Shown here: in pieces, positions 1 to 64,000 of the stretch
How the letters are laid out: the number at the start of each line of letters is the position of its first letter
How positions within the stretch are numbered: position 1 is the first letter of the stretch
From: Primorskyibacter sedentarius
GTDB lineage: Bacteria; Pseudomonadota; Alphaproteobacteria; Rhodobacterales; Rhodobacteraceae
NCBI RefSeq assembly: GCF_004342065.1
Contig: NZ_SLZU01000018.1
Location: forward strand, 1-64,000
Reading direction: 5' to 3'
Length of the DNA stretch: 64,000 bases
The notes under the pieces: model-generated
Database searches by the model: none
What the model was told of the DNA's origin: nothing
What the model saw: only the letters and a program-made list of their open reading frames with translations
Translations under genes and position numbers: made by a program

Positions 1-115
1 ACTCCCAGTCGATCAGGGCCGCGAGCTTCACCAGTTCGTGGCGCATGTCGATCATGTCGACCAGCCGAGGCCGCAGGAGATCGTCCTGTTGTGGTGCACG
101 GTCGCGGTGTTTCAT
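1..115 (-). pseudogene. IS5-family transposase, N-terminal end (cut by window edge)
   Basis: The minus strand from the ATG at 115 encodes 38 residues beginning MKHRDRAPQQDDLLRP and containing LVDMIDMRHELVKLAALIDW, which is the N-terminal pattern I know from a group of IS5-type DDE transposases. The reading frame is still open at base 1, so the rest lies outside the window and it may be an intact transposase. The piece directly abuts other transposon debris on its right. Confidence 0.7.
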
Positions 116-126
116 GGGGCGGGTCC

Positions 127-171
127 GAAACTGCAGGGTTTCCAATGGAACCCTATGAAACCCTGCAGTTC
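127..171. repeat. Inverted repeat / hairpin just upstream of the IS5 transposase
   Basis: GAAACTGCAGGGTTTC at 127-142 is answered by its near-complete reverse complement at 157-171 across a 14-base loop. The position right behind the IS5 transposase start suggests part of the element's end or a structure controlling transposase expression. No T-tract follows, so a classic terminator is unlikely. Confidence 0.5.
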
Positions 172-233
172 AAAGCCAAAGAAATCAGCGCTTTATGACG
201 AAAAATCAGCAGCTTGGACGTTGTTCAATGTGA

Positions 234-506
234 ACCAAAGAACCCTTCGCAGCACCAAAGGCCGTGCTGGCCTATCTGTCGCGCTACAAGCATCGGATAG
301 CTATTTCTAACAGCCGCCTGATCCGTTTCAATACAAACAGCGTTACCTTCCGCGTCAAAGATTACCGTCTCAAAGGTTCGGGCCGCCACACCACAATGAC
401 GCTGGCGACCCCAGAGTTCATCCGCCGGTTCCGCTTTAACATTCACCACAATGGCACATTGCGATGCCGTCGGGAGGGAGCATCCACGCCATCAACAAAG
501 CCGTAA
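234..506 (+). pseudogene. IS91-family transposase fragment
   Basis: The frame reads KEPFAAPKAVLAYLSRY, then HRIAISNSRLIRF, then FRVKDYR and MTLATPEFIRRF. These are hallmark strings of the C-terminal part of IS91/IS801-type HUH (Y2) transposases. An in-frame stop (231-233) and loss of everything upstream show the gene is only a fragment. After FIRRF the sequence leaves the family, so the true 3' end is missing too. The piece is wedged between the IS5 end and the sulfotransferase gene. Confidence 0.75.
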
Positions 507-539
507 GTAGAGGGTATATATGCCAATAACAAAGTCAGG

Positions 540-1463
540 TCATTCAGAAACACGATAGTTTAGATCTTTCAGATCAAGTTGTAGAATTTCTGACATCCTC
601 ATGTTTGATTCTTCGTAGTATTTTCCAAGGTGACGCTCAATTTTATCTTGAAGATACTGAAGATGATTCGATTTTCTATCTATATGGGTTGAAAGTCGAT
701 TGACCAAATTTACAATTCTGTTCCGGGAGCGAACCCGAATCGGGTAGTTATGATATTCTTCCGGAAGATGAGTTGGATTTGGTGCAATTCTATTTAATAT
801 CCGTTCGACCCGCATAGCTGTCACACCACGGCTTTTATGAACGGGCATACTCCCGACATCAGGCTTAATATCTACGCCACAAAAGTCACCTAACTTTTTC
901 AGAAATAGATTTTTGTCAAATTTTAGAAGCTCATAGGGTAATATAAGAAGCTGATCATCTCTGAAGAACTTGCGTAAAATGGAGTACGTCAAGTCATACT
1001 CGAAGTGATCCAATCGAATAATTGGTCGAAATCCATCTCTAAATTCTTTAGGATTCAGCATGTCTGAAATAGATAGAGTTCTACCTTGCCTCACGCTTTG
1101 AAAGTAGTTAGAAAGTATTATAGACCGTTGTTCGCGTATCACTAGAACAATCCGAGCCTCTGGAATTATTTCAGATATTCTTCGGATAGTACTTTCCGCG
1201 TAGTATCTCCCAAAAATCGGATATCCAATCAGGTCCTCTTGGCTGATTGCGGTCACCTTTCCTCTCGGCGCCTTTAGCTCATCTCTTATAGCTTTTTTGT
1301 CTAAGCGATCGGAATGTTGTAGTACAAAATACTCAATTGCCTTCGCCGATTGATGGCCCCAGGGAGTATAGAAATCCTCCATAGATCCAAAAATACTCTT
1401 TTGTAGAAAAGTTGAAGCTGTTTTTTGTAGTCCTATGTGTATAATCGGAGAGAACTCTGCCAT
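540..1463 (-). CDS. Sulfotransferase-like protein (PAPS-dependent)
   Basis: This 307-residue protein begins with IIHIGLQKTASTFLQK (residues 7-22), the 5'-phosphosulfate-binding loop of PAPS-dependent sulfotransferases. The second nucleotide contact region is VLVIREQRSIILSNY (about residues 106-120), with Arg110 and Ser114 where the 3'-phosphate ligands are expected. It would move sulfate from PAPS to a hydroxyl, most plausibly on a sugar of the EPS made by this locus, but the acceptor cannot be read from the sequence. The gene is clearly AT-richer than its neighbours and sits beside transposon debris, which suggests recent acquisition. The protein at 61650-62612 shares the same unusual IRxQxSIxLSxY region, so the two belong to one subfamily. 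It stands alone on its strand. The start ATG at 1463 precedes the P-loop by a short, usual distance. Confidence 0.8.
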   Translation of the reverse strand: MAEFSPIIHIGLQKTASTFLQKSIFGSMEDFYTPWGHQSAKAIEYFVLQHSDRLDKKAIRDELKAPRGKVTAISQEDLIGYPIFGRYYAESTIRRISEIIPEARIVLVIREQRSIILSNYFQSVRQGRTLSISDMLNPKEFRDGFRPIIRLDHFEYDLTYSILRKFFRDDQLLILPYELLKFDKNLFLKKLGDFCGVDIKPDVGSMPVHKSRGVTAMRVERILNRIAPNPTHLPEEYHNYPIRVRSRNRIVNLVNRLSTHIDRKSNHLQYLQDKIERHLGKYYEESNMRMSEILQLDLKDLNYRVSE

Positions 1464-1659
1464 CTAAAGTTAGACTCTTTCTATTTATATATTGTTAGAT
1501 CTCTGGTCGCGTAGAACTAATCTTGTTCTGACCTATCATGCGAGATCGGCCAGAACATCTATGGATGTTTACACCGACTTGTGTACTCCGAGCAATTGTG
1601 CAAGTTGCGGAGCTTTCGTTTCGTGCCCTGGGTTTGTGGGGGGAGCGCTAAAGTCTGGT

Positions 1660-3261
1660 TCAAAGTGGAATGAATCTGGGCAAGACGTCTTGGAGGTTCT
1701 CAAGGGCGTCCTGTAGGCGCTCCTCTGCCATCGCATCGGATTCGTTCGACGAAATCACCGTTGTCAGCCGTACCAATGCGCCATCGGTCCGACCCGTCCG
1801 GATGCCGTCCACCATCAGCCAGTATTTCGCGGCGAAGTCCCAAGCGATGCGTCGGCCTTTCTGTTCGAACCAGTAGTAGACCATCATGCGCAGCTCGCCC
1901 TTCTGGATGATCGCACGGTTGATCTTGAATGGCATATCGCTGTTCATCTGCGCAGTAATGTCTGAGCGTTCCAACCAGGCAATTTCCCAGCCAGCGCCCG
2001 GCAGGCAGATCTCGGGCGAATGCACGCCATCCTGACTTTGATCATCGTACCACGCCATGAAGAGTCCAATTGGCGGAGTCGTATCGTCACGCGCGAGGTC
2101 GACCTGTAGGTAGTCATCCGCGGCCAAAGCTTGCTCTACCCCCGGGGACAAGAACTGCCGTGGTCCCTGCTGACGCCAGCCTCCCAGTTGTCGGGGAAAC
2201 GCGGCGAAACTGTCACGCGCTGCGAGTTGTTCTCCCCGAGACGGCAACACCTGCCAGACACCGGCTGCGACTAGAAAAATCAGGGCCGCTGAAATCAGTG
2301 CGGCAGAGGGCTGGATCAGACGCAGGCGCATGGCCTGCGTGCCCAGCCCTTGGGTGTCGAGATCAAGCGCGTCGACGAGCGTCATCTTTTTCCGGTTGAA
2401 CAGCAGCATGATCCGCGCCAGCCCGAACAAAAGTAGGATGCAGATCAGGAAGATTACCCAGCCTTCAAAGAAATGGCTGAACCCGTCCACCCATTCGACG
2501 CCCCAAGTGTTCACGATATACCCGGCCACCGCGATCCGGACCGAATTCATCAACACTGTGATTGGTACGGCAGAGATCAGCAGTACTGCCTTGTGCCAAG
2601 TGGGGCCACGGTAGAGCACCGCAAAAATGTAGGAGAAACTGAGGATCGGAAATAGGTAGCGCAGCCCTGAACATGCTTCGGCCACGTGAAGCTTGGTGAC
2701 GCCCAGATCGATGATGTTACCGTCGAGGAAGACCGGAATCGACAGGATCTTGAGAAACCACACGCCCAACTCGGAAGACACGAACTGCAGCCAGGTGGTC
2801 AGTTTGTAATATAGGACCCCGGGAAGCGGGAGCATGTAGACAAGGTGCAAGACAGGCGGCCAGAAGTGCTTGCCCGTGGACCAGCCGAAGCTGATCAGCA
2901 GCACCCCGCCCACCCAAAGGATCAGTGCATAGGCGACGATGTCGGAAATCGTGGCAAGCTTACCCAGAAGCCCAAACAGCAGGGCAATCACGATAACGAC
3001 AACACCGATCCAGCGCCGATCCGCGGCACCGTGGTTTTCCGGGACCGTCTTCAGTTGCCTCAGGAACAGCAGTGCGGACAGGAGGGGAATAAGCGGGCCG
3101 TGACTGTATTCGGGCCGTTGCCAAGCTTCGAGAAGTGCCTCGATTCCATCGTCGAAAAAAATCAGGGCGGCAAGTGTGGCCACGATCAGCCAGAACATGC
3201 CCCAGTTCAGAAGACCTCCGAACCTGATTTTGGACTCTGTTGCACTATCCGAAAACGACAT
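1660..3261 (-). CDS. xrtD: Exosortase D fused to an EpsI domain (VPLPA-CTERM sorting enzyme)
   Basis: A 533-residue membrane protein. Residues 20-290 form the multi-helix exosortase domain with all three catalytic-site residues in their family contexts: Cys197 in EACSGLRYL, Arg242 in NSVRIAVAGY and His263 in GFSHFFEGW. Residues about 330-520 form an EpsI-type periplasmic domain (MAWYDDQ, HSPEICLPGAGW, YYWFEQKGRRIAWDF). This fused layout is the one known for XrtD, the exosortase that recognises C-terminal VPLPA-type signals and cleaves or transfers the protein at the cytoplasmic membrane. Three candidate substrates with such tails are at 4370-5185, 24496-25194 and 29931-30539. The gene is monocistronic. 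The ATG at 3261 has only a poorly placed AGG before it, but the reading frame starts sensibly just before the first helix. A 14-bp palindrome lies about 110 bp upstream. Confidence 0.95.
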   Translation of the reverse strand: MSFSDSATESKIRFGGLLNWGMFWLIVATLAALIFFDDGIEALLEAWQRPEYSHGPLIPLLSALLFLRQLKTVPENHGAADRRWIGVVVIVIALLFGLLGKLATISDIVAYALILWVGGVLLISFGWSTGKHFWPPVLHLVYMLPLPGVLYYKLTTWLQFVSSELGVWFLKILSIPVFLDGNIIDLGVTKLHVAEACSGLRYLFPILSFSYIFAVLYRGPTWHKAVLLISAVPITVLMNSVRIAVAGYIVNTWGVEWVDGFSHFFEGWVIFLICILLLFGLARIMLLFNRKKMTLVDALDLDTQGLGTQAMRLRLIQPSAALISAALIFLVAAGVWQVLPSRGEQLAARDSFAAFPRQLGGWRQQGPRQFLSPGVEQALAADDYLQVDLARDDTTPPIGLFMAWYDDQSQDGVHSPEICLPGAGWEIAWLERSDITAQMNSDMPFKINRAIIQKGELRMMVYYWFEQKGRRIAWDFAAKYWLMVDGIRTGRTDGALVRLTTVISSNESDAMAEERLQDALENLQDVLPRFIPL

Positions 3262-3370
3262 ACCTGAAACCCATGATGACCAATACTGCAGTCGGTTGCT
3301 CTGTACCGAGCCGTGATACCCAGTTCAAGCTTTCCAACCCGTGAACGCAAGCCATGATCCCCGGAATGAT

Positions 3371-3384
3371 CCAATCGTGATTGG
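3371..3384. promoter_or_regulatory. Palindrome upstream of the exosortase gene, possible operator
   Basis: CCAATCGTGATTGG is a perfect 6-2-6 inverted repeat in the 280-bp gap between the exosortase gene and the rhomboid gene, both on the minus strand. It lies about 110 bp upstream of the exosortase start, where a transcription-factor site would fit. No matching -10/-35 pair is convincing. The rest of the gap shows no gene. Confidence 0.35.
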
Positions 3385-3541
3385 CTGGATGACCCCTCCT
3401 GATGGCGCTTGTGCAGACAGGATCGGGAGGGATTGACTCAATTTTTTGCTTCGATCTAGCGAAGAACGTATGTCAAAAGCAGGGGGCTAATGCCGCAGGC
3501 TGGTTGGGTCTGCGCCAGACGTTGGGGAGAGGTCAGGTGTG

Positions 3542-4189
3542 CTATTCCGTGTGCGGGCGCGGGTCTATGAGCAGGGCGAGCACCCAGCCCGCGACGAAGC
3601 CGCCAAGATGGGCTTGCCAGGCCAGCAGCCCGTCCATGGCCCACCACAGCACGAGGTTCAGCGCCGCCAGGATCGCTGCGGCACGCAGTATGGGCCAGAG
3701 CGTTTCCTGCAGCGTGTAGCGGTCCACATAGGCCCAGGCCAGCAGCCCTCCCGCCAGACCGAACAGCGCCCCTGATGCCCCGACCATCGGGGCAGGTCCG
3801 GTGGCCAGCGCCGCGTGCCCGACCCCGCCCCCGATCATCGCGCCGAAATAAAGAAGCGCGAAGCCCCATGATCCGACCCGGTCGACAACTTCGCGACCCA
3901 GAGACCAAAGCGTCAGCATGTTGACCGCCATATGCACCAGCCCGCCATGCAAGAACCCGTATGTAAGAAACATCGTGTAAGGCTGAGCCGCGTAATTGGG
4001 CTGCCAGTTCCTGAGAAGCCCCGACCAGAATCCACCGTTTTCATAGACAGTTGCGCGCAATCTGGGAGCAAGGTCCAGGAATTCAGCCAATTGCAGCAAC
4101 CCTTCAATCCCAGTGCAGACCGCGATCAGAAAGATCACGAGCCAAGGCTTGCGGATCGAGAATTCACTGGAAGAGATACGCGTCGACAT
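3542..4189 (-). CDS. Rhomboid-family intramembrane serine protease
   Basis: A compact protein of 215 residues with about six membrane segments and the rhomboid core in order: the HxxxN element (LVHMAVNM, His86 and Asn90), the nucleophile motif GASGALFG (Ser139) and the catalytic His194 in WQAHLGGF near the C-terminus. Rhomboids cut single-pass membrane proteins within the bilayer. The gene lies between the exosortase and one of its likely substrates. VPLPA-CTERM proteins carry a C-terminal membrane helix, so a role in trimming such tails is possible but not shown. The frame extends upstream. An ATG at 4231 has AAGG at good spacing and a TTG at 4249 is also possible. I chose 4189 because it leaves a normal 15-residue cytoplasmic lead before the first helix. 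Confidence 0.85.
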   Translation of the reverse strand: MSTRISSSEFSIRKPWLVIFLIAVCTGIEGLLQLAEFLDLAPRLRATVYENGGFWSGLLRNWQPNYAAQPYTMFLTYGFLHGGLVHMAVNMLTLWSLGREVVDRVGSWGFALLYFGAMIGGGVGHAALATGPAPMVGASGALFGLAGGLLAWAYVDRYTLQETLWPILRAAAILAALNLVLWWAMDGLLAWQAHLGGFVAGWVLALLIDPRPHTE

Positions 4190-4369
4190 TCGCAGACAAT
4201 GACCTTGCGCCGCACCGGATGACAAGAGCATCGGCGAGCCTTGGCACAAGGAAGCGTCCTGACGGACTATCGGCTTGACACTTTTCTTCCGAAATGAGGT
4301 AACGTAAGGTAAGTTTATAAGTATTTAGCGGAGCGAAAGCTTCGTTATTGTGTAAAGGAGTACCCTGTT

Positions 4370-5185
4370 TTGCGTATTTTCGTGATACCTTTTGTGGCTG
4401 GCCTGCTCAGCGCCTCTGCCAGTTCTGCCTCGACGCTCGGTGCCGAGTACTATTCCTTCGCTTCAACATCCGTAACCGTGGTTTCCGCTACCTATGAACG
4501 TTCCGGAGCAGATGCCTTTGCCGCATTGAGCAGAGGGTACTGGCAGGATTGGGGGGGCTTCGGAGGGTTTTACCAAGGCACCGGGGAGTTCTCGCCAGGG
4601 GGACTTGGTACATTGGTGTCGGGAAGCGTTGATCAATATGGCCGCGCAGCGGAGGCTTGGGGGCACGCTAGTCAGACCGAGATCGACAGCAGCAGCTACA
4701 ATATAGGATACCTAACGCCGATGCTGCGTTACGCGCACGAATGTACGAGGTCACCGCAGCATAACTGTAGCGGGGTTGACCGCATTCGTCTGGAAATGTC
4801 CTATGACGTGGGTACCCAGGCCGTTACACAAATTCATGCCCCCCTGACAGGGGCAGCCGTTGCTGAGGCCTCTGCCTTTCTGGGAATGGAGTATTTCCAT
4901 TTTCCGGGATATGACGCAGCTAACCAGATCCCGTGGAGGCCGCGGGATGGCTGGGATTTCCACATAGAGGCAAACGACAATTCTGTCTTCAGCGGCACCT
5001 ATAGCCTGCTTCTGGACCCAGGCTCTGCGCTGGGGCTCGAATTCCGCTGGGATGTCGCAGGAAGCGCCAGCTATGAGCCCCCGCTGGTGACACCGCTTCC
5101 CCCGGCCATTCCACTGATGGCGTCCGGGTTGATTCTGCTTGGTCTGATGGCGCGGCGCCGCTCGCGCGCGGGCGTAAAAGCTTAG
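4370..5185 (+). CDS. VPLPA-CTERM-like surface protein
   Basis: A 271-residue secreted protein of unknown function. It has a Sec signal peptide (residues 1-21, cut near SASSAS/TLG), a body rich in Gly, Ser and aromatic residues, and a C-terminal tripartite tail: VTPLPPAIPL, a hydrophobic helix (MASGLILLGLMA) and a basic end (RRRSRAG). This is the architecture of exosortase substrates, although the signal reads TPLPPA rather than VPLPA. The start is TTG at 4370, supported by AAAGGAG nine bases upstream. A TTGACA element at 4275-4280 could be a -35 box but lacks a good -10 partner. The stop overlaps that of the convergent glycosyltransferase by four bases. It is expected to be handled by the nearby exosortase. 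Two internal Cys (ECTRSPQHNC) may form a disulfide. Confidence 0.75.
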   Translation: MRIFVIPFVAGLLSASASSASTLGAEYYSFASTSVTVVSATYERSGADAFAALSRGYWQDWGGFGGFYQGTGEFSPGGLGTLVSGSVDQYGRAAEAWGHASQTEIDSSSYNIGYLTPMLRYAHECTRSPQHNCSGVDRIRLEMSYDVGTQAVTQIHAPLTGAAVAEASAFLGMEYFHFPGYDAANQIPWRPRDGWDFHIEANDNSVFSGTYSLLLDPGSALGLEFRWDVAGSASYEPPLVTPLPPAIPLMASGLILLGLMARRRSRAGVKA

Positions 5186-6135
5186 GGCGCCCAGAGCGCG
5201 ACGCGGTCCTCCTCTATCTCGGCCACGGCGCGCGCCTTGCCCACCATCAGCGCACGGCGTTGATAGGCCCGGATGAAGGCCCGCAACTCGCTATCGCCAT
5301 GCTGTTCTTCACCCCGCAGCATGGCGCCAAGATAGCCCTGTACGATTGCCAGACCGCCCAGAACATAGGGTTTCTGGCGCATCTTGTTGACCGCAGAGGC
5401 CAACAGGAACAGGGGACCGGTTCCCATGTAATACTGCCCGAACCCGTGGCGACGCCGCCCTGTGAAGATGCTGGTCTGACTCGATCCCATGGGACGCAGG
5501 TGGTTGAAGCGCAGCTCCGGCACGTCCCAGCTGACCGCCTTCCAGCCCAGCATCCGCGCCTTGTGGCAATCGATCCCGTCCCACATCACTTCGCGCACGA
5601 AGCCCCCCAGCGCCTCGAAGGCGGTGACTCGGTAGAACTTGGTCATGCCCAAGGACATGTCGTCAGAGATGTTTTCCGACACCATCTGCCCGTCTTCATC
5701 TTCGAAATAGGCCTTGCCGGAGCAGGAGGCGATACGTGGATCGGCCTCCATGCGTTCCATCAACCCCTCGAAATAGCCAAGGGGCAGATCGAGGTCGAGA
5801 TCGAGCTTGCACAGGTAGGTGTAGTCCGAGGGGGTGATCGTGTCGTAGCCCGCGTAAAAGGCCTCGATCACGCCGGGACCCACGGCGCGGTGGCCGCGGT
5901 CGGGTTTGGGCACGACGGTGATCCAGTCATGCTGCGCGGCATATTCTGCAAGGATCTGCGGCGTCGCATCGGTCGACCCATCATCCACAATGATCCAGCG
6001 CGTCGGTTGGGCTGTCTGGGCCACCACGCTGTCAAGCGTGCGGCGCATGTAGTCTGCCTCGTTGCGGCAAGGAGAGATCAAGACGTAGCTTCGGGGATCG
6101 GGCATGATCTGACTGCTTTGCTGTGGCTGGGACAT
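5182..6135 (-). CDS. Family 2 glycosyltransferase
   Basis: A 317-residue GT-A fold enzyme. The N-terminal nucleotide-sugar site is YVLISPCRNEADYMRRTLDS followed by VDDGSTDATPQIL. The metal-binding acidic cluster DLDLDL follows about 80 residues later, and there is an acceptor-side W-D-G-I-D motif (VMWDGIDCHKARMLGWKA). No membrane helix is evident, so it probably acts on the cytoplasmic face, adding one sugar to the lipid-linked EPS repeat unit. The donor cannot be predicted. I use the ATG at 6135 because AAGG precedes it by seven bases. The frame stays open to 6195. It is convergent with the VPLPA-CTERM-like gene, overlapping by four bases at the stops. Confidence 0.85.
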   Translation of the reverse strand: MSQPQQSSQIMPDPRSYVLISPCRNEADYMRRTLDSVVAQTAQPTRWIIVDDGSTDATPQILAEYAAQHDWITVVPKPDRGHRAVGPGVIEAFYAGYDTITPSDYTYLCKLDLDLDLPLGYFEGLMERMEADPRIASCSGKAYFEDEDGQMVSENISDDMSLGMTKFYRVTAFEALGGFVREVMWDGIDCHKARMLGWKAVSWDVPELRFNHLRPMGSSQTSIFTGRRRHGFGQYYMGTGPLFLLASAVNKMRQKPYVLGGLAIVQGYLGAMLRGEEQHGDSELRAFIRAYQRRALMVGKARAVAEIEEDRVALWAP

Positions 6136-6365
6136 TACCAAGCCTTGTGCCCCAAACCCCCTGTATGCCGCAAGAGTGAGGAGTGCTCCGCTCATACATC
6201 AGACTGTTGCCCTGCACGGAACTGGAAGATTACCGTTGAGACTTGATTGTGCTGATTGTCTCGCCCTTGACGTCAATCCGTCATGACACCGCTAGAATGA
6301 AGGTATGTTTTTCCCGGAAATCTCTGTTAAGGGAAGGCTGGGGGACAAAATTATAGGTTTCGCCT

Positions 6366-7835
6366 GTGCCGACGTTTGCTCTTTTGATCTGGCCCCTTTG
6401 CGCGCTTGTCATCGGACAAAGGCTTCCTTTTCAGAAGGCTTTGATCTGGGGCATCATCGTGCCCTACCTTTTCCTGCCCGAAGCCTTTTCGATCGATCTG
6501 CCAGGTCTGCCCGACCTCGATAAGACAATGATGGTCTCGCTCGGGATACTGATCATCTTCGTTACCAACCGGTCTTCAATTGACCCCGCACCGCGGGAAT
6601 CCGAGGCGCCGCTTTTGCGATTCCTACTGCTTGTGGGCATCATCATGATATTGACCGCGCCGTCTCTGACGGTACTGAACAATCAGGAGGCGCTACGTTT
6701 CGGCAACACCGTAATCCCCGGCCTGCCACTCAAGGAAAGTATAACTGACCCCATAATCACTACGCTGTCGATTGCACCCTATTATTTTGCACGACGCTAT
6801 CTGGCAACCCCGCAGGCGCATCGAAAGATGCTTATGGTGCTAACGATCATGGGGTTGCTCTATTCGGTGCTGATGTTGATCGAGATGCGATTGAGCCCGC
6901 AGTTGCATCGCTGGATCTACGGGTTTCACCAACATTCCTTCTTGCAGCATATTCGCGATGGGTACCGCCCGATGGTTTTCCTGTATCACGGGCTATTTGT
7001 CGGTTTTTTCATCTGCACCTGTGTGTTGGCGGCTTTGGGTTTGTGGAAAGCAGGGCAGGGGGTCAAATGGCTGATCGCGGCTGGATGGCTACTTGTGATG
7101 CTGCTGATGAGCAACAATCTGGGCGCCACCGTGATCTGTTTTCTCATGACAGCTGTCTATCTGGTCACGGGGCGGTGGATTCAGATCCTGTTCGCCATGA
7201 GCATTGGTTTCGTTATCTTTCTATACCCCGTTTTCCGAGGCGCGGGCATTGTTCCCGTCGAACAGATATCGGCCGCCGCGGCAACGGTTTCGGAAGCGCG
7301 CTCCAAATCGTTGGGAACCCGTCTCCGCAATGAAGACATCTCGTTGGAGCGCGCTTTAGAGAAGCCGTTGACTGGGTGGGGACGCTGGGGCCGAAACCAA
7401 GCCTACAACGAGGCCGGCGAGGTCGTCACCATTCAGGAAGGTGTGTGGATTTTGGCGATCACTGTAAACGGTTGGTACGGTTATCTGGGTCTATTCTCCG
7501 TACTCACCTTGCCTGCCATGTTCATGATCGGTGTCTGGCGCCGGAAGGAAATTCCTCCGGAAACCTTTGCGCTGATGGCCATCACCACCGGCAACCTGAT
7601 CTACATGATTCCGACGGCCCTGCTGACACCGGTCAGTTGGATGACATTCGGGGCGTTGACCGGATTCATGTTGAACCGAGTCCAAGGGAACGAAACTGAA
7701 ACTGAAACTGAAATGACCGGTGCAGATGGGCCTGTCTCGCACTACACGCGCTTTGCCGGAACCCGAGTGCACACCCCAATGCAGCGGCCAGCGACAGGGG
7801 TGGCCCATCATGGGCGGACAAAGGCTCTACAATGA
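6366..7835 (+). CDS. O-antigen ligase/polymerase-like membrane protein
   Basis: A 489-residue protein with about ten to eleven hydrophobic segments and a large soluble loop in the second half (about residues 300-370, containing EARSKSLGTRLRNEDISLERA and LTGWGRWGRNQAYNE). This pattern is typical of the O-antigen ligase/Wzy polymerase superfamily, where the loop carries catalytic Arg and His residues. It most likely polymerises the EPS repeat units in the periplasm, as no other Wzy candidate is visible in the window. The start is a GTG directly after an in-frame stop at 6354; the ribosome site is weak. The C-terminal 60 residues are hydrophilic and start with an Glu-Thr stretch encoded by a hexanucleotide repeat. 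Confidence 0.75.
   Translation: MPTFALLIWPLCALVIGQRLPFQKALIWGIIVPYLFLPEAFSIDLPGLPDLDKTMMVSLGILIIFVTNRSSIDPAPRESEAPLLRFLLLVGIIMILTAPSLTVLNNQEALRFGNTVIPGLPLKESITDPIITTLSIAPYYFARRYLATPQAHRKMLMVLTIMGLLYSVLMLIEMRLSPQLHRWIYGFHQHSFLQHIRDGYRPMVFLYHGLFVGFFICTCVLAALGLWKAGQGVKWLIAAGWLLVMLLMSNNLGATVICFLMTAVYLVTGRWIQILFAMSIGFVIFLYPVFRGAGIVPVEQISAAAATVSEARSKSLGTRLRNEDISLERALEKPLTGWGRWGRNQAYNEAGEVVTIQEGVWILAITVNGWYGYLGLFSVLTLPAMFMIGVWRRKEIPPETFALMAITTGNLIYMIPTALLTPVSWMTFGALTGFMLNRVQGNETETETEMTGADGPVSHYTRFAGTRVHTPMQRPATGVAHHGRTKALQ
7692..7715 (+). repeat. Short tandem repeat (GAAACT)x3 plus GAAATG
   Basis: Three exact GAAACT units followed by GAAATG lie in the coding region of the polymerase-like gene and encode alternating Glu-Thr. 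Because the unit is six bases, slippage would change length without breaking frame. Confidence 0.8.
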
Positions 7836-8652
7836 CCTGTCCCTAGCTTGTGCTTTGTTCATAACTAAGGTCGGAAAATTGCATCTTGGTAATCGGGTTC
7901 TTCGTCTGGAGAAAGCGCAGAACCGCAGCATGTTTATTCCAAAGAGCGTGCTGCCATTCCAACACGTAGATCGCTCCATCAGACCTTGAAAGAAAACAAT
8001 CCTACTGAGGGTTGGTGTCTGGGCCCTAAGTCGCGCAGCGCCATGCAATCACCCGGTCGCAGACCTCAGGCTGCGTCGATATCTGAAGAAGAAAGGCCTG
8101 TGGCTGCTTGTTCAGCATGTCGTTCTTTTGGTTTCGTGAGCGTAAACGCGGACTACTTCAGTGGGGGAGGATCAGTCCGCTTTCAGCTTCGTCGTCGGCT
8201 AGGCACATTTTGTTGCGTTAACGCTACGCATATCCTGCAGCACCAACAAAAATACTTAGCGGTACCTTTGTTCAAACGTGGAGTCACCCCAACGCGAGTA
8301 TTTTGGTTCGGTAGAGCAGGGGCCGGTTGACCAGTTTACTAGTCACCAACAGAAAGCGCGACCACAGGATCCCCATGAACCGTGCCGGGTTTGCCGGAGG
8401 CTCCAACTCATTCGTAACCGGTATGAAGATTCCGGTGCCAATGTCCGGCCCCGGTTCTCGGATCAGGGTGTATGGTGCGACCATCCGGGACAGAGGAACC
8501 AGGCGCGGGCAGGCCGATCTATACGATGAGCTGTGAGCTCGTGTTAGTAGCTGGCCGCCTCTGCGACTCGCCCGGTTGCGCCGAGAGCGCGAATCCGTAG
8601 TTGTCGTGTCGCTCGCCGCTCCCGCTTTTTGTCACTGGCAAGGGAGGCGCAT
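7836..8652. other. Intergenic stretch without an identifiable gene
   Basis: About 800 bases between the polymerase-like gene and the IS110 remnant. On the minus strand, bases about 7845-7990 read a plausible protein tail (YVLEWQHALWNKHAAVLRF, then a stop after SYEQSTS), but a stop at its start and no family recognition suggest a gene fragment. On the minus strand, 8284-8484 encodes a 66-residue open frame (MVAPYTLIREPGPDIGTG...) that I do not recognise. The stretch is probably accumulated debris next to insertion sequences. Confidence 0.4.
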
Positions 8653-9262
8653 ATGCGACGCGTGATCGGAATAGACATCCACCGTACTTTCGGGGAGGGG
8701 GTGATCGAGGCGACAGGTAACTACATGGCGGTCTCCCGCGTGCTGACGCCCTATGTGAAGCGGGTGGTAATTGCCAACCCGCTTCAGGTGAAGGCCATCG
8801 CCCACGCTCATGTGAAGACCGACAAGGTCGACGCGGCAACGTTGGCGAGCCTGTATGCCGTCGGCTACTAGCCGGAAATCTGGACACCTGATGCGGCGAC
8901 GGAGGGGATGCGCAGGCTCGTGGCGCGTCGCTATCAGGTCGTCCGGCACCGGACGCGGATCAAGAACGAGGTGCATGCCATCCTGCATACGCATCTGATC
9001 CCTAAATGTCCGCATGCCGATCTCTTCAACAAGCGTGGCCGCGAGTGGTTGATGCGACAGCCGGTGCCGGACGACGAACACGCCACGCTGTGCTGGCATA
9101 TGCTGACGAAGGGGGAGGATTACCGCTGGGCACGGCCCAGTCTCGTAGCGCACGAGAACCGGTCAATGGAACTGGCTGCCGGGTTGCCGCAAGAGAAGGG
9201 CAACCAGTGTGGCGCCACCTATGCCTATCACGTCAAGGAGTTGCGACATCAGGAAATGCGGA
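8653..9262 (+). pseudogene. Degenerate IS110-family transposase
   Basis: The sequence begins MRRVIGIDIHRTFGE, the N-terminal DEDD-type motif of IS110/IS116/IS902 transposases. It then jumps to GVIEATGNYMAVSRVL, so about 40 residues are deleted. It continues with NPLQVKAIAHAHVKTDKVDA and then hits a TAG at 8869. Homology resumes with MRRLVARRYQVVRHRTRIKN and ends with EDYRWARPSLVAHE and GATYAYHVKELRHQE after a second internal deletion. With two deletions, a premature stop and no C-terminal Ser domain it cannot be active. Confidence 0.85.
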
Positions 9263-9311
9263 AGTGTCATAAACTTTGTGTGTCTGGCCCGGCCCATGCG
9301 GTTTCAGATAC

Positions 9312-9829
9312 TTAAGCGTCGAAGCGCTCTTCGAACATTATGGCGAACTGGTTGCAGGCTGCAAACCATTCCCGGACATTTCGGCCATCCTTTTCGAATT
9401 TGCGGATGGCGAGGTAGATCAACTTGCTCGCGGCCTCGTCTGTCGGGAAGGAACCCCGCGTTTTGAAGGATTTCCGGATCACGCGGTTCAGACCTTCTAT
9501 GGCATTCATCGTGTAAATGATCTTGCGGATCGCCGGATCGAAGCCAAAGAACGGGATCTCCTCCTGCCATGCCCGTCGCCAGGCCGGGACGATGGACGCG
9601 TATTTTCCGGCCCATTTCTCCTCGAAAGCATCGAGCTCGGCCTCGGCCAGATCGGCGGTCGGGGCGCTGTAAATCCGGCGCAGGTCGGCGGCCACGATCT
9701 TGCGGTCCTTCCAGGAACAGAAGTTTAGGGAATGGCGCACCAGATGCACGATGCAGGTCTGGACCATAGCGTCCGGGAAGGCGGCGGTGATGGCTTCGGG
9801 AAAGCCCTTGAGGCCGTCCGTTCATTATG
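9312..9829 (-). pseudogene. IS256-family transposase, C-terminal fragment
   Basis: The minus strand from about 9829 reads DGLKGFPEAITAAFPDAM, then VQTCIVHLVRHSLNF, and later IRKIIYTMNAIEGLNRVIRK and RGSFPTDEAASKLIYLA. These are the conserved second half of IS256-type DDE transposases. The N-terminal half is absent: homology stops at an in-frame TGA at the junction with an IS3-type piece near 9830. Confidence 0.85.
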
Positions 9830-9892
9830 GGCGCGAGGCGCGGATGTGCGCGCTGCTCACCTTCTGGTTTTTGCTGTCGTTCTTTTTCTTTG

Positions 9893-9978
9893 CTTACCTG
9901 TACAACACCAAGCGACCACACAGTGCATTGGGCTATCGCCCGCCTGCGCCTGAGGCCATCATCCCGATGACCAAAAAC
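9893..9978 (+). pseudogene. IS3-type integrase tail
   Basis: The plus strand encodes YNTKRPHSALGYRPPAPEAI, the C-terminal signature of IS3-family (and related) integrase-core transposases. Only this last segment is present, so it is a remnant, probably cut by the IS256 insertion on its left. Confidence 0.75.
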
Positions 9979-10331
9979 CGATCATGCGCTAACTTTCAAT
10001 ATGGACCACTCAAGTGGGGCTGCTCATTCTACTTGGCAGATGTGGGCATTTTCGCTTTGCGGCTACACACAATAAATCATATAAGGTTTATTATGTAAAA
10101 TAATTCGAGGTACGGAGTGGGTCATCCACCTGCCCCGGCTCGGCAAATCGAAACCTCAGCCTATGTGAAATTTTACCATGGCGGCACAAATCCCGCTGCT
10201 CTGCCTGATTTTTGGGCTATCGGACTTGCACCTTGCGTGGAGAGCGGGAATGGCGGATACACCGGGCGATTTCAGAAGTGTCCGGTCGTGTGGGTGGCTG
10301 GCATTGATTAAAAGAAGTTGAGGGTAAGATT
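9979..10331. other. Intergenic region with a dif-like sequence
   Basis: No gene is supported here; the 64-residue open frame at 10117-10311 has no recognisable family and a poor start. The left part is AT-rich and holds the dif-like sequence. The right part leads into the Gfo/Idh/MocA operon, whose start is preceded by GAGGGT. Confidence 0.4.
10074..10101 (+). other. dif-like XerCD recombination site (candidate)
   Basis: An 11-6-11 arrangement: left arm AAATCATATAA, centre GGTTTA, right arm TTATGTAAAAT. The right arm differs from the classic XerD half-site TTATGTTAAAT by one base, and the left arm ends in CATATAA where XerC half-sites carry CATAA. It lies at the end of the insertion-sequence graveyard. 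The region is AT-rich, so chance similarity is possible. Confidence 0.35.
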
Positions 10332-11423
10332 GTGGGAAAATTGAAAGTCGGCGTCGTGGGGCTTGGAAAGATGGGCCTCAGCCATTTCGCCATGGTCAAC
10401 GCGCATCCTGACGTGGAAACCATAGCCTGTGACGGCGCTGGGTTCATGGTCGATGTGCTGAGCAAGAACATCAACACGACCATTTACCGCGATTTTGACG
10501 AGATGCTGGCCAAGGAGCCGCTTGACGCGGTGGTGATTGCCACCCCCTCCCGGCTGCATGCACCGATGGTGACGGCCGCGCTCGACAAGGGGCTCCATGT
10601 CTTCTGCGAGAAACCCTTCTGCCTTGATTGGGCCGACAGCCAGCGGTTGACAGATACGGCCGCTGAAAAGGGTCTGGTGACGCAGGTGGGCTATCACTAC
10701 CGCTATGTTGGCGCCTTCCGCGAGATGAAGCGGCTGATCGACGCCGGCGCCATTGGCCGTATCACCCATGTCCTGGCCGAGGCCTACGGTCCGGTCGTAC
10801 TTCGTCCCAAGCGCTCAACCTGGCGCACGGACAAGGCCGAGGGCGGCGGCTGCCTTTACGACTACGCCGCCCATCCGCTGAACCTGCTGAACTGGTTCTT
10901 TGGCGCGCCCGACCGGGTGATGGGGTCCCATCTGGGACAGGTCTTTTCCGAAGGCACCGATGACGAGGTGTTCTCGACGCTACGGTGGAACGAAGGACCC
11001 ACCGCACAGCTTTCGGTGAACTGGTCAGACGAGAGCCATCGCAAGATGTCCACCAAGATCAGCCTTATCGGCACCAATGGTCGGTTGTATGCCGACCGGC
11101 AGGAATGCCAAGCCTATCTGCGCAAGCCCGTCGACGGGCTGGAAGGCTACGACGAAGGATGGACGGTAAAATACACCACCGAACTGACCGAAGAGCGCTG
11201 GTTCTACCTGCGCGGCGAGGAATATTCCGGCCAGCTTGATGATTTCATCTGCGCAGTTCGGGATGGCAAGCGGCAAGCCCCGGAAAACGGCTTTGCTTCG
11301 GCAACCGAGACGGACCGCACGATGGCAATGATCATCGAGAACGCCGAGACCGGGACCCCCGTGGGCGAAGCCCGCACCGGTGCCCCCCAGCCCGCGAAGA
11401 AGCGCGGCTGGTTTGGTCGCTGA
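10332..11423 (+). CDS. Gfo/Idh/MocA-family NAD(P)-dependent sugar oxidoreductase
   Basis: A 363-residue enzyme with an N-terminal Rossmann fold (VGVVGLGKMGLSH, residues 6-18) and the family motif CEKPF at 92-96, where Lys94 helps position substrate and cofactor. A conserved GGGCLYDYAAHPLNLLNW segment carries the substrate-site Asp/His pair. Members oxidise or reduce sugars or nucleotide sugars, here plausibly a precursor for the EPS. The last 20 residues are basic and Pro-rich. The start is GTG at 10332, preceded by GAGGGT. It is the first gene of a tight operon: 13 bases to the next gene, which then overlaps the third by one base. Confidence 0.85.
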   Translation: MGKLKVGVVGLGKMGLSHFAMVNAHPDVETIACDGAGFMVDVLSKNINTTIYRDFDEMLAKEPLDAVVIATPSRLHAPMVTAALDKGLHVFCEKPFCLDWADSQRLTDTAAEKGLVTQVGYHYRYVGAFREMKRLIDAGAIGRITHVLAEAYGPVVLRPKRSTWRTDKAEGGGCLYDYAAHPLNLLNWFFGAPDRVMGSHLGQVFSEGTDDEVFSTLRWNEGPTAQLSVNWSDESHRKMSTKISLIGTNGRLYADRQECQAYLRKPVDGLEGYDEGWTVKYTTELTEERWFYLRGEEYSGQLDDFICAVRDGKRQAPENGFASATETDRTMAMIIENAETGTPVGEARTGAPQPAKKRGWFGR

Positions 11424-11436
11424 GGAGGGAAAAGAT

Positions 11437-12306
11437 ATGGACAAGCTTCTGTTCGGCGACAATCAGTTCTTTGGCATCAATCACATGTCCGAGGAAAAGG
11501 CCCGCGCCCAGGCCATGCGGTTCCAGAAAACCCAAGCCATCATGGATGTGCTCGACGTGGCCTATGACACGGGCATCAACACTTTCATGTGCACGACCCA
11601 CGACCGCATCGCAGAAATTGCAAAGCGCGTGAAGGCAGACCCGGTACGCTACGCCGATTTCCAATTCTATCCTTGCATGCCCTATGCCCATAAATACGCC
11701 AATGCGGTGACGGAGCACGGCATGGTGGGCGCGCTTCGCGAGTTCATGCCCAAGGACGGGCTGCTGGCAACCGCGCTGACGGGGACCAAGGCGCTCGCCA
11801 CCAAGGAAGTCGACGGCATCGCCAAGGTGCTGATCGACATGGAGATGAAGATGTTCGAAGGCACGAAGACGCCTGTCGTCTTCATCCAGAACGTCTTTAC
11901 CGACCTGCTTCTGGGGATGGGGTTCACTCGCGCCCTGCGGATCTTCGATGACCATATCCGCGAAAAATGGGGCGCCGAGCCTGCCTATATCACCATGAAC
12001 ATGCCGATGCTGCTTGATGCCTTGGAAAAGGAAGGGATCGAACGTCCGATCATCTGCTCCAACATCAACAAGATCGGGTTCCGCATGTCGGGCGGGTTTG
12101 ATGCCTATCTCGACGCGCTGAAGTCGGGCCGCGTGCGGGCAGTGGCGATGTCGGTCTATGCGTCAGGCGCAATCCCTGCAGACGAAGCCATCCACTGGGT
12201 CTCGGAACTGCCCGGTGTGGAAAGCATCGTCTTCGGCGCTTCCTCGGCCGGAAACATCCGAGGCACGAAAGAACTGGTGGACAAGTATATGGGGCAACAT
12301 GCGTAA
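11437..12306 (+). CDS. Unrecognised 289-residue protein, possible TIM-barrel enzyme
   Basis: I do not recognise a defined family. The sequence starts MDKLLFGDNQFFGINHMSEEKA. It has alternating short hydrophobic strands and helices (YADFQFYPCMPY, TPVVFIQNVFTDLLLG, RPIICSNINKIGFRMSGG, VRAVAMSVYASGAIP, VESIVFGASSAGNIRG), a pattern suggesting a (beta/alpha)8 barrel. The last element, with G-A-S-S-A-G, resembles a phosphate-binding loop, as in aldo-keto-reductase-like or aldolase-like barrels. There is no signal peptide or membrane segment, so it is cytoplasmic. GAGGAGGGA six bases before the ATG at 11437 decides the start. Its place between an oxidoreductase and a WecG-type glycosyltransferase suggests it helps make or attach an unusual sugar. 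Confidence 0.75.
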   Translation: MDKLLFGDNQFFGINHMSEEKARAQAMRFQKTQAIMDVLDVAYDTGINTFMCTTHDRIAEIAKRVKADPVRYADFQFYPCMPYAHKYANAVTEHGMVGALREFMPKDGLLATALTGTKALATKEVDGIAKVLIDMEMKMFEGTKTPVVFIQNVFTDLLLGMGFTRALRIFDDHIREKWGAEPAYITMNMPMLLDALEKEGIERPIICSNINKIGFRMSGGFDAYLDALKSGRVRAVAMSVYASGAIPADEAIHWVSELPGVESIVFGASSAGNIRGTKELVDKYMGQHA

Positions 12307-13100
12307 TGGCCGATGCAAGCACTACCGAGATGGCCGCAGGGCTGGGCGAGATGAAGCGCGTGCAGATGCTGAACGCTTACGTTCATGACGTCTCCATGGA
12401 CGACATCGTGGAGCATTTCCGCGAGGGCGTGATGCTGACGCTGCATGTGGACATGATCATGAAGCTCCAGCAGGACCGCGAATTCTACGACCTGCTGGAC
12501 CAGTTCGACGTGATCACCTGCGACAGCCAGATCATGTATTTTGCCACCAAGTGGCTGGGAACCCCGGTACAGGAACGGGTTTCGGGCAGTGACTACTTCC
12601 CGAAATTCTACATGCGCTATGCGAATGACCCGTCCATGACCGTCTTCCTGTGCGGTGGCAAACCGGGCGTGGCAGACTTGGCGGCGAAGAACATAAATGA
12701 GAAAGTCGGCCGCGAGATGGTCATAGGCACTGACAGCCCGTCCTTCCATTTTGACAGTGACCCGGCCGAGATCGAACGCATGATCGCCGCGATCAACGAC
12801 AGCGGCGCAACGGTCTGCCTTGTCGGGCTCGCTGGCGGGCGGCAGGAAAAGTTCATCATGAAGTATCGCGACCGGATGCCGGGCGTGAAGCTTTGGCTGC
12901 CTTTGGGGGGCACCATCGACTACGAAAGCGGCACGTTTGACCGACCTCCCGTCTGGATTACCGAATGGGGTTTTGAGTGGCTTTACCGGCTGATCAAGGA
13001 ACCCCGCGCGCGCTTCCACCGCTACGTGATTCATGAGCCCCCCTTCTTGTGGGCGGTGCTCAAACAGAAGCTGGGACGCTATCGCGACCCCTTCGCCTGA
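12306..13100 (+). CDS. WecG/TagA/CpsF-family glycosyltransferase
   Basis: A 264-residue soluble glycosyltransferase of the GT26 type. Family features are SGSDYFPKF, FLCGGKPGVADLA, GLAGGRQEKFI, LPLGGTIDYESG and the C-terminal block GFEWLYRLIKEPRARFHRY, whose basic residues dock the enzyme at the membrane. Known relatives add N-acetylmannosamine-type or related sugars to a lipid-linked acceptor as the second step of polymer synthesis. The ATG shares one base with the stop of the preceding gene, so the two are probably translationally coupled. A possible terminator for the operon lies about 240 bases downstream. Confidence 0.85.
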   Translation: MADASTTEMAAGLGEMKRVQMLNAYVHDVSMDDIVEHFREGVMLTLHVDMIMKLQQDREFYDLLDQFDVITCDSQIMYFATKWLGTPVQERVSGSDYFPKFYMRYANDPSMTVFLCGGKPGVADLAAKNINEKVGREMVIGTDSPSFHFDSDPAEIERMIAAINDSGATVCLVGLAGGRQEKFIMKYRDRMPGVKLWLPLGGTIDYESGTFDRPPVWITEWGFEWLYRLIKEPRARFHRYVIHEPPFLWAVLKQKLGRYRDPFA

Positions 13101-13589
13101 CCAAAGCGAAACAAAACAGACCCCACTGAAACTGTTCCGTTAGGCGCGCGCCCAAGGGCGTTGCGTCAACTTTTGCTGTTATTGCTGTATCGCTCGCCCT
13201 GCTTTCAACTCAGGGCGGAAAACTGACAAAGCTCACAATATGCTTAAAATTTTATTACCACTTTTTATGAAAAACTTGTAATGTTCGCGTGTGTAAAAAA
13301 GTGTTGCGAGTTTTGTGGGTAATGTCCTGGGGGGGACGGTCGATCATCGGTAGGTCAATGGACGGCTTCTGGCCGACCGTTTTTTGGGTATGTAATTCCA
13401 TATAAATACGGGCCGTATTCGGCCGCTCCAAAAAGACTGCAAGTCCGGAATCTGTCCGCTTTATCCATCCCGGTCATAAGCGCCTGCAAGGCCTGTAACA
13501 CACCTGAAAATCGGTGCCGATAGGCCTGTCGGCATGTGTGTGTGAGAAAGCCTGGGGGAAACCCGGACAAAGGTCCTGGAGGGACGACG
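13101..13589 (+). promoter_or_regulatory. Long leader region before the giant repeat protein
   Basis: No gene is seen. The region holds a perfect 7-bp hairpin CGCCCTG/CAGGGCG at 13195-13217 and a very AT-rich block at about 13235-13310, where a promoter would fit. A terminator-like hairpin with a T-run follows (13336-13385), and then several small GC-rich hairpins, such as TGCCGA/TCGGCA near 13527-13546. The ribosome site GGAGGG precedes the ATG at 13590. The structured leader after the AT-rich block may be transcribed and control the giant gene. Confidence 0.4.
13336..13385 (+). terminator. Possible rho-independent terminator or attenuator
   Basis: ACGGTCG (13336-13342) pairs with CGACCGT (13374-13380) and is followed directly by a run of T to 13385. 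The 31-base loop contains further pairing. It could end the upstream three-gene operon or attenuate transcription of the giant gene, since AT-rich promoter-like sequence lies before it. Confidence 0.45.
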
Positions 13590-16500
13590 ATGACATATTA
13601 CCACTATGAATTTACTGCCTTTACGGAAGCTGACCTGTTGCAAGGTGGCGATACTAACCTGGGCAGTGGCGACAGCTTTGTCATGTCTGGTGGACCGTCG
13701 GTCTGCATCTCCACATGGGACGATGACGCCAAGCTTTCCGGGGACTACCGGGACAACGCCACAGACAGCACTGGCCAATATGCCAGCGTAGATGGCGCGC
13801 GTGTCGGCAGTCAGATGTATGCTGAAAGCTACCTCACCCTCCGGGGATCGGACGGCAATACCTATTACCTGATCGAGATCGAAGTGGAAGGTTACAGCGC
13901 GCCCGGCACCGGCGACGACTTCTTTACTTTCTACGGTGCGGTTCCGCCTGCGGGCGTCGAGTTGACCGTGACAGCCACCAACGACGTCTCGGGGCACTGG
14001 GTTGACTACCGCTGCCTCAGCGCGGGCGACAAGGCCCCTGCCAACACACCGCCCACCTTCACCAACCTCCCCTCCGACGGTATCATCACCGTGGACGAGA
14101 ACACCACCTTCGTGATCGACGCCAACGCGACTGACGCCGATGGTGACACGCTGACCTACGAGATCGTGGGCGGGCGCGACGCGGCTTTCTTTGACATTGA
14201 TGCCGCAACCGGCGAGCTGACCTTCAAATCCGGCCCCGATTATGAAAACCCCCAATCGGGTGGCAACAACAACACCTATGACGTGACCATCAAGGTCTCC
14301 GACGGCAATGGTGGCGAAGAAACCAAGGCTCTCTGGGTCAAGGTCAACGATGTCGACGAATCTGATCCGGACAACTGCATCGAAGTTCTGGGCCAGAACC
14401 TCATCGTCAACGGTGATTTTGAAGACAACGCACTGAACAACACCGGCTACGGTCTTTTTGACAGCCTGCCCGGCTGGGTTGCTGTGCAGGACCGGATTGA
14501 AATCCAGGAAAGCGATTACCAGACCGGCAATACCGAAGGGAATGCGGTTGCTGAGCTGGATGGAGATCTGAATGCGATCATCCGCCAAGAGGTTCAGATC
14601 ACCGATGCGGGCACCTACCGCTTCAGCATTGATTATGCCGCCCGTGGCACGGACTGGAGCACGAACGGCTTCGAGATCTATATCGACGGTGTGTTGCAGG
14701 AAACCGTACGGCCGACCCAGTCGGGCTTCCAGACCCTAACATTCGATGTCGAACTGGACGCAGGCTCGACCCGGATTGACCTCAAGGGGATCGGCGATTC
14801 TGATTGCCGCGGCACTGTTGTGGACAATGTCATGTTGCAGCATGTGACCGAAACCTCTTGCGAATGTATCATCATCGAAGCCGAGAACATGGACCTGAGC
14901 GGCTTCCGCGCCGTGACCGGGAGCCAGGCCTCTGGCGGCGAGCTGGTCTCGATGTCCCACCTTGGCGGTACGGGCGACCTGTCCACGACATTCACCGGCG
15001 CAAGCGGCTCTTACGAGCTCAAGCTCTATGCGCAGGATGAAAATGACGGTCAATCCACGTTGATGGTCAAGGTCAACGGCCATGTGGTGAAAACCATCGT
15101 GCTGAATCAGGACGGTGACGGCTCTGGCTCCGACGATGGCGGCTTTACGGCGTTCACCGTTGATGGCCTCGACCTGAAGTCCGGTGATGTCGTTTCGATC
15201 TGGGCCGACGGAGACTGTGGTGAATGGGTTCGCATCGACAAGATCGAGCTGTGCAAGGATGGGCAGGCTTGCCCCGAAGGCTATGCGAAGCTCGACTTCG
15301 AAGGCCTGGCCCGCGGCACCGTTGTCTATGACCAGTTCGAGGGTGTGACGATCACGGCCCAGCGGGAGCGTAACAACACCGCTGAAAACGATGCGATGAT
15401 CTTCGACAGCAACAACTGGTCCGGGGACGACAGCGACCTGTCCTATGACAATCAGGGCAATATCCTGATCGTGTCGACAGACAATAACAGCAGCAATCCG
15501 AACGACGCCATTGGCAGTTCGATCGTGTTCGATTTCGACAGCCCATCCGATCTGCACGACATCGTTCTGCTCGATATCGAGGAAGAAGGCGGCACCATCA
15601 CGCTGACCTTCGAAGACGGCTCGACCAGAGTTGTCGATATCCCGGGTGTTGGCGACAATTCGATCCAGACCATCGATCTGAACGCGGCCAATGTCACGAA
15701 GATGACGATCCACCTGACGGGGTCCGGCGCGGTTGACGATCTGTGCTGGAAGCCGGGCGAGGCTGTTGGGTCTGTTTCGGGCACCGTATTCTGCGATGTG
15801 GAATGCGATGGTATCAACGGCACTGCCGGAGAGATTGTTGAAGGTTGCGATTACACCATCGAAGCCGAAGACATGAACGCCTACAAATTCCACACGGTTG
15901 AGGCCGCGGATGCGTCCGGTGGCGAAATTGTTAAGCTGGTAGACTACCGCGGCACAGGCGATCTGCGCACCGATTTCGCGGGCAAGGACGGTGTCTATGA
16001 CGTCACGATTTTTGCGCAGGACGAAAACGACGGCCAATCCACCATCATGTTCAAGGTCAATGACGAGCTTGTCGAAGCCGTCCGCCTGGACCGCGACAGT
16101 GATGGCGCTGGCGATGACAACGGTTATTACTCGCAGTTCCTGATCGAAGGTGTCGAGCTTTCCGCCGGCGACGAGATCCTGATGTGGGTCGATGGCGACG
16201 ACGGCGAATGGGTCCGGATCGACAAGATCGAGCTGGAAGGCCGCGATCAGGTCACTGAAGGCACCAGCGAACCGGTGAAGGAAGGCGTCACGATCAAGCT
16301 GATCGATGTGGCGACCGATACCGTCATTGCCACCACCACCACGGATGTGGACGGCAACTACGAATTCACCAATGTGCCGGTTGGCGATTATAAGGTGATG
16401 GGTGTTGCACCGGATGGCACCGAGTTCACCATTCAGGATGCGGGCACCGATGACACCATCGACTCGGATGTGAATGACGAAGGCATGTCCGATGTCTTTA

Positions 16501-19500
16501 CCGTGACCGCAAATTCCAACTCGGATATCGATCTGGGCGTTTGTGACAAGCCTGAACTCGGCTCCCTCTCGGGCCGGTATTTCTGCGACGACAACCGCGA
16601 CGGTCTGGACAACGATGCCAACAATGCAGTGGCTGGCGTGGTCGTGACCCTGCTGGATGCATCGGGCAACCCGGTTCTGGACGGCGGCAACCCTGTCACC
16701 ACCATGACCGATGCCGATGGCAACTATTCCTTCGCGGATCTGCTTCCCGGCGATTACGGCGTGCGCTTTGAAAGCACGCCTGATGGCAAGGAGCTGACCG
16801 CTCAGGACGTTGGCACGGATGATGCCATCGACAGTGACGCGGCCGATAGCGGCAACGGCACCTCCACCATCCAGGGCATCACCGTGACTGCGGGCCAGGA
16901 TACGCCGAACAACGACGTGGGCGTGGTCTACCAGCCCGGTTCGCTGTCGGGCACGTATTTCTGCGACGAAGACCGTGATGGTGTCGACGATGGCGCGGCC
17001 AATGGCGATCCGGATATCGCGGGCAAGACCGTGACACTCTACGAGGCCGACGGCGTCACGCCTGCCACGGATATCGACGGCAACCCCGTCGCTCCCGTGC
17101 AGACCGATGCCAATGGCGACTACCGCTTCGACAACCTCGCGGCCGGTAACTACGTGGTGGTCTTTGAAGGCAGCGACGACAAGGCGTTTGTCGATCAGGA
17201 CACCGGCAGCGACGACACGATCGACAGCGATGTTGACGCGACGGGCACGACTGCGCCGGTTGGCGTGGTTGCAGGCGAAGAGACGACCGATGTCGATGCA
17301 GGGGTTGCCTATATCCCCGGCTCGCTGTCGGGCACCTACTTCTGCGACGACAACCGTGACGGTGACGATGATGGCGCGGCCAATGGCGACGCGGATATCG
17401 CGGGCAAACTGGTCACTCTGCTGAATGCAGATGGCACGCCAGCGACGGATATCGACGGCAACCCCGTCGCAGCCGTGCTGACCGATGCCAATGGTGACTA
17501 CAGCTTCGATAACCTCGCGGCTGGCGACTACAAGGTCATGTTCGAGGCCACCGACGGCAAGGAGTTCATCGCTCAGGACGCAGGTAACGACGACACCGAC
17601 GACAGCGATGTTGATCCGGCCACCGGCATGACCGCTCCGGTCACTGTTGTCGCGGGCCAGAACACCCCCGATGTCGACGCCGGCGTGCAATACATCCTCG
17701 GCTCCCTCTCGGGCCGGTATTTCTGCGACGACAACCGCGACGGTCTGGACAATGATGCCAACAACGCGGTGGCTGGCGTGGTCGTGACCCTGCTGGATGC
17801 GGCGGGCAACCCGGTTCTGGACGGCGGCAACCCTGTCACCACCATGACCGATGCCGATGGCAACTATTCCTTCGGGGATCTGCTTCCCGGCGATTACGGC
17901 GTGCGCTTTGAAAGCACGCCCGATGGCAAGGAGCTGACCGCTCAGGACGTTGGCACGGATGATGCCATCGACAGTGACGCGGCCGATACCGGCAACGGCA
18001 CCTCCACCATCCAGGGCATCACCGTGACTGCGGGTCAGGATACGCCGAACAACGACGTGGGCGTGATCTACCAGCCCGGTTCGCTGTCTGGCACGTATTT
18101 CTGTGACGAAGACCGCGATGGTGTCGACGATGGCGCGGCCAATGGCGATCTGGATATCGCGGGCAAGACCGTGACACTCTACGAGGCCGACGGCGTCACG
18201 CCTGCCACGGATATCGACGGCAACCCCGTCGCTCCCGTGCAGACCGATGCCAATGGCGACTACCGCTTCGACAACCTCGCGGCCGGTAACTACGTGGTGG
18301 TCTTTGAAGGCAGCGACGACAAGGCGTTTGTCGGTCAGGACACCGGCAGCGACGACACGATCGACAGTGACGTTGACGCGACGGGCACGACTGCGCCGGT
18401 TGGTGTGGTTGCAGGCGAAGAGACGACCGATGTCGATGCAGGGGTTGCCTATCTCCCCGGTTCGCTGTCGGGCACGTATTTCTGCGACGACAACCGTGAC
18501 GGCGACGATGATGGCGCGGCCAATGGCGACGCGGATATCGCGGGCAAGCTGGTCACTCTGCTGAACGCAGATGGCACGCCGGCGACGGATATCGACGGCA
18601 ACCCCGTCGCCCCCGTGCTGACCGATGCCAATGGTGACTACAGCTTCGATAACCTCGCGGCTGGCGACTACAAGGTCATGTTCGAGGCCACCGACGGCAA
18701 GGAGTTCATCGCTCAGGACGCAGGTAACGACGACACCGACGACAGCGATGTTGATCCTGCCACCGGCATGACCGCTCCGGTCACTGTTGTCGCGGGCCAG
18801 AACACCCCCGATGTCGACGCCGGCGTGCAGGATCTTCTTGGGTCTGTGTCAGGCACCTATTTCTGCGATGAGAACGGAAACGGCGCCTTCGACAACGAAA
18901 AAGGCATCGGAAATCGCTCTGTGACTCTGGAGGGTGCCGGCGACGATGGCCTCTTCGGGACCACCGATGACATCCTGCTGACCACCACGACGGCGGACGA
19001 CGGCACCTTTGCCTTCGAAAACCTCAACGCAGGCGACTACAAGGTTTCCATTGCCGGTGCAGGCTTCGTCGCGGGACTTGATGTGGATGAGAACGGGATG
19101 TCCCCCATCATCGACTTGAGCGCGGGCGAGAATCTTGAACTGCTTGCAGCAAGTGAATGCCTCGAAGTGTCCAGTACCGATCTTCTCGGGATCGCTGAAA
19201 TCCTCGAAAATGCAGAGAATATTGCCGGTTTCGGTTTCCCGAATGATGCGGGCCGTGGCGAGCTCTTCTATGACGCGACGGATGGCAGCATCACGGGTGA
19301 TATCAAAATCACATCGCTCCAACTGGATGGTGGCACGGTCGTGGAATACACCGATGCGGAAGGTCCTCTTCTGCGCTTCGATCTCGCGATCGACAGCAAC
19401 GGCGATATCATCCCAAGCGGTGAAAGCGACGATCTTCTGGCGTATGAGGATGTGAACGGAAACCGCCTGTTCGATGAGGGCGACGTGGTCTTGCTCGAGG

Positions 19501-19748
19501 CAACCGCGCTGGCGTCCGGTTTCGTCGAATCCGGCAGCATGGACTTCATTTTCGAAGTGAACGGCGGGACCATGGCAGACAACTTTGATCCGCTGATCGG
19601 AATGAGCGTGGGCAACAATCCTCTCTTTGTCGACGGAGAGCGGGTCACGACGGTTTCACTGGACGAAGACTTCATCGGGCGTCCGAAAGGCTTCGTAGGT
19701 GATCTGGATTACGATTGCTTCTGCTTCATGGACGATAGCGTGATGTGA
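13590..19748 (+). CDS. Giant repeat protein with CBM-like modules and SdrD-B-like repeats
   Basis: A 2,052-residue, very acidic protein, probably a matrix or adhesion component. Domains in order: an unrecognised N-terminal region (1-150) without a Sec signal; a cadherin-like domain (about 153-257, VDENTTFVIDANATDADGD); a beta-sandwich segment beginning NLIVNGDFED (268-423); a carbohydrate-binding-like module IIEAENMDLSGF (425-558); and a further beta domain (563-723). A second similar module (EAEDMNAYKFHTVEA, about 755-885) is inserted between the two halves of an SdrD-B-like repeat. Six SdrD-B-like repeats (about 990-1750) each contain YFCD(D/E)xRDG, followed by one more (about 1750-1830) and an unrecognised C-terminal domain. 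The Asp/Asn-rich DxNxDG loops suggest calcium binding. GGAGGG before the ATG at 13590 sets the start; the open frame runs back to 13536. No RTX nonapeptides are present, so the export route is unclear. Confidence 0.85.
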   Translation: MTYYHYEFTAFTEADLLQGGDTNLGSGDSFVMSGGPSVCISTWDDDAKLSGDYRDNATDSTGQYASVDGARVGSQMYAESYLTLRGSDGNTYYLIEIEVEGYSAPGTGDDFFTFYGAVPPAGVELTVTATNDVSGHWVDYRCLSAGDKAPANTPPTFTNLPSDGIITVDENTTFVIDANATDADGDTLTYEIVGGRDAAFFDIDAATGELTFKSGPDYENPQSGGNNNTYDVTIKVSDGNGGEETKALWVKVNDVDESDPDNCIEVLGQNLIVNGDFEDNALNNTGYGLFDSLPGWVAVQDRIEIQESDYQTGNTEGNAVAELDGDLNAIIRQEVQITDAGTYRFSIDYAARGTDWSTNGFEIYIDGVLQETVRPTQSGFQTLTFDVELDAGSTRIDLKGIGDSDCRGTVVDNVMLQHVTETSCECIIIEAENMDLSGFRAVTGSQASGGELVSMSHLGGTGDLSTTFTGASGSYELKLYAQDENDGQSTLMVKVNGHVVKTIVLNQDGDGSGSDDGGFTAFTVDGLDLKSGDVVSIWADGDCGEWVRIDKIELCKDGQACPEGYAKLDFEGLARGTVVYDQFEGVTITAQRERNNTAENDAMIFDSNNWSGDDSDLSYDNQGNILIVSTDNNSSNPNDAIGSSIVFDFDSPSDLHDIVLLDIEEEGGTITLTFEDGSTRVVDIPGVGDNSIQTIDLNAANVTKMTIHLTGSGAVDDLCWKPGEAVGSVSGTVFCDVECDGINGTAGEIVEGCDYTIEAEDMNAYKFHTVEAADASGGEIVKLVDYRGTGDLRTDFAGKDGVYDVTIFAQDENDGQSTIMFKVNDELVEAVRLDRDSDGAGDDNGYYSQFLIEGVELSAGDEILMWVDGDDGEWVRIDKIELEGRDQVTEGTSEPVKEGVTIKLIDVATDTVIATTTTDVDGNYEFTNVPVGDYKVMGVAPDGTEFTIQDAGTDDTIDSDVNDEGMSDVFTVTANSNSDIDLGVCDKPELGSLSGRYFCDDNRDGLDNDANNAVAGVVVTLLDASGNPVLDGGNPVTTMTDADGNYSFADLLPGDYGVRFESTPDGKELTAQDVGTDDAIDSDAADSGNGTSTIQGITVTAGQDTPNNDVGVVYQPGSLSGTYFCDEDRDGVDDGAANGDPDIAGKTVTLYEADGVTPATDIDGNPVAPVQTDANGDYRFDNLAAGNYVVVFEGSDDKAFVDQDTGSDDTIDSDVDATGTTAPVGVVAGEETTDVDAGVAYIPGSLSGTYFCDDNRDGDDDGAANGDADIAGKLVTLLNADGTPATDIDGNPVAAVLTDANGDYSFDNLAAGDYKVMFEATDGKEFIAQDAGNDDTDDSDVDPATGMTAPVTVVAGQNTPDVDAGVQYILGSLSGRYFCDDNRDGLDNDANNAVAGVVVTLLDAAGNPVLDGGNPVTTMTDADGNYSFGDLLPGDYGVRFESTPDGKELTAQDVGTDDAIDSDAADTGNGTSTIQGITVTAGQDTPNNDVGVIYQPGSLSGTYFCDEDRDGVDDGAANGDLDIAGKTVTLYEADGVTPATDIDGNPVAPVQTDANGDYRFDNLAAGNYVVVFEGSDDKAFVGQDTGSDDTIDSDVDATGTTAPVGVVAGEETTDVDAGVAYLPGSLSGTYFCDDNRDGDDDGAANGDADIAGKLVTLLNADGTPATDIDGNPVAPVLTDANGDYSFDNLAAGDYKVMFEATDGKEFIAQDAGNDDTDDSDVDPATGMTAPVTVVAGQNTPDVDAGVQDLLGSVSGTYFCDENGNGAFDNEKGIGNRSVTLEGAGDDGLFGTTDDILLTTTTADDGTFAFENLNAGDYKVSIAGAGFVAGLDVDENGMSPIIDLSAGENLELLAASECLEVSSTDLLGIAEILENAENIAGFGFPNDAGRGELFYDATDGSITGDIKITSLQLDGGTVVEYTDAEGPLLRFDLAIDSNGDIIPSGESDDLLAYEDVNGNRLFDEGDVVLLEATALASGFVESGSMDFIFEVNGGTMADNFDPLIGMSVGNNPLFVDGERVTTVSLDEDFIGRPKGFVGDLDYDCFCFMDDSVM
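16560..18839 (+). repeat. 1,140-bp tandem duplication inside the giant gene
   Basis: The segment starting near 16560 recurs at exactly +1,140 bases (near 17700) with only scattered substitutions, most of them silent. Each unit encodes 380 residues, equal to three SdrD-B-like repeats. The three repeats within a unit are less alike than the two units are to each other, so a three-repeat block was duplicated recently. Confidence 0.95.
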
Positions 19749-19780
19749 ACTTCGTCTGAGATGACGTAGCGAAAAAGACT

Positions 19781-19812
19781 GAAACGGACCTTTCTTGAGG
19801 TCCGTTTCCTTT
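19781..19812 (+). terminator. Terminator after the giant repeat protein
   Basis: GAAACGGACC (19781-19790) pairs with GGTCCGTTTC (19799-19808) around an eight-base loop, followed by CTTTG. It lies 33 bases after the stop codon of the giant gene. Confidence 0.75.
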
Positions 19813-20016
19813 GTGACGGCAGGGGTTTTGAAGCAGATGGCAGACACGCTGTGCAAACTCCTGCAACACCCATCACATGCGGCTCGTAAACCATGTTTCG
19901 TTTGCAATTTCCTAAATCTCTAAGTAAATGTTAGACATATATTGACCGTAAATTTCAGTTTTCGCTGACGGATGTTTTTTTGACACGGAATGTTTTTTTC
20001 TGAGGTTCTAAGTATA

Positions 20017-20700
20017 ATGACGACATATTTTCCGGATTTTTCCGCGGATGGCGAAGCCATCACATTTGAAGCAGCACAACCGGATCGCACCGGCAGCTTC
20101 TACCACCAGAACGTGAAACGCTGGATTGATGTCGCGCTTGTCGTGTTTTCCTTGCCTGTCGTGCTGCCCGTTGTGGCGCTGATGAGCCTGCTTGTCATGA
20201 TGGACGGGCATAACCCGTTATATTTTCAACGTCGGATCGGACAGGGCGGAAAGATCTTCCGTATCTGGAAGATGCGTACGATGGTCCCCGGTTCCGATGC
20301 CGCGCTTCAGGCCTATCTGGACGCCAATCCAGCCGCTCGGGCCGAATGGGATGCCACCCAGAAGCTGCGCAAGGATCCCCGCATCACCCTTGTCGGCCGC
20401 GTTCTGCGCAAGACCTCTCTGGATGAGCTGCCGCAGCTGTGGAACGTGTTGAACGGGACCATGTCCCTTGTCGGGCCGCGCCCGATGATGGTCAGCCAGC
20501 AGCTGCTTTACCCTGGCCGCGCCTATTACGCGCTGCGCCCGGGCATTACCGGCCTGTGGCAAGTCTCTGACCGCAATGACAGCACCTTTGCCGGGCGCGC
20601 GGTCTATGACGACCGCTATGCCCGTTGCGTTTCCCTGAAGACCGATCTGCGGGTGCTGGTTCAGACCGTTGGCGTCGTTCTGCGCGCAACCGGACACTAA
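20017..20700 (+). CDS. ExoY/WcaJ-like priming sugar-phosphate transferase
   Basis: A bacterial sugar transferase of about 227 residues. It has one N-terminal reentrant/membrane helix ([20 protein letters not shown]), then [19 protein letters not shown], and the catalytic C-terminal block [21 protein letters not shown] followed by [14 protein letters not shown] and [14 protein letters not shown]. Such enzymes move a sugar phosphate from a nucleotide sugar to undecaprenyl phosphate, the first committed step of EPS assembly. Short members without the large N-terminal membrane domain are ExoY-like. I use the ATG at 20017; an ATG at 19990 in the same frame is also possible and adds nine residues. 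It is flanked by two strong terminators, so it is a single-gene unit. Confidence 0.9.
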
Positions 20701-20743
20701 CGCCCTTCGCGCCCGTGAAGCGCGTCCGTTTACACCATTTTCA

Positions 20744-20790
20744 AGCCCGGGCCGAAACGTTCATGACGTTTGCGGACCGGGCTGTTTTTC
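20744..20790 (+). terminator. Terminator after the priming transferase
   Basis: AGCCCGGGCCGAAACG pairs almost completely with CGTTTGCGGACCGGGCT across the loop TTCATGA, followed by GTTTTTC. Confidence 0.85.
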
Positions 20791-20885
20791 TTCCACATCG
20801 ACCTGTATATGAGACACGATTCATCCTGAACGCGTGCCCTCAGGTGTTGTGTTCGAGGTAATAAGGTTTTTCTGGAGGCCCACCC

Positions 20886-23348
20886 ATGTACATCCGACCC
20901 CTTCGCAAAGCCTTGTTGATCTGCACTGCCTGCCTGGCGCTGGCAGCCTGCAAAACAGCCGAGGAAAAGGCGGCAGAACATTTTGCCTCCGCGCAGGAAT
21001 TAATCGCCGCCAATGATGGTGACAGGGCGATTGTCGCCTTGCGCAACGTCTTTGAGCAGGTCCCCAACCATGAAGAGGCCCGGCGGACCATGGCGCAGCT
21101 GATGCTGGACAGGGGCAACTACCGGGGCGCCTATAACCAGTATCTGCGGCTGGTCGAACAGCTCCCTGACGATATTGAAGGGCGCACCGTGCTTGCCGAA
21201 CTCGCCTTCGAGTCGCGCAACTGGGAAGAATTCGCCCGTCACGGAGCGCGCGCCATCGAACTGGACGCGGACACCCCGCGCGGCACTGCAATCGGGCTTG
21301 CTCTGGAATATCGGGATGCGGTTCTGGAAAACGATGATCCCGCCATCGAAGCCCTGCTGGCCCGCGCTGAAAATCTGGCGGCTGAAATGCCCGAAAACAG
21401 CCTGCTGGAACAGATCCGGCTTGATGGCTACATCCGCGCAGGCGATGCCGAAAAGGCATTGGCGCAGATTGATGCGATGATCGCGCGCAAGCCCGAGACG
21501 CGCCGCTACTATGACCAGCGCCTTCTGCTCTTGCGCGAAACCGGAGATCGCGCCGCAATGGAAGCGCATCTGCGCGACGTGATTGACCGCTTCCCCGAAG
21601 ATATCGATGCCAAGGGTACGCTGGTGCAATATCTCATGGGGACCGGAGATCGCGAAGGGGCCGAGGCCTTCCTGCGCGAAATCAGCGACCCCGCCGCTGC
21701 CGATCCCACCTTTTTCATCAGCCTTGTTCAGTTCCTCAAGGAAGAGCGCGGCATCGATGCCGCCCGGGCAGAGCTTGAAGCCGCACTCGATGTAAATCCG
21801 ACACCGGACCGGTTGCGGACGATCATCGCCGCGTTGGATTTCGAGGATGGCAAGCAGGACAAGGCCATCGCCGATCTGCAGGCAATTCTCGACAACAAGG
21901 AGGATGGCGCCGAACCGTCGGATCTGGACAACGAGATCCGTATCGCCCTGGCTCGCATGCTGCTTTCCACCGGCAACGAAGTGGGCGCACAGCGGCTGGT
22001 GGAAGAGGTACTGGAAGCCGATAGCGACAACGTGGCGGCCTTGAAGCTGAGCGCCGCACGGCTGATCACGGCCGATGACACGGACGCTGCCATTGCCAAT
22101 CTGCGCCGCGCGCTCAATACCGCCCCCGACGACGTACAAGCGCTTTCGCTGATGGCCGATGCCTATACCCGGGCGGGCAGTGCGGATCTGGCGCGCGATT
22201 TTCTCGCGCAGGCAACGGATGAATCGGGCTACGCCCCGATCCCTTCCCTGCGCTATGCACGGGTCTTGTCCAGCGCCGAGAACTACGATTCCGCCGAAGA
22301 AGTGCTGCTGTCGGCCTTGCGCCGCTCCCCCGCCAACGAAGATATCCTGAATCTGCTGGGTGATATCTACCTGCAGACAGAAGATTTCGGCCGGGCGGAA
22401 ATGGCCGTGACAGAGCTGCGCAAAACGGGAACCCCGACAGGCGAGGCCTCGGCCAATCGGCTTCAGGTCCAGCTGGTCGCACGGCAAGAAGGCGCGGACC
22501 AGGCGCTGACCCTCCTTCAGGAGATGGCCGAAGGGGCCGAGGCCGGGCTTGAAGAAAAGGTCGCCTTGCTGCGCGCGCGCCTGTCTTCGGGCCAACGCAA
22601 CGAAGCGCTGGAAATGGCCGAGGAGCTCCTCGCCGGGGATCCCGAAAACCCGGAACTGCGTTTCCTGCTGGCCACCACGCGGGCGGCGACGGGCGATGTT
22701 GAAACGGCTCGGGCCGATATGCGGGCCCTGCTGGATGAAGATCCGACACGCGTGAATGTCTGGCAACAGCTTTTCCGCATGGCACAGATCGAAGATGATT
22801 CCGCAGGAGCCAGGGCCATTCTGGAAGAAGCGCTGGCCGCCGTGCCGGACGCACCCGCCCTGCTCTGGGCCCAGGCCGCAGAGCTGGAAAAGGATGGCGA
22901 TATCGATGGAGCCATTGCGATCTACGACGATCTCTATGCCCGCAACACCAATTCGGTGATCTTCGCCAACAACCTTGCCAGCCTTCTGGTCACCTACAAG
23001 GACGATGCCGAAAGCCTCGACCGGGCTTGGGAGATCGCCAGGCGCCTGCGTGATGTCGAGCTGCCGGCCTTCCAGGACACCTATGGCTGGCTGGCATTCC
23101 GGCGTGGCGATGCCACAACCGCACTGCCCTATCTCGAAAACGCGGCAGCGGGCCTGCCAAACGATCCGATTGTTCAATACCACCTGGCTGAAACCTATGC
23201 CGCGCTTGGACAGACGCAGGATGCGATCGCGGCCTACCAACGTACGCTGGACGGGGTCGAGCCTAACGATCCCCGCCCCCAGATCGCGCGCGCGAAGGAA
23301 GCACTGGCACAGTTGCAAGAGGCCGCGCCGGAGCCCGAGAACCAGTAA
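20886..23348 (+). CDS. prsT: PrsT-like TPR lipoprotein of the exosortase/EPS system
   Basis: An 820-residue lipoprotein. The signal peptide ends in the lipobox LALAAC (Cys22). Nearly all the rest consists of tetratricopeptide-type helix pairs, about 18-20 units, such as ANDGDRAIVALRNVFEQVPN and GDIDGAIAIYDDLYARNTN. This matches PEP_TPR_lipo/PrsT proteins, which accompany exosortases in EPS loci and are thought to scaffold periplasmic or outer-membrane assembly. GGAGG seven bases before the ATG at 20886 supports the start. It is followed after 72 bases by a glycosyltransferase on the same strand and probably shares its transcript. The tail after residue 800 is Glu/Pro-rich. Confidence 0.88.
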   Translation: MYIRPLRKALLICTACLALAACKTAEEKAAEHFASAQELIAANDGDRAIVALRNVFEQVPNHEEARRTMAQLMLDRGNYRGAYNQYLRLVEQLPDDIEGRTVLAELAFESRNWEEFARHGARAIELDADTPRGTAIGLALEYRDAVLENDDPAIEALLARAENLAAEMPENSLLEQIRLDGYIRAGDAEKALAQIDAMIARKPETRRYYDQRLLLLRETGDRAAMEAHLRDVIDRFPEDIDAKGTLVQYLMGTGDREGAEAFLREISDPAAADPTFFISLVQFLKEERGIDAARAELEAALDVNPTPDRLRTIIAALDFEDGKQDKAIADLQAILDNKEDGAEPSDLDNEIRIALARMLLSTGNEVGAQRLVEEVLEADSDNVAALKLSAARLITADDTDAAIANLRRALNTAPDDVQALSLMADAYTRAGSADLARDFLAQATDESGYAPIPSLRYARVLSSAENYDSAEEVLLSALRRSPANEDILNLLGDIYLQTEDFGRAEMAVTELRKTGTPTGEASANRLQVQLVARQEGADQALTLLQEMAEGAEAGLEEKVALLRARLSSGQRNEALEMAEELLAGDPENPELRFLLATTRAATGDVETARADMRALLDEDPTRVNVWQQLFRMAQIEDDSAGARAILEEALAAVPDAPALLWAQAAELEKDGDIDGAIAIYDDLYARNTNSVIFANNLASLLVTYKDDAESLDRAWEIARRLRDVELPAFQDTYGWLAFRRGDATTALPYLENAAAGLPNDPIVQYHLAETYAALGQTQDAIAAYQRTLDGVEPNDPRPQIARAKEALAQLQEAAPEPENQ

Positions 23349-23420
23349 AGGCTTCTCGGAACCGGGTCATTCCCGGGCGGGACTGACAGGCTTGCGAAAC
23401 GCAGCGACGGGAAAGAACGA

Positions 23421-24386
23421 ATGGGCCTCGCGGTTGTCATCATCGGACGCAATGAAGGGGCGCGGCTGATCCGGGGTCTGGCCTCCGTAGCGGCAGCTGA
23501 CCGGGTAGTCTATGTCGACAGCGGCTCCACCGATGGGTCCCAGCAGGCCGCCCAGGAAGCGGGTGCAGAGGTTGTCGCGCTCGACATGTCGCAACCCTTT
23601 ACTGCGGCGCGTGCGCGTAATGCGGGGCTGGAGCGGCTGCGCCTTCACGGGACGCGCCCAGAATTGGTGCAATTCATGGATGGCGACTGCGAATTGCAGC
23701 CCGGCTGGCTGCCATCGGCCCGTGCATTTCTCGCAGCCCACCCGGAAGTAGGCGTGGTTTTCGGGCGCCGCCGGGAACGCTTTCCCGACGCGACGGTGTA
23801 TAACCGGATGTGCGACTGGGAATGGGATGTCCCCTTGGGCGAACAGCGAGCCTGCGGCGGCGACGCGCTGATGCGTCTCACCGCTCTCGATGAGGTGGGT
23901 GGCTACAACCCCGCCCTTATCGCGGGGGAAGAGCCCGAAATGTGCGTACGTCTCCGCGCAGCAGGCTGGAAGATCTGGCGCATCGACGCCGAAATGACCC
24001 TGCATGACGCGGCAATGACGCGACTGGGACAGTTCTGGTCACGGGCGCGGCGCGCAGGCCATGCCTGGGCCGAAGGCACCGCGCTACACGGTGCCCCGCC
24101 CGAACGACACTGCGTGGGCCAGGTACGCAGGGCCTTGATCTGGGGCGCAGTCGTTCCCTTTGTGATCATCTTGCTGGCGATCGCGCTAAATCCTTGGGCG
24201 CTGGTGTTTTTTGTCATCTACCCCCTGCGTGCCCTGCGAATGGCCCTGCGCGAAGGAGCGACGCGCCCCGCTTGGGAACGCGCCTGGTTGCTGAGCATCG
24301 GCAAATTCCCCGAAGCCATGGGCGTGATCGAATACCACTTGCGCCGTCTCGCAGGCCGCCCGCGCGGGCTCATCGAATACAAGTGA
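23421..24386 (+). CDS. Family 2 glycosyltransferase with C-terminal membrane segment
   Basis: A 321-residue GT-A enzyme. The N-terminal pattern is VVIIGRNEGARLIRGL and VYVDSGSTDGSQQAA. MDGDCEL provides the metal-binding DxD site, and GEEPEMCVRLRAAGW is the ED-type acceptor/catalytic motif. One or two hydrophobic helices (about residues 235-275) anchor it in the cytoplasmic membrane. It should add one sugar to the EPS repeat unit. It follows the TPR lipoprotein closely and precedes a VPLPA-CTERM gene that has its own promoter-like sequence. Confidence 0.88.
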   Translation: MGLAVVIIGRNEGARLIRGLASVAAADRVVYVDSGSTDGSQQAAQEAGAEVVALDMSQPFTAARARNAGLERLRLHGTRPELVQFMDGDCELQPGWLPSARAFLAAHPEVGVVFGRRRERFPDATVYNRMCDWEWDVPLGEQRACGGDALMRLTALDEVGGYNPALIAGEEPEMCVRLRAAGWKIWRIDAEMTLHDAAMTRLGQFWSRARRAGHAWAEGTALHGAPPERHCVGQVRRALIWGAVVPFVIILLAIALNPWALVFFVIYPLRALRMALREGATRPAWERAWLLSIGKFPEAMGVIEYHLRRLAGRPRGLIEYK

Positions 24387-24424
24387 TCCGCTCCAAAAGC
24401 GATGTCGCGGACGTTCCGGAAACC

Positions 24425-24453
24425 TTGACAAACCTGCACAGGTTAACTAACCG
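24425..24453 (+). promoter_or_regulatory. Promoter-like sequence with palindrome in the spacer
   Basis: TTGACA (24425-24430) is a perfect -35 box. The following 17-base spacer begins with the perfect 6-2-6 palindrome AACCTGCACAGGTT (24431-24444), and the -10 position reads TAACCG, which is weak. A weak -10 with an operator-like palindrome fits an activator- or repressor-controlled promoter for the VPLPA-CTERM gene 43 bases on. Confidence 0.45.
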
Positions 24454-24495
24454 TGAACTACATAGTTTTGTTCTATTGCGTGCGGAGTACTTGGT

Positions 24496-25194
24496 GTGTT
24501 CAGAAAATTAATTTTGCCTTTGATTTTATTGGCACTTCCCTGCGTTTCGATAGCGTCCACCGTCAATATCGATATGGACGCCAGCTGGAAACAGTACAAA
24601 AGCCTGTACGGCATGAGGACCGATACGAACGCGCGCGGCGGTGATCTGGCGGGAATGATCGTTACAGCCTCTTATCTCGACGGCACGACAGAGCAAGTCG
24701 TTTGGGGCAAGACACGAGGCGGTGGGCAGGCTACCGGCTCCGGCTTCAACCTGTACAAGGGCTGGCAAGACCTCGAATTGACCGTAACAAAGTCGCTTGT
24801 GTCCCTTTCCTTGGACGCGCGAGCAGGCAACGCGATTTTCGACACAAGTAGCTCCAGAGCCTACGGTGACGACACTTACGGAACAAAGATCGGCTATCCG
24901 TTCCACGTCACTGGAGACTATGACCCTGAAGGCACTATAGGTGTGAGCTATACTCACAGCTTTTTTGTTGCCGGCCAAGTGCGTGCGACAGATGCATACA
25001 CGTATATGGCAATCGACTTCAGTGGCTTGGATGGAGGCGGATTGTCCAGAGATTTGCGGTTCAACACGGATCTAGACAACGTTGCTGTGGCCGGCGACCT
25101 CACGCCTGTGCCGCTTCCTGCATCCCTACTGCTATTCGCATCGGCTTTCGGGATCATGGGTGTAGGGCGCACTCGTAAGGTTACTTCACGGTAA
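24496..25194 (+). CDS. VPLPA-CTERM surface protein
   Basis: A 232-residue secreted protein of unknown function. A Sec signal peptide (MFRKLILPLILLALPCVSIAS) is followed by a body of predicted beta strands (YLDGTTEQVVWGKTRGGG, LYKGWQDLELTVTKSLVSLSLDA). The tail is textbook: TPVPLPASLLLFASAFGIMG and then TRKVTSR, that is, VPLPA motif, hydrophobic helix and basic end. It should be processed by XrtD at 1660-3261. The start is GTG at 24496, preceded by GGAG eight bases upstream. Confidence 0.88.
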   Translation: MFRKLILPLILLALPCVSIASTVNIDMDASWKQYKSLYGMRTDTNARGGDLAGMIVTASYLDGTTEQVVWGKTRGGGQATGSGFNLYKGWQDLELTVTKSLVSLSLDARAGNAIFDTSSSRAYGDDTYGTKIGYPFHVTGDYDPEGTIGVSYTHSFFVAGQVRATDAYTYMAIDFSGLDGGGLSRDLRFNTDLDNVAVAGDLTPVPLPASLLLFASAFGIMGVGRTRKVTSR

Positions 25195-25523
25195 CACTCA
25201 TCAGCCAGTTCTTCTACCACCCGACCACGACAGGCCTGTGTATCCTGAATCATAAAAAATTTCAGCTTCCAGTAGTCAAAGGCTGGGGCAGGAATGAACG
25301 GTTATGGTTTTGAATGGGTGAACATTCAGGGACAGGTCGGCAGGACCACTTCGAAGCCTGACAACCAACTGGATCAGAACAGATTAATTCTTGTTAAACG
25401 TCCCTTGATGCGTACCTGTCCGCTCAAAAATTTCTTGTGCTCTTTCAGAAAACCGTCACACTAACGGGATAACAGTGATTTTTTGCGTACCTTTATGTTT
25501 TATTTTTTAGAATGAGGTATTAG
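25195..25523 (+). other. Intergenic region before the aminotransferase operon
   Basis: No gene is seen in these 329 bases. The right half is AT-rich and probably holds the promoter of the following four-gene operon, but I see no confident -35/-10 pair. GAGG precedes the GTG start at 25524. Confidence 0.4.
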
Positions 25524-26735
25524 GTGCCCGACGATATTATTTATGTCACCCGTCCGTCATTACCTCCACGCGAAGATGTCATGTCTTTTCTGGACGAGGT
25601 CTGGGACAGCCGCTTCGTGACCAATGGCGGCCCGATCCACCAACGTTTCGAGGCTGCTTTGGCCGCCTATCTGGATGTGCCGTACGTAACGTTGACGGCC
25701 AATGCCACCTTGGGATGCATGCTGGCCTTGCGGCATCTGGGGGTGACCGGAGAGGTGATCACGCCCGCCTTCTCCTTTGTAGCAACAGCACATGCCGTAA
25801 ACTGGGTCGGCGCGGATCTGGTCTTCGCCGATATAGATCCGGTAACGCTGAGCATCGATCCCGCGGATGTCGAAAGGCGTATCACGCCAAAGACTCGCGC
25901 TATTTTCGCGGTGCATTGCTATGCCAATCCCTGCGATACTCAGGCATTGGCGGATATCGCCAAACGCCACGGGCTGGCACTGATCTACGATGCGGCGCAT
26001 TGTTTCGCAGCGAAAGACGAAGGTGGCAGCCTGTTGCGCCATGGGGATCTGTCGGTGGTGAGCTTTCATGCCACGAAGGTCTTCAGCACGCTTGAGGGTG
26101 GCGCCATCATCTCTCATGACCTGGAAACGAAACAGGCGCTCGACCGGCTGTGCAATTACGGGATCGTCGACGAGAGCAACGTGGACTCCGTGGGACTCAA
26201 TGCCAAGATGAGCGAGATGCACGCGGCCGTTGGCCTGGCACAACTGGCCCACGTCGATCGCGACATTGCGCTACGTGAACAGGTGGTCCAGCGCTATTGG
26301 GACCGGTTGAAGGATGTAGACGGGATCCGCTGTATCTGCCCCCCCGACCATCCGGGCCGAAATAATTACGCCTTCCCGATCGTGGTGGAGCCGGACTACC
26401 CGCTTTCCTGCCGAACGCTCCATGAACGGCTGAAAGAAAATGGCATCCATGCGCGCCGGTATTTCTACCCGCTGCTCTCACAACTTCCCATGTACCGGGA
26501 CCTGCCGTCGGCAGATCCGCAGGGATTACCACAGGCCATCGGGGCGTCAAAAAAGGTGATGTGTCTTCCGCTCTACCCTGATCTTGCGCCGGAAGATCAG
26601 GATCGTGTGCTCGACATGATCTGCAACCCGCCCGCATGTGACTGGGCTCCTCAGCCTTACGCATTCGACGTGATGCAAACTCCAGCCGGGTATATCAGGG
26701 AGGATCTGGATCGCGTCCAAAATTCATGCGCGTGA
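25524..26735 (+). CDS. DegT/DnrJ/EryC1/StrS-family aminotransferase
   Basis: A 403-residue PLP-dependent enzyme. The cofactor Asp is in LIYDAAHCF (Asp156), the Schiff-base lysine in SFHATKVFSTLEGG (Lys185), and the C-terminal domain has HARRYFYPLLSQLP. The family transaminates keto-sugars bound to nucleotides, so an amino sugar in the EPS is likely. It could also be a dehydratase-type relative, but the lysine is retained. GTG start at 25524 with GAGG before it. The stop overlaps the next gene by ten bases, so this is the first gene of an operon with GT61, GT4 and a YdcF-like protein. Confidence 0.9.
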   Translation: MPDDIIYVTRPSLPPREDVMSFLDEVWDSRFVTNGGPIHQRFEAALAAYLDVPYVTLTANATLGCMLALRHLGVTGEVITPAFSFVATAHAVNWVGADLVFADIDPVTLSIDPADVERRITPKTRAIFAVHCYANPCDTQALADIAKRHGLALIYDAAHCFAAKDEGGSLLRHGDLSVVSFHATKVFSTLEGGAIISHDLETKQALDRLCNYGIVDESNVDSVGLNAKMSEMHAAVGLAQLAHVDRDIALREQVVQRYWDRLKDVDGIRCICPPDHPGRNNYAFPIVVEPDYPLSCRTLHERLKENGIHARRYFYPLLSQLPMYRDLPSADPQGLPQAIGASKKVMCLPLYPDLAPEDQDRVLDMICNPPACDWAPQPYAFDVMQTPAGYIREDLDRVQNSCA

Positions 26736-27787
26736 ATACTCCCTTGCTGGCCTGGGGGCTACGTCGGTTTGTTACGGGCCGTACGCCCGATCTGCATGAA
26801 TTAGCGACACGCAGCTGGGAGATCAGCCCTGCCCTGTCCGAGGCCTGCCCGCCCGCGATCCACCTGCCTGATGCGCTCGACCGCATCACGGCCCTGTCAC
26901 CCTGGCGGGACTGGGAAAGCGAGCGGCGGTTCATCGAGGGCGGCGTGATCGAACATGCAGCAACGCGTGCGCATCTGGTCGAGGATGTCGATATCTCCGG
27001 CGCCTTTCTCTATCGCAGTGCGGCGAAGATGCGTGCCGGTTTCGGTCCGCAACAGATGATCCGCAAGGGCGGAGCCTCCTTTCAGCGGATTTCGGAGGCG
27101 CATCTTGTCTCCAACTGGGCCGGGAGCCAATATTTCGGGATTTTCCTGCGAGCAATCCTGCCGATGGAGCTGCTGCCCGGCCAAGGCGCCCCGATGATTT
27201 CCGTCGTCACCAAACCCTACGAGCATGAAGATGGCTACCGTCAAATCCTCTCCATGCCCCCTCCCCCCCGCGTCGCATCAGCACGCGTCAAGCGGCTGAC
27301 CCTCTATACAGATTTCGGGCAGAATGCCTCCAAGGCCGTCCGCTATGCCGAGCTGCGCGCGCGTCTGCGTCGCACGCTTACCCCTCCCGCACCAGAAGCG
27401 CCCCCCACGGGTGTCTATCTCAAGCGCGGAGATACCGGGGAACGTCGTCACCTCACCAACGAGGCGCAGGTCGAAGCGGCGCTGGCGGCGCTTGGGTTCG
27501 ACATCGTGGAGCCATCCAAGCTCGAACCCCGAACAATCGCGCAAAGACTGCTTGATGCACCAATCGTGGTCAGCGTGGAAGGCAGCCATCTGGCTCACGC
27601 GATCTATCCGATCGCGGAAAACGGCACCCTCGTGGTGCTGCAGCCGCCCGATCGGTTTGCCATGGCCTTCAAGGAATTCACCGACCGTGCGGACCTGCGC
27701 TTTGCCTTTACTGTCGGCCGCCCCGCCCCCAATGGGTTCAGCGTGGATATTGACGATCTGAAACATACGCTGGATATGGTGTCATGA
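26726..27787 (+). CDS. Family 61 (DUF563-type) glycosyltransferase
   Basis: A 353-residue protein. Its C-terminal half carries the GT61 pattern: GVYLKRGDTGERRHLTNEAQ, an E-alpha-A-beta type helix region, and PIVVSVEGSHLAHAIYP followed by GTLVVLQPPDRF. The HLVSNWAGSQYFGIFL element lies in the middle. GT61 enzymes transfer xylose, GlcNAc or other sugars; the donor here is unknown. No signal or membrane segment is seen, so it acts in the cytoplasm. It overlaps both neighbours (ten bases and the four-base ATGA), a strong sign of coupled translation. Confidence 0.82.
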   Translation: MRVNTPLLAWGLRRFVTGRTPDLHELATRSWEISPALSEACPPAIHLPDALDRITALSPWRDWESERRFIEGGVIEHAATRAHLVEDVDISGAFLYRSAAKMRAGFGPQQMIRKGGASFQRISEAHLVSNWAGSQYFGIFLRAILPMELLPGQGAPMISVVTKPYEHEDGYRQILSMPPPPRVASARVKRLTLYTDFGQNASKAVRYAELRARLRRTLTPPAPEAPPTGVYLKRGDTGERRHLTNEAQVEAALAALGFDIVEPSKLEPRTIAQRLLDAPIVVSVEGSHLAHAIYPIAENGTLVVLQPPDRFAMAFKEFTDRADLRFAFTVGRPAPNGFSVDIDDLKHTLDMVS

Positions 27788-29004
27788 CAGCACAAACCCC
27801 GCGAGAACTTATCCTCCTGCCGAGCCTCAAGGCGCGCGAAGGGGCGCAGGGACGCTTGATCCTGACTCAAAAATACCTCGACGGGGCGGCCGAATATGCG
27901 CGAACGTGGCCCGGCCCGGTCACCTCTCTGGTAGATCTCGATACCCGTCCGGGCGTCGACATGGACCAGGTCGAAACAGGGCTCGACGACCCTGCAACCA
28001 GGCTGGAACTGCGCCCAAAGGATAACGACGCACTGGCTGCCCGCCTGCAACACGCCGCCATGGCCTTGGCGCACCTTTCCTCCATAGAGGCCGAAACCGC
28101 GGCGCTTTGCCATCGGATCGGCGTGCCCATCGTGTTCACCAGCGAATACACACCTCAGACCGAAATCCAGATCATAAATGCATCGACGTCGAACCCGCTG
28201 CGGAGGCTACGGCGCCGATTTTACACACGACAGGTCGAACGCAAACGCCAAGAGATATTGCGCCGCCATGCTACCGGGCTGCAATGCAGCGGTACGCCCA
28301 CCTATGACCTCTATAGCTCGATAGCCCCCAATCCGCTGCTCTTCTTCGACAACCGGGTGCCGTCCGCTGACATCATTAACGATACAGCACTTGAGGCGAA
28401 ATGCGCCCAGATGGCCACCGGGGCGCCTCTGCGGTTGGTCTTTGGCGGACGGATCACGGCGATGAAAGGCGTGATGGAATTGCCGCGCGTGGCCGGGGCA
28501 TTGGATCGCTACGGTGTCCCTTATCAGATGGAAATCTACGGCAGTGGCGACCTTGAGACGGCATTGCGCCGCAAGATTGCAGATGAAGGTTTATCAGAGC
28601 GGGTGACCCTGCATCCCCCCATGGATTTCATCAACGGCTGGATTCCCCTGCTGAAGCGGCAGGCCGATCTCTTCGTCTGCTGTCACCCCCAGGGTGATCC
28701 ATCGAGCACCTACCCGGAGGTCATGTCCTGCGGCGTGCCGATCGTCGGATATGCAAACGAGGCCTTTGCTGGGATCGTGCGCGAATCCGGCGCGGGTTGG
28801 AGCGTCCCCATGCATGATGCCGCCGGGCTGGCGGCCGAGATCGCCCGGCTGCATGGCGACCGGACAGCCTTGCAGGAGATGGCTCGGCGAGGGCGCGGTT
28901 TTGCCCTGGAACACTGTTTCGAAGCCACTTTTGAAAAGCGTACCAAACATCTGATCAGGACCAGCCGACTACCCGAAGGCGACAAGTCCTTGCACCAAGA
29001 GTGA
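27784..29004 (+). CDS. Family 4 glycosyltransferase
   Basis: A 406-residue GT-B enzyme. The donor-binding half has RLVFGGRITAMKGVMELPR, VPYQMEIYGSGDLE, and the retaining GT4 EX7E-type region PQGDPSSTYPEVMSCGVPIVGY. The first half is variable and begins ELILLPSLKAREGAQGR. It probably adds one sugar to the lipid-linked repeat on the cytoplasmic side. ATGA overlap with the GT61 gene. Confidence 0.88.
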   Translation: MTAQTPRELILLPSLKAREGAQGRLILTQKYLDGAAEYARTWPGPVTSLVDLDTRPGVDMDQVETGLDDPATRLELRPKDNDALAARLQHAAMALAHLSSIEAETAALCHRIGVPIVFTSEYTPQTEIQIINASTSNPLRRLRRRFYTRQVERKRQEILRRHATGLQCSGTPTYDLYSSIAPNPLLFFDNRVPSADIINDTALEAKCAQMATGAPLRLVFGGRITAMKGVMELPRVAGALDRYGVPYQMEIYGSGDLETALRRKIADEGLSERVTLHPPMDFINGWIPLLKRQADLFVCCHPQGDPSSTYPEVMSCGVPIVGYANEAFAGIVRESGAGWSVPMHDAAGLAAEIARLHGDRTALQEMARRGRGFALEHCFEATFEKRTKHLIRTSRLPEGDKSLHQE

Positions 29005-29020
29005 CACGCAGGAGCGTCGC

Positions 29021-29812
29021 ATGCTCAAATCCCTTTTGGTGTTCGTGACGACACCCTCCAACTTCCTGATCCTTCTGGTCGTGGGCGGGGTTTTTCTGCT
29101 TTTGCTGCGCTTGCGGCGATTGGGTCTTTTTACCACCGCTCTGGGCACTTCTGGGCTCCTCATCTTCGGCTATACCTCGGCAAATGAATTGCTGCTGGCA
29201 CCGCTTGTGTCACGCTTCCCGGCCATGACTCTGGAAGAACCCCCCGAGCCTTTCGGCATCGTTCTCGTAGGCGGCGGTGTGAACGAGGTACATGCTCAGA
29301 GCACCGGGGCGCTCATGGAGTTGACCGAGGACGGAGATGCGATCCCCATCGCGGCTCTTCTGGCCCGCCGCTTCCCCGATGCACGCATCATCGTGAGTTC
29401 GGGAAGCGGCAGTGGTGGCCCCCCTGCCCCGCTGCGCCAAGCCGACGGAATGCGGCGTATTCTGCTGGAATTTGGGGTTGAGGATGACAGGATCGCCGTC
29501 GAAGGCCAATCGGGCAGCACCTTCGAACGCGTGCGCAATTCCATCGCGCTGATCGGGGACGACAAGGACGAAACATGGTGGGTGCTGAGTTCGGCTCACA
29601 GGATGCCCCGCGTGATCGGCACGTTCCGACAGCTTGGGATGGATCCGACGCCCTTTCCGGTCGACTTCCGGTGGATCCCGCCCTTCGATCCCTTTTACAC
29701 CTACCGCTTCACCGATGGGCTGCAGTTGACGGATCTCGCGGTCAAGGAATGGCTGGGACTGACATCCTACTGGTATCAGGGCAGGACATCCGAGTATTTT
29801 CCTGCCCCTTGA
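29021..29812 (+). CDS. YdcF/ElyC-like DUF218 membrane protein
   Basis: A 263-residue protein with two N-terminal membrane helices (FLILLVVGGVFLLLL and LGTSGLLIFGYTSA) and a periplasmic DUF218 domain: FGIVLVGGGVNE, ARIIVSSGSGSGG, GQSGSTFERVRNSIAL, and WWVLSSAHRMPRVIGTFRQLG. Members such as ElyC influence lipid-carrier-dependent envelope polymer synthesis; the chemistry is not well established. Here it probably supports undecaprenyl-linked EPS assembly. AGGAG six bases before the ATG. Last gene of the four-gene operon. Confidence 0.82.
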   Translation: MLKSLLVFVTTPSNFLILLVVGGVFLLLLRLRRLGLFTTALGTSGLLIFGYTSANELLLAPLVSRFPAMTLEEPPEPFGIVLVGGGVNEVHAQSTGALMELTEDGDAIPIAALLARRFPDARIIVSSGSGSGGPPAPLRQADGMRRILLEFGVEDDRIAVEGQSGSTFERVRNSIALIGDDKDETWWVLSSAHRMPRVIGTFRQLGMDPTPFPVDFRWIPPFDPFYTYRFTDGLQLTDLAVKEWLGLTSYWYQGRTSEYFPAP

Positions 29813-29875
29813 TTGGACCTGCGTTGCCATCGAATGGTGCACGGGTGCCGAAGGTTGCGGCAGCGTCAGGACATG

Positions 29876-29900
29876 AAAAAGGGCGCTCCGAAAAGCGCCC
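29876..29900 (-). terminator. Terminator of the minus-strand VPLPA-CTERM gene
   Basis: GGGCGCT (29881-29887) and AGCGCCC (29894-29900) form a stem. On the minus strand it is followed by TTTTTC, giving an intrinsic terminator 30 bases past the stop of the gene at 29931-30539. It may also stop plus-strand transcription. Confidence 0.8.
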
Positions 29901-29930
29901 GCATTCCAATTTCAAATCGACGTGTTGGCC

Positions 29931-30539
29931 TCAGGCCTTCTTGCGACGCTTGCGCAGGGCCATCAGGCCAAAGCCGGTAAGCAACAGACCAGCTCCTGCC
30001 GGAAGTGGTACAGCAGCCACGGAGATTTCCCGCATCCGGATCCCGCGCCAGCCCTCGCTGTCTGGAGAAGTGGCAACAAATGCGAAAACTTCACCACGGA
30101 GCCCGCTGGCACTCAGGCTGAAGGTTTCGAACGATCTGTCCACAGGACCATCGGTTGCATCCGACGGGATCGTGAACGTCTCGGCGTAAACTCCATCAAT
30201 GTAGAGGTCCACGGTTTCATCTTCCGGGCCCTTCTCGAAAATGACGGCCTGCAGCAAACGGTGCGTGATCGGGCTGAAGTCAAACGCCAAGGCCTCACCA
30301 CCGGCCGCGAAGTGCTCCTCGGCGCCGTATGATACACCCCAGCCATTGTTGTGGCGATTGATCAGACCAGTAGTCCCGGCATTATAGTCGGAATAGGCTG
30401 TCACCACGGCGGTAGACCCTTCACTGGTCAGCGTGACCGAGTTCAGGTCGTCAGATCCTGAACCCAAAGTGAATGTCGCTGCGGATGCGCCACCTGCCAA
30501 CAGAACAACTGCTGCAGCGGCCAAAACTGTCTTCTTCAT
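29931..30539 (-). CDS. VPLPA-CTERM surface protein
   Basis: A 202-residue secreted protein of unknown function. It has a signal peptide (MKKTVLAAAAVVLLAGGASA) and a beta-rich body (TFTLGSGSDDLNSVTLTSEG, ETVDLYIDGVYAETFTIPSD). The tail is AAVPLPAGAGLLLTGFGLMAL followed by RKRRKKA, a clean VPLPA motif plus helix plus basic end. It is the most typical XrtD substrate in the window. GGGGG stands just before the ATG. A TATAAA-like element lies about 50 bases upstream on the minus strand. Its own terminator follows, so it is a single-gene unit. Confidence 0.9.
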   Translation of the reverse strand: MKKTVLAAAAVVLLAGGASAATFTLGSGSDDLNSVTLTSEGSTAVVTAYSDYNAGTTGLINRHNNGWGVSYGAEEHFAAGGEALAFDFSPITHRLLQAVIFEKGPEDETVDLYIDGVYAETFTIPSDATDGPVDRSFETFSLSASGLRGEVFAFVATSPDSEGWRGIRMREISVAAVPLPAGAGLLLTGFGLMALRKRRKKA

Positions 30540-30722
30540 ATTTCCCCCGAAACCCTAAAATCGTTAACGGTTTATAGCTTTTTATACTTCGTACGCACCG
30601 CAGAAGAGGCCGTAAAGCTTTTTTGCCTTAAAAGAAAAGTATTTCTTGGGGTTCACTCTTGGGTTGTAGAAAGGGCCGCTTTCTTATGGAGTTACTTCAA
30701 AAACCGCCCCAAGAAGAGTGCT

Positions 30723-31619
30723 TCAGGTGCAGGTCCAGTTCTGTGTCGGAATCATCGGCTCACGAATGCAGGCTTCGATTTCATCAGCGAGCAAATCCCG
30801 AAACCATGCGCGTTCTTCCGGCTTCACTGTGACAACATCGCGTGCATTGGCAACAAGCCCCTTGCGGATGGACCGACGGATGGCGGTGGGCAAAAGCGCA
30901 CGGCCTACCCCCTTGATCAGATCGCTTGTCAGAACCGATTTGGCGAAGGCATTCCGCGGAATATAGGATTCATTGAGACGTTCCATATCTTCGACCGGCA
31001 TGTGGGGCACGCCCAAGAAATCGTAGACACGCCGCGTGGCAGCATCCGCATCGCGCAGCTCGGCATAATCTAAGACCATGAACCGATCGCCAAATCGGTC
31101 AGCGTAGCGGCGCACATCCGCAGACACGGTACTCCGCCGCTTGTGATAGAATAGGGGCTGCCATCCCTCCGCACGCCGCTTCTCTTCAGCCAGAACAGAG
31201 TCCTTAAAGCTGAGAGTCTCGAACTTGAGACGAAGCGTGTGATTATATTCCGACACCGCCCGTTCCACGGGATCGCGTAGAATACACAGGACCCGGAGAT
31301 CACAATGTTCGGAAAAACGTTCCAGTAAATTAGGCGTTTCCTCGCGCCATATATAGTCAGTGGATCCGTCGATGGCCCACTGCCCCTCACTCAAATCTTC
31401 GAATTTTGCGGTATAGGTTTCAAGGTCGGTGGGAATCCATCGCCTGAACACATCGCCTCGCGGTCCCGTCCATTTTTGCTCGGCCATAGTGGAAAAATAC
31501 CGTGGTTCCTTACTTTTGGACAAGCAAGCTTGCGGATGGTTTCCCAAGTGGTGCGCCAAAGCGGTGGTCCCGGCCTTGGCAGACCCGATTATTGCCAGAA
31601 GTTTTGTTATCTCAGCCAT
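30723..31619 (-). CDS. Sulfotransferase (Sulfotransfer_1 type)
   Basis: About 298 residues. The PAPS loop AIIGSAKAGTTALAHHL is at the N-terminus, followed by KEPRYF and the 3'-phosphate site LRVLCILRDPVERAVSEYNH, where Arg and Ser are in the classic RDPxxRxxSxY context. It belongs to the carbohydrate/heparan-type sulfotransferase group and differs from the two other sulfotransferases in the window. The acceptor is probably an EPS sugar. I use the ATG at 31619; a GTG three codons upstream (31628) is equally possible. It lies next to the replication module, whose partition-like sites start about 70 bases upstream. Confidence 0.85.
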   Translation of the reverse strand: MAEITKLLAIIGSAKAGTTALAHHLGNHPQACLSKSKEPRYFSTMAEQKWTGPRGDVFRRWIPTDLETYTAKFEDLSEGQWAIDGSTDYIWREETPNLLERFSEHCDLRVLCILRDPVERAVSEYNHTLRLKFETLSFKDSVLAEEKRRAEGWQPLFYHKRRSTVSADVRRYADRFGDRFMVLDYAELRDADAATRRVYDFLGVPHMPVEDMERLNESYIPRNAFAKSVLTSDLIKGVGRALLPTAIRRSIRKGLVANARDVVTVKPEERAWFRDLLADEIEACIREPMIPTQNWTCT

Positions 31620-31696
31620 GCAAGTCACAAACCTTGAAGATCGCTGCGCGTCAATCTCTTACCGGTCCCGAAGACCTACTTGAAGATGTGCGCATT

Positions 31697-31711
31697 GTTT
31701 CGCACGCGAAA
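31697..31711. other. Partition-type palindrome, left copy (parS-like)
   Basis: GTTTCGCACGCGAAA contains perfect arms TTTCGC and GCGAAA around a 2-base centre. It is the reverse complement of the site downstream of parB at 35740-35755. A degenerate relative, TTTCGCACGGAAAA, lies at 31753-31766. Confidence 0.6.
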
Positions 31712-31776
31712 TCTTATATCTCAAATTCTTGATTCCACTACGTTAATAAGAATTTCGCACGGAAAATGCCGCATGG

Positions 31777-32904
31777 TCAATTATCCTGACCTGCCCGCTT
31801 CTTCACCCAACCCAGAAAAGCTCTGGCGGGGGATTTCAGGGGCGGGGCGCCGGAGGCGGCCCAGACGTCTCGCCATTCAGCCTCCAGCGCATAGATGTCG
31901 GCACCCGGTACCATCGCGCGCGCGGCATTCAGCGTATCGGGCGAGAGTGGTGGAATCTGCGCGGCAGGCTCCACCACCTCGGCCACAGGTCGGACACAGA
32001 TGATGTCGCCCTCTTCTTCGGTCAACGTGTAGTCAGGCAGGTGCGCATCGCGGATGATCTCGCGCAGCATCGCGCGAAACACGCGGCGCGGACTTGCAGA
32101 GCCGGATTTCTTGCACAGCGTATCGACCGAAACGCGCCATTCTGGTTGCCGACCACAATGCTTGCGACAGAGTTCGTAGATCCTGCGCTCCAGGGGGCGA
32201 CGCAGGGAGAAGTAGTCCCGACTGAGGGTCAGAACCGATTTGGACAGCACCGCGCGGTAGAGCCATTCCGAGAGTGTCACTGCAACACTGACCATACGCC
32301 CGCCACGGGTGCGCCGGACGATCTCCCAGCTTTCGATCAGGCCGAAACCGGTGGTGACTTCGAACGGATCTGCCTTAGGGCCGGTGGCGATATTTGTGGT
32401 GATACGTGTGCCAGCCAGCCGCTCGAACGCATCGCGCAGCCTCTTGTACCCATCTCCTGACGTTTCGCGCCCGGTCGCCAGAAGCAGATCATGCGCGGTA
32501 AGGGTCAGCGTGCGCTGCGTGGGACGCCCGACATTGATCGCCGCCATCAACTGCGAAATGCAGAAGATCAGGATATCAGCATCAAAGATCGTCGCGCGAC
32601 CCTTCACCGAGGGCGTCACCGTCACTTCGATATCGTTGTGGCGATATTCGATGATGCGACGGTCGGGGCGCGTGGACAGCGAGAAGAGCGGATGTTCCAT
32701 CGAAGCAAGGTCGTGCTTGGGAACCGCCGCGAAGAAGTCACAAACAAAAAAATCACCCACGGCCTGCGGGGCCCTGGCGCTCACCTTCTTGCTGCCGCAA
32801 GTCTGCGACCTATCTCTGTCATGCCCTGCTCGCTCTCGTCTCTGGCGCCGCTTGCCTGTGGTCCGAAAACCCGGGGCGCTCTTCGGTGTTTCAATTACAC
32901 CCAC
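31777..32904 (-). CDS. repA: Plasmid replication initiator RepA (RPA family)
   Basis: About 375 residues. The family core runs from VGDFFVCDFFAAVPKHDLAS and MEHPLFSLSTRPDRR through TPSVKGRATIFDADILIFC and RPLERRIYELCRKHCG to the C-terminal winged-helix region with KSGSASPRRVFRAMLREI. This is the initiator of RepA-type replicons common on roseobacter plasmids. It should bind the iterons upstream of its own gene and start replication. The start is uncertain: GTG at 32904 with GGGG before it is my choice; a TTG at 32949 keeps the frame open. The first 60 residues are basic and low-complexity. It is divergent from parA-parB, the usual layout for this class. Confidence 0.92.
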   Translation of the reverse strand: MGVIETPKSAPGFRTTGKRRQRRERAGHDRDRSQTCGSKKVSARAPQAVGDFFVCDFFAAVPKHDLASMEHPLFSLSTRPDRRIIEYRHNDIEVTVTPSVKGRATIFDADILIFCISQLMAAINVGRPTQRTLTLTAHDLLLATGRETSGDGYKRLRDAFERLAGTRITTNIATGPKADPFEVTTGFGLIESWEIVRRTRGGRMVSVAVTLSEWLYRAVLSKSVLTLSRDYFSLRRPLERRIYELCRKHCGRQPEWRVSVDTLCKKSGSASPRRVFRAMLREIIRDAHLPDYTLTEEEGDIICVRPVAEVVEPAAQIPPLSPDTLNAARAMVPGADIYALEAEWRDVWAASGAPPLKSPARAFLGWVKKRAGQDN

Positions 32905-32924
32905 AGTAGAAACCCCACGCGATT

Positions 32925-33254
32925 CTGTCCACAAGCCAGGCCTCCGCAATCGTGGGATCGGAGTCGGTTCAGCGTGGGTTCAGAGTCGCCTTATCGTGGG
33001 TTCAGAGTCGGTCTGCCTGTGGCAGAAGCACGAAAGCTACATTAAAACAGAACTTTACGTGAAAGCTTAGACTGCTGTAACTTATAAATAACAGAAAAAT
33101 AACTAAGACGCGCTGCCAAGGCGTGGAGTTTCAAAGACCAGCGCATCCCTGCAAAACATTGGATTTGCTTGGAAACATATTGAATGATCACTGTTTTCTT
33201 GCATGTGCCGCCTTTTTCGATATCCTAAGAAAAACACAGCATATCGAGAGGGTC
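32925..33254. other. Replication-origin region between repA and parA
   Basis: The gap holds three 22-bp iterons (32951-33016), a DnaA-box-like CTGTCCACA (32925-32933, 7 of 9 matches to TTATCCACA) and an AT-rich tract at about 33040-33110 that could serve as the unwinding element. Its position between initiator and partition genes supports an origin. No gene is present. Confidence 0.65.
32951..33016 (+). repeat. Three 22-bp iterons
   Basis: Direct repeats begin at 32951, 32973 and 32995, exactly 22 bases apart. The conserved core is CGTGGGTTCAGAGTCG (copies 2 and 3 identical; copy 1 reads CGTGGGATCGGAGTCG), followed by six variable bases. Two helical turns per unit and the location beside repA match initiator-binding iterons. 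Confidence 0.85.
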
Positions 33255-34670
33255 ATGAGCAGCACATCCTCCCCACCGCCCTATTTCAGGATCGCACCCG
33301 ATGCTGCGATGTCGGCCATGGACGAACCTGTCCAAACCGCCGATTTCGCAGAGATCGCAGAAGCCTGCCTTCGCGGACGCAATGATCTCGCCGGGCGTGG
33401 AATGAATCCCGACGGGTCTAAGACATTGCGTCTGTTTTCGACATGGGAAATCACCAAGTATCTCATCCCGGTAGCGCCCGCACATTTCCGCCGGGTGTTG
33501 CGGTCTCATCCCGATTTGCCCCAAGGCCAGTCGGAAACCGATGGCGGCGCGAAATGGTTCACCTTCGACGAGGTGCTTCGGCTGCGCGCCTATTTCGGGG
33601 CCGAGGGCTCCAAGGCCAAAGAGTACCTGCCCTACCGGCCTGATGGCCTGCCCGCAAAGGTCGTGGCGGTGGCCAATTTCAAGGGCGGTGTTGGCAAGAC
33701 ATCCACCGCCGCGCATCTGGCAATGTCAGCGGCCCTGGACGGCTACAAGGTTCTGGTGATCGATCTGGACAGCCAGGGATCGATGACGTCGATCCTGAAC
33801 GGGCAGGTGGACGATGAATGGCAGACCGTCTTCCCGATGATCGCCAGGCATTACGCGGAATATCTGCGGAACGAAAATCAACGGCGCCTTGATCGGGGAG
33901 AGACCCCCCTGCCCTTGGACGATACGCTGAGTGAGGCGCTGGAAATAGAACCTGCCGATCTCGTGCGGTCCACGCATTGGCCAAATATTGATCTCATCGG
34001 CGCACAGCTCAATCTCTATTGGTCAGAATTCCAGATCCCGGTCTGGCGCATGGCCGGGCGCAGCTGGAAGCTCTGGGACGCGCTGAGTGAGGCGCTGGAG
34101 AGCGGAGGGCTGCTCGACAGCTATGACCTCGTCGTGCTCGATACCCCCCCTGCCCTTGGCTATCTGACGATCAATGGGCTGGCAGCGGCCGATATCCTCA
34201 TCGTACCCACCGGCGCCTCTTTCGTCGAATTCGACAGCACGGGGCGGTTCTTTGACATGCTGCACGCCGCCTTCCAATCGATCGAGGAAGGCGAGAACAT
34301 GGCTGCCCGCGCCTTGGGGCGTCCTGAGCTGCGTTTTGAATGGGATGCGGTGCAAACGGTAATCACCCGCTTCGATTCCAGCCAGCAGGCAGAGATGGCC
34401 GGGCTGATGCAAACCTATCTTGGGCACCGCCTGTCGCCTTTCCGGCAGGATTACACGGCACTGATCGGGCAGGCTGGAGAGCGCGTTCACGGGATCTACG
34501 AGGCCGATTACCGCGATTTCAACCGTGATACCTATGCACGGGGGCGTGCCGCCTTCGACGAGACCTATGCGGCGTTCAAGCGGCTTCTCGTGGGCAGCTG
34601 GCGCAAGGACGAACTGGATCGGGAAAAAGAGGGCAGGGCAGCGCAAGATGCGGCTCTGAGCGCGGGTTAG
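33255..34670 (+). CDS. parA: ParA-family partition ATPase
   Basis: A 471-residue ATPase. An N-terminal DNA-binding region (about 1-130, FSTWEITKYLIPVAPAHFRRVL and KWFTFDEVLRLRAYFG) is followed by the deviant Walker A box FKGGVGKTS (about residue 141-149), DLDSQGSMTS and the Walker B strand DLVVLDTPPALGYLT. Such long ParA proteins move plasmids to daughter cells and repress their own operon through the N-terminal domain. The ATG at 33255 is preceded by GAGAGGG and begins a typical PPPYFRI lead; the open frame extends to 33123 but that part looks untranslated. parB follows after 25 bases. Confidence 0.93.
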   Translation: MSSTSSPPPYFRIAPDAAMSAMDEPVQTADFAEIAEACLRGRNDLAGRGMNPDGSKTLRLFSTWEITKYLIPVAPAHFRRVLRSHPDLPQGQSETDGGAKWFTFDEVLRLRAYFGAEGSKAKEYLPYRPDGLPAKVVAVANFKGGVGKTSTAAHLAMSAALDGYKVLVIDLDSQGSMTSILNGQVDDEWQTVFPMIARHYAEYLRNENQRRLDRGETPLPLDDTLSEALEIEPADLVRSTHWPNIDLIGAQLNLYWSEFQIPVWRMAGRSWKLWDALSEALESGGLLDSYDLVVLDTPPALGYLTINGLAAADILIVPTGASFVEFDSTGRFFDMLHAAFQSIEEGENMAARALGRPELRFEWDAVQTVITRFDSSQQAEMAGLMQTYLGHRLSPFRQDYTALIGQAGERVHGIYEADYRDFNRDTYARGRAAFDETYAAFKRLLVGSWRKDELDREKEGRAAQDAALSAG

Positions 34671-34695
34671 AGCCGCATAGAGGAGGTACGGGATC

Positions 34696-35685
34696 ATGGC
34701 AAAACGCAGGCGGTTGGAACCGGCGAAGCCGGATGGCGGGCAGCAGGGGCTGGAAACCAAGGGTTATGTCAACGGCTGGGCCGGGGTGCGGCGGCGACAT
34801 GCGCCGATTGCCGACGTCGCGGAAGATGCGGCGGGGCAGGCGGCCTTCGAGGAAGTGGCCGGTGCGCTTCAATCGGCCCGCGAGGAAGGCCGCCTGATCC
34901 AGCGCATCCCACTGGACGAGATCCGTCGGGATCACCTGCTGCGCGATCGTATCACGCTTGACGAGGAAGACATGGCCGCGCTGGAGGCGAGTATAGCCGC
35001 CCGTGGCCAGCAGACCCCGGTGGAGCTGGTCACGCTGCCAGAGGGCGGCTACGGGCTGATCTCTGGGCTGCGGCGGGTCGAGGCGCTGCGCAGGCTGGGG
35101 CAGGGGACAGTGCTGGCGCTTGTGCGGGCTCCGGAAGGATCAGAGGCCGCCTACCTGGCCATGGTCGAGGAAAACGAGATCCGCGCCAACCTGTCCTTCT
35201 TTGAGCGCGCCCGGGTTGCGGCAGAGGCCGCGGGGATCGGTGTTTACCCATCGGCACAGGCAGCGGTTCAGGCGCTCTTTGGCCACGCCAGCGCCTCGAA
35301 ACGGTCCAAGATCCTGTCCTTTGTGACGCTGCATGAGGCGCTTGGGTCCTCTCTGCGTTTTCCGGAGGCTATTCCCGAAAAGCTGGGTCTGGCTCTGGTA
35401 AAGGCCATCGACACGGTGCCTGCCTTTGGCGTGCGGCTGCGCGACAGTTTGCGCAAGACTCCCGCTGATGACCCCGCCGGAGAACGTGCCGCGCTGGAAC
35501 GTGCGTTGGCACGTGCCCAGAGCAAGAATGCAGACAAGCCGGTTACTTCTGGTCCACGGGGCGAAGAGGTGGCGCACGGCCTGTTCCTTGAAGCCGCTCG
35601 CGGTCGGGTCGTGCTGCGGGGCGACGGGCTTGATGGTCAGTTGGTGGAGGATCTGCGCAGGTGGTTGGCTGAGCGCGGGGTCTGA
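34696..35685 (+). CDS. parB: ParB-family partition protein
   Basis: A 329-residue protein with the ParB/Spo0J nuclease-like CTP-binding domain: IPLDEIRRDHLLRDR, LEASIAARGQQTPVELV, GYGLISGLRRVEALRRLG and ENEIRANLSFFERARVA. A helix-turn-helix region follows (SASKRSKILSFVTLHEALG). It should bind the nearby palindromes and spread, guiding ParA. GGAGG six bases before the ATG. The C-terminal part (about 290-329) is the likely dimerisation domain. Confidence 0.92.
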   Translation: MAKRRRLEPAKPDGGQQGLETKGYVNGWAGVRRRHAPIADVAEDAAGQAAFEEVAGALQSAREEGRLIQRIPLDEIRRDHLLRDRITLDEEDMAALEASIAARGQQTPVELVTLPEGGYGLISGLRRVEALRRLGQGTVLALVRAPEGSEAAYLAMVEENEIRANLSFFERARVAAEAAGIGVYPSAQAAVQALFGHASASKRSKILSFVTLHEALGSSLRFPEAIPEKLGLALVKAIDTVPAFGVRLRDSLRKTPADDPAGERAALERALARAQSKNADKPVTSGPRGEEVAHGLFLEAARGRVVLRGDGLDGQLVEDLRRWLAERGV

Positions 35686-35739
35686 TTTTCCCGAAGAAAT
35701 TCTAAAAAATACAACAAAAACAACGGTGTGATTTTCAAC

Positions 35740-35755
35740 GTTTCGCGTGCGAAAC
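35740..35755. other. Partition-type palindrome, right copy (parS-like)
   Basis: GTTTCGCGTGCGAAAC is a perfect 7-2-7 palindrome 55 bases after the parB stop, in an AT-rich stretch. Its counterpart at 31697-31711 brackets the replication module on the other side. Confidence 0.65.
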
Positions 35756-35792
35756 AAAAAATCCGGGCGCCGCAGCATGACAGCGCCCGGAT
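35756..35792 (-). terminator. Terminator of the RTX beta-helix gene
   Basis: ATCCGGGCGC (35761-35770) pairs perfectly with GCGCCCGGAT (35783-35792). On the minus strand the stem is followed by a run of T (complement of 35756-35760). It lies just past the stop of the minus-strand gene. Confidence 0.85.
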
Positions 35793-35799
35793 CTGAAGA

Positions 35800-38700
35800 T
35801 CAGATGGTGAATTCCGAGAACTCTTCGTAAAGCAGGTCGGAGGCGTCGCCGAAGATGTCCTCGGCGTTCCGGGTGACCTCTTGTGCGGTTACGCCGCGCA
35901 GAACGATGTACTCGTTATTGGCCCAGATAACAGCGTTACCGTCCTGTGTGGTAAGCTCAATGCCGTTGTAGCCCCTGAACCCGGTCTCTACGTCCCCAAG
36001 CACGAGCTTGTCGACGCCGACTTCGAAGTCGGTGATGACATCACCCCAGTCCCGTCCGTCACGGGCAAAGACGAAGACATCCTCAACGCCGTTTCCGGCT
36101 CCACCGGTCAGCAGGTCGTTGCCCCATCCCCCCTGGATCTGGTCGCTGCCCTCCTGGCCGTTGATGGTGTCGTTGTCGCTTCCGCCGCGCAGCCAATCCT
36201 GCCCGGCCCCACCGCGGATCAGATCGTTGCCAAGCCCGCCATATGCCAGGTCCCGGTCTGCGCCGGTATTGATGACGTCGTTGCCTTCATGGCCGCAGGC
36301 GATATCGATGCCATAGCCGGTCTCGATCACATCATCGCCGCCAAAGCCTTGGATCAGGTCATGTCCCGGGCCGGAGTAGAACTCTTCGTCCAGGTCCATG
36401 CCGACCAGATGGTTGTTGGAGGTGTCGCCGACTGTTTTAGCCGCGACTTCAGCGCCGTTGTCGATGGTGAGGTGCACTACATCATTCGTGTAGTTGACAG
36501 TCAGGACAGCGCTACGATTGCTGGCGAGTCCGATAACGTCGAAGGAATCGATGTTGCCGGTGATTTCATCGGCCCGCATCAGAGTATACGTGCCGTTGGC
36601 CATGCCATTGGTTGCGGACAGATCGACGACCACATCCACTTCGCCAAGATCGATATGGGAATTGACGTGAGGCGCATCGCCATAGGCGCCAGAGCGGAAC
36701 TCGGAAATCGACCCAAGCCCGGTTTCGTCGCTCATGAAGACCACTTCGGACCCGGCATCGAAGCTGATGACGCCCAGCTGATTGCTGGCTCCGTCAAAGC
36801 CAACCTGGGCATCTGCGCCACGCACCACCAAGCGTTCTCCAGACCCCAGTGTGAAGTCGCCACCATCGGCGCTGAGAAGGGCCTGACCGTCATCCACGAA
36901 CAGATCGACATTGTCGGTGATGGTTCCGGTATTGGCAAAGCGTCCACCGTCCAGCGACACGTTCAGTGTCGCGACGCCGATATGACCCGTTCCCAGCCAG
37001 AACTGGCCAGCTGCAGTCAGATTTATCGTGCCACCATCGGCCGCAGCGTATGTGCGCCCGGAGACGTCGAGGCGACCATTTGAGATGTCGAGCTGCCCGC
37101 CATCGCCAAAGCCGAGCGTGCGGATCGTATTGGTGCCGCCATAAACCACCCAGTTGCCGCCAAGGTCCACGCTGTCGCCTACCACTGTGCCGGGCAGATC
37201 TTCGGTGCTCCAGTTGATGCGGTTGTCCCAGCGAACACCATCGCCGATTTCGTTGGGGATGAAGCGCAACGTCGTCGCGCTGGTGCGCGCATCTTGCAAA
37301 ACGCCGAAAGCGTCCTGGAAGTAGGCGTTCAGGGTGTCCGCCTCGATATCGTTTTCTCCCAACCAATCCACGAGATCTTCGAGGCCAGCTGTTGGATCGT
37401 TCAACACGATCTTGGCAAGGTTGGCGGCTGTTGTGTCGTCGAGCCTGGTAGTGTTCAGGCCGTCAATGTTGCGGTTTTCGGCGTCAGCGTCGCCTCTGTC
37501 TGCCTCGAGCCCGCCGAACCAACCATAAACGATGGTGTCGTCGTAATATGGCTGGTTTTCGTTGATTACTGCGCCGTTGCTGTATTCTTTGTAGTCGAGT
37601 TCTGAAGGCTGATCCGGGTCTGCGAGATGCGCTACGATATTGTCCACGAGCGACGTGTCCAAACCACCGTTTACGAGCCCTCGCGAATAGGCGCCAATTG
37701 CGTCTGCCACTTTGTAGCTGGCTGATGTGACCACATTCCCTGACAAAAGAGAGAAGTTTCCAATGGGCCCGAAGCCATAGAAATCTCCACCTCGCACAAC
37801 GAAACCAGCATTGTTATCGAGAAACAGATTGCCCTCGACAAACCCACCACTGCGCAACTGCCCGCCATAGGATGAAGCTTGAGCAGAAATGTTGTCGCGG
37901 AAAGTCAGGTCACTTACGCCAGAATTCATGTACACGTTGTGTGAAAACATGCTTGGAGTCTGTGGATCAGCTCTGCCTGAGGGATCGTAACCTTCTTCCC
38001 AACCAATTGTCGCAAAGATGGAATTTTCGATCAGCATACCGTCTATGTTGGCGCCATAGAGGCTGGTGAACTTGTCCGGTGATGCTTCCCATGTGCGCCC
38101 ATTCACCGGGTTTTCCCAAGCGAGGTCATGGAAATTAAGGTCGCGCGCTGTGATGCCGTTGGCATTCTGAATAATTACGTGGCCTTGTCCGCTTGCCGTA
38201 ATGGTATCAAGGATTACGTTTCCGCTGACATCATCCGGTCCAAGAATTTGTAAATCCTCGGTTATGTGAAGGTCGTGCAACACGATGTTAGAGAAAGTCT
38301 CTCCGGCGAGATACTGGCCTGAGGTTATAATTGGCTGCTCGCCGTTACCATAAGAGGTAATGACAACAGGGTGTAGCTCGTCTTCACCTTCTATCCCCCT
38401 GGGCATGAGATCTCTGCCTCCGAGCGTGTCGTAGCTAAACCCTCTCTCCAAGCGGAGCCAGTGCGAGCTTGGTCCGCCTTCGGCGCTCAATTCTTGCCAA
38501 AGTTCCATGCCCACATCCACAGCCAGTGCCATGCCGGGCGAGGAGCCATATTCAGGGTGGGCAGTCAGCCACTCGCCGTTCACAGCGGAGGTCGAGATGC
38601 CTTCACGCGCGGCGATATCCGCGATTGTCAGGGCGTCGGGCGATGCGGAGACATAGACCTCGCGATGATTGTCTCCGGTTTCGATGATGAGTTCCCCATC

Positions 38701-39024
38701 GGCATCGGTTTCCAACATGTAGTGGTCCGCACCAGTTCCCCAGCCTCCTTCCTGAGAGGGCTCAGTGACCCGCAGGTTCACTGTCTGGCGGGATGTGGAC
38801 CCGTCTGCGGCTACGACTTCGCCTGTGAAGGAGAGGGGCCCGGTATAGTCACTTCCGGTCAGTACCAGCGCCAGGGAGTTGTCCGGGTTGACGGTCAGCC
38901 GCCCTTCGTCCGGGGCATCAATGATCGTGACGTCGCGTGCGGTTTCGTAATTGCGGGGCAGAAGCGTCGTGACCCGTGCTCCGGAAACTTCGGCGTTTCC
39001 AAGGTTGAATAGTGACAGTGGCAT
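35800..39024 (-). CDS. Large RTX protein with parallel beta-helix domain
   Basis: A 1,074-residue protein. Residues 1-80 form a cadherin-like start (NAEVSGARVTTLLP, IDAPDEGRLTVNPDNSLAL). Residues about 200-480 have the short-strand rhythm of a right-handed parallel beta-helix (NIVLHDLHITEDLQILG, MLIENSIFATIGWEEG, LTFRDNISAQASSYGG, VEGNLFLDNNAGFVVRGG). A second beta-rich region runs to about 859. Residues about 875-1010 carry RTX calcium-binding nonapeptides (GGDDVIETG, GGLGNDLIRGGAGQDWLRGG, GGWGNDLLTGGAGNG) followed by DVFVFARDGRDWGDVITDF. RTX proteins leave the cell through type I secretion using a C-terminal signal; no Sec signal is present and no transporter is encoded here. It may bind or modify polysaccharide. 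GAGGG nine bases before the ATG at 39024 sets the start. The first 859 residues are also encoded by the gene at 40430-45829. Confidence 0.88.
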   Translation of the reverse strand: MPLSLFNLGNAEVSGARVTTLLPRNYETARDVTIIDAPDEGRLTVNPDNSLALVLTGSDYTGPLSFTGEVVAADGSTSRQTVNLRVTEPSQEGGWGTGADHYMLETDADGELIIETGDNHREVYVSASPDALTIADIAAREGISTSAVNGEWLTAHPEYGSSPGMALAVDVGMELWQELSAEGGPSSHWLRLERGFSYDTLGGRDLMPRGIEGEDELHPVVITSYGNGEQPIITSGQYLAGETFSNIVLHDLHITEDLQILGPDDVSGNVILDTITASGQGHVIIQNANGITARDLNFHDLAWENPVNGRTWEASPDKFTSLYGANIDGMLIENSIFATIGWEEGYDPSGRADPQTPSMFSHNVYMNSGVSDLTFRDNISAQASSYGGQLRSGGFVEGNLFLDNNAGFVVRGGDFYGFGPIGNFSLLSGNVVTSASYKVADAIGAYSRGLVNGGLDTSLVDNIVAHLADPDQPSELDYKEYSNGAVINENQPYYDDTIVYGWFGGLEADRGDADAENRNIDGLNTTRLDDTTAANLAKIVLNDPTAGLEDLVDWLGENDIEADTLNAYFQDAFGVLQDARTSATTLRFIPNEIGDGVRWDNRINWSTEDLPGTVVGDSVDLGGNWVVYGGTNTIRTLGFGDGGQLDISNGRLDVSGRTYAAADGGTINLTAAGQFWLGTGHIGVATLNVSLDGGRFANTGTITDNVDLFVDDGQALLSADGGDFTLGSGERLVVRGADAQVGFDGASNQLGVISFDAGSEVVFMSDETGLGSISEFRSGAYGDAPHVNSHIDLGEVDVVVDLSATNGMANGTYTLMRADEITGNIDSFDVIGLASNRSAVLTVNYTNDVVHLTIDNGAEVAAKTVGDTSNNHLVGMDLDEEFYSGPGHDLIQGFGGDDVIETGYGIDIACGHEGNDVINTGADRDLAYGGLGNDLIRGGAGQDWLRGGSDNDTINGQEGSDQIQGGWGNDLLTGGAGNGVEDVFVFARDGRDWGDVITDFEVGVDKLVLGDVETGFRGYNGIELTTQDGNAVIWANNEYIVLRGVTAQEVTRNAEDIFGDASDLLYEEFSEFTI

Positions 39025-39364
39025 GTTGCAAGTCCCTCGATTTTCGTCATGCGGCATCGGCTTGCGCGCAAATTCATCCGGGGGCTTGCAGGGCAAACCC
39101 CATTTGACGCACGACAACTTTTTGCTCGTGCGTTATTCAGAGATTTCCGCGGAGAACTGCTCTTTTAGTTATGACACTCGTAACCATGCGGACGGGACAT
39201 TCCTGAGCGAATGCCCGATTTGCAGTTCTTGTATGGAAAAATTTGTTACCGGCAAGTTAACGATTTGTGTCGCGCGGCCCAGACCTTTGCGCCCGGCAAA
39301 AATTAGCCGACCGTTTCATTCGATGACGCAGAAACTTGCTTGTTTGAGGTGAGCCTCTGAAGAA
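36447..39364. repeat. 2.9-kb direct duplication, copy A
   Basis: Bases 36447-39364 recur at +6,805 (43252-46169). I see only two substitutions by eye: one makes a Gly/Val change in the protein (near 38821) and one is upstream of the gene (near 39306). The copy covers about 340 bases upstream of the start codon and codons 1-859. The similarity ends sharply at both borders. Confidence 0.95.
39107..39133 (-). promoter_or_regulatory. Stem-loop in the leader of the RTX gene
   Basis: ACGCACGA and TCGTGCGT form a perfect 8-bp stem around an 11-base loop, 83-110 bases upstream of the start codon. No T-tract follows, so it is more likely an operator or leader structure than a terminator. The identical element precedes the second giant gene at 45912-45938. 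Confidence 0.45.
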
Positions 39365-39544
39365 ATGTAAGCGGTGGCCGCGCCCCACGTTGCGGCTGAT
39401 GGCTTCGGTTGCGAGGTGATACCCATCTCATGATGGGGAGTGCGGTTCGCAATGTGCGCGACAAATTCGTTTCTCAAATTGTTGGGCGTCGAGATCTACC
39501 CCTCTGGTCATCGGCGATGGGCTGATGCGGCCAATCTCTCGCCG

Positions 39545-40290
39545 CGCCGCGACTGAACGAGGGCGGACTGCCGACCGAAGGCGCCATCGACCAAGTGCTG
39601 GTCTCGAAGTTCGCGGACCACCTGCCGTTCTATTGGCAGAGTCAGATCCTGGCCGACTGGGCGGGAGCCGCGGCTTTCCACCTCGGCACCGTGGTCGACC
39701 GGTTGACCGAGCATCTTAAGTCTTCCGGCAAACTCTTCGTGCCCTCTCGGTCGATTGCTACGCAATCGCCTGCCGGGTAATAGACGAAACCATCGCCCCG
39801 GTGCCGGATCCAGGCCGCAGGTGGACCAAGACCGGTTACCTCTGGGCGCTGGCCCGCGATGATCGCGGATAGGGATGCGATGATCCGCCCGGTGTCGTCT
39901 TCACCTACCAACCCAGCCGCGTCGGCGCCTAGGCCGAACAGATCCTGCAAGGCTTCGACGGCACCCTGCGGCTCGAGGGCTATTAGGCTACAACCGACTG
40001 ACGCGTCCCTCCCCCAAGAGCGGCGTGCCGTTCACGGTTGCGCACTGCTGGGCACGCGCAAGGCGCAAGCTGAAGGAGGTCTTCGACCGCTACGGATCCG
40101 AAATCGCCGCCGAGGGCCTGCGCCGGATCGCCGATCTCTACCGCATCGATGCCGAGATCCGAGACATGGGGCCCGGCCAGCGCCTGTCCGCCCGTCAGGC
40201 TCGCAGCGTGCCCCTTGTGGCCGAGTTCGGGGATTGGCTGCAGGCACAGCGTCTGCGGGTCTCCTCGACAATCCGCAGCTTCTCGGATGA
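39545..40290 (+). pseudogene. Degenerate IS66-family transposase (TnpC)
   Basis: The plus strand reads EGGLPTEGAIDQVLVSKFAD and HLPFYWQSQ, then after a deletion ADWAGAAAFHLGTVVDRLTE. It continues with DPGRRWTKTGYLWALARDDR, and then HCWARARRKLKEVFDRYGS and GPGQRLSARQARSVPLVAEF in other frames with several stops. All are consecutive parts of IS66 TnpC. Frameshifts, stops and deletions make it inactive. It lies between the two duplicated giant genes. Confidence 0.88.
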
Positions 40291-40429
40291 CGACCAGCGG
40301 CGCCTGCGGCCGCCATCGGTGATGATCTCATAGTCAGACATAAGCACGTGCTTGGGGCTAAACCTAAGCCTCCATGGTTATGCCTGAGTGTCTGGTCGAA
40401 AGGGGGGCCAGTTCACAAAGCGAAGCGCG

Positions 40430-43400
40430 TCAAAAGATCAAACCATCCTCCAAAGCAAACCACCCAATGACCTCATTTGTGTGGTTGAGCTCTACATTGC
40501 GAGATTGCTCTTCTGCAACAAAGGCAGAGAAACCTGTGTCGGATAAGTCGGCCAAACGCAGGACCGAGGTGTCTCCTCCATCTCTGGTCTGGATGTCACC
40601 AAGCAGAACCAACGTGTCTGCGTATGTCTCAACAAAGTTGAAAGCATCGGCCTTATGAGTGACGGCATCAGCGGACTTGCCTGCCTCCATCCCGGCTCCT
40701 GCACCCGTTTCGATCGCGATCCATGAAATGTTTTCAGCGATATGCGACGAGCCGCTTTCTTGCTCGCGTATGCGCGTTTCGAAACCGTTTGCGTCGATGT
40801 TGCGCACTCGGCTGTCAACAGCCTCCGGATCATTGACTGAAGTCACTTCGTGCAAAATGACAGCGTCAGTCAAGGCTTCGCCGAAGGCAACCGTAGTATA
40901 TGAGGAGGTTCCGGCCGTGGCGGTTCCGGCGACAATCGCCGCGCCATTGGCAAGCGTGTGCGACCCTTCGGAAATCGCCAACCAGTTGACGGTCTCAGCG
41001 CCGTGAATGCCGTCGAGATAATCCCATTCGTCGATTTGGAACTCAAAGCCGGTGTCGGTCACGTTGCGAACGCGCGTTGTCGTTGCTTCACCGTCATTGT
41101 TGGTCAGTGGCCCAAGGACCACAACGGCGTTCGCGATGGCGGTCTCAAAACTGATGCTGTGCCACTGGTCGGGTCCGGCCTGCGCAGTGGTCACTGTCCC
41201 GGCTTCGCCAATCGGGGGCATTGCGCTGCCTTGGCCGTTGATCGTTAGGTCGATAGTGGCGGTGCTGCTGCCGCCCTGTCCGTCGGCTACACGATAGTCG
41301 AAGCTCTCGATAGTGCTCTCACCGCTGTTCAGACTGTCAAACGCGCCGTTTTGCACAAAGGTCAATTGCCCGCCAGATGTCAGCTGGACGCTGGCGCTGG
41401 AGGCCAGGGTGACGATGCTGCCGATCGTCACGGTCTGGCCATCTATTTCGGTTATAGCCAGTGGATCGCTGTCAATATCGTTGTCGTTTGTGAGCGGCGA
41501 AAGGGTAAGAGCCGTGCCCTCATTCACACTTGCAGTATCGCCGATCGCTACGGGAGCATCGTTCTCCGGCGTGACTGTCAGCGTAAGCGTGCCGGTGTCT
41601 GTCCCGCCTTGGCCATCACTTATCGTATAGATAAGTGTCTCAGTGCCGTTGAAGTTCGCGTCCGGATTGTAGCGGACCTGACCGTTCCCGATGCTGGCTG
41701 AGCCATTGATGGCACCGGTCACACCGTCCAACGCAAGGACATCGCCGTTTACATCCATGTCGTTCGACAGAACATCGATCAGAATGCTGCCATCTTCCGC
41801 AACGCTGACTGAGTCGTCTGCGGCTTCTGGCGGTGTATTGACCACCTCGCCAGCCGCAAAAAGCTGCCCCCCAGTAAGCGCGAGATAGCCGACGGTTTCG
41901 TTAACGTGGCCAAGTTCTGTATTGGCGGATTGTTCTTCTTCGGCGAACAGCGAAACCCCGGTTTCATCAAGCGCTGTCAGGCGCGTCACCGCCGTATCAA
42001 CGCCATTCGTTGATTGCATATCTGCCAGCAATACCGGTCCCTCGGCAAAAGGGGTCGCAAAAGTGAAACTATCGACACGTTCGTCGAGTTGATCGGGCGT
42101 GCGAACCGCTTCGATCCCGGTCCCTGTCCCCGTTTCAATGGCGATCCAACCGACAGTCTCTGCAACATGGCGGCCGTCCGCTTCTTCTTCTTCGATCTGC
42201 ACCTCGAAGCCGTCGGCTGTCACATTGCGCAGACGCGTCGCGATGGCGCTGGTTTCATTGACTGTCGTCGCCTCTGCAAAGACCACCGGGTTCACAAGAG
42301 CAGCACCGAAAGATTGCGCGTTGAACCCCGTACCCACGCTGGCCGTGCCTGCGACAACGGTTTGCCCGCTGTCCAGAAGATGCGTACCCTCAGAGACGGC
42401 AAGCCAGCTCAGGGTCTCGGCACCGTGAACGCCGTCAAGATAGTCCCATTCGTCAATCTGGAATTCGAAGCCGGTGTCAGTAACGTTTCGCACCCGCGTG
42501 GTCGCCATCTCGCTGTCATTGGTAGACAGCGGACCGAGTACAACAACAGCGTTCGAAATTGCCTCCGCGAATGTGACACTATGCCATTGGTCAGGCCTGG
42601 TTTGCGCGATGGTCACAGAGCCACTTTCGCCGATCGGTGAGGATGCGGCACCTGATGGTTCGATAGTGAATGTCACCGTCCCAGTGTCCGAACCGCCATT
42701 GCCGTCGTCGACAGTGTAGGTCACGCTGTCGGTGCCGTCGAAGCCTGCATCGGGCGTGTAACGCAACTGACCGCCTTCGATCACCGCAGTGCCGTTTGCA
42801 GGCGTGCCCACCGAGGTCAGCGTAAGCGTGCCACCTTCCGGATCAGTGTCATTGGCAAGGACGTCGACAAGGACGTCGTCGCCCTCAACCAGGGTCGCGC
42901 TGTCATCCGTGGTCACAGGTAGATCGTTCACTGCATCCACGGTGATGGTCAAAGTGCCGGTATCGATGCCGCCGTTTCCGTCACTGACAGTGTAGGTAAG
43001 CACCTCTGTCCCGTTAAAGTTGGCGTCAGGAATGTAGCGCAGTTGACCGGCTTCGACCGAGGCGGTGCCGTTCGCCGCGCCAGCCACACCATCAAGCGTG
43101 AGCACGTCCCCGACGACCTGAACATCGTTAGCGAGCACGTCGATCAGAACGGTGCCACCCTCTGTTACGCTCGCGGTATCTGACGCCGCCAAGATGCGAG
43201 GCCCTTCATTCCCCGGATTGTCGGCCGTTCCAACTGTATCTTGGGAGATATCTTCAGCGCCGTTGTCGATGGTGAGGTGCACTACATCATTCGTGTAGTT
43301 GACAGTCAGGACAGCGCTACGATTGCTGGCGAGTCCGATAACGTCGAAGGAATCGATGTTGCCGGTGATTTCATCGGCCCGCATCAGAGTATACGTGCCG

Positions 43401-45829
43401 TTGGCCATGCCATTGGTTGCGGACAGATCGACGACCACATCCACTTCGCCAAGATCGATATGGGAATTGACGTGAGGCGCATCGCCATAGGCGCCAGAGC
43501 GGAACTCGGAAATCGACCCAAGCCCGGTTTCGTCGCTCATGAAGACCACTTCGGACCCGGCATCGAAGCTGATGACGCCCAGCTGATTGCTGGCTCCGTC
43601 AAAGCCAACCTGGGCATCTGCGCCACGCACCACCAAGCGTTCTCCAGACCCCAGTGTGAAGTCGCCACCATCGGCGCTGAGAAGGGCCTGACCGTCATCC
43701 ACGAACAGATCGACATTGTCGGTGATGGTTCCGGTATTGGCAAAGCGTCCACCGTCCAGCGACACGTTCAGTGTCGCGACGCCGATATGACCCGTTCCCA
43801 GCCAGAACTGGCCAGCTGCAGTCAGATTTATCGTGCCACCATCGGCCGCAGCGTATGTGCGCCCGGAGACGTCGAGGCGACCATTTGAGATGTCGAGCTG
43901 CCCGCCATCGCCAAAGCCGAGCGTGCGGATCGTATTGGTGCCGCCATAAACCACCCAGTTGCCGCCAAGGTCCACGCTGTCGCCTACCACTGTGCCGGGC
44001 AGATCTTCGGTGCTCCAGTTGATGCGGTTGTCCCAGCGAACACCATCGCCGATTTCGTTGGGGATGAAGCGCAACGTCGTCGCGCTGGTGCGCGCATCTT
44101 GCAAAACGCCGAAAGCGTCCTGGAAGTAGGCGTTCAGGGTGTCCGCCTCGATATCGTTTTCTCCCAACCAATCCACGAGATCTTCGAGGCCAGCTGTTGG
44201 ATCGTTCAACACGATCTTGGCAAGGTTGGCGGCTGTTGTGTCGTCGAGCCTGGTAGTGTTCAGGCCGTCAATGTTGCGGTTTTCGGCGTCAGCGTCGCCT
44301 CTGTCTGCCTCGAGCCCGCCGAACCAACCATAAACGATGGTGTCGTCGTAATATGGCTGGTTTTCGTTGATTACTGCGCCGTTGCTGTATTCTTTGTAGT
44401 CGAGTTCTGAAGGCTGATCCGGGTCTGCGAGATGCGCTACGATATTGTCCACGAGCGACGTGTCCAAACCACCGTTTACGAGCCCTCGCGAATAGGCGCC
44501 AATTGCGTCTGCCACTTTGTAGCTGGCTGATGTGACCACATTCCCTGACAAAAGAGAGAAGTTTCCAATGGGCCCGAAGCCATAGAAATCTCCACCTCGC
44601 ACAACGAAACCAGCATTGTTATCGAGAAACAGATTGCCCTCGACAAACCCACCACTGCGCAACTGCCCGCCATAGGATGAAGCTTGAGCAGAAATGTTGT
44701 CGCGGAAAGTCAGGTCACTTACGCCAGAATTCATGTACACGTTGTGTGAAAACATGCTTGGAGTCTGTGGATCAGCTCTGCCTGAGGGATCGTAACCTTC
44801 TTCCCAACCAATTGTCGCAAAGATGGAATTTTCGATCAGCATACCGTCTATGTTGGCGCCATAGAGGCTGGTGAACTTGTCCGGTGATGCTTCCCATGTG
44901 CGCCCATTCACCGGGTTTTCCCAAGCGAGGTCATGGAAATTAAGGTCGCGCGCTGTGATGCCGTTGGCATTCTGAATAATTACGTGGCCTTGTCCGCTTG
45001 CCGTAATGGTATCAAGGATTACGTTTCCGCTGACATCATCCGGTCCAAGAATTTGTAAATCCTCGGTTATGTGAAGGTCGTGCAACACGATGTTAGAGAA
45101 AGTCTCTCCGGCGAGATACTGGCCTGAGGTTATAATTGGCTGCTCGCCGTTACCATAAGAGGTAATGACAACAGGGTGTAGCTCGTCTTCACCTTCTATC
45201 CCCCTGGGCATGAGATCTCTGCCTCCGAGCGTGTCGTAGCTAAACCCTCTCTCCAAGCGGAGCCAGTGCGAGCTTGGTCCGCCTTCGGCGCTCAATTCTT
45301 GCCAAAGTTCCATGCCCACATCCACAGCCAGTGCCATGCCGGGCGAGGAGCCATATTCAGGGTGGGCAGTCAGCCACTCGCCGTTCACAGCGGAGGTCGA
45401 GATGCCTTCACGCGCGGCGATATCCGCGATTGTCAGGGCGTCGGGCGATGCGGAGACATAGACCTCGCGATGATTGTCTCCGGTTTCGATGATGAGTTCC
45501 CCATCGGCATCGGTTTCCAACATGTAGTGGTCCGCACCAGTTCCCCAGCCTCCTTCCTGAGAGGGCTCAGTGACCCGCAGGTTCACTGTCTGGCGGGATG
45601 TGGACCCGTCTGCGGCTACGACTTCGACTGTGAAGGAGAGGGGCCCGGTATAGTCACTTCCGGTCAGTACCAGCGCCAGGGAGTTGTCCGGGTTGACGGT
45701 CAGCCGCCCTTCGTCCGGGGCATCAATGATCGTGACGTCGCGTGCGGTTTCGTAATTGCGGGGCAGAAGCGTCGTGACCCGTGCTCCGGAAACTTCGGCG
45801 TTTCCAAGGTTGAATAGTGACAGTGGCAT
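40430..45829 (-). CDS. Giant modular protein: beta-helix half shared with the RTX protein, cadherin-like and lectin-like C-terminal half
   Basis: A protein of 1,799 residues. Residues 1-859 match the RTX protein at 35800-39024 almost completely. Instead of RTX repeats it then has two cadherin/VCBS-like domains (about 870-1065, each with VLIDVLANDV or VLVDVLANDT, and YTVSDGNGG), a module of about 270 residues (PIGESGSVTIAQ, PDQWHSVTFAEAI, TRVRNVTDTGFEFQIDEWDY), two more cadherin-like domains and a second copy of that module ending at residue 1799. The module has the strand pattern of H-type-lectin-like beta sandwiches, but I am not certain. There is no Sec signal and no RTX. The last residues, LEDGLIF, are acidic then hydrophobic, as in some type I secretion signals. 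Start at 45829 for the same GAGGG reason as its paralogue. Likely an adhesin or EPS-binding matrix protein. Confidence 0.85.
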   Translation of the reverse strand: MPLSLFNLGNAEVSGARVTTLLPRNYETARDVTIIDAPDEGRLTVNPDNSLALVLTGSDYTGPLSFTVEVVAADGSTSRQTVNLRVTEPSQEGGWGTGADHYMLETDADGELIIETGDNHREVYVSASPDALTIADIAAREGISTSAVNGEWLTAHPEYGSSPGMALAVDVGMELWQELSAEGGPSSHWLRLERGFSYDTLGGRDLMPRGIEGEDELHPVVITSYGNGEQPIITSGQYLAGETFSNIVLHDLHITEDLQILGPDDVSGNVILDTITASGQGHVIIQNANGITARDLNFHDLAWENPVNGRTWEASPDKFTSLYGANIDGMLIENSIFATIGWEEGYDPSGRADPQTPSMFSHNVYMNSGVSDLTFRDNISAQASSYGGQLRSGGFVEGNLFLDNNAGFVVRGGDFYGFGPIGNFSLLSGNVVTSASYKVADAIGAYSRGLVNGGLDTSLVDNIVAHLADPDQPSELDYKEYSNGAVINENQPYYDDTIVYGWFGGLEADRGDADAENRNIDGLNTTRLDDTTAANLAKIVLNDPTAGLEDLVDWLGENDIEADTLNAYFQDAFGVLQDARTSATTLRFIPNEIGDGVRWDNRINWSTEDLPGTVVGDSVDLGGNWVVYGGTNTIRTLGFGDGGQLDISNGRLDVSGRTYAAADGGTINLTAAGQFWLGTGHIGVATLNVSLDGGRFANTGTITDNVDLFVDDGQALLSADGGDFTLGSGERLVVRGADAQVGFDGASNQLGVISFDAGSEVVFMSDETGLGSISEFRSGAYGDAPHVNSHIDLGEVDVVVDLSATNGMANGTYTLMRADEITGNIDSFDVIGLASNRSAVLTVNYTNDVVHLTIDNGAEDISQDTVGTADNPGNEGPRILAASDTASVTEGGTVLIDVLANDVQVVGDVLTLDGVAGAANGTASVEAGQLRYIPDANFNGTEVLTYTVSDGNGGIDTGTLTITVDAVNDLPVTTDDSATLVEGDDVLVDVLANDTDPEGGTLTLTSVGTPANGTAVIEGGQLRYTPDAGFDGTDSVTYTVDDGNGGSDTGTVTFTIEPSGAASSPIGESGSVTIAQTRPDQWHSVTFAEAISNAVVVLGPLSTNDSEMATTRVRNVTDTGFEFQIDEWDYLDGVHGAETLSWLAVSEGTHLLDSGQTVVAGTASVGTGFNAQSFGAALVNPVVFAEATTVNETSAIATRLRNVTADGFEVQIEEEEADGRHVAETVGWIAIETGTGTGIEAVRTPDQLDERVDSFTFATPFAEGPVLLADMQSTNGVDTAVTRLTALDETGVSLFAEEEQSANTELGHVNETVGYLALTGGQLFAAGEVVNTPPEAADDSVSVAEDGSILIDVLSNDMDVNGDVLALDGVTGAINGSASIGNGQVRYNPDANFNGTETLIYTISDGQGGTDTGTLTLTVTPENDAPVAIGDTASVNEGTALTLSPLTNDNDIDSDPLAITEIDGQTVTIGSIVTLASSASVQLTSGGQLTFVQNGAFDSLNSGESTIESFDYRVADGQGGSSTATIDLTINGQGSAMPPIGEAGTVTTAQAGPDQWHSISFETAIANAVVVLGPLTNNDGEATTTRVRNVTDTGFEFQIDEWDYLDGIHGAETVNWLAISEGSHTLANGAAIVAGTATAGTSSYTTVAFGEALTDAVILHEVTSVNDPEAVDSRVRNIDANGFETRIREQESGSSHIAENISWIAIETGAGAGMEAGKSADAVTHKADAFNFVETYADTLVLLGDIQTRDGGDTSVLRLADLSDTGFSAFVAEEQSRNVELNHTNEVIGWFALEDGLIF

Positions 45830-46169
45830 GTTGCAAGTCCCTCGATTTTCGTCATGCGGCATCGGCTTGCGCGCAAATTCATCCGGGGGCTTGCAGGGCA
45901 AACCCCATTTGACGCACGACAACTTTTTGCTCGTGCGTTATTCAGAGATTTCCGCGGAGAACTGCTCTTTTAGTTATGACACTCGTAACCATGCGGACGG
46001 GACATTCCTGAGCGAATGCCCGATTTGCAGTTCTTGTATGGAAAAATTTGTTACCGGCAAGTTAACGATTTGTGTCGCGCGGCCCAGACCTTTGCGCCCG
46101 GCAAAAATTAGACGACCGTTTCATTCGATGACGCAGAAACTTGCTTGTTTGAGGTGAGCCTCTGAAGAA
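43252..46169. repeat. 2.9-kb direct duplication, copy B
   Basis: Partner of 36447-39364, in the same orientation and 6,805 bases away. The left border falls inside the coding frame right after NGAE, exactly at a domain boundary. The right border is about 340 bases upstream of the start codon, so promoter and leader were copied too. Confidence 0.95.
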
Positions 46170-46779
46170 GTAGAGCGGATTTTCGCCTCCCTTGACCTTC
46201 CCTCGCCCATGATATCGAAATCGAGGGTCGAGATTGGTGAGGTTTTTACACGGTCATAGATGACTTGTGCGGGAGGGTAGAGCCCGTTTTTAAATCAGTG
46301 TGTTGCATGTTTTTTCCCGCATGTTTTTCCCGCATGGTTTTGATCTTTCGACACCTTTATCAATCGTGGCTTTCTTCTCAACGTGGCGGATGGACAGGGG
46401 TGACGGACTTAGGGATACCTGAGTTTGCCTTAAATATTGCAAACGCTATCCTAGTGGAGGTGCACCCTATCCGGATGGAATAGGCCATTCATCTATCAAG
46501 GGGATTTCTTGAAAACCTGTGAGTCCGACCTGACCCCTGCAGTAACTTTCCTAGTTTTTTAAGCATTTAGGTTGAACGGGGCAGATTCCTGCTCCTTTTG
46601 GGTCCGAAACCAGAAATGCAAGTCTTCTTGCTTCATTAATTAGGACGAAATTGGACAGAAATTTTACGATTTTCGACTGCTTAACTCGAAATAATAACGT
46701 AGCGTCATTTGTAATTTTCGGTATGGATCGCGCAATTTTTTCAAATTGCCGTTGGGGAAGTCAGGGGCTTTGTTGATGG
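46170..46779. other. Intergenic stretch without an identifiable gene
   Basis: No coding region is convincing; the 72-residue open frame at 46265-46483 has a poor start and no family. The sequence is AT-richer than its surroundings and probably is decayed mobile-element flank, because an IS5-type remnant follows. Confidence 0.4.
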
Positions 46780-47011
46780 CATGGAACGAACCAAGAGCAG
46801 GATTCGGAGCAGACTCGCTCGGATTAAGCGCTTCGGCGGGATCGAGGGGCGCCGAAAGTCGGTGTAAAGAACCTAGAACTGGGCATCGAGGCTGCCGAGC
46901 GCATAATTGACCCCCCTGTCTGATTTTGCGTAGCGGTTGTCGAACCGGGATCCGCTCCTCCAGATCAACGCAACTGAACAGAGATCGGCTCGTCTCGTCC
47001 TGCCCACGCAT
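46780..47011 (-). pseudogene. IS5-family transposase fragment
   Basis: The minus strand starts MRGQDETSRSLFSCVDLEER and IPVRQPLRKIRQ, the N-terminus of a group of IS5-type transposases. It shifts frame and continues VNYALGSLDAQF, then LYTDFRRPSIPPKRLIRASLL, and is lost near 46780. Frameshift, stop and truncation make it a remnant. It differs from the IS5 piece at the left window edge. Confidence 0.78.
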
Positions 47012-47117
47012 CTTTAGCGTGCCAAGGGTGAATCTATGTTCTCAAATCGCTGTCGAGGCGGGACTATTTCAGCAACCTGTCAAGGTCTCAGGTCAGCATT
47101 TTACTCTAGTAACAGTC

Positions 47118-49067
47118 TCAAACGTCAAGTGTGTCTAGCCAAGCCTGCACCATCAAGACATTCCACAGCTGAGCACCCCAGTTGAATCGCTCCGAAAGAT
47201 GTTGCTGCCAGAGACGATTAATGAGGTCGGCATCGAAATTGCCTTCCCGCCGTAAGCGGGCGGGATCGAGAAGCGCTGCTGCCCAGTCTTTCAGGCTGCC
47301 GCGCAACCAAAGCCCGATGGGGACTTCGAATCCCATCTTGGGACGTTCGATCAGCTCCTTGGGAACATGACGATAAAGAACTTGCCGGAGGGCCCACTTG
47401 GTCACGTTGCCACGCAATTTCTGATCTTCAGGCAGACTAAGAGCGAATTCGACCACTCGGTGATCTAGGAGGGGGGCCCGGCTTTCCAGTGCTACGGCCA
47501 TTGTGGCCCGGTCTACCTTGGCCAGAATATCGTCAACCATGTAGGTTAACATGTCGAGCTGCATCATCCGTTCGATGTCAGTGAGGTCCCCGCGTGGAGG
47601 CAAGTGGTCTGAAAGCATTGACGGCGGATGGTGCGCCCCTGGTACCGCGGCTTCTGGAAAGCGCCAGACGGATACCATTGTGCGATGCAATGATTCCAGA
47701 TCTGGTTGGCGTGCGTAATTGGCGAGGCGATGCAATCGCTGGCCGATAGGCTCTTTACCCTGAGGGGTAGGGATGATCGGTGCCAAGGCCGTGGTCAGCG
47801 CACCGGCTGGAATGGCCCGAATTGCGCCAGCACCCAGAGATCGCAAGGGAGCGGGCATGGCCGCCAGTTTTGCTCGTAGTTTGCTGGCATGGGCATATCG
47901 GCCGTAGCCGCAGAACAGCTCATCCCCGCCATCGCCCGAAAGTGAGACAGTAACATGCTCTCGAGCGAGTTTCGACACGAGGAAGGTCGGGATTTGCGAG
48001 CTGTCAGCGAAGGGTTCATCATACATCATCGGCAGCATGGGGACGACATCACGTAGCTCCTGATCTGTCACGTAAAGATCGGTGTGATGCGTGCCCAAAT
48101 GGTTTGCCACTGCGCGCGCGAATTCCGCTTCGTTGTAGCGCGCCTCGTGAAAGCCGATGGAAAAGGTGTGGATCGGACGGTCCGAAAGATGCTGCATCAG
48201 CCCAACGATGGCCGAACTGTCGATGCCGCCCGACAGGAATGCCCCCAGCGGGACATCTGACATCATCTGCTGGCCTACGGCATCCAGAAGCAGCGTCTCG
48301 AGCTCGTCCACCACCTTTGCATCGTCACGGCATGGTGGTTTAGGCGCGGCGGCGATCTCAGCTCCGTTCCAGTAAAAATCTTTCTTCACTTTGCTGGATT
48401 GCGCCTCAATCATGACGATCTCGCCTGGGCGCACCTTGCCGATGCCTTCGTAAACCGACCGGTTCTCCCCGACATTGCCGTGACGGAGCACCTCCACAAG
48501 GCTTGAGCGCGCTATGTCGCCCTCAAAAACCGGGTGGGCGCGCAAGGCTTTCAGCTCCGAGCCGAAGAGGAGCGTGCGTTGCTCCCCCTTGCCCTGCCAG
48601 CCATAATAGAGCGGCTTCTCTCCCATCCGGTCGCGCACCAGATACAAAACGCGGTTCTCTCGATCCCAAAGAGAGATGGCGAACATGCCGATGGTCTTGT
48701 CCAAGGTTTCGCGCAAACCCCAGACATCAATTCCAGCAAGAAAGGTCTCTGTATCCGACGTCCCGCGCCAGGCGGGGGCGCGGCCAGTGGCCTCAATCTC
48801 GGCGCGTAGCTGGCGGTGATTGTAGAATTCACCGTTGAAGCACAGCACCCAGCGGCCTGAGGCCGAGACCATCGGCTGTGCGCCAGCGGGGCTCAGATCG
48901 ACGATGGCGAGGCGCAGATGACCCAGCGCGAGCCCCACCTCGGGGTCGCACCAATGACCGCTGCTGTCCGGTCCTCGATGAAGGATCGCCTGCATCATGG
49001 GGGCAAGAACCCGCTCGCAGGCAAGCGACGGGGTGGAGGCGCACAGATAGCCGGTAATGCCGCACAT
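47118..49067 (-). CDS. asnB: Asparagine synthase (glutamine-hydrolysing)
   Basis: A 649-residue class B asparagine synthetase. Cys2 after the initiator Met is the glutaminase nucleophile (MCGITGYLC), LRLAIVDLS and FNGEFYNHRQLR complete the amidotransferase domain, and GAFLSGGIDSSAIVGL (near residue 280) is the ATP-pyrophosphatase loop. In EPS and lipopolysaccharide loci such proteins often amidate a sugar carboxylate instead of free aspartate, and the glycosyltransferase neighbour points that way. Its ATG overlaps the stop of the upstream GT4 gene by one base (TGATG), so translation is coupled. The length is slightly above the usual 550-640 residues. Confidence 0.92.
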   Translation of the reverse strand: MCGITGYLCASTPSLACERVLAPMMQAILHRGPDSSGHWCDPEVGLALGHLRLAIVDLSPAGAQPMVSASGRWVLCFNGEFYNHRQLRAEIEATGRAPAWRGTSDTETFLAGIDVWGLRETLDKTIGMFAISLWDRENRVLYLVRDRMGEKPLYYGWQGKGEQRTLLFGSELKALRAHPVFEGDIARSSLVEVLRHGNVGENRSVYEGIGKVRPGEIVMIEAQSSKVKKDFYWNGAEIAAAPKPPCRDDAKVVDELETLLLDAVGQQMMSDVPLGAFLSGGIDSSAIVGLMQHLSDRPIHTFSIGFHEARYNEAEFARAVANHLGTHHTDLYVTDQELRDVVPMLPMMYDEPFADSSQIPTFLVSKLAREHVTVSLSGDGGDELFCGYGRYAHASKLRAKLAAMPAPLRSLGAGAIRAIPAGALTTALAPIIPTPQGKEPIGQRLHRLANYARQPDLESLHRTMVSVWRFPEAAVPGAHHPPSMLSDHLPPRGDLTDIERMMQLDMLTYMVDDILAKVDRATMAVALESRAPLLDHRVVEFALSLPEDQKLRGNVTKWALRQVLYRHVPKELIERPKMGFEVPIGLWLRGSLKDWAAALLDPARLRREGNFDADLINRLWQQHLSERFNWGAQLWNVLMVQAWLDTLDV

Positions 49068-50320
49068 CAGGAAATTGCTTTCAAGGGTTCGGGGCGTATC
49101 TCACCATCATGGGTATCTGCAAAGAGAGAGGCAATACGGGCCGCTTCAATACGAATATCGAACTCGGCGCAGACCTTCTGCTGGCCTGCTTGGCCCATCC
49201 TTCTGCGTTGCTCGGGGTCTTTCGCCATGTCCACAATGCGAGCTGTCAGGCTTTCGGCGTCGCCTGCCGGCACAATGAAGCCTGACACGCCATTTTCGAC
49301 CAATTCCCCCACGCCGGCCAATTGGGTGCAGATCACCGGTTTGCCGGCTGCCAGCGCCTCCATCAGCACCACTGGAAGACCTTCGGCGAAGGACGGCAAC
49401 ACCAAGGCATCCGTCTTTGCCAATGCGTCAGCCACGCCCTGCTGGCTTTGGTAGCCCAGAAACTGGACGGCCCCACCCATTGGTGCGGCGAGGCGTTCCA
49501 AGTGAACCCTGTCATCGCCGTCACCTACGATTGTCAGCGTGAGGTCGGGTAGGTTGGCATGCGCCGCCGCGAAAGCCTCCAGCAACACGCGTAATCCCTT
49601 GATTGGTGTCAGGCGACCAATAAACAACAGATTGGTGCCTGCTCCGGTGTCTACCGCGAGCGAGGTTTGATATCGTTCCGGGATCACACCGCAATGGATG
49701 ATATGCAGCTTCTCCCAGTGTTTGGGGTCAGAGAAATACATCGCCTGAGCGCGGCAGAAATGGCTGATGCAGGCCACGAATTTGGCCCGTGCGGTCTTTT
49801 CGGCGAGTTGCCAGCTTCGCGGCTCGTAAAGTTCCGCCGGCCCATGCAGCGTGTAGCTGAAGGGAATGCCTGAGAGGGCTGATGTCAGCATTGCCACATT
49901 GGTCGCGGGGTCGGCGAAATGGGTATGCAGATGGTTGCTGCCGCATTTCCGCAGGTGCTGCGCCAAGACCAATGCTTCGGCGAAATAGGCGGCTTGTTTC
50001 AAGGCGCCTTTCGACCCCGGCGGCGCGGTGCGGAGCGCAAGTTTCAATGTTTCGAAGAACTGCTTGGGCCGCGCCAGTCCGGCTACGAGCGCCGTGAACA
50101 TGACCTTAGGATTCTTGCCTGCCTCGACCAAGTAGAATGTCGAAGCCTCGGCAGCCTCTTCTTCCTCACCGATCAGGTGTTTGTCCGCCGGTCGCCGCAT
50201 GGAGCAAGTCTCGACCTCGAAACCGATCGCGCGCAGTTCTGTGACTTCTCGCAGTATGAACGTGTGGGATGCTGCTGGGTAAAGGGATGTCAAATAGGCA
50301 AGACGGGGCAGGGCGGACAT
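49067..50320 (-). CDS. Family 4 glycosyltransferase
   Basis: A 417-residue GT-B enzyme similar to colanic-acid-type transferases. The acceptor half begins RLAYLTSLYPAASHTFILRE and has HTHFADPATNVAML. The donor half has LLFIGRLTPIKGLRVLLEA, LTIVGDGDDR and the EX7E motif SFAEGLPVVLMEALAAGKPV. It should add one sugar in the cytoplasm to the EPS intermediate. It is the first gene of a two-gene unit with the asparagine synthase. Confidence 0.92.
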   Translation of the reverse strand: MSALPRLAYLTSLYPAASHTFILREVTELRAIGFEVETCSMRRPADKHLIGEEEEAAEASTFYLVEAGKNPKVMFTALVAGLARPKQFFETLKLALRTAPPGSKGALKQAAYFAEALVLAQHLRKCGSNHLHTHFADPATNVAMLTSALSGIPFSYTLHGPAELYEPRSWQLAEKTARAKFVACISHFCRAQAMYFSDPKHWEKLHIIHCGVIPERYQTSLAVDTGAGTNLLFIGRLTPIKGLRVLLEAFAAAHANLPDLTLTIVGDGDDRVHLERLAAPMGGAVQFLGYQSQQGVADALAKTDALVLPSFAEGLPVVLMEALAAGKPVICTQLAGVGELVENGVSGFIVPAGDAESLTARIVDMAKDPEQRRRMGQAGQQKVCAEFDIRIEAARIASLFADTHDGEIRPEPLKAIS

Positions 50321-50549
50321 TGAAAAAGACCCTCGGATTATGCTGGTGCGTTATGCCGAATAGTTCCAAGCGAGTAAACCCGCCCCCTAGCAGTGTGGTC
50401 GCGGGTGCTCTTCGCTGCAACTATTTGAAAACATGGCTACCCAAACGGCGTATCTGCTGTGAAAAACTGCCCGTTTGTTTGGCTTACCTTCTGAATGAAG
50501 ATCACCTTTTACAGGTGCGTGGTTGGTTTCGCCGACATGAGCGGCCCAA

Positions 50550-51974
50550 TCAATTCCAGACGAACCGTCTTTCCAATCCGACGAAAACCGTGTTGGAATC
50601 GCGGTCGGAGGTGCCGTCCTCTTCGACGCGCACCATGGAAACGCCGCCGGTGAAGTCCCAATCTTGGGTCACCTCATGGCGGTAGGTCAGCCCGAGATTG
50701 TAGCTGCGGGAGTCGGTGCCGCTATCGGCGCGATCATCGCTGTCGCGCATGACGAATTCCACGCCGAACCCGCTGCGTGTTGTCAGGTCTTGCTGGTAGC
50801 TCATCGACAGCTGGCTGTTGATGAGCTCTTCGTCATCGGTATCTGTGACGGCTGCCTGCTCCAGGTTGACGGAGAACGCCCCGCGCGGCAATTCACGACG
50901 CCAGGCCAGCCCGAAGAGGGGTGCTGGATCCAGATCCCCGGTCCGCGAGACCCCCAATGAGTAGCGCAGGGTTCCCAGAGGCTGTTCGATGCCATGGATG
51001 AAGCGCAATTCGTTGCGCCGTCCGTTGGGGGTGACGCGCGACTGTGCACGGAACTCCATGGTCGATCGCGGCAGGGCCTGGGACAGGGAGGCGTCGAAGA
51101 TCATCCCGTCGCGGGTCAGATCGGTGGTGCCGCTCTGTTCGACCTGCTGCCAGCCAAGGCCGACACGTCCGGTCAGCCGTGGTGTGATATCCATGTCGGC
51201 ATAGCTTTCGATCCGGGTCGTGACGGTATCCAGATCGTCGGGGCCTTCTTCGTCGAAATCAGTGTAGTCCGCTGCCAGGCCAAGCGTGATCCGGGGGTCG
51301 ATTTCAAAATGCAGGTCGCCATTGAAGGACAGGCGATCGGAATCCTGCAGATCGGAATCGGACGTATCGACATAGCGGACCTGCCGCTGTGACAGCCGGT
51401 AGCTGCCGCCGAAGGGTTCGTCGATCCCGAAGGCGCCGGTCAGTGCCAGGTTGGCTGTCTGGCGTGCGCCGCTGTCCACGGTGATGAAATCGATGCTCTG
51501 GGTGTCTTCGTCGAAGGTCGTGTCGGTGCTGCTGCCAAGATCGACTTCACTGAAATCGAGGGTGACCCCGATCCGGGAATGTCCCACGTCGCGCTGCCAA
51601 CCCAATGCGAGGCTGGGGCGTTCGAAACCGGTGCTGTCATCATTGGATATCTCCAGATCACCGCCGAGCGAAAAGGAAAGCCGGTCGATCCCGGTGCGAC
51701 GCTCCATGCCGAAGCGCAGGCTGGTGCGCGCCAGCAGGCGGTCCTCCGGGTCCACCAGGAGGTCGGGATTGTCGCTCCATTCAAGACGCTGAGCGACATC
51801 CAGGGTAAATTGCTGCGCGCTGGCGGGGGTTTCCTGGGCCAGCGGCACGCCAAAGCTCAACAGGACGGCCGTTCCGGCCAGGCCTGCGCCTCCTGCTATA
51901 TAGGGAATTCGCCGGTGGCTCGGGCGCCGACCGGGCTTACTCGAACAGGCGCCGTTCTGGGACAAGAATAACAT
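50550..51974 (-). CDS. Outer-membrane beta-barrel protein of the EPS system
   Basis: About 474 residues with a long signal peptide (RRIPYIAGGAGLAGTAVLLS ... ASA). It is followed by some 16-18 amphipathic strands separated by Asp-rich turns (QRLEWSDNPDLLVDPEDRLL, SFSLGGDLEISNDDSTG, LTYRHEVTQDWDFTGGVSMV) and ends in ERRFVWN. The pattern matches the barrel proteins that accompany exosortase-type EPS clusters and may form the outer-membrane exit for the polymer. It overlaps the Wza-like gene by about 40 bases. Two ATGs lie two codons apart; the second (51974) is better spaced from AAGG. Confidence 0.82.
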   Translation of the reverse strand: MLFLSQNGACSSKPGRRPSHRRIPYIAGGAGLAGTAVLLSFGVPLAQETPASAQQFTLDVAQRLEWSDNPDLLVDPEDRLLARTSLRFGMERRTGIDRLSFSLGGDLEISNDDSTGFERPSLALGWQRDVGHSRIGVTLDFSEVDLGSSTDTTFDEDTQSIDFITVDSGARQTANLALTGAFGIDEPFGGSYRLSQRQVRYVDTSDSDLQDSDRLSFNGDLHFEIDPRITLGLAADYTDFDEEGPDDLDTVTTRIESYADMDITPRLTGRVGLGWQQVEQSGTTDLTRDGMIFDASLSQALPRSTMEFRAQSRVTPNGRRNELRFIHGIEQPLGTLRYSLGVSRTGDLDPAPLFGLAWRRELPRGAFSVNLEQAAVTDTDDEELINSQLSMSYQQDLTTRSGFGVEFVMRDSDDRADSGTDSRSYNLGLTYRHEVTQDWDFTGGVSMVRVEEDGTSDRDSNTVFVGLERRFVWN

Positions 51975-52545
51975 CGCCATCCTTCAGTATGACATCTTGG
52001 CGGAGGCCTGCCCCTTGCGACATGGCCTTGTAATTGAGCGTGCTCACGCTTTGGCGACCACGGGAATCTGTGCGACGCAGTTGGATCCGCTTAGTGGCGG
52101 CGAAGCGCGAGGGTCCTCCTGCCATGGCGATCGCATGCAGGATGGTGCTGCCGGGTTCCAGTTCGACAAGGCCCGGAGTTCCGACTTCACCCAGCATGTA
52201 GATCTTGATCATCTCCGGTTCTTCGGGCTCTTCCGGTTCGCGTTCGGCGGGCTGGACCGAGACGAAGACGGTCGGGGGGTTTGCGAAGTTGCTGGAAATC
52301 GCGCCGCGGATAGAGCTTTCGATCTGCGAGACGGTACGTCCCCCCGCCCGCAGCGTGCCGGCATAGGGAAAGCTGAAATTGCCGTCCGGAAGCACCACGG
52401 TGGAACGGCTCAGCTCGGGATCTTCGAGTACCTCGATCGTCAGAATGTCTCCCTGCTGTACCCGGTAGCTGGATTGCGCGCTGGCAACCGTAGCGATGAA
52501 GAACATGCAGACGGCAAAAACTCCGGACAAAGCGAGACGTATCAT
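51937..52545 (-). CDS. Wza-like polysaccharide export protein
   Basis: About 202 residues. The signal peptide is MIRLALSGVFAVCMFFIATVASA. A Poly_export domain follows (YRVQQGDILTIEVLEDPELSRS and VLPDGNFSFPYAGTLRAGG), then a SLBB domain (IYMLGEVGTPGLVELEPGSTILHAIAMAGG). No lipobox is visible. It would form the periplasmic/outer-membrane channel part of EPS export with the beta-barrel encoded by the next gene. I place the start at 52545, right at the signal peptide; the open frame runs back to 52665, but that extension is unlikely to be translated. Translationally coupled to the barrel gene. Confidence 0.88.
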   Translation of the reverse strand: MIRLALSGVFAVCMFFIATVASAQSSYRVQQGDILTIEVLEDPELSRSTVVLPDGNFSFPYAGTLRAGGRTVSQIESSIRGAISSNFANPPTVFVSVQPAEREPEEPEEPEMIKIYMLGEVGTPGLVELEPGSTILHAIAMAGGPSRFAATKRIQLRRTDSRGRQSVSTLNYKAMSQGAGLRQDVILKDGDVILVPERRLFE

Positions 52546-52791
52546 GATGAAAAATACCTGTTTTAGCCCATTTTTTATGTCTGTGTAAAAGACAAGAACC
52601 ATACTGGTAAACAAATAAAGAGGAAAGAAAGTCAACTTCCCGATGGCTTGTTCTGTATTTGACACGCGATCGAGGCAGATTGTGTGCGGCCATCGGTCAG
52701 ACCGGGGTTGCGTTCGCGCCGTGTATCCTCAGAAAGGGCTGGATCTTGACCTCTTCCTGAACAGGCAGGGCAAGGTCGCAAGGATATGACT

Positions 52792-52820
52792 ATGACATAT
52801 TTGCTGCCGGCAGGTATAAT
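52792..52820 (+). promoter_or_regulatory. Sigma-70-type promoter with palindromic spacer
   Basis: ATGACA (52792-52797) and TATAAT (52815-52820) are 17 bases apart, a near-perfect housekeeping promoter reading toward the ATPase/Wzz/kinase/ManC genes. The spacer contains the perfect palindrome CTGCCGGCAG (52804-52813), placed where a regulator would block or bend the promoter. Just downstream, ACTATATG is repeated directly at 52867 and 52878, one helical turn apart. Confidence 0.65.
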
Positions 52821-52926
52821 TGCGGTATGTTTGGGAGGGTCTGTCATTTTAAGCAAACCGCTACTTACTATATGAAAACTATATGTAGTTGGTGTAAGGC
52901 CTGTAACTTGTGGCGGTCCCTGGCAG

Positions 52927-53844
52927 ATGGGCCGTCGTAGTGAACTGCGAGTGTGTGTTTTGAAACAAGATCTGTACCTGGATCATTTCGGCTTTTCGGA
53001 GCGGCCCTTCACGCTGCTTCCGGATCCAGATTTCTTGTTCTGGTCCAAGGCACATAAGCGGGCATACTCGGTGCTGGAATATGGCCTGATGACCCGCGCG
53101 CCCCTTACCGTAGTGACCGGCGAGGTGGGCACGGGCAAGACAACGCTCTTGCAGGCGATGCTGGCCGATATGAGCGAGGATGCCGTTGTCGGGCTGATTT
53201 CGAACGCGCAGGGCGGGCGGGGCGATCTGCTGTGCTGGGTTCTCAACGCTTTCGATCTCGAAGTCGCGCCCTCTGCCGACTATGTGACCATGTTCCAACA
53301 ATTCGTCGATTTCGTTCTGGATCAATATGCGCGGGGGCATTTTGTAGTTCTGGTGATCGACGAGGCCCAGAACCTGACACCCGAGACGCTGGAAGAACTG
53401 CGGATGCTTACCAATGTCAATTCCAACAAGGATGAGCTGTTGCAGTTCATCCTGCTGGGCCAACCGGAACTGCGCGAGGTGATCTCGCGGCCAGAGCTGC
53501 GCCAGTTCGCGCAGCGGGTTAGTGTGAGTTATCATCTTACCCCGATGGATCAGGCCAACACCGGTGAGTATATTCGCTCTCGCCTGCGTAGCGCGAAGGG
53601 GACTGGCGAGGAGTTTTCTCAGGAAGCCATCGACCTGATCCACGAGATCAGCGGTGGTGTGCCGCGCATGGTCAACAAGATCTGCGATCTGGCGCTGGTT
53701 TACGCGGCAACCGCAGAGGAAAAGCAGGTTGATGCGGATACCGTTCGCGAGCTGATGGATGATGGCGTCATCCTGGTCTCGCGCCCCGATCCGCTGGTTC
53801 TGTCAAAAACCTTCTGTGTTCCCTCGTCGGAGGCTGCCGAGTAA
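52927..53844 (+). CDS. ExeA-like ATPase of the exosortase/EPS system
   Basis: A 305-residue AAA-type ATPase. The lead YLDHFGFSERPFTLLPDPDFLFWS is characteristic of the ATPase found in exosortase-linked EPS loci. Walker A is VTGEVGTGKTTLLQA, Walker B is FVVLVIDEAQNLTPE, and ISGGVPRMVNKICDLAL is the sensor-2 region. It is thought to energise or regulate polymer assembly at the inner membrane. The ATG at 52927 begins the frame; a TTG at 52960 would match homologues better (LKQDLYLDHFG) and cannot be excluded. It is one base away from the Wzz-like gene. Confidence 0.88.
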   Translation: MGRRSELRVCVLKQDLYLDHFGFSERPFTLLPDPDFLFWSKAHKRAYSVLEYGLMTRAPLTVVTGEVGTGKTTLLQAMLADMSEDAVVGLISNAQGGRGDLLCWVLNAFDLEVAPSADYVTMFQQFVDFVLDQYARGHFVVLVIDEAQNLTPETLEELRMLTNVNSNKDELLQFILLGQPELREVISRPELRQFAQRVSVSYHLTPMDQANTGEYIRSRLRSAKGTGEEFSQEAIDLIHEISGGVPRMVNKICDLALVYAATAEEKQVDADTVRELMDDGVILVSRPDPLVLSKTFCVPSSEAAE

Positions 53845-53845
53845 A

Positions 53846-55381
53846 ATGTTGCCTATACGGTTCTACCTGATGCTTCTGCGGCGGCGTTTGCCGCTGATGA
53901 TGGCGCTTGCCATGGTTTGCTCTGCGATAGCGGTCTATGCCGCGCTGACCCTGCCGCCGGTCTATTCCGCCACGGCCCGTCTGCAGGTGGAGGCGCAGCA
54001 AATTCCCGACGAGATGGTGGCCTCGATCGTGCGCACCGATGCATCCGAGCAGCTTCAGCTGATCCAGGAACAGCTGATGACGCGGGCAAACCTGCTCGCG
54101 ATCGCCCGCAAGTACCGGGTTTTCGAGAATATGGACGAGATGACCCCCGACAGCATCGTTGAGGCGATGCAGCAGAACACTCGTATCCGTCGGTCGAGCG
54201 GGCGCAATCAGGCCACGCTGATGTCGATCACTTTCACCGCCTCGCGCGGGCAGGTCGCGGCGGATGTGGTCAATGATTACACAACGCTGGTTCTGGAGAC
54301 CAATGCCAGCTTCCGCCGCGAGCGGGCAGAGAACACGCTGACCTTCTTCCAGCAGGAGACCGAGCGCCTCGCCGACGAGATCGACACTCAGAGTAACCGG
54401 ATCATTGCGTTCAAGAACGAGAACGTGGACGCGCTGCCCGAGGATCTGGGGTACCGTCAGAACCGGCAAGCCGTGTTGCAGGAGCGGGTAGGCCGACTGG
54501 AACAGGAACGCGCAGGGGTGATCAACCAGCGCAACGAGATGGTGTCGCTTTTTGAGGCAACAGGGCGGCTCGACCAACCGGCCATAGAGCTTTCCCCCGA
54601 ACAGCAGCGCCTCGAAGCACTCAAGCAGCAGTTGCGTGAGCTTCTGGCGGTCTATTCCGAGACCAACCCGAGAGTTGTGTTGTTACAGAACCAGATCTCC
54701 CAGCTTGAAGCCAGTCTGGCCGAGGTGGCGGCGATCCCGAATGAGGATGGTGCGCCGGTTCAGGAGGCGTCCCTCATTGATGTCACGCTGGCTGAGCTGG
54801 ATCAGCGCGTGGTCGAAATCGATCAGGAAATCATTCGTGTCAACGAAGAGCTGGAACGCCTGGCGCGCGCCATCGCGGCAACGGCCACCAATTCGATTAC
54901 GCTGGAACGTCTTGAACGTGATCTGGAGAGCATTCGGACGCGCTATAACGTTACGCTCAACAATCTTAACCAGGCGCGTATGGCCGAGCGGGTCGAGGTC
55001 AACGCTCAAGGTCAGCGCATCAGCCTGATCGAAGGCGCTGTCGTGCCGCAGAACCCGTCCGGGCCGCCGCGCAAGAAAATTGCCGCCGCCGGTGTCGGGG
55101 CAGGGATGATGCTGGCCATCGGCGTCTTTGTCCTGTTCGAGATCCTGAACCAGAAGATCCGCCATCCCGCAGAGATCCAATCACGTTTCAACATTGTTCC
55201 GATTGGTGTGCTCCCGTACCTCGAGACCCGGGGGGAACGGTTGCGGCGGCGCAGCCTGCAGGTTTTGGCGCTGGTCGCCGTTCTGACACTTGTGCCTGCG
55301 GGGCTTTATTACGTGCATACCCAATTCATGCCGCTTGAGATCCTTGCCGATAAAGTCCTGCAGAAGATGGGATTGACCTGA
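53846..55381 (+). CDS. Wzz/GumC-like polysaccharide chain-length protein
   Basis: A 511-residue polysaccharide co-polymerase. The first membrane helix is MMALAMVCSAIAVYAALTLP. A long coiled-coil periplasmic part follows (about 180-390, with EQERAGVINQRNEMVSLFEA and RVVLLQNQISQLEASLAEV). The conserved GNVR-like element and the second helix region with PSGPPRKKIAAAG precede a third helix near residue 470. It sets chain length with the kinase-like protein encoded next. The ATG at 53846 follows the previous stop by one base and is preceded by GGAGG. The open frame extends upstream to 53759 within the previous gene, but that part is a shadow. Confidence 0.9.
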   Translation: MLPIRFYLMLLRRRLPLMMALAMVCSAIAVYAALTLPPVYSATARLQVEAQQIPDEMVASIVRTDASEQLQLIQEQLMTRANLLAIARKYRVFENMDEMTPDSIVEAMQQNTRIRRSSGRNQATLMSITFTASRGQVAADVVNDYTTLVLETNASFRRERAENTLTFFQQETERLADEIDTQSNRIIAFKNENVDALPEDLGYRQNRQAVLQERVGRLEQERAGVINQRNEMVSLFEATGRLDQPAIELSPEQQRLEALKQQLRELLAVYSETNPRVVLLQNQISQLEASLAEVAAIPNEDGAPVQEASLIDVTLAELDQRVVEIDQEIIRVNEELERLARAIAATATNSITLERLERDLESIRTRYNVTLNNLNQARMAERVEVNAQGQRISLIEGAVVPQNPSGPPRKKIAAAGVGAGMMLAIGVFVLFEILNQKIRHPAEIQSRFNIVPIGVLPYLETRGERLRRRSLQVLALVAVLTLVPAGLYYVHTQFMPLEILADKVLQKMGLT

Positions 55382-55422
55382 TGGTGAAGGCTGACGGTCT
55401 CCCGGACAGACGGATGTAGAAT

Positions 55423-56232
55423 ATGGAAAAACTTCAGGCCGCCCTGGCCAAGGCCCGCAATCAGCGCGACTGGCGCAATGATCCGCCCAAAGACAAACGA
55501 CCACGCAAGCCCAACCTGCCGCAAACCGTTCCGGAGCCTTGGGAGGCCCTGGAAAAGGTCGACCTGTCCCGTGGGGGGCTGCGCCAGCACCGGATCGTGG
55601 CGCATGATGCCGGGCGCGGCTCAACGAATTTCGACGTTCTGCGTACAAAAATCCTGCTTCAGATGCAGCAAAACGGCTGGAAACGGCTGGCCATCACCTC
55701 GCCGGCACCTTCCAGCGGCAAGACGACTGTTGCGTGCAATCTTGCGCTCGGTCTTGGACGCCAGAGCAACCTGCGCACGATGCTGTTCGATTTTGATTTG
55801 GGCGACCCGTCGGTCCACGAGTTTCTTGGCATCGACCGGCCACATCGCCTGTCTGATGTACTGTCCGGAGAGGTATCTTTTGACAAGCATGCCGTGCGCG
55901 TACGTAACAACGTGGCGGTCGTGACCTCGCCGGAGCCGGAACCGGACCCCACGCAGTTCATCCTGTCAGACCAGATGGAAACCTTTCTCGACGACATCCA
56001 GACAGTTTACCAGCCGGACATCATGGTCTTCGACCTGCCCGCCATCCTCAGCGGTGACCGGGCGCGGGCGTTTCTCAAGACCGTCGATTGCGCCTTGATC
56101 GTCGCGCTGGCGGGTCGGACGAAATTCAACCAGCTTGATATCTGCGAACGCGAGGTTGCCGAAAGCACGAATGTTCTGGGTGTGGTGATGAATGGCTGTC
56201 ATCCCAGTGCAATGTCACAGGATGATCTGTGA
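55423..56232 (+). CDS. Tyrosine-kinase-like ATPase (CpsD/CapB type) without Tyr tail
   Basis: A 269-residue P-loop protein of the bacterial tyrosine kinase family associated with EPS loci. Walker A is SPAPSSGKTTVACNLAL, Walker A' is MLFDFDLGDPS, and Walker B is DIMVFDLPAIL. In this family the kinase domain phosphorylates a C-terminal Tyr cluster and controls the Wzz partner. Here the C-terminus ends GCHPSAMSQDDL with no Tyr cluster, so it may signal through its ATPase cycle only. An N-terminal Arg/Lys/Pro-rich stretch (residues 10-45) precedes the domain. Located 41 bases after the Wzz-like gene, in the same unit. Confidence 0.85.
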   Translation: MEKLQAALAKARNQRDWRNDPPKDKRPRKPNLPQTVPEPWEALEKVDLSRGGLRQHRIVAHDAGRGSTNFDVLRTKILLQMQQNGWKRLAITSPAPSSGKTTVACNLALGLGRQSNLRTMLFDFDLGDPSVHEFLGIDRPHRLSDVLSGEVSFDKHAVRVRNNVAVVTSPEPEPDPTQFILSDQMETFLDDIQTVYQPDIMVFDLPAILSGDRARAFLKTVDCALIVALAGRTKFNQLDICEREVAESTNVLGVVMNGCHPSAMSQDDL

Positions 56233-56328
56233 TCCGTATCCGCCTATCCTGCGGTCGTATCTATCCGTGCGTGGACAGGTGGAGCCTGCCTTCGTAGAAG
56301 AATTCCATTTGAGGAAAGGTCTTTCACA

Positions 56329-57753
56329 GTGACATTAACTCCGGTTCTTTTGTGTGGTGGGTCCGGAACGCGGCTCTGGCCACTGTCCCGTAAATCCTAT
56401 CCCAAGCAATTCTCGTCACTCATGGGCGATGAAAGCTTGTTCCAGGCCTCCGCCCTGCGCCTGTCGGGGCCCGCGTTTGCCGCGCCGCTGATCGTCACGG
56501 GAGAGGATTTTCGTTTCATCGTCTCGGAGCAGCTTGCCGGTATTGAGCAGCAGGCCCAGACCATCCTCATCGAGCCTGAAGGGCGCAATACCGCACCCGC
56601 CGTGCTGGCCGCCGCGCTGTGGCTGGCGGATCACGACCCTGACGGCTTGATGCTGGTTGCGCCCTCCGACCACGTCATTCCCGACACGGCAGCGTTTGGC
56701 GCGGCCGTTGCCGCCGCTATACCCCGGGCCGAAGCGGGAGAACTGGTGACTTTCGGTATCGCCCCCACCCGGCCCGAAACAGGATACGGCTATCTGGAGC
56801 TTGCCCCCGGCGCCAGCCCCTCGGCTTCCACGCCACAGCCCCTTGCCCGTTTTGTCGAAAAACCCGATGCGGCGCGCGCGGCAGAGATGTTGGAGGCCGG
56901 AAATTTCCTTTGGAATGCGGGCATCTTCCTGTTTTCGAACAAGGCCATCCTCGCCGCCTACGAGGCGCATGCGCCCGAACTGCTGGCAGGCGCACGCGCC
57001 GCCGTGGCCGGGTCGGCGCGGGATCTGAGCTTCACACGTCTGGCCGCCGACCCCTGGGCAGAGCTTGCAGATATCTCGATCGACTACGCGATCATGGAGA
57101 AAGCCGACAATCTCGTGGTGATGCCCTATGGCGGCGCTTGGTCTGATCTGGGTGGCTGGGAGGCGGTCTGGCAGGAAAGCGGACCGGATGAGGCGGGCAA
57201 TGTGGCCTCCAGCAATGCAACTGCCATCGACTGCCGCAACACGCTTTTGCGGAGCGAGGCTGAGGGGCTGGAGCTTGTGGGCATCGGGCTGGAGGACATG
57301 ATTGCCGTGGCCATGCCGGATGCGGTGCTTGTTGCCCACAAATCCGAAAGCCAGCGGGTGAAAGAGGCGGTCGCGTCCCTCAAGGACAAAGGCGCCAAGC
57401 AGGCAACTGCTTTTCCGGTGGACCATCGCCCCTGGGGGTGGTTCGAAAGCCTCGTGATTGGCGATCGTTTTCAGGTCAAGCGCATCGTGGTGCATCCCGG
57501 CGCGGCGCTCAGCCTGCAAAGCCATCATCACCGCTCGGAACACTGGATCGTGGTACAGGGCACCGCAAAGGTCACAGTGGATGACGAGGTGAAGCTGGTG
57601 ACCGAAAACCAGTCCGTCTATATTCCTCTGGGGGGTGTCCACCGGATGGAAAACCCCGGTAAGGTCGACATGGTGCTGATCGAAGTGCAGACCGGGTCCT
57701 ACCTGGGAGAGGATGACATCATCCGTTACGAAGACGTCTACGCGCGTAGCTGA
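56329..57753 (+). CDS. manC: Mannose-1-phosphate guanylyltransferase / mannose-6-phosphate isomerase
   Basis: A 474-residue bifunctional enzyme. The pyrophosphorylase signature is LCGGSGTRLWPLSRKSYPKQF, with EPEGRNTAPAVLAA and FVEKP downstream. The C-terminal cupin isomerase domain has HPGAALSLQSHHHRSEHWIV with metal-binding His residues and QSVYIPLGGVHRMENPG. It makes GDP-mannose from fructose-6-phosphate-derived mannose phosphate, so the EPS probably contains mannose or a GDP-mannose-derived sugar such as fucose. GTG start at 56329, with AGG about ten bases upstream. It follows the kinase-like gene after 96 bases. Confidence 0.95.
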   Translation: MTLTPVLLCGGSGTRLWPLSRKSYPKQFSSLMGDESLFQASALRLSGPAFAAPLIVTGEDFRFIVSEQLAGIEQQAQTILIEPEGRNTAPAVLAAALWLADHDPDGLMLVAPSDHVIPDTAAFGAAVAAAIPRAEAGELVTFGIAPTRPETGYGYLELAPGASPSASTPQPLARFVEKPDAARAAEMLEAGNFLWNAGIFLFSNKAILAAYEAHAPELLAGARAAVAGSARDLSFTRLAADPWAELADISIDYAIMEKADNLVVMPYGGAWSDLGGWEAVWQESGPDEAGNVASSNATAIDCRNTLLRSEAEGLELVGIGLEDMIAVAMPDAVLVAHKSESQRVKEAVASLKDKGAKQATAFPVDHRPWGWFESLVIGDRFQVKRIVVHPGAALSLQSHHHRSEHWIVVQGTAKVTVDDEVKLVTENQSVYIPLGGVHRMENPGKVDMVLIEVQTGSYLGEDDIIRYEDVYARS

Positions 57754-57764
57754 GGATACATCCG

Positions 57765-57884
57765 ATGACAGGGTATGGGAGTGTCGTGATCGACGGTTGC
57801 GCCTTTGCGCAGGTTGCCCGAGGTGATCTGGTGATGTCTGTCCGCTTGAAGCACAGCGGTTCTACTTGGTCTATGCCATGTTAG
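57765..57884 (+). CDS. Possible 39-residue leader peptide before the flippase
   Basis: A short frame beginning MTGYGSVVIDGC and ending WSMPC is preceded by TGAGGA eight bases before its ATG, a better ribosome site than the flippase has. Its TAG overlaps the flippase ATG by seven bases, so it could couple translation. Two Cys are present, but no family is recognised. The codon pattern gives no proof that it is translated. Confidence 0.3.
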   Translation: MTGYGSVVIDGCAFAQVARGDLVMSVRLKHSGSTWSMPC

Positions 57885-59296
57885 GGGCCATCCGCACCAA
57901 GCTGTCGGGCGACGGGCTGGGCGCGCGTGTCATGCGCGGTTCGGCACTGACATTCATGGGTTTCGGCGCGAGCCAGGTTCTGCGGCTGGGATCGAACCTG
58001 ATCCTGACCCGGCTGCTGTTTCCCGAAGCCTTCGGCCTGATGGCCATCGTGACCCTGTTCCTGACCGGGCTTCAGATGATTTCCGATATCGGCCTGGCCA
58101 CCTGCATCGTGCGTTCGAAGCGAGGGGATGAGCCGATATTCCTCAACACGGCCTGGACGTTACAGATCATTCGTCACACGATTCTGGCGCTCATCTGTTG
58201 CGCCATAGCCGGGCCTGTCGCCGCGTTCTACGGCGAACCGGTGCTGCATGGATTGATGTATGGCATTGGCTTCTCCGTATTCCTTCTGGGGCTTCGGTCG
58301 ACCCGCATCGCCTCGGCCAACAAGAAGATCCTGTTGGGACGGCTGACGCTCATGGATATGAGTTGTCAGATCCTGATGATCTGCACCATGGTCGGTGTGG
58401 CGATGGTGTGGGAGTCGGTCTGGGCACTGATGATCGGAACGCTGGTGGCGAACCTGTCCAAGGCGATCTTGTCGCATATCATGCTGCCGGGCGTGCCCAA
58501 CCGTTTGCAGCTGGAACGTGCAGCTGTTCATGAACAGTTCCACTTCGGAAAATACCTGTTCATCAGCTCCGGTGTGACCTTTCTGGTCGAGAATGGCGAC
58601 AGGGTCTTGCTGTCGAAATTTCTTAGCCTTGCCTATCTGGGCTTTTACAACATTTCCTTCTTTTTTGCCTCGGTTCCAATGGCGCTCATGGGCAATTTCG
58701 TACATCGGGTAATCTTTCCGCTCTATAGCGCACGTCCTCCGGCGGAGTCTGCAGCCAACCGGCGGGCTATTTCCAAGACACGTTTTGCCCTGACAGGGGG
58801 GATGTTTGCACTGCTCTTCGTGCTGGGCCTGTTGGGGCAGTGGCTGATCGATTTCCTCTATACCGAAGAATATCGGGATTCCGGCCCAATTCTCGTGATC
58901 ATGTCGATGGCACTGATGCCAAGTCTGATCATTCGCACCTATCCCAACATACTTTTGTCGGCGGGAAAATCCAATATCTACATGGGGTTTCAGATCTTTC
59001 GCGTGGTTCTGCAGATCACGCTGCTGGCCGTGGGCCTGATGCAGTTCGGTTTGATTGGCGCGATGCTGGCGCAGTCCGTGGCTTCGCTTTTGATCTACCC
59101 TGTGCTGATCTACCTGATCCGTCCCTATCGGGGAGAGGATTTCCTGCATGACAGTGTCTTTGCAGCACTCTCGGTCGTGTGCGCGGTGGTCGTATTCTGG
59201 GTGAACGGCGACGCGCTGGACCGTGTGCTGGAAATTTCGGCCGACGGGGCAGTGGCTGCCTCTGTTCAGCCTCCGGCGACACCGCTCGGGGAATAA
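57878..59296 (+). CDS. Wzx-like polysaccharide flippase
   Basis: A 472-residue membrane protein with about 12-14 helices. The polysaccharide-synthase/MOP pattern is clear at the start (RVMRGSALTFMGFGASQVLRLGSNLILTRLLFPEAFGLMAIV) and in GFYNISFFFASVPMALMG. It should flip the finished lipid-linked repeat unit to the periplasm. The frame opens with a TTG at 57866; the ATG at 57878 is the more normal start. Its ribosome site is weak and may depend on the short frame upstream. The 3' end overlaps a convergent gene by 31 bases. Confidence 0.9.
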   Translation: MLGAIRTKLSGDGLGARVMRGSALTFMGFGASQVLRLGSNLILTRLLFPEAFGLMAIVTLFLTGLQMISDIGLATCIVRSKRGDEPIFLNTAWTLQIIRHTILALICCAIAGPVAAFYGEPVLHGLMYGIGFSVFLLGLRSTRIASANKKILLGRLTLMDMSCQILMICTMVGVAMVWESVWALMIGTLVANLSKAILSHIMLPGVPNRLQLERAAVHEQFHFGKYLFISSGVTFLVENGDRVLLSKFLSLAYLGFYNISFFFASVPMALMGNFVHRVIFPLYSARPPAESAANRRAISKTRFALTGGMFALLFVLGLLGQWLIDFLYTEEYRDSGPILVIMSMALMPSLIIRTYPNILLSAGKSNIYMGFQIFRVVLQITLLAVGLMQFGLIGAMLAQSVASLLIYPVLIYLIRPYRGEDFLHDSVFAALSVVCAVVVFWVNGDALDRVLEISADGAVAASVQPPATPLGE

Positions 59297-60210
59297 GTAG
59301 TCACGACCTGCCAAACGGTTTCCTGCATCGCGCGCGCAGCTTCCGGTCCGGGGTCGGCGGCAGGTGTTCCATTGGCCTTGTTCAGCGCATGCGGCAATCC
59401 CACCGGAGAGCGGCCGTAAAGCACCGCGTAATGCGTAAGCGCCATCAGGTAGGCGCCGTAATCGTTGAAATGGATCGTGTCCTTGAACAGGTCTGCGCGA
59501 TCCTTGATTGGTCCGATCCCGCCTGCTGCCTCCACCCGGCGGGTAAACGCGGCCATCACCTGCCCACCGGGGATCATGTAGATCGGGCGCGTGATATCTT
59601 CATGGGCGAGCGTGCGGCGCAGAATCTCGGCTTCCCAATAGAGACCCAGATCCCGGTCGATCCGGGTGAGCCAACCCTCTTTGTCATCGAGATTGTGCCA
59701 GGTTTCATAGAGATAAACCCGCGTCTTGGGGTTCCCCTCCCATGCGGCCTTGGCCCATCTGCGCAGGTATTCCTGTGAATCCTGGTATTTTATGCTGTCA
59801 CGGATCTCGACGGTTTCGGTCAGCACGACCGCGTCGTACTCGCCTGATTCCAGCGCCTCATGCGGGTCGCGGAACTCCGGATGGGTGTTTTCACTATCAA
59901 AACCCTTTACCGGGATGTCCGGCTCCCAGTGTTCGCGCAGATTGGCCCCCCAGCCCAACTGACTATTGAAGCTGTGCCCGTCGCCTGCCAGTTGCGCCAG
60001 CATCACGGGCATATCCTTGCCCACAAGGCTGTGGCCCAGATGATAGGTTTTAAGGTGCGCCGAGGGTGGGGGGAGTGGTATCGCGTAAAGCGTCTCGAAC
60101 GCCGTATCGTCGATAGGTCCGGGCATCGCGCAGCGGGTCGTCAGCCCACAGGCAGATAGCAGAAGCAGAAGGGCTGCTCCGGACTTTTGTTTGAAACGGT
60201 GAAACAGCAT
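59266..60210 (-). CDS. SGNH-hydrolase-like lipoprotein
   Basis: About 314 residues. The signal peptide ends in the lipobox LLLSAC (Cys21 from the ATG at 60210). The body has YHLGHSLVGKDMPVML (block I-like Ser), QLGWGANLREHW, VVLTETVEI and the C-terminal FKDTIHFNDYGAYLMALTHYAV, whose Asp and His fit the DxxH dyad of SGNH/GDSL hydrolases. Such proteins add or remove acyl groups on polysaccharides, so EPS deacetylation or esterification is a fair guess. The frame extends upstream to 60357, but the lipoprotein signal fixes the start near 60210. Convergent with the flippase and divergent from the next glycosyltransferase. Confidence 0.72.
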   Translation of the reverse strand: MLFHRFKQKSGAALLLLLSACGLTTRCAMPGPIDDTAFETLYAIPLPPPSAHLKTYHLGHSLVGKDMPVMLAQLAGDGHSFNSQLGWGANLREHWEPDIPVKGFDSENTHPEFRDPHEALESGEYDAVVLTETVEIRDSIKYQDSQEYLRRWAKAAWEGNPKTRVYLYETWHNLDDKEGWLTRIDRDLGLYWEAEILRRTLAHEDITRPIYMIPGGQVMAAFTRRVEAAGGIGPIKDRADLFKDTIHFNDYGAYLMALTHYAVLYGRSPVGLPHALNKANGTPAADPGPEAARAMQETVWQVVTTYSPSGVAGG

Positions 60211-60331
60211 TGTTCGTCGCAAGGGTTTGGTAGCAATCGGTGATACTTGAGGTATATGTGGGCTCGGCAGACCGGGCAAGTTCTCGCAACGTCGCATGAT
60301 TATTAACTTTAAAGGGGGAACTGGCGATTTC

Positions 60332-61549
60332 ATGGTAGCTTCTGGAAACTTGCTCATCTATGCGCCTGTACCACTGGTGCAAACCGAAAAAGGGCTGCAT
60401 CTGGAAGACCAGGCCTGCAATGGGCTAAAGCTCTGGGCCGAGAATTTCGACACCGTGACCGCCATGCATCCCGTCAGGCAGGGCGCGTTGCCGAAAGCTT
60501 GGCGACCTATCAGCACGATTGGTCCAAGTTTGGACCGTATCCGGCTGGTACCACTGCCAATGGCGTATCGACCAGATCAGTTTCTAAGACATTTTTGGGC
60601 AACCAGAGGCGTGATACGGTCTGAAATTGGCCAAGCAGATTACTTGTCTTTTTCTATCGGTGGACTTTTCGGCGACTGGGGGTCGGTTGCAAGTTGGCAA
60701 GCCCACCGCTTGGGGCGGTCTTTTGCTGTCTGGACCGATCGGGTTGAATCCGAGGTCGTTCGTCGAACGACCTCTAGCGGGCCGTGGCGTCGTAGACTGC
60801 GTGCGCGGTTGGAGCACCGACCTATGTGGTGGTGGGAGAAATTCATCATCCGGCGGTCAACCCTTGGCCTGTTTCATGGCAAGGAAACGTTTGACACCTA
60901 TGCTCCCTATTGTCGGCAGCCGGAGTTGGTGCACGATATTCACATTGATAGGTCTGAGCATATCCAACCCGCCGACCTGCAGGCCAAAGTAGCAAAGGTA
61001 AGACAGGGCCCGCTGAAGATCGTTTATGCCGGTCGGGCTGATGCTATGAAGGGTCCAAGCGATTGGATAAGCGTGCTGAGGCACCTCCACAAGGCCGGTG
61101 TGGAATTTGAAGCAACGTGGCTGGGCGATGGACCGGAACTTCCCGCGATGCGTGCGCAGGCTGCGGAGGCTGGCTTGGAGCAGAAGGTCCGGTTTGCAGG
61201 TTTCGTGAACGACCGGCAGGCCACAATGGCGCATTTGCGGGAAGCTCAACTTTTCTTATTCTGCCACAAGACCCCTGAATCCCCACGGTGTTTGATCGAG
61301 GCATTGGTCTCGGGAACACCGATTGTTGGCTATGAAGGGGCGTTTTCCCGAGATCTTGTGTCAGAACATAAAGGGGGGCAGCTGGTACCTCTGAATGATG
61401 TGGCCGCCTTGTCGGAAGCCGTCAGAGATTTGGCTCGTAACAGGGATGCCTTGGGCCTGTTGATCAATAAAGCTGCCAAGGATGGTGTACCATTTGATGA
61501 TGAAAGCGTTTTTCAGCATCGCAGCGAGATGATCCGGCGATACTTATAA
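60332..61549 (+). CDS. Family 4 glycosyltransferase
   Basis: About 405 residues. The donor half shows KIVYAGRADAMKGPSDWISV, ATWLGDGPELPAMRAQA, VRFAGFVNDRQ and the EX7E-like CHKTPESPRCLIEALVSGTPIVGY. The acceptor half is divergent, but begins LIYAPVPLVQTEKGLHLEDQ. It probably adds a sugar to the EPS repeat. An ATG at 60296 is also in frame. It is moderately AT-richer than the flippase gene. Confidence 0.85.
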   Translation: MVASGNLLIYAPVPLVQTEKGLHLEDQACNGLKLWAENFDTVTAMHPVRQGALPKAWRPISTIGPSLDRIRLVPLPMAYRPDQFLRHFWATRGVIRSEIGQADYLSFSIGGLFGDWGSVASWQAHRLGRSFAVWTDRVESEVVRRTTSSGPWRRRLRARLEHRPMWWWEKFIIRRSTLGLFHGKETFDTYAPYCRQPELVHDIHIDRSEHIQPADLQAKVAKVRQGPLKIVYAGRADAMKGPSDWISVLRHLHKAGVEFEATWLGDGPELPAMRAQAAEAGLEQKVRFAGFVNDRQATMAHLREAQLFLFCHKTPESPRCLIEALVSGTPIVGYEGAFSRDLVSEHKGGQLVPLNDVAALSEAVRDLARNRDALGLLINKAAKDGVPFDDESVFQHRSEMIRRYL

Positions 61550-61585
61550 AGTTTCCACCTTCATTCGGGCTCGCTCGCCTTGATC

Positions 61586-61611
61586 TTCCACCGAGAACTA
61601 TGTCGGTGGAA
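61586..61611. terminator. Hairpin between convergent genes
   Basis: TTCCACCG and CGGTGGAA form a perfect 8-bp stem with a 10-base loop between two genes that point at each other. No strong T-tract follows on either strand, so it may be a weak bidirectional terminator. Confidence 0.5.
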
Positions 61612-61649
61612 TGGGGCCAGTCATGTCGAGAAGATAGGAGACATGGGGA

Positions 61650-62612
61650 TCAGGTATCATAGCCGTAGCGTTCCAAATCCAAGCCGGTCAACTTTTCGGT
61701 TTGTTGATTGCTCGTCCTAAAAAAACCGTCATATCTCTGCTCGACAATGTGCTCATAACGACGCTTGAAGCTGGCGTCCAAATTTTTTGGTGTCAGACGG
61801 TTGACCAAGCGCACTATGCGATCCGAGACTTTGGAAAGCCCATGTCGTCCGGGTTTCATCGAGTCGTGAGCAACCAATCGGTTGGAAAACCGACGGAGCG
61901 CCAAGGCCGGCAGTTTTTCTCCGACATGTTCTCTTCCAGACGAGGAGACTGATGGCACTTTGCAGCCTGTGAAGTCGGCAAGTGTCTTGACGTAGCCTGC
62001 AGGATCTTGAGCCAACATTTCTTGTGGAAGGACAAGAACGCGATCTGGGCCGAACAGCATCTTGTAGTGATGGATTGCCCGATCATAACAAAGAAATTCT
62101 GGCCGCAGTATCGGAGTGAATGAAAGAGCTTCGTCGCCCGTACCGATAAAGCTGGTTATAGGTAGCTTTCCTTCTCCAAGAACATATTCCCGGTACATCG
62201 ACAGTGCGATTGATTGTTGGCGCCGTATCGTAATCAAGATTAGGGCATCTGGAAAAACTGCATGGAGCTTGCGTGCGTTGCTGAACCCGTCATATCGGCG
62301 AGTGGGAGGGTCCCCGAGCAATGATTCTTCTGACCATACAGGGATTTTTCCGAGGCTTCGTACGGGTGAAGAAATGGCTTCCATCTGTTTTTGAATCTCG
62401 TTTGGATCAAACGAATAATCATCAGCCAGAAGAATGTTCTGAACAGTTTGAGCACGTGTCATTTCTCCTGCAGCCAAGGCCAGATCACTACCGGGTTGAG
62501 ACAGGATTCTTTTCTGCAGGTATGTCGTGCCGGTTTTTATGTACCCTACATGGACCAAGACAGGCGGTTTTTGAGAATTCACGGCGGCTCCAAGGTTTGT
62601 ATGTTTGGGCAA
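61650..62612 (-). CDS. Sulfotransferase-like protein
   Basis: A 320-residue protein with the PAPS loop HVGYIKTGTTYLQKR (residues 21-35) and the second nucleotide site LILITIRRQQSIALSMYREY. It is paralogous to the protein at 540-1463, sharing this IRxQxSIxLSxY region. It likely sulfates the EPS or a related glycan; the acceptor is unknown. The gene is noticeably AT-richer than the phosphopantetheinyl transferase gene beside it, hinting at separate origin. It is only three bases after that gene on the same strand. Confidence 0.82.
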   Translation of the reverse strand: MPKHTNLGAAVNSQKPPVLVHVGYIKTGTTYLQKRILSQPGSDLALAAGEMTRAQTVQNILLADDYSFDPNEIQKQMEAISSPVRSLGKIPVWSEESLLGDPPTRRYDGFSNARKLHAVFPDALILITIRRQQSIALSMYREYVLGEGKLPITSFIGTGDEALSFTPILRPEFLCYDRAIHHYKMLFGPDRVLVLPQEMLAQDPAGYVKTLADFTGCKVPSVSSSGREHVGEKLPALALRRFSNRLVAHDSMKPGRHGLSKVSDRIVRLVNRLTPKNLDASFKRRYEHIVEQRYDGFFRTSNQQTEKLTGLDLERYGYDT

Positions 62613-62615
62613 ATT

Positions 62616-63320
62616 TTAACGGCATAGAGATTGGGTTTCAGCGTTGCCTTCTGGGACAAGGCGAATTGGATCGGAGACCCCAGTCACGAAGCTTTCGATC
62701 CACAGGATATGTCCGGTGATCATGTCCGGCAAGGATGCGCTGCCAAAGGCCAAGCTGGCGTGAAAGTCCGGTGGATTTAGTTTGATCGTAATATCTCCGA
62801 AACCCAGCATCCGCCCGGTCAGCGGGTATTGGGCTTTGTAGACAGCCTCTTTGGCGGAAAATATTGTTTTGGCGTGTCGGCCGCGTGTCGCTTCGGGTTG
62901 GCGCATCAGCCAGTCCTGCTCTACCTGTGTCAGGATCTCGGGCCAGAGGTCCATCTCCAGAGGCGTGGCTTCCTCGATGTCGATGCCAAGGGTTGCGGCT
63001 TGGTCAAGCGGCGCGACAACCGCGACGGCGGCTCCGGCGCAATGGGAGATCGATCCGCACAGGCCCTTTGGCCAGACGGGAGCACGATCCGACCCCATGG
63101 TTATGGCCATAGGCGGCAGGCTCAGTTCCGCCATGGCGGCGCGTGCGGCGGCGCGCCCGGCAGCAAATTCCCTGTGGCGCTTTTCGACCATCTTCCGGGT
63201 AGCCTCCGCCTCTTCCGGGAAGAGCGGGGCGGACACGCCACGGGGGTCGGCGACACCCACGCCGATACCGGGACCCACGCAGGCACGCAAGGCAGCGGCC
63301 AGCGCGGAAAGGTTGGTCAT
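62616..63320 (-). CDS. 4'-phosphopantetheinyl transferase (Sfp/EntD type)
   Basis: A 234-residue enzyme. The magnesium- and CoA-binding motifs are LGIDIEEATP and FSAKEAVYKAQYPLTG, and GSISHCAGAAVAVVAP is the N-terminal P-loop-like part. It moves phosphopantetheine from CoA to the Ser of a carrier protein, here most probably the carrier domain of the peptide synthetase whose end overlaps its start by four bases (ATGA). Confidence 0.92.
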   Translation of the reverse strand: MTNLSALAAALRACVGPGIGVGVADPRGVSAPLFPEEAEATRKMVEKRHREFAAGRAAARAAMAELSLPPMAITMGSDRAPVWPKGLCGSISHCAGAAVAVVAPLDQAATLGIDIEEATPLEMDLWPEILTQVEQDWLMRQPEATRGRHAKTIFSAKEAVYKAQYPLTGRMLGFGDITIKLNPPDFHASLAFGSASLPDMITGHILWIESFVTGVSDPIRLVPEGNAETQSLCR

Positions 63321-64000
63321 TCGGTCTGCCGGGACCGGCGGGCGCGCATTTCCCGGCGCCGCGCCATAGCATCAGCGCGGGCATTTCCGGTTGCAGGCGT
63401 GGCGGAGCCCGTCGGGCCAGAGGAAGTTTGCGCAGCTGGTGTCGCGGGACGGGCAGGGGCCGCACTGCCACCCAACTTGCCCTGAACCGCTTCGGCAAGA
63501 TCGCCCAGAACAGGGAAGCGGAAGATGTCGGTGATCGACAGCTTCGTCACTCCCAGCCGGGTGCGGATTTCCCGATGCGCCTGCACCGCCAGAAGCGAGT
63601 GCCCGCCCAGATCGAAGAAATTGTCCCGCGCCGAAATATCGCCCACTCCAAGCGTCGCCCCCCAAACGGCGGCGATTTCGGCGGTGATCTCTTCCGTGCT
63701 GCGGCCCTCGCCAGTCGATGGCGTGGCCCCGTTTGCGGCCGGTGCGATGGCAGGCTGCGGTGTCGGACGGGGGGCTGCCGCGCGGGTAGGTGCCTTGGGC
63801 GCGGGCAGCGCCTTGCGGTCCACCTTCTTGTTGGGGGTCAGCGGGAAAGCATCGATCGCCACGAACCGCGCCGGGATCATATGCGCGGGCAGATGATCGG
63901 CAAGCGCGGATTTGAGCTTGGCCTCCTCCACCGGATTGTCGGTCAGCAGATAGGCCACCAGTTGCTGCACGCCTGGCTGGTCCTCGCGCGCGACCACCAC
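63317..64000 (-). CDS. Nonribosomal peptide synthetase, C-terminal end (partial)
   Basis: The last 227 residues of a larger enzyme that continues beyond base 64000. First comes the C-terminal subdomain of an AMP-binding (adenylation) domain (LPAHMIPARFVAIDAFPLTPNKKVDRKALP, where the invariant Lys is in NKKVDRKAL). An Ala/Pro-rich linker follows, then a peptidyl-carrier domain with DNFFDLGGHSLLAVQ (Ser is the phosphopantetheine site). It ends in a Pro/Ala-rich tail with an Arg-rich finish (MARRREMRARRSRQ). No thioesterase follows, so release may occur otherwise or through another protein. Confidence 0.9.
   Translation of the reverse strand: MVVAREDQPGVQQLVAYLLTDNPVEEAKLKSALADHLPAHMIPARFVAIDAFPLTPNKKVDRKALPAPKAPTRAAAPRPTPQPAIAPAANGATPSTGEGRSTEEITAEIAAVWGATLGVGDISARDNFFDLGGHSLLAVQAHREIRTRLGVTKLSITDIFRFPVLGDLAEAVQGKLGGSAAPARPATPAAQTSSGPTGSATPATGNARADAMARRREMRARRSRQTE

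Follow-up and report, generated by a model that had tools for sequence, protein, structure and literature searches.

A Gfo/Idh oxidoreductase gene paired with a gene for a barrel protein of predicted aldo-keto reductase fold in polysaccharide clusters

Genes at the locus

The window, the whole 64,000-nucleotide stretch of DNA analyzed here, carries three closely spaced genes on the + strand. The first gene of the module (10332-11423, +) encodes a 363-residue Gfo/Idh/MocA-family oxidoreductase, whose Rossmann and C-terminal domains both scored above the Pfam cut-offs (PF01408, 85.7 bits; PF22725, 89.7 bits). Its stop codon occupies 11421-11423, and a ribosome-binding-like GGAGGG (11424-11429, +; read from the sequence) follows directly, 5' of the second gene and within the 13-base gap that separates the two. 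The second gene (11437-12306, +) is the subject of this study; it starts with ATG and encodes a 289-residue protein, hereafter the barrel protein, which has a predicted aldo-keto reductase fold and appears to lack the canonical catalytic tetrad. The third gene (12306-13100, +) encodes a 264-residue GT26 glycosyltransferase of the WecG/TagA/CpsF type, which exceeded the cut-offs of both PF03808 (155.2 bits; cut-off 27.4) and TIGR00696 (88.4 bits; cut-off 69) and has TarA (7mpk; E 2.8e-25) as a PDB relative. The start of the GT26 gene lies inside the stop codon of the barrel gene, and the TAATG overlap (12304-12308, +) can be read directly. The start, the ribosome-binding-like sequence and the overlap thus confirm a genuine open reading frame between the oxidoreductase and WecG-type genes, as well as the translational link to a GT26-type glycosyltransferase, both of which had been claimed in a preliminary description of this DNA. 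A promoter and terminator scan detected no promoter-like site upstream of the module (1 site found, 1.8 expected).

Just upstream of the module lies a fragment of a Mutator-family transposase (9312-9767, -; PF00872, profile positions 250-371 of 379), which is an insertion-sequence remnant. The gene right after the module (13536-19748, +) encodes a protein of 2070 residues in which seven stretches are SdrD B-like and which may be the surface protein of this locus. The window also contains the gene of the exosortase XrtD (1660-3261, -; TIGR04152, 659 bits, cut-off 400), and short proteins with VPLPA-like C-termini (24496-25194 and 29931-30539) resemble XrtD targets by eye. Two large proteins (35800-39117 and 40430-45922, both -) are near-identical over their first approximately 900 residues and differ in their C-terminal parts when compared by eye; they appear to be the product of a recent duplication.

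Predicted fold and catalytic positions of the barrel protein

The barrel protein belongs to no Pfam or NCBIfam family, since the best matches to their profiles were noise (E 0.3 and 0.087), in agreement with the earlier statement that no family could be named. PDB searches yielded only chance matches and hence no sequence relative, whether started from the barrel protein itself (best E 0.46), from its profile or from an actinobacterial member. Homologues on plasmids are annotated as "hypothetical protein". We found no description of the barrel family or of its pairing with a Gfo/Idh gene in the titles and abstract openings that our searches of the open-licence literature brought up, with probably weak coverage of papers on Gfo/Idh/MocA proteins.

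An AlphaFold2 model was built from a 51-sequence alignment, with strands assigned by DSSP. It had a mean pLDDT of 82.4 and a pTM of 0.82, and was weak at residues 13-15 and 107-123. The model consists of eight strands alternating with helices, so that the "barrel-like" character noticed earlier was correct, and aldo-keto reductases are the structures that it matches best. The top rows of a Foldseek search with the model were nearly all such enzymes (best E 1.4e-6, TM ~0.6), and VIA-align 2 aligned 224 residues of it with PA4992 (4exb, 4exa) over the full length (Z 17.8, rmsd 3.1), the two proteins being 12% identical. The predicted (beta/alpha)8 barrel thus matches solved aldo-keto reductases end to end.

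At the sequence level, the resemblance to aldo-keto reductases is weak and limited to the C-terminal quarter. PF00248 gave no match for the barrel protein of the window or for three other members (L122, L123 and L094), compared with a score of 204.5 for a true aldo-keto reductase. HHalign of the barrel profile against aldo-keto reductases, a set that included one reductase picked by the profile, gave a score of 34.8 (P 4.7e-4) over the last ~52 columns, while the best of 60 column shuffles reached 20.9; nine aldo-keto reductases not picked by the profile gave P 0.0055 in the same C-terminal region. According to HHalign, the region from strand 7 to strand 8 (AMSVYASG ... FGASS; 12145-12246, +) resembles the cofactor-phosphate end of aldo-keto reductases.

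The catalytic tetrad of aldo-keto reductases consists of Asp, Tyr, Lys and His. Judging from alignment around the predicted strands, Asp, Tyr and Lys appear to be absent from the barrel protein and His appears to be replaced by Gln. Met51 (11587-11589, +) is found at the position of the catalytic Asp in an alignment of the DSSP-assigned strand 2 by eye, the Tyr position corresponds to His55 or Asp56, Lys is missing at and near the end of strand 3, and Gln151 (11887-11889, +) takes the position of the His. Two actinobacterial members, L122 (6782-7747, -) and L123 (6689-7882, +), carry His at this position instead of the Gln of the other members shown, and may stand one stage closer to genuine aldo-keto reductases. 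The barrel protein shares the fold throughout and the strand 7-8 resemblance with aldo-keto reductases such as PA4992, but differs from them in its lack of a PF00248 score, in its putative tetrad positions, and in its adjoining Gfo/Idh gene. On the basis of the predicted model, we therefore regard it as a distant and altered relative within the aldo-keto reductase fold and do not class it as an aldo-keto reductase enzyme. We take it to be a new family within an established fold, and its gene pairing is new but typical of sugar enzymes.

The most conserved stretch in both of our alignments, A1 and A2, is the signature GDNQFFGINHMSEEKA (residues 7-22; 11455-11502, +) at strand 1. Fifteen of its 16 residues, G7-A22, are invariant across all 17 rows of A2, which extends down to 43% identity, indicating that the barrel gene is not a chance open reading frame. 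Some of these residues are altered in more distant members (L122, L123 and L124); most members keep the signature, the Asn188 that follows strand 5, and the loops of strands 7-8. The invariant polar residues in A2 include His16, His85, Lys86, Asp134, Glu136, Asn152, Asn188, Cys207 and Asn211.

These many invariant polar residues, together with the predicted fold and a likeness to the cofactor site in the region of strands 7-8 and at the Asn that follows strand 5, are what would be expected if the barrel were still a nicotinamide-dependent reductase with unusual catalytic residues. The Gfo/Idh enzyme would then oxidize one position of a sugar and the barrel would reduce the resulting keto group from the other face, generating an epimer. 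We consider this rather unlikely, as the tetrad Asp, Tyr and Lys are missing in the alignments, His is exchanged for Gln, and PF00248 gives no score.

The conserved gene pair and its neighbors

Six peptide patterns were run against 84,980 species genomes in a single scan. They hit 375 stretches, and in 364 of these a relative of the barrel protein is encoded. The best 80 of these 364 relatives (97 to 64% identity) were kept for analysis of their loci. In 79 of the 80, a Gfo/Idh homologue is the immediate upstream neighbor in the same orientation, with a gap of -2 to 149 bases; in the exception, L044, the contig end leaves just 136 bases upstream of the barrel gene. Since the genome of the window contains 15 Gfo/Idh matches in 5.07 Mb, this pairing is far beyond chance. 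A Gfo/Idh gene was also found upstream in all of 19 further loci, some of which may repeat counted species, and in one of them (L097) Alg14-like and Alg13-like open reading frames, named by eye, are located between the two genes. The pair is kept in a Bacteroides member (barrel 42-43%, Gfo/Idh 36% identity) and in two Actinomycetota members (barrel about 31-32%, Gfo/Idh 30-32%).

The EKP and D-x3-H motifs of Gfo/Idh enzymes are catalytic, and E93 K94 P95, D177 and H181 (L003 numbering) are retained in at least 97% of 41 aligned rows. Pairwise distances of the barrel and Gfo/Idh proteins were correlated with r 0.83 (n=79; 0 of 2000 permutations as high), and the correlations with WecG were 0.48 for the barrel and 0.70 for Gfo/Idh (n=41), with shared host ancestry contributing to all three values.

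The preliminary description had treated the three genes of the window as a trio that might co-occur elsewhere. The trio does recur in Rhodobacterales, but we rejected it as the conserved unit: Gfo/Idh accompanies the barrel gene in 79 of the 80 loci, while a WecG gene is adjacent in only half of them (40/80 within 1.5 kb). The conserved unit is thus the pair of Gfo/Idh and barrel genes, probably an old two-gene module.

Such strict one-to-one linkage, combined with the apparent loss of the tetrad, might also be found if the barrel were a non-catalytic partner of Gfo/Idh, serving as a scaffold or sensor in the manner of SmbA. SmbA, whose aldo-keto-reductase-like barrel binds nucleotides, was among the Foldseek matches (7b0e, rank 32). 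However, the conserved polar residues spread over the strand ends resemble an active site more than a binding face, and the signature stretch is retained across phyla; we regard a non-catalytic role as unlikely.

The transferase slot was counted within 1.5 kb on the same strand at the 80 loci, with families assigned by Pfam. GT26 occurs in 40 loci (38 downstream and 2 upstream), a DUF1972-GT4 gene upstream in 10, a DUF354 gene upstream in 8, and Alg13/Alg14-like genes upstream in 7. Accordingly, one of these four transferase-like families adjoins the pair in 65 of the 80 loci, and two kinds are never found together (0/80). We take the DUF354 and DUF1972 proteins to be transferases. Within the same limits, the other 15 loci have none of the four families; three of these (L044, L049 and L075) are on short or cut contigs, L023 has a GT26 gene 3.4 kb away, and L040 has a GT4-like gene downstream. 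The WecG gene is therefore one of several interchangeable transferases: the third gene of the window is a member of the WecG/TagA/CpsF family (GT26, e.g. TarA), yet it lies outside the conserved core.

Because the linked transferases are unrelated, they could supply different acceptors for editing, and the pair might act on a sugar already transferred, either lipid-linked or polymeric, instead of on a nucleotide sugar. Most Gfo/Idh enzymes that take part in polysaccharide synthesis act on nucleotide sugars, and inspection by eye shows neither a membrane segment nor a signal peptide in the two proteins of the pair. Both points argue against editing after transfer, which we find quite improbable.

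The module loci examined are polysaccharide clusters. WecB is present in at least 9 of the 80 loci, UDP-sugar dehydrogenase in at least 17, and XrtD in at least 12, these counts being lower bounds as the flanks were at most 8 kb. The suggested link to xrtD is local, being seen in 12 of the 80 loci within the flanks, and does not hold as a general rule. We rejected a general exosortase association on this count, and the module as such does not belong to the exosortase system.

The best 80 loci are mostly from Rhodobacterales, followed by Burkholderiales, Rhodocyclaceae, Aureimonas, Nitrosospira, Microbacteriaceae, Nocardioides and Bryocella, and include several metagenome bins, the naming of which is less secure. 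The barrel gene was detected in 7 of the 394 genomes searched in the window's own family (a count that includes the window's genome), 2 of 398 in the sample of its phylum, 2 of 60 in the first sample of relatives, and 3 of 246 in the phylum of the Nocardioides locus. In the family of the Pseudoduganella locus the count was 10 of 294, one of these ten being no better than a chance hit on an ordinary aldo-keto reductase. The weak match G571 (21.2 bits) was rejected as a member of the barrel family, being an ordinary aldo-keto reductase; its E of 8.6e-4 is a per-genome value and is not significant alone, because 294 genomes were searched.

Some modules are located on plasmids, and the Rhodovulum plasmid pRGUI04 carries similar replication genes near the same module. 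The window encodes Replication initiator protein A (PF10134) with ParA-like and ParB-like genes at 31777-35685, and its contig is probably an exopolysaccharide plasmid. The patchy occurrence of the barrel gene and its location on plasmids suggest that the module spread by horizontal transfer.

Possible function in sugar synthesis

We favor a reading in which the pair converts a common nucleotide sugar to an uncommon sugar of surface polysaccharides, with the barrel isomerizing or epimerizing a keto sugar and the transferase using the product, and we give it a probability of roughly 0.4. The Gfo/Idh enzyme would oxidize a ring hydroxyl, most likely that at C3, of a common nucleotide sugar with NAD. 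The barrel, having apparently lost the reductase residues, would isomerize or epimerize the resulting keto sugar, and the Gfo/Idh enzyme may re-reduce the altered keto sugar with the same NADH. The adjacent transferase (GT26 here; elsewhere DUF1972-GT4, DUF354 or Alg13/14-like) would then move the new sugar to a lipid-linked acceptor for exopolysaccharide assembly.

A common nucleotide sugar is expected as the starting point because none of the other sugar-nucleotide enzymes sought, including WecB and UDP-sugar dehydrogenase, is universal at the loci. The role of an isomerase or epimerase fits the putative loss of reductase residues from the barrel. The nearest named NCBIfam models of the Gfo/Idh protein are UDP-N-acetylglucosamine 3-dehydrogenase (NF040723, 100.9 bits) and inositol 2-dehydrogenase (TIGR04380, 117.9 bits), but these scores are far under the respective cut-offs of 450 and 355, so that the substrate is not given by the family. 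We infer the substrate, the position of oxidation, the reaction of the barrel, and the use of its product by the transferase. The preliminary description had proposed that the trio makes and attaches an unusual sugar or other group; a sugar pathway is the most likely context, the trio is not its unit, and the nature of the sugar and its attachment are likewise what we infer. As two genes alone are conserved and both products look soluble, the reaction of the pair can be tested directly in vitro.

The pairing logic resembles that of levoglucosan breakdown, in which Gfo/Idh-type oxidation of a sugar at position 3 is reported to be followed by the action of enzymes annotated as sugar phosphate isomerases on the 3-keto sugar (PMC7676230). 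The likeness to LgdA/LgdB consists of sugar 3-dehydrogenation and a partner that, as we propose for the barrel, would act on the keto sugar (PMC7676230). In contrast, the partners described there are annotated sugar phosphate isomerases in a catabolic route (PMC7676230), while the barrel has a predicted aldo-keto reductase fold and is encoded in polysaccharide clusters. On the strength of the shared logic, the pair could be a catabolic 3-keto lyase pathway of oxidation, elimination and hydration that is merely located near polysaccharide genes. Transferase and polysaccharide genes occupy the loci examined, however, and no catabolic genes were recognized among the scanned neighbors, which makes a catabolic pathway very improbable.

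A more far-reaching version of the favored nucleotide-sugar reading, which is possible but doubtful, is that the barrel shed its reductase residues to become a dedicated keto-sugar isomerase or epimerase, which would be a chemistry new to this fold, and that together with Gfo/Idh it provides transferases of at least four unrelated families, across several phyla, with an activated sugar that has yet to be described. A sugar absent from current pathway maps may be the product of this cross-phylum module, whose two genes are annotated just as "oxidoreductase" and "hypothetical protein". Confirmation would allow a sugar to be predicted for hundreds of polysaccharide gene clusters and would add a non-reductase chemistry to the aldo-keto reductase fold.

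Enzymes of the WecG family are believed to attach the second sugar to an UndPP-linked one (PMC11340318). In contrast to the usual WecG/TagA/CpsF enzymes, a ManNAc-type donor is doubtful here: the genome of the window gave no UDP-GlcNAc 2-epimerase match, and the WecG donor therefore probably does not come from the usual ManNAc route. The Gfo/Idh and barrel pair may supply the WecG donor in this genome. That the pair makes UDP-ManNAc in place of WecB was kept as a side idea only, as WecB is also present in 9 of the 80 loci. A WbaP-like initiating transferase is encoded in the same window (19990-20700; profile match).
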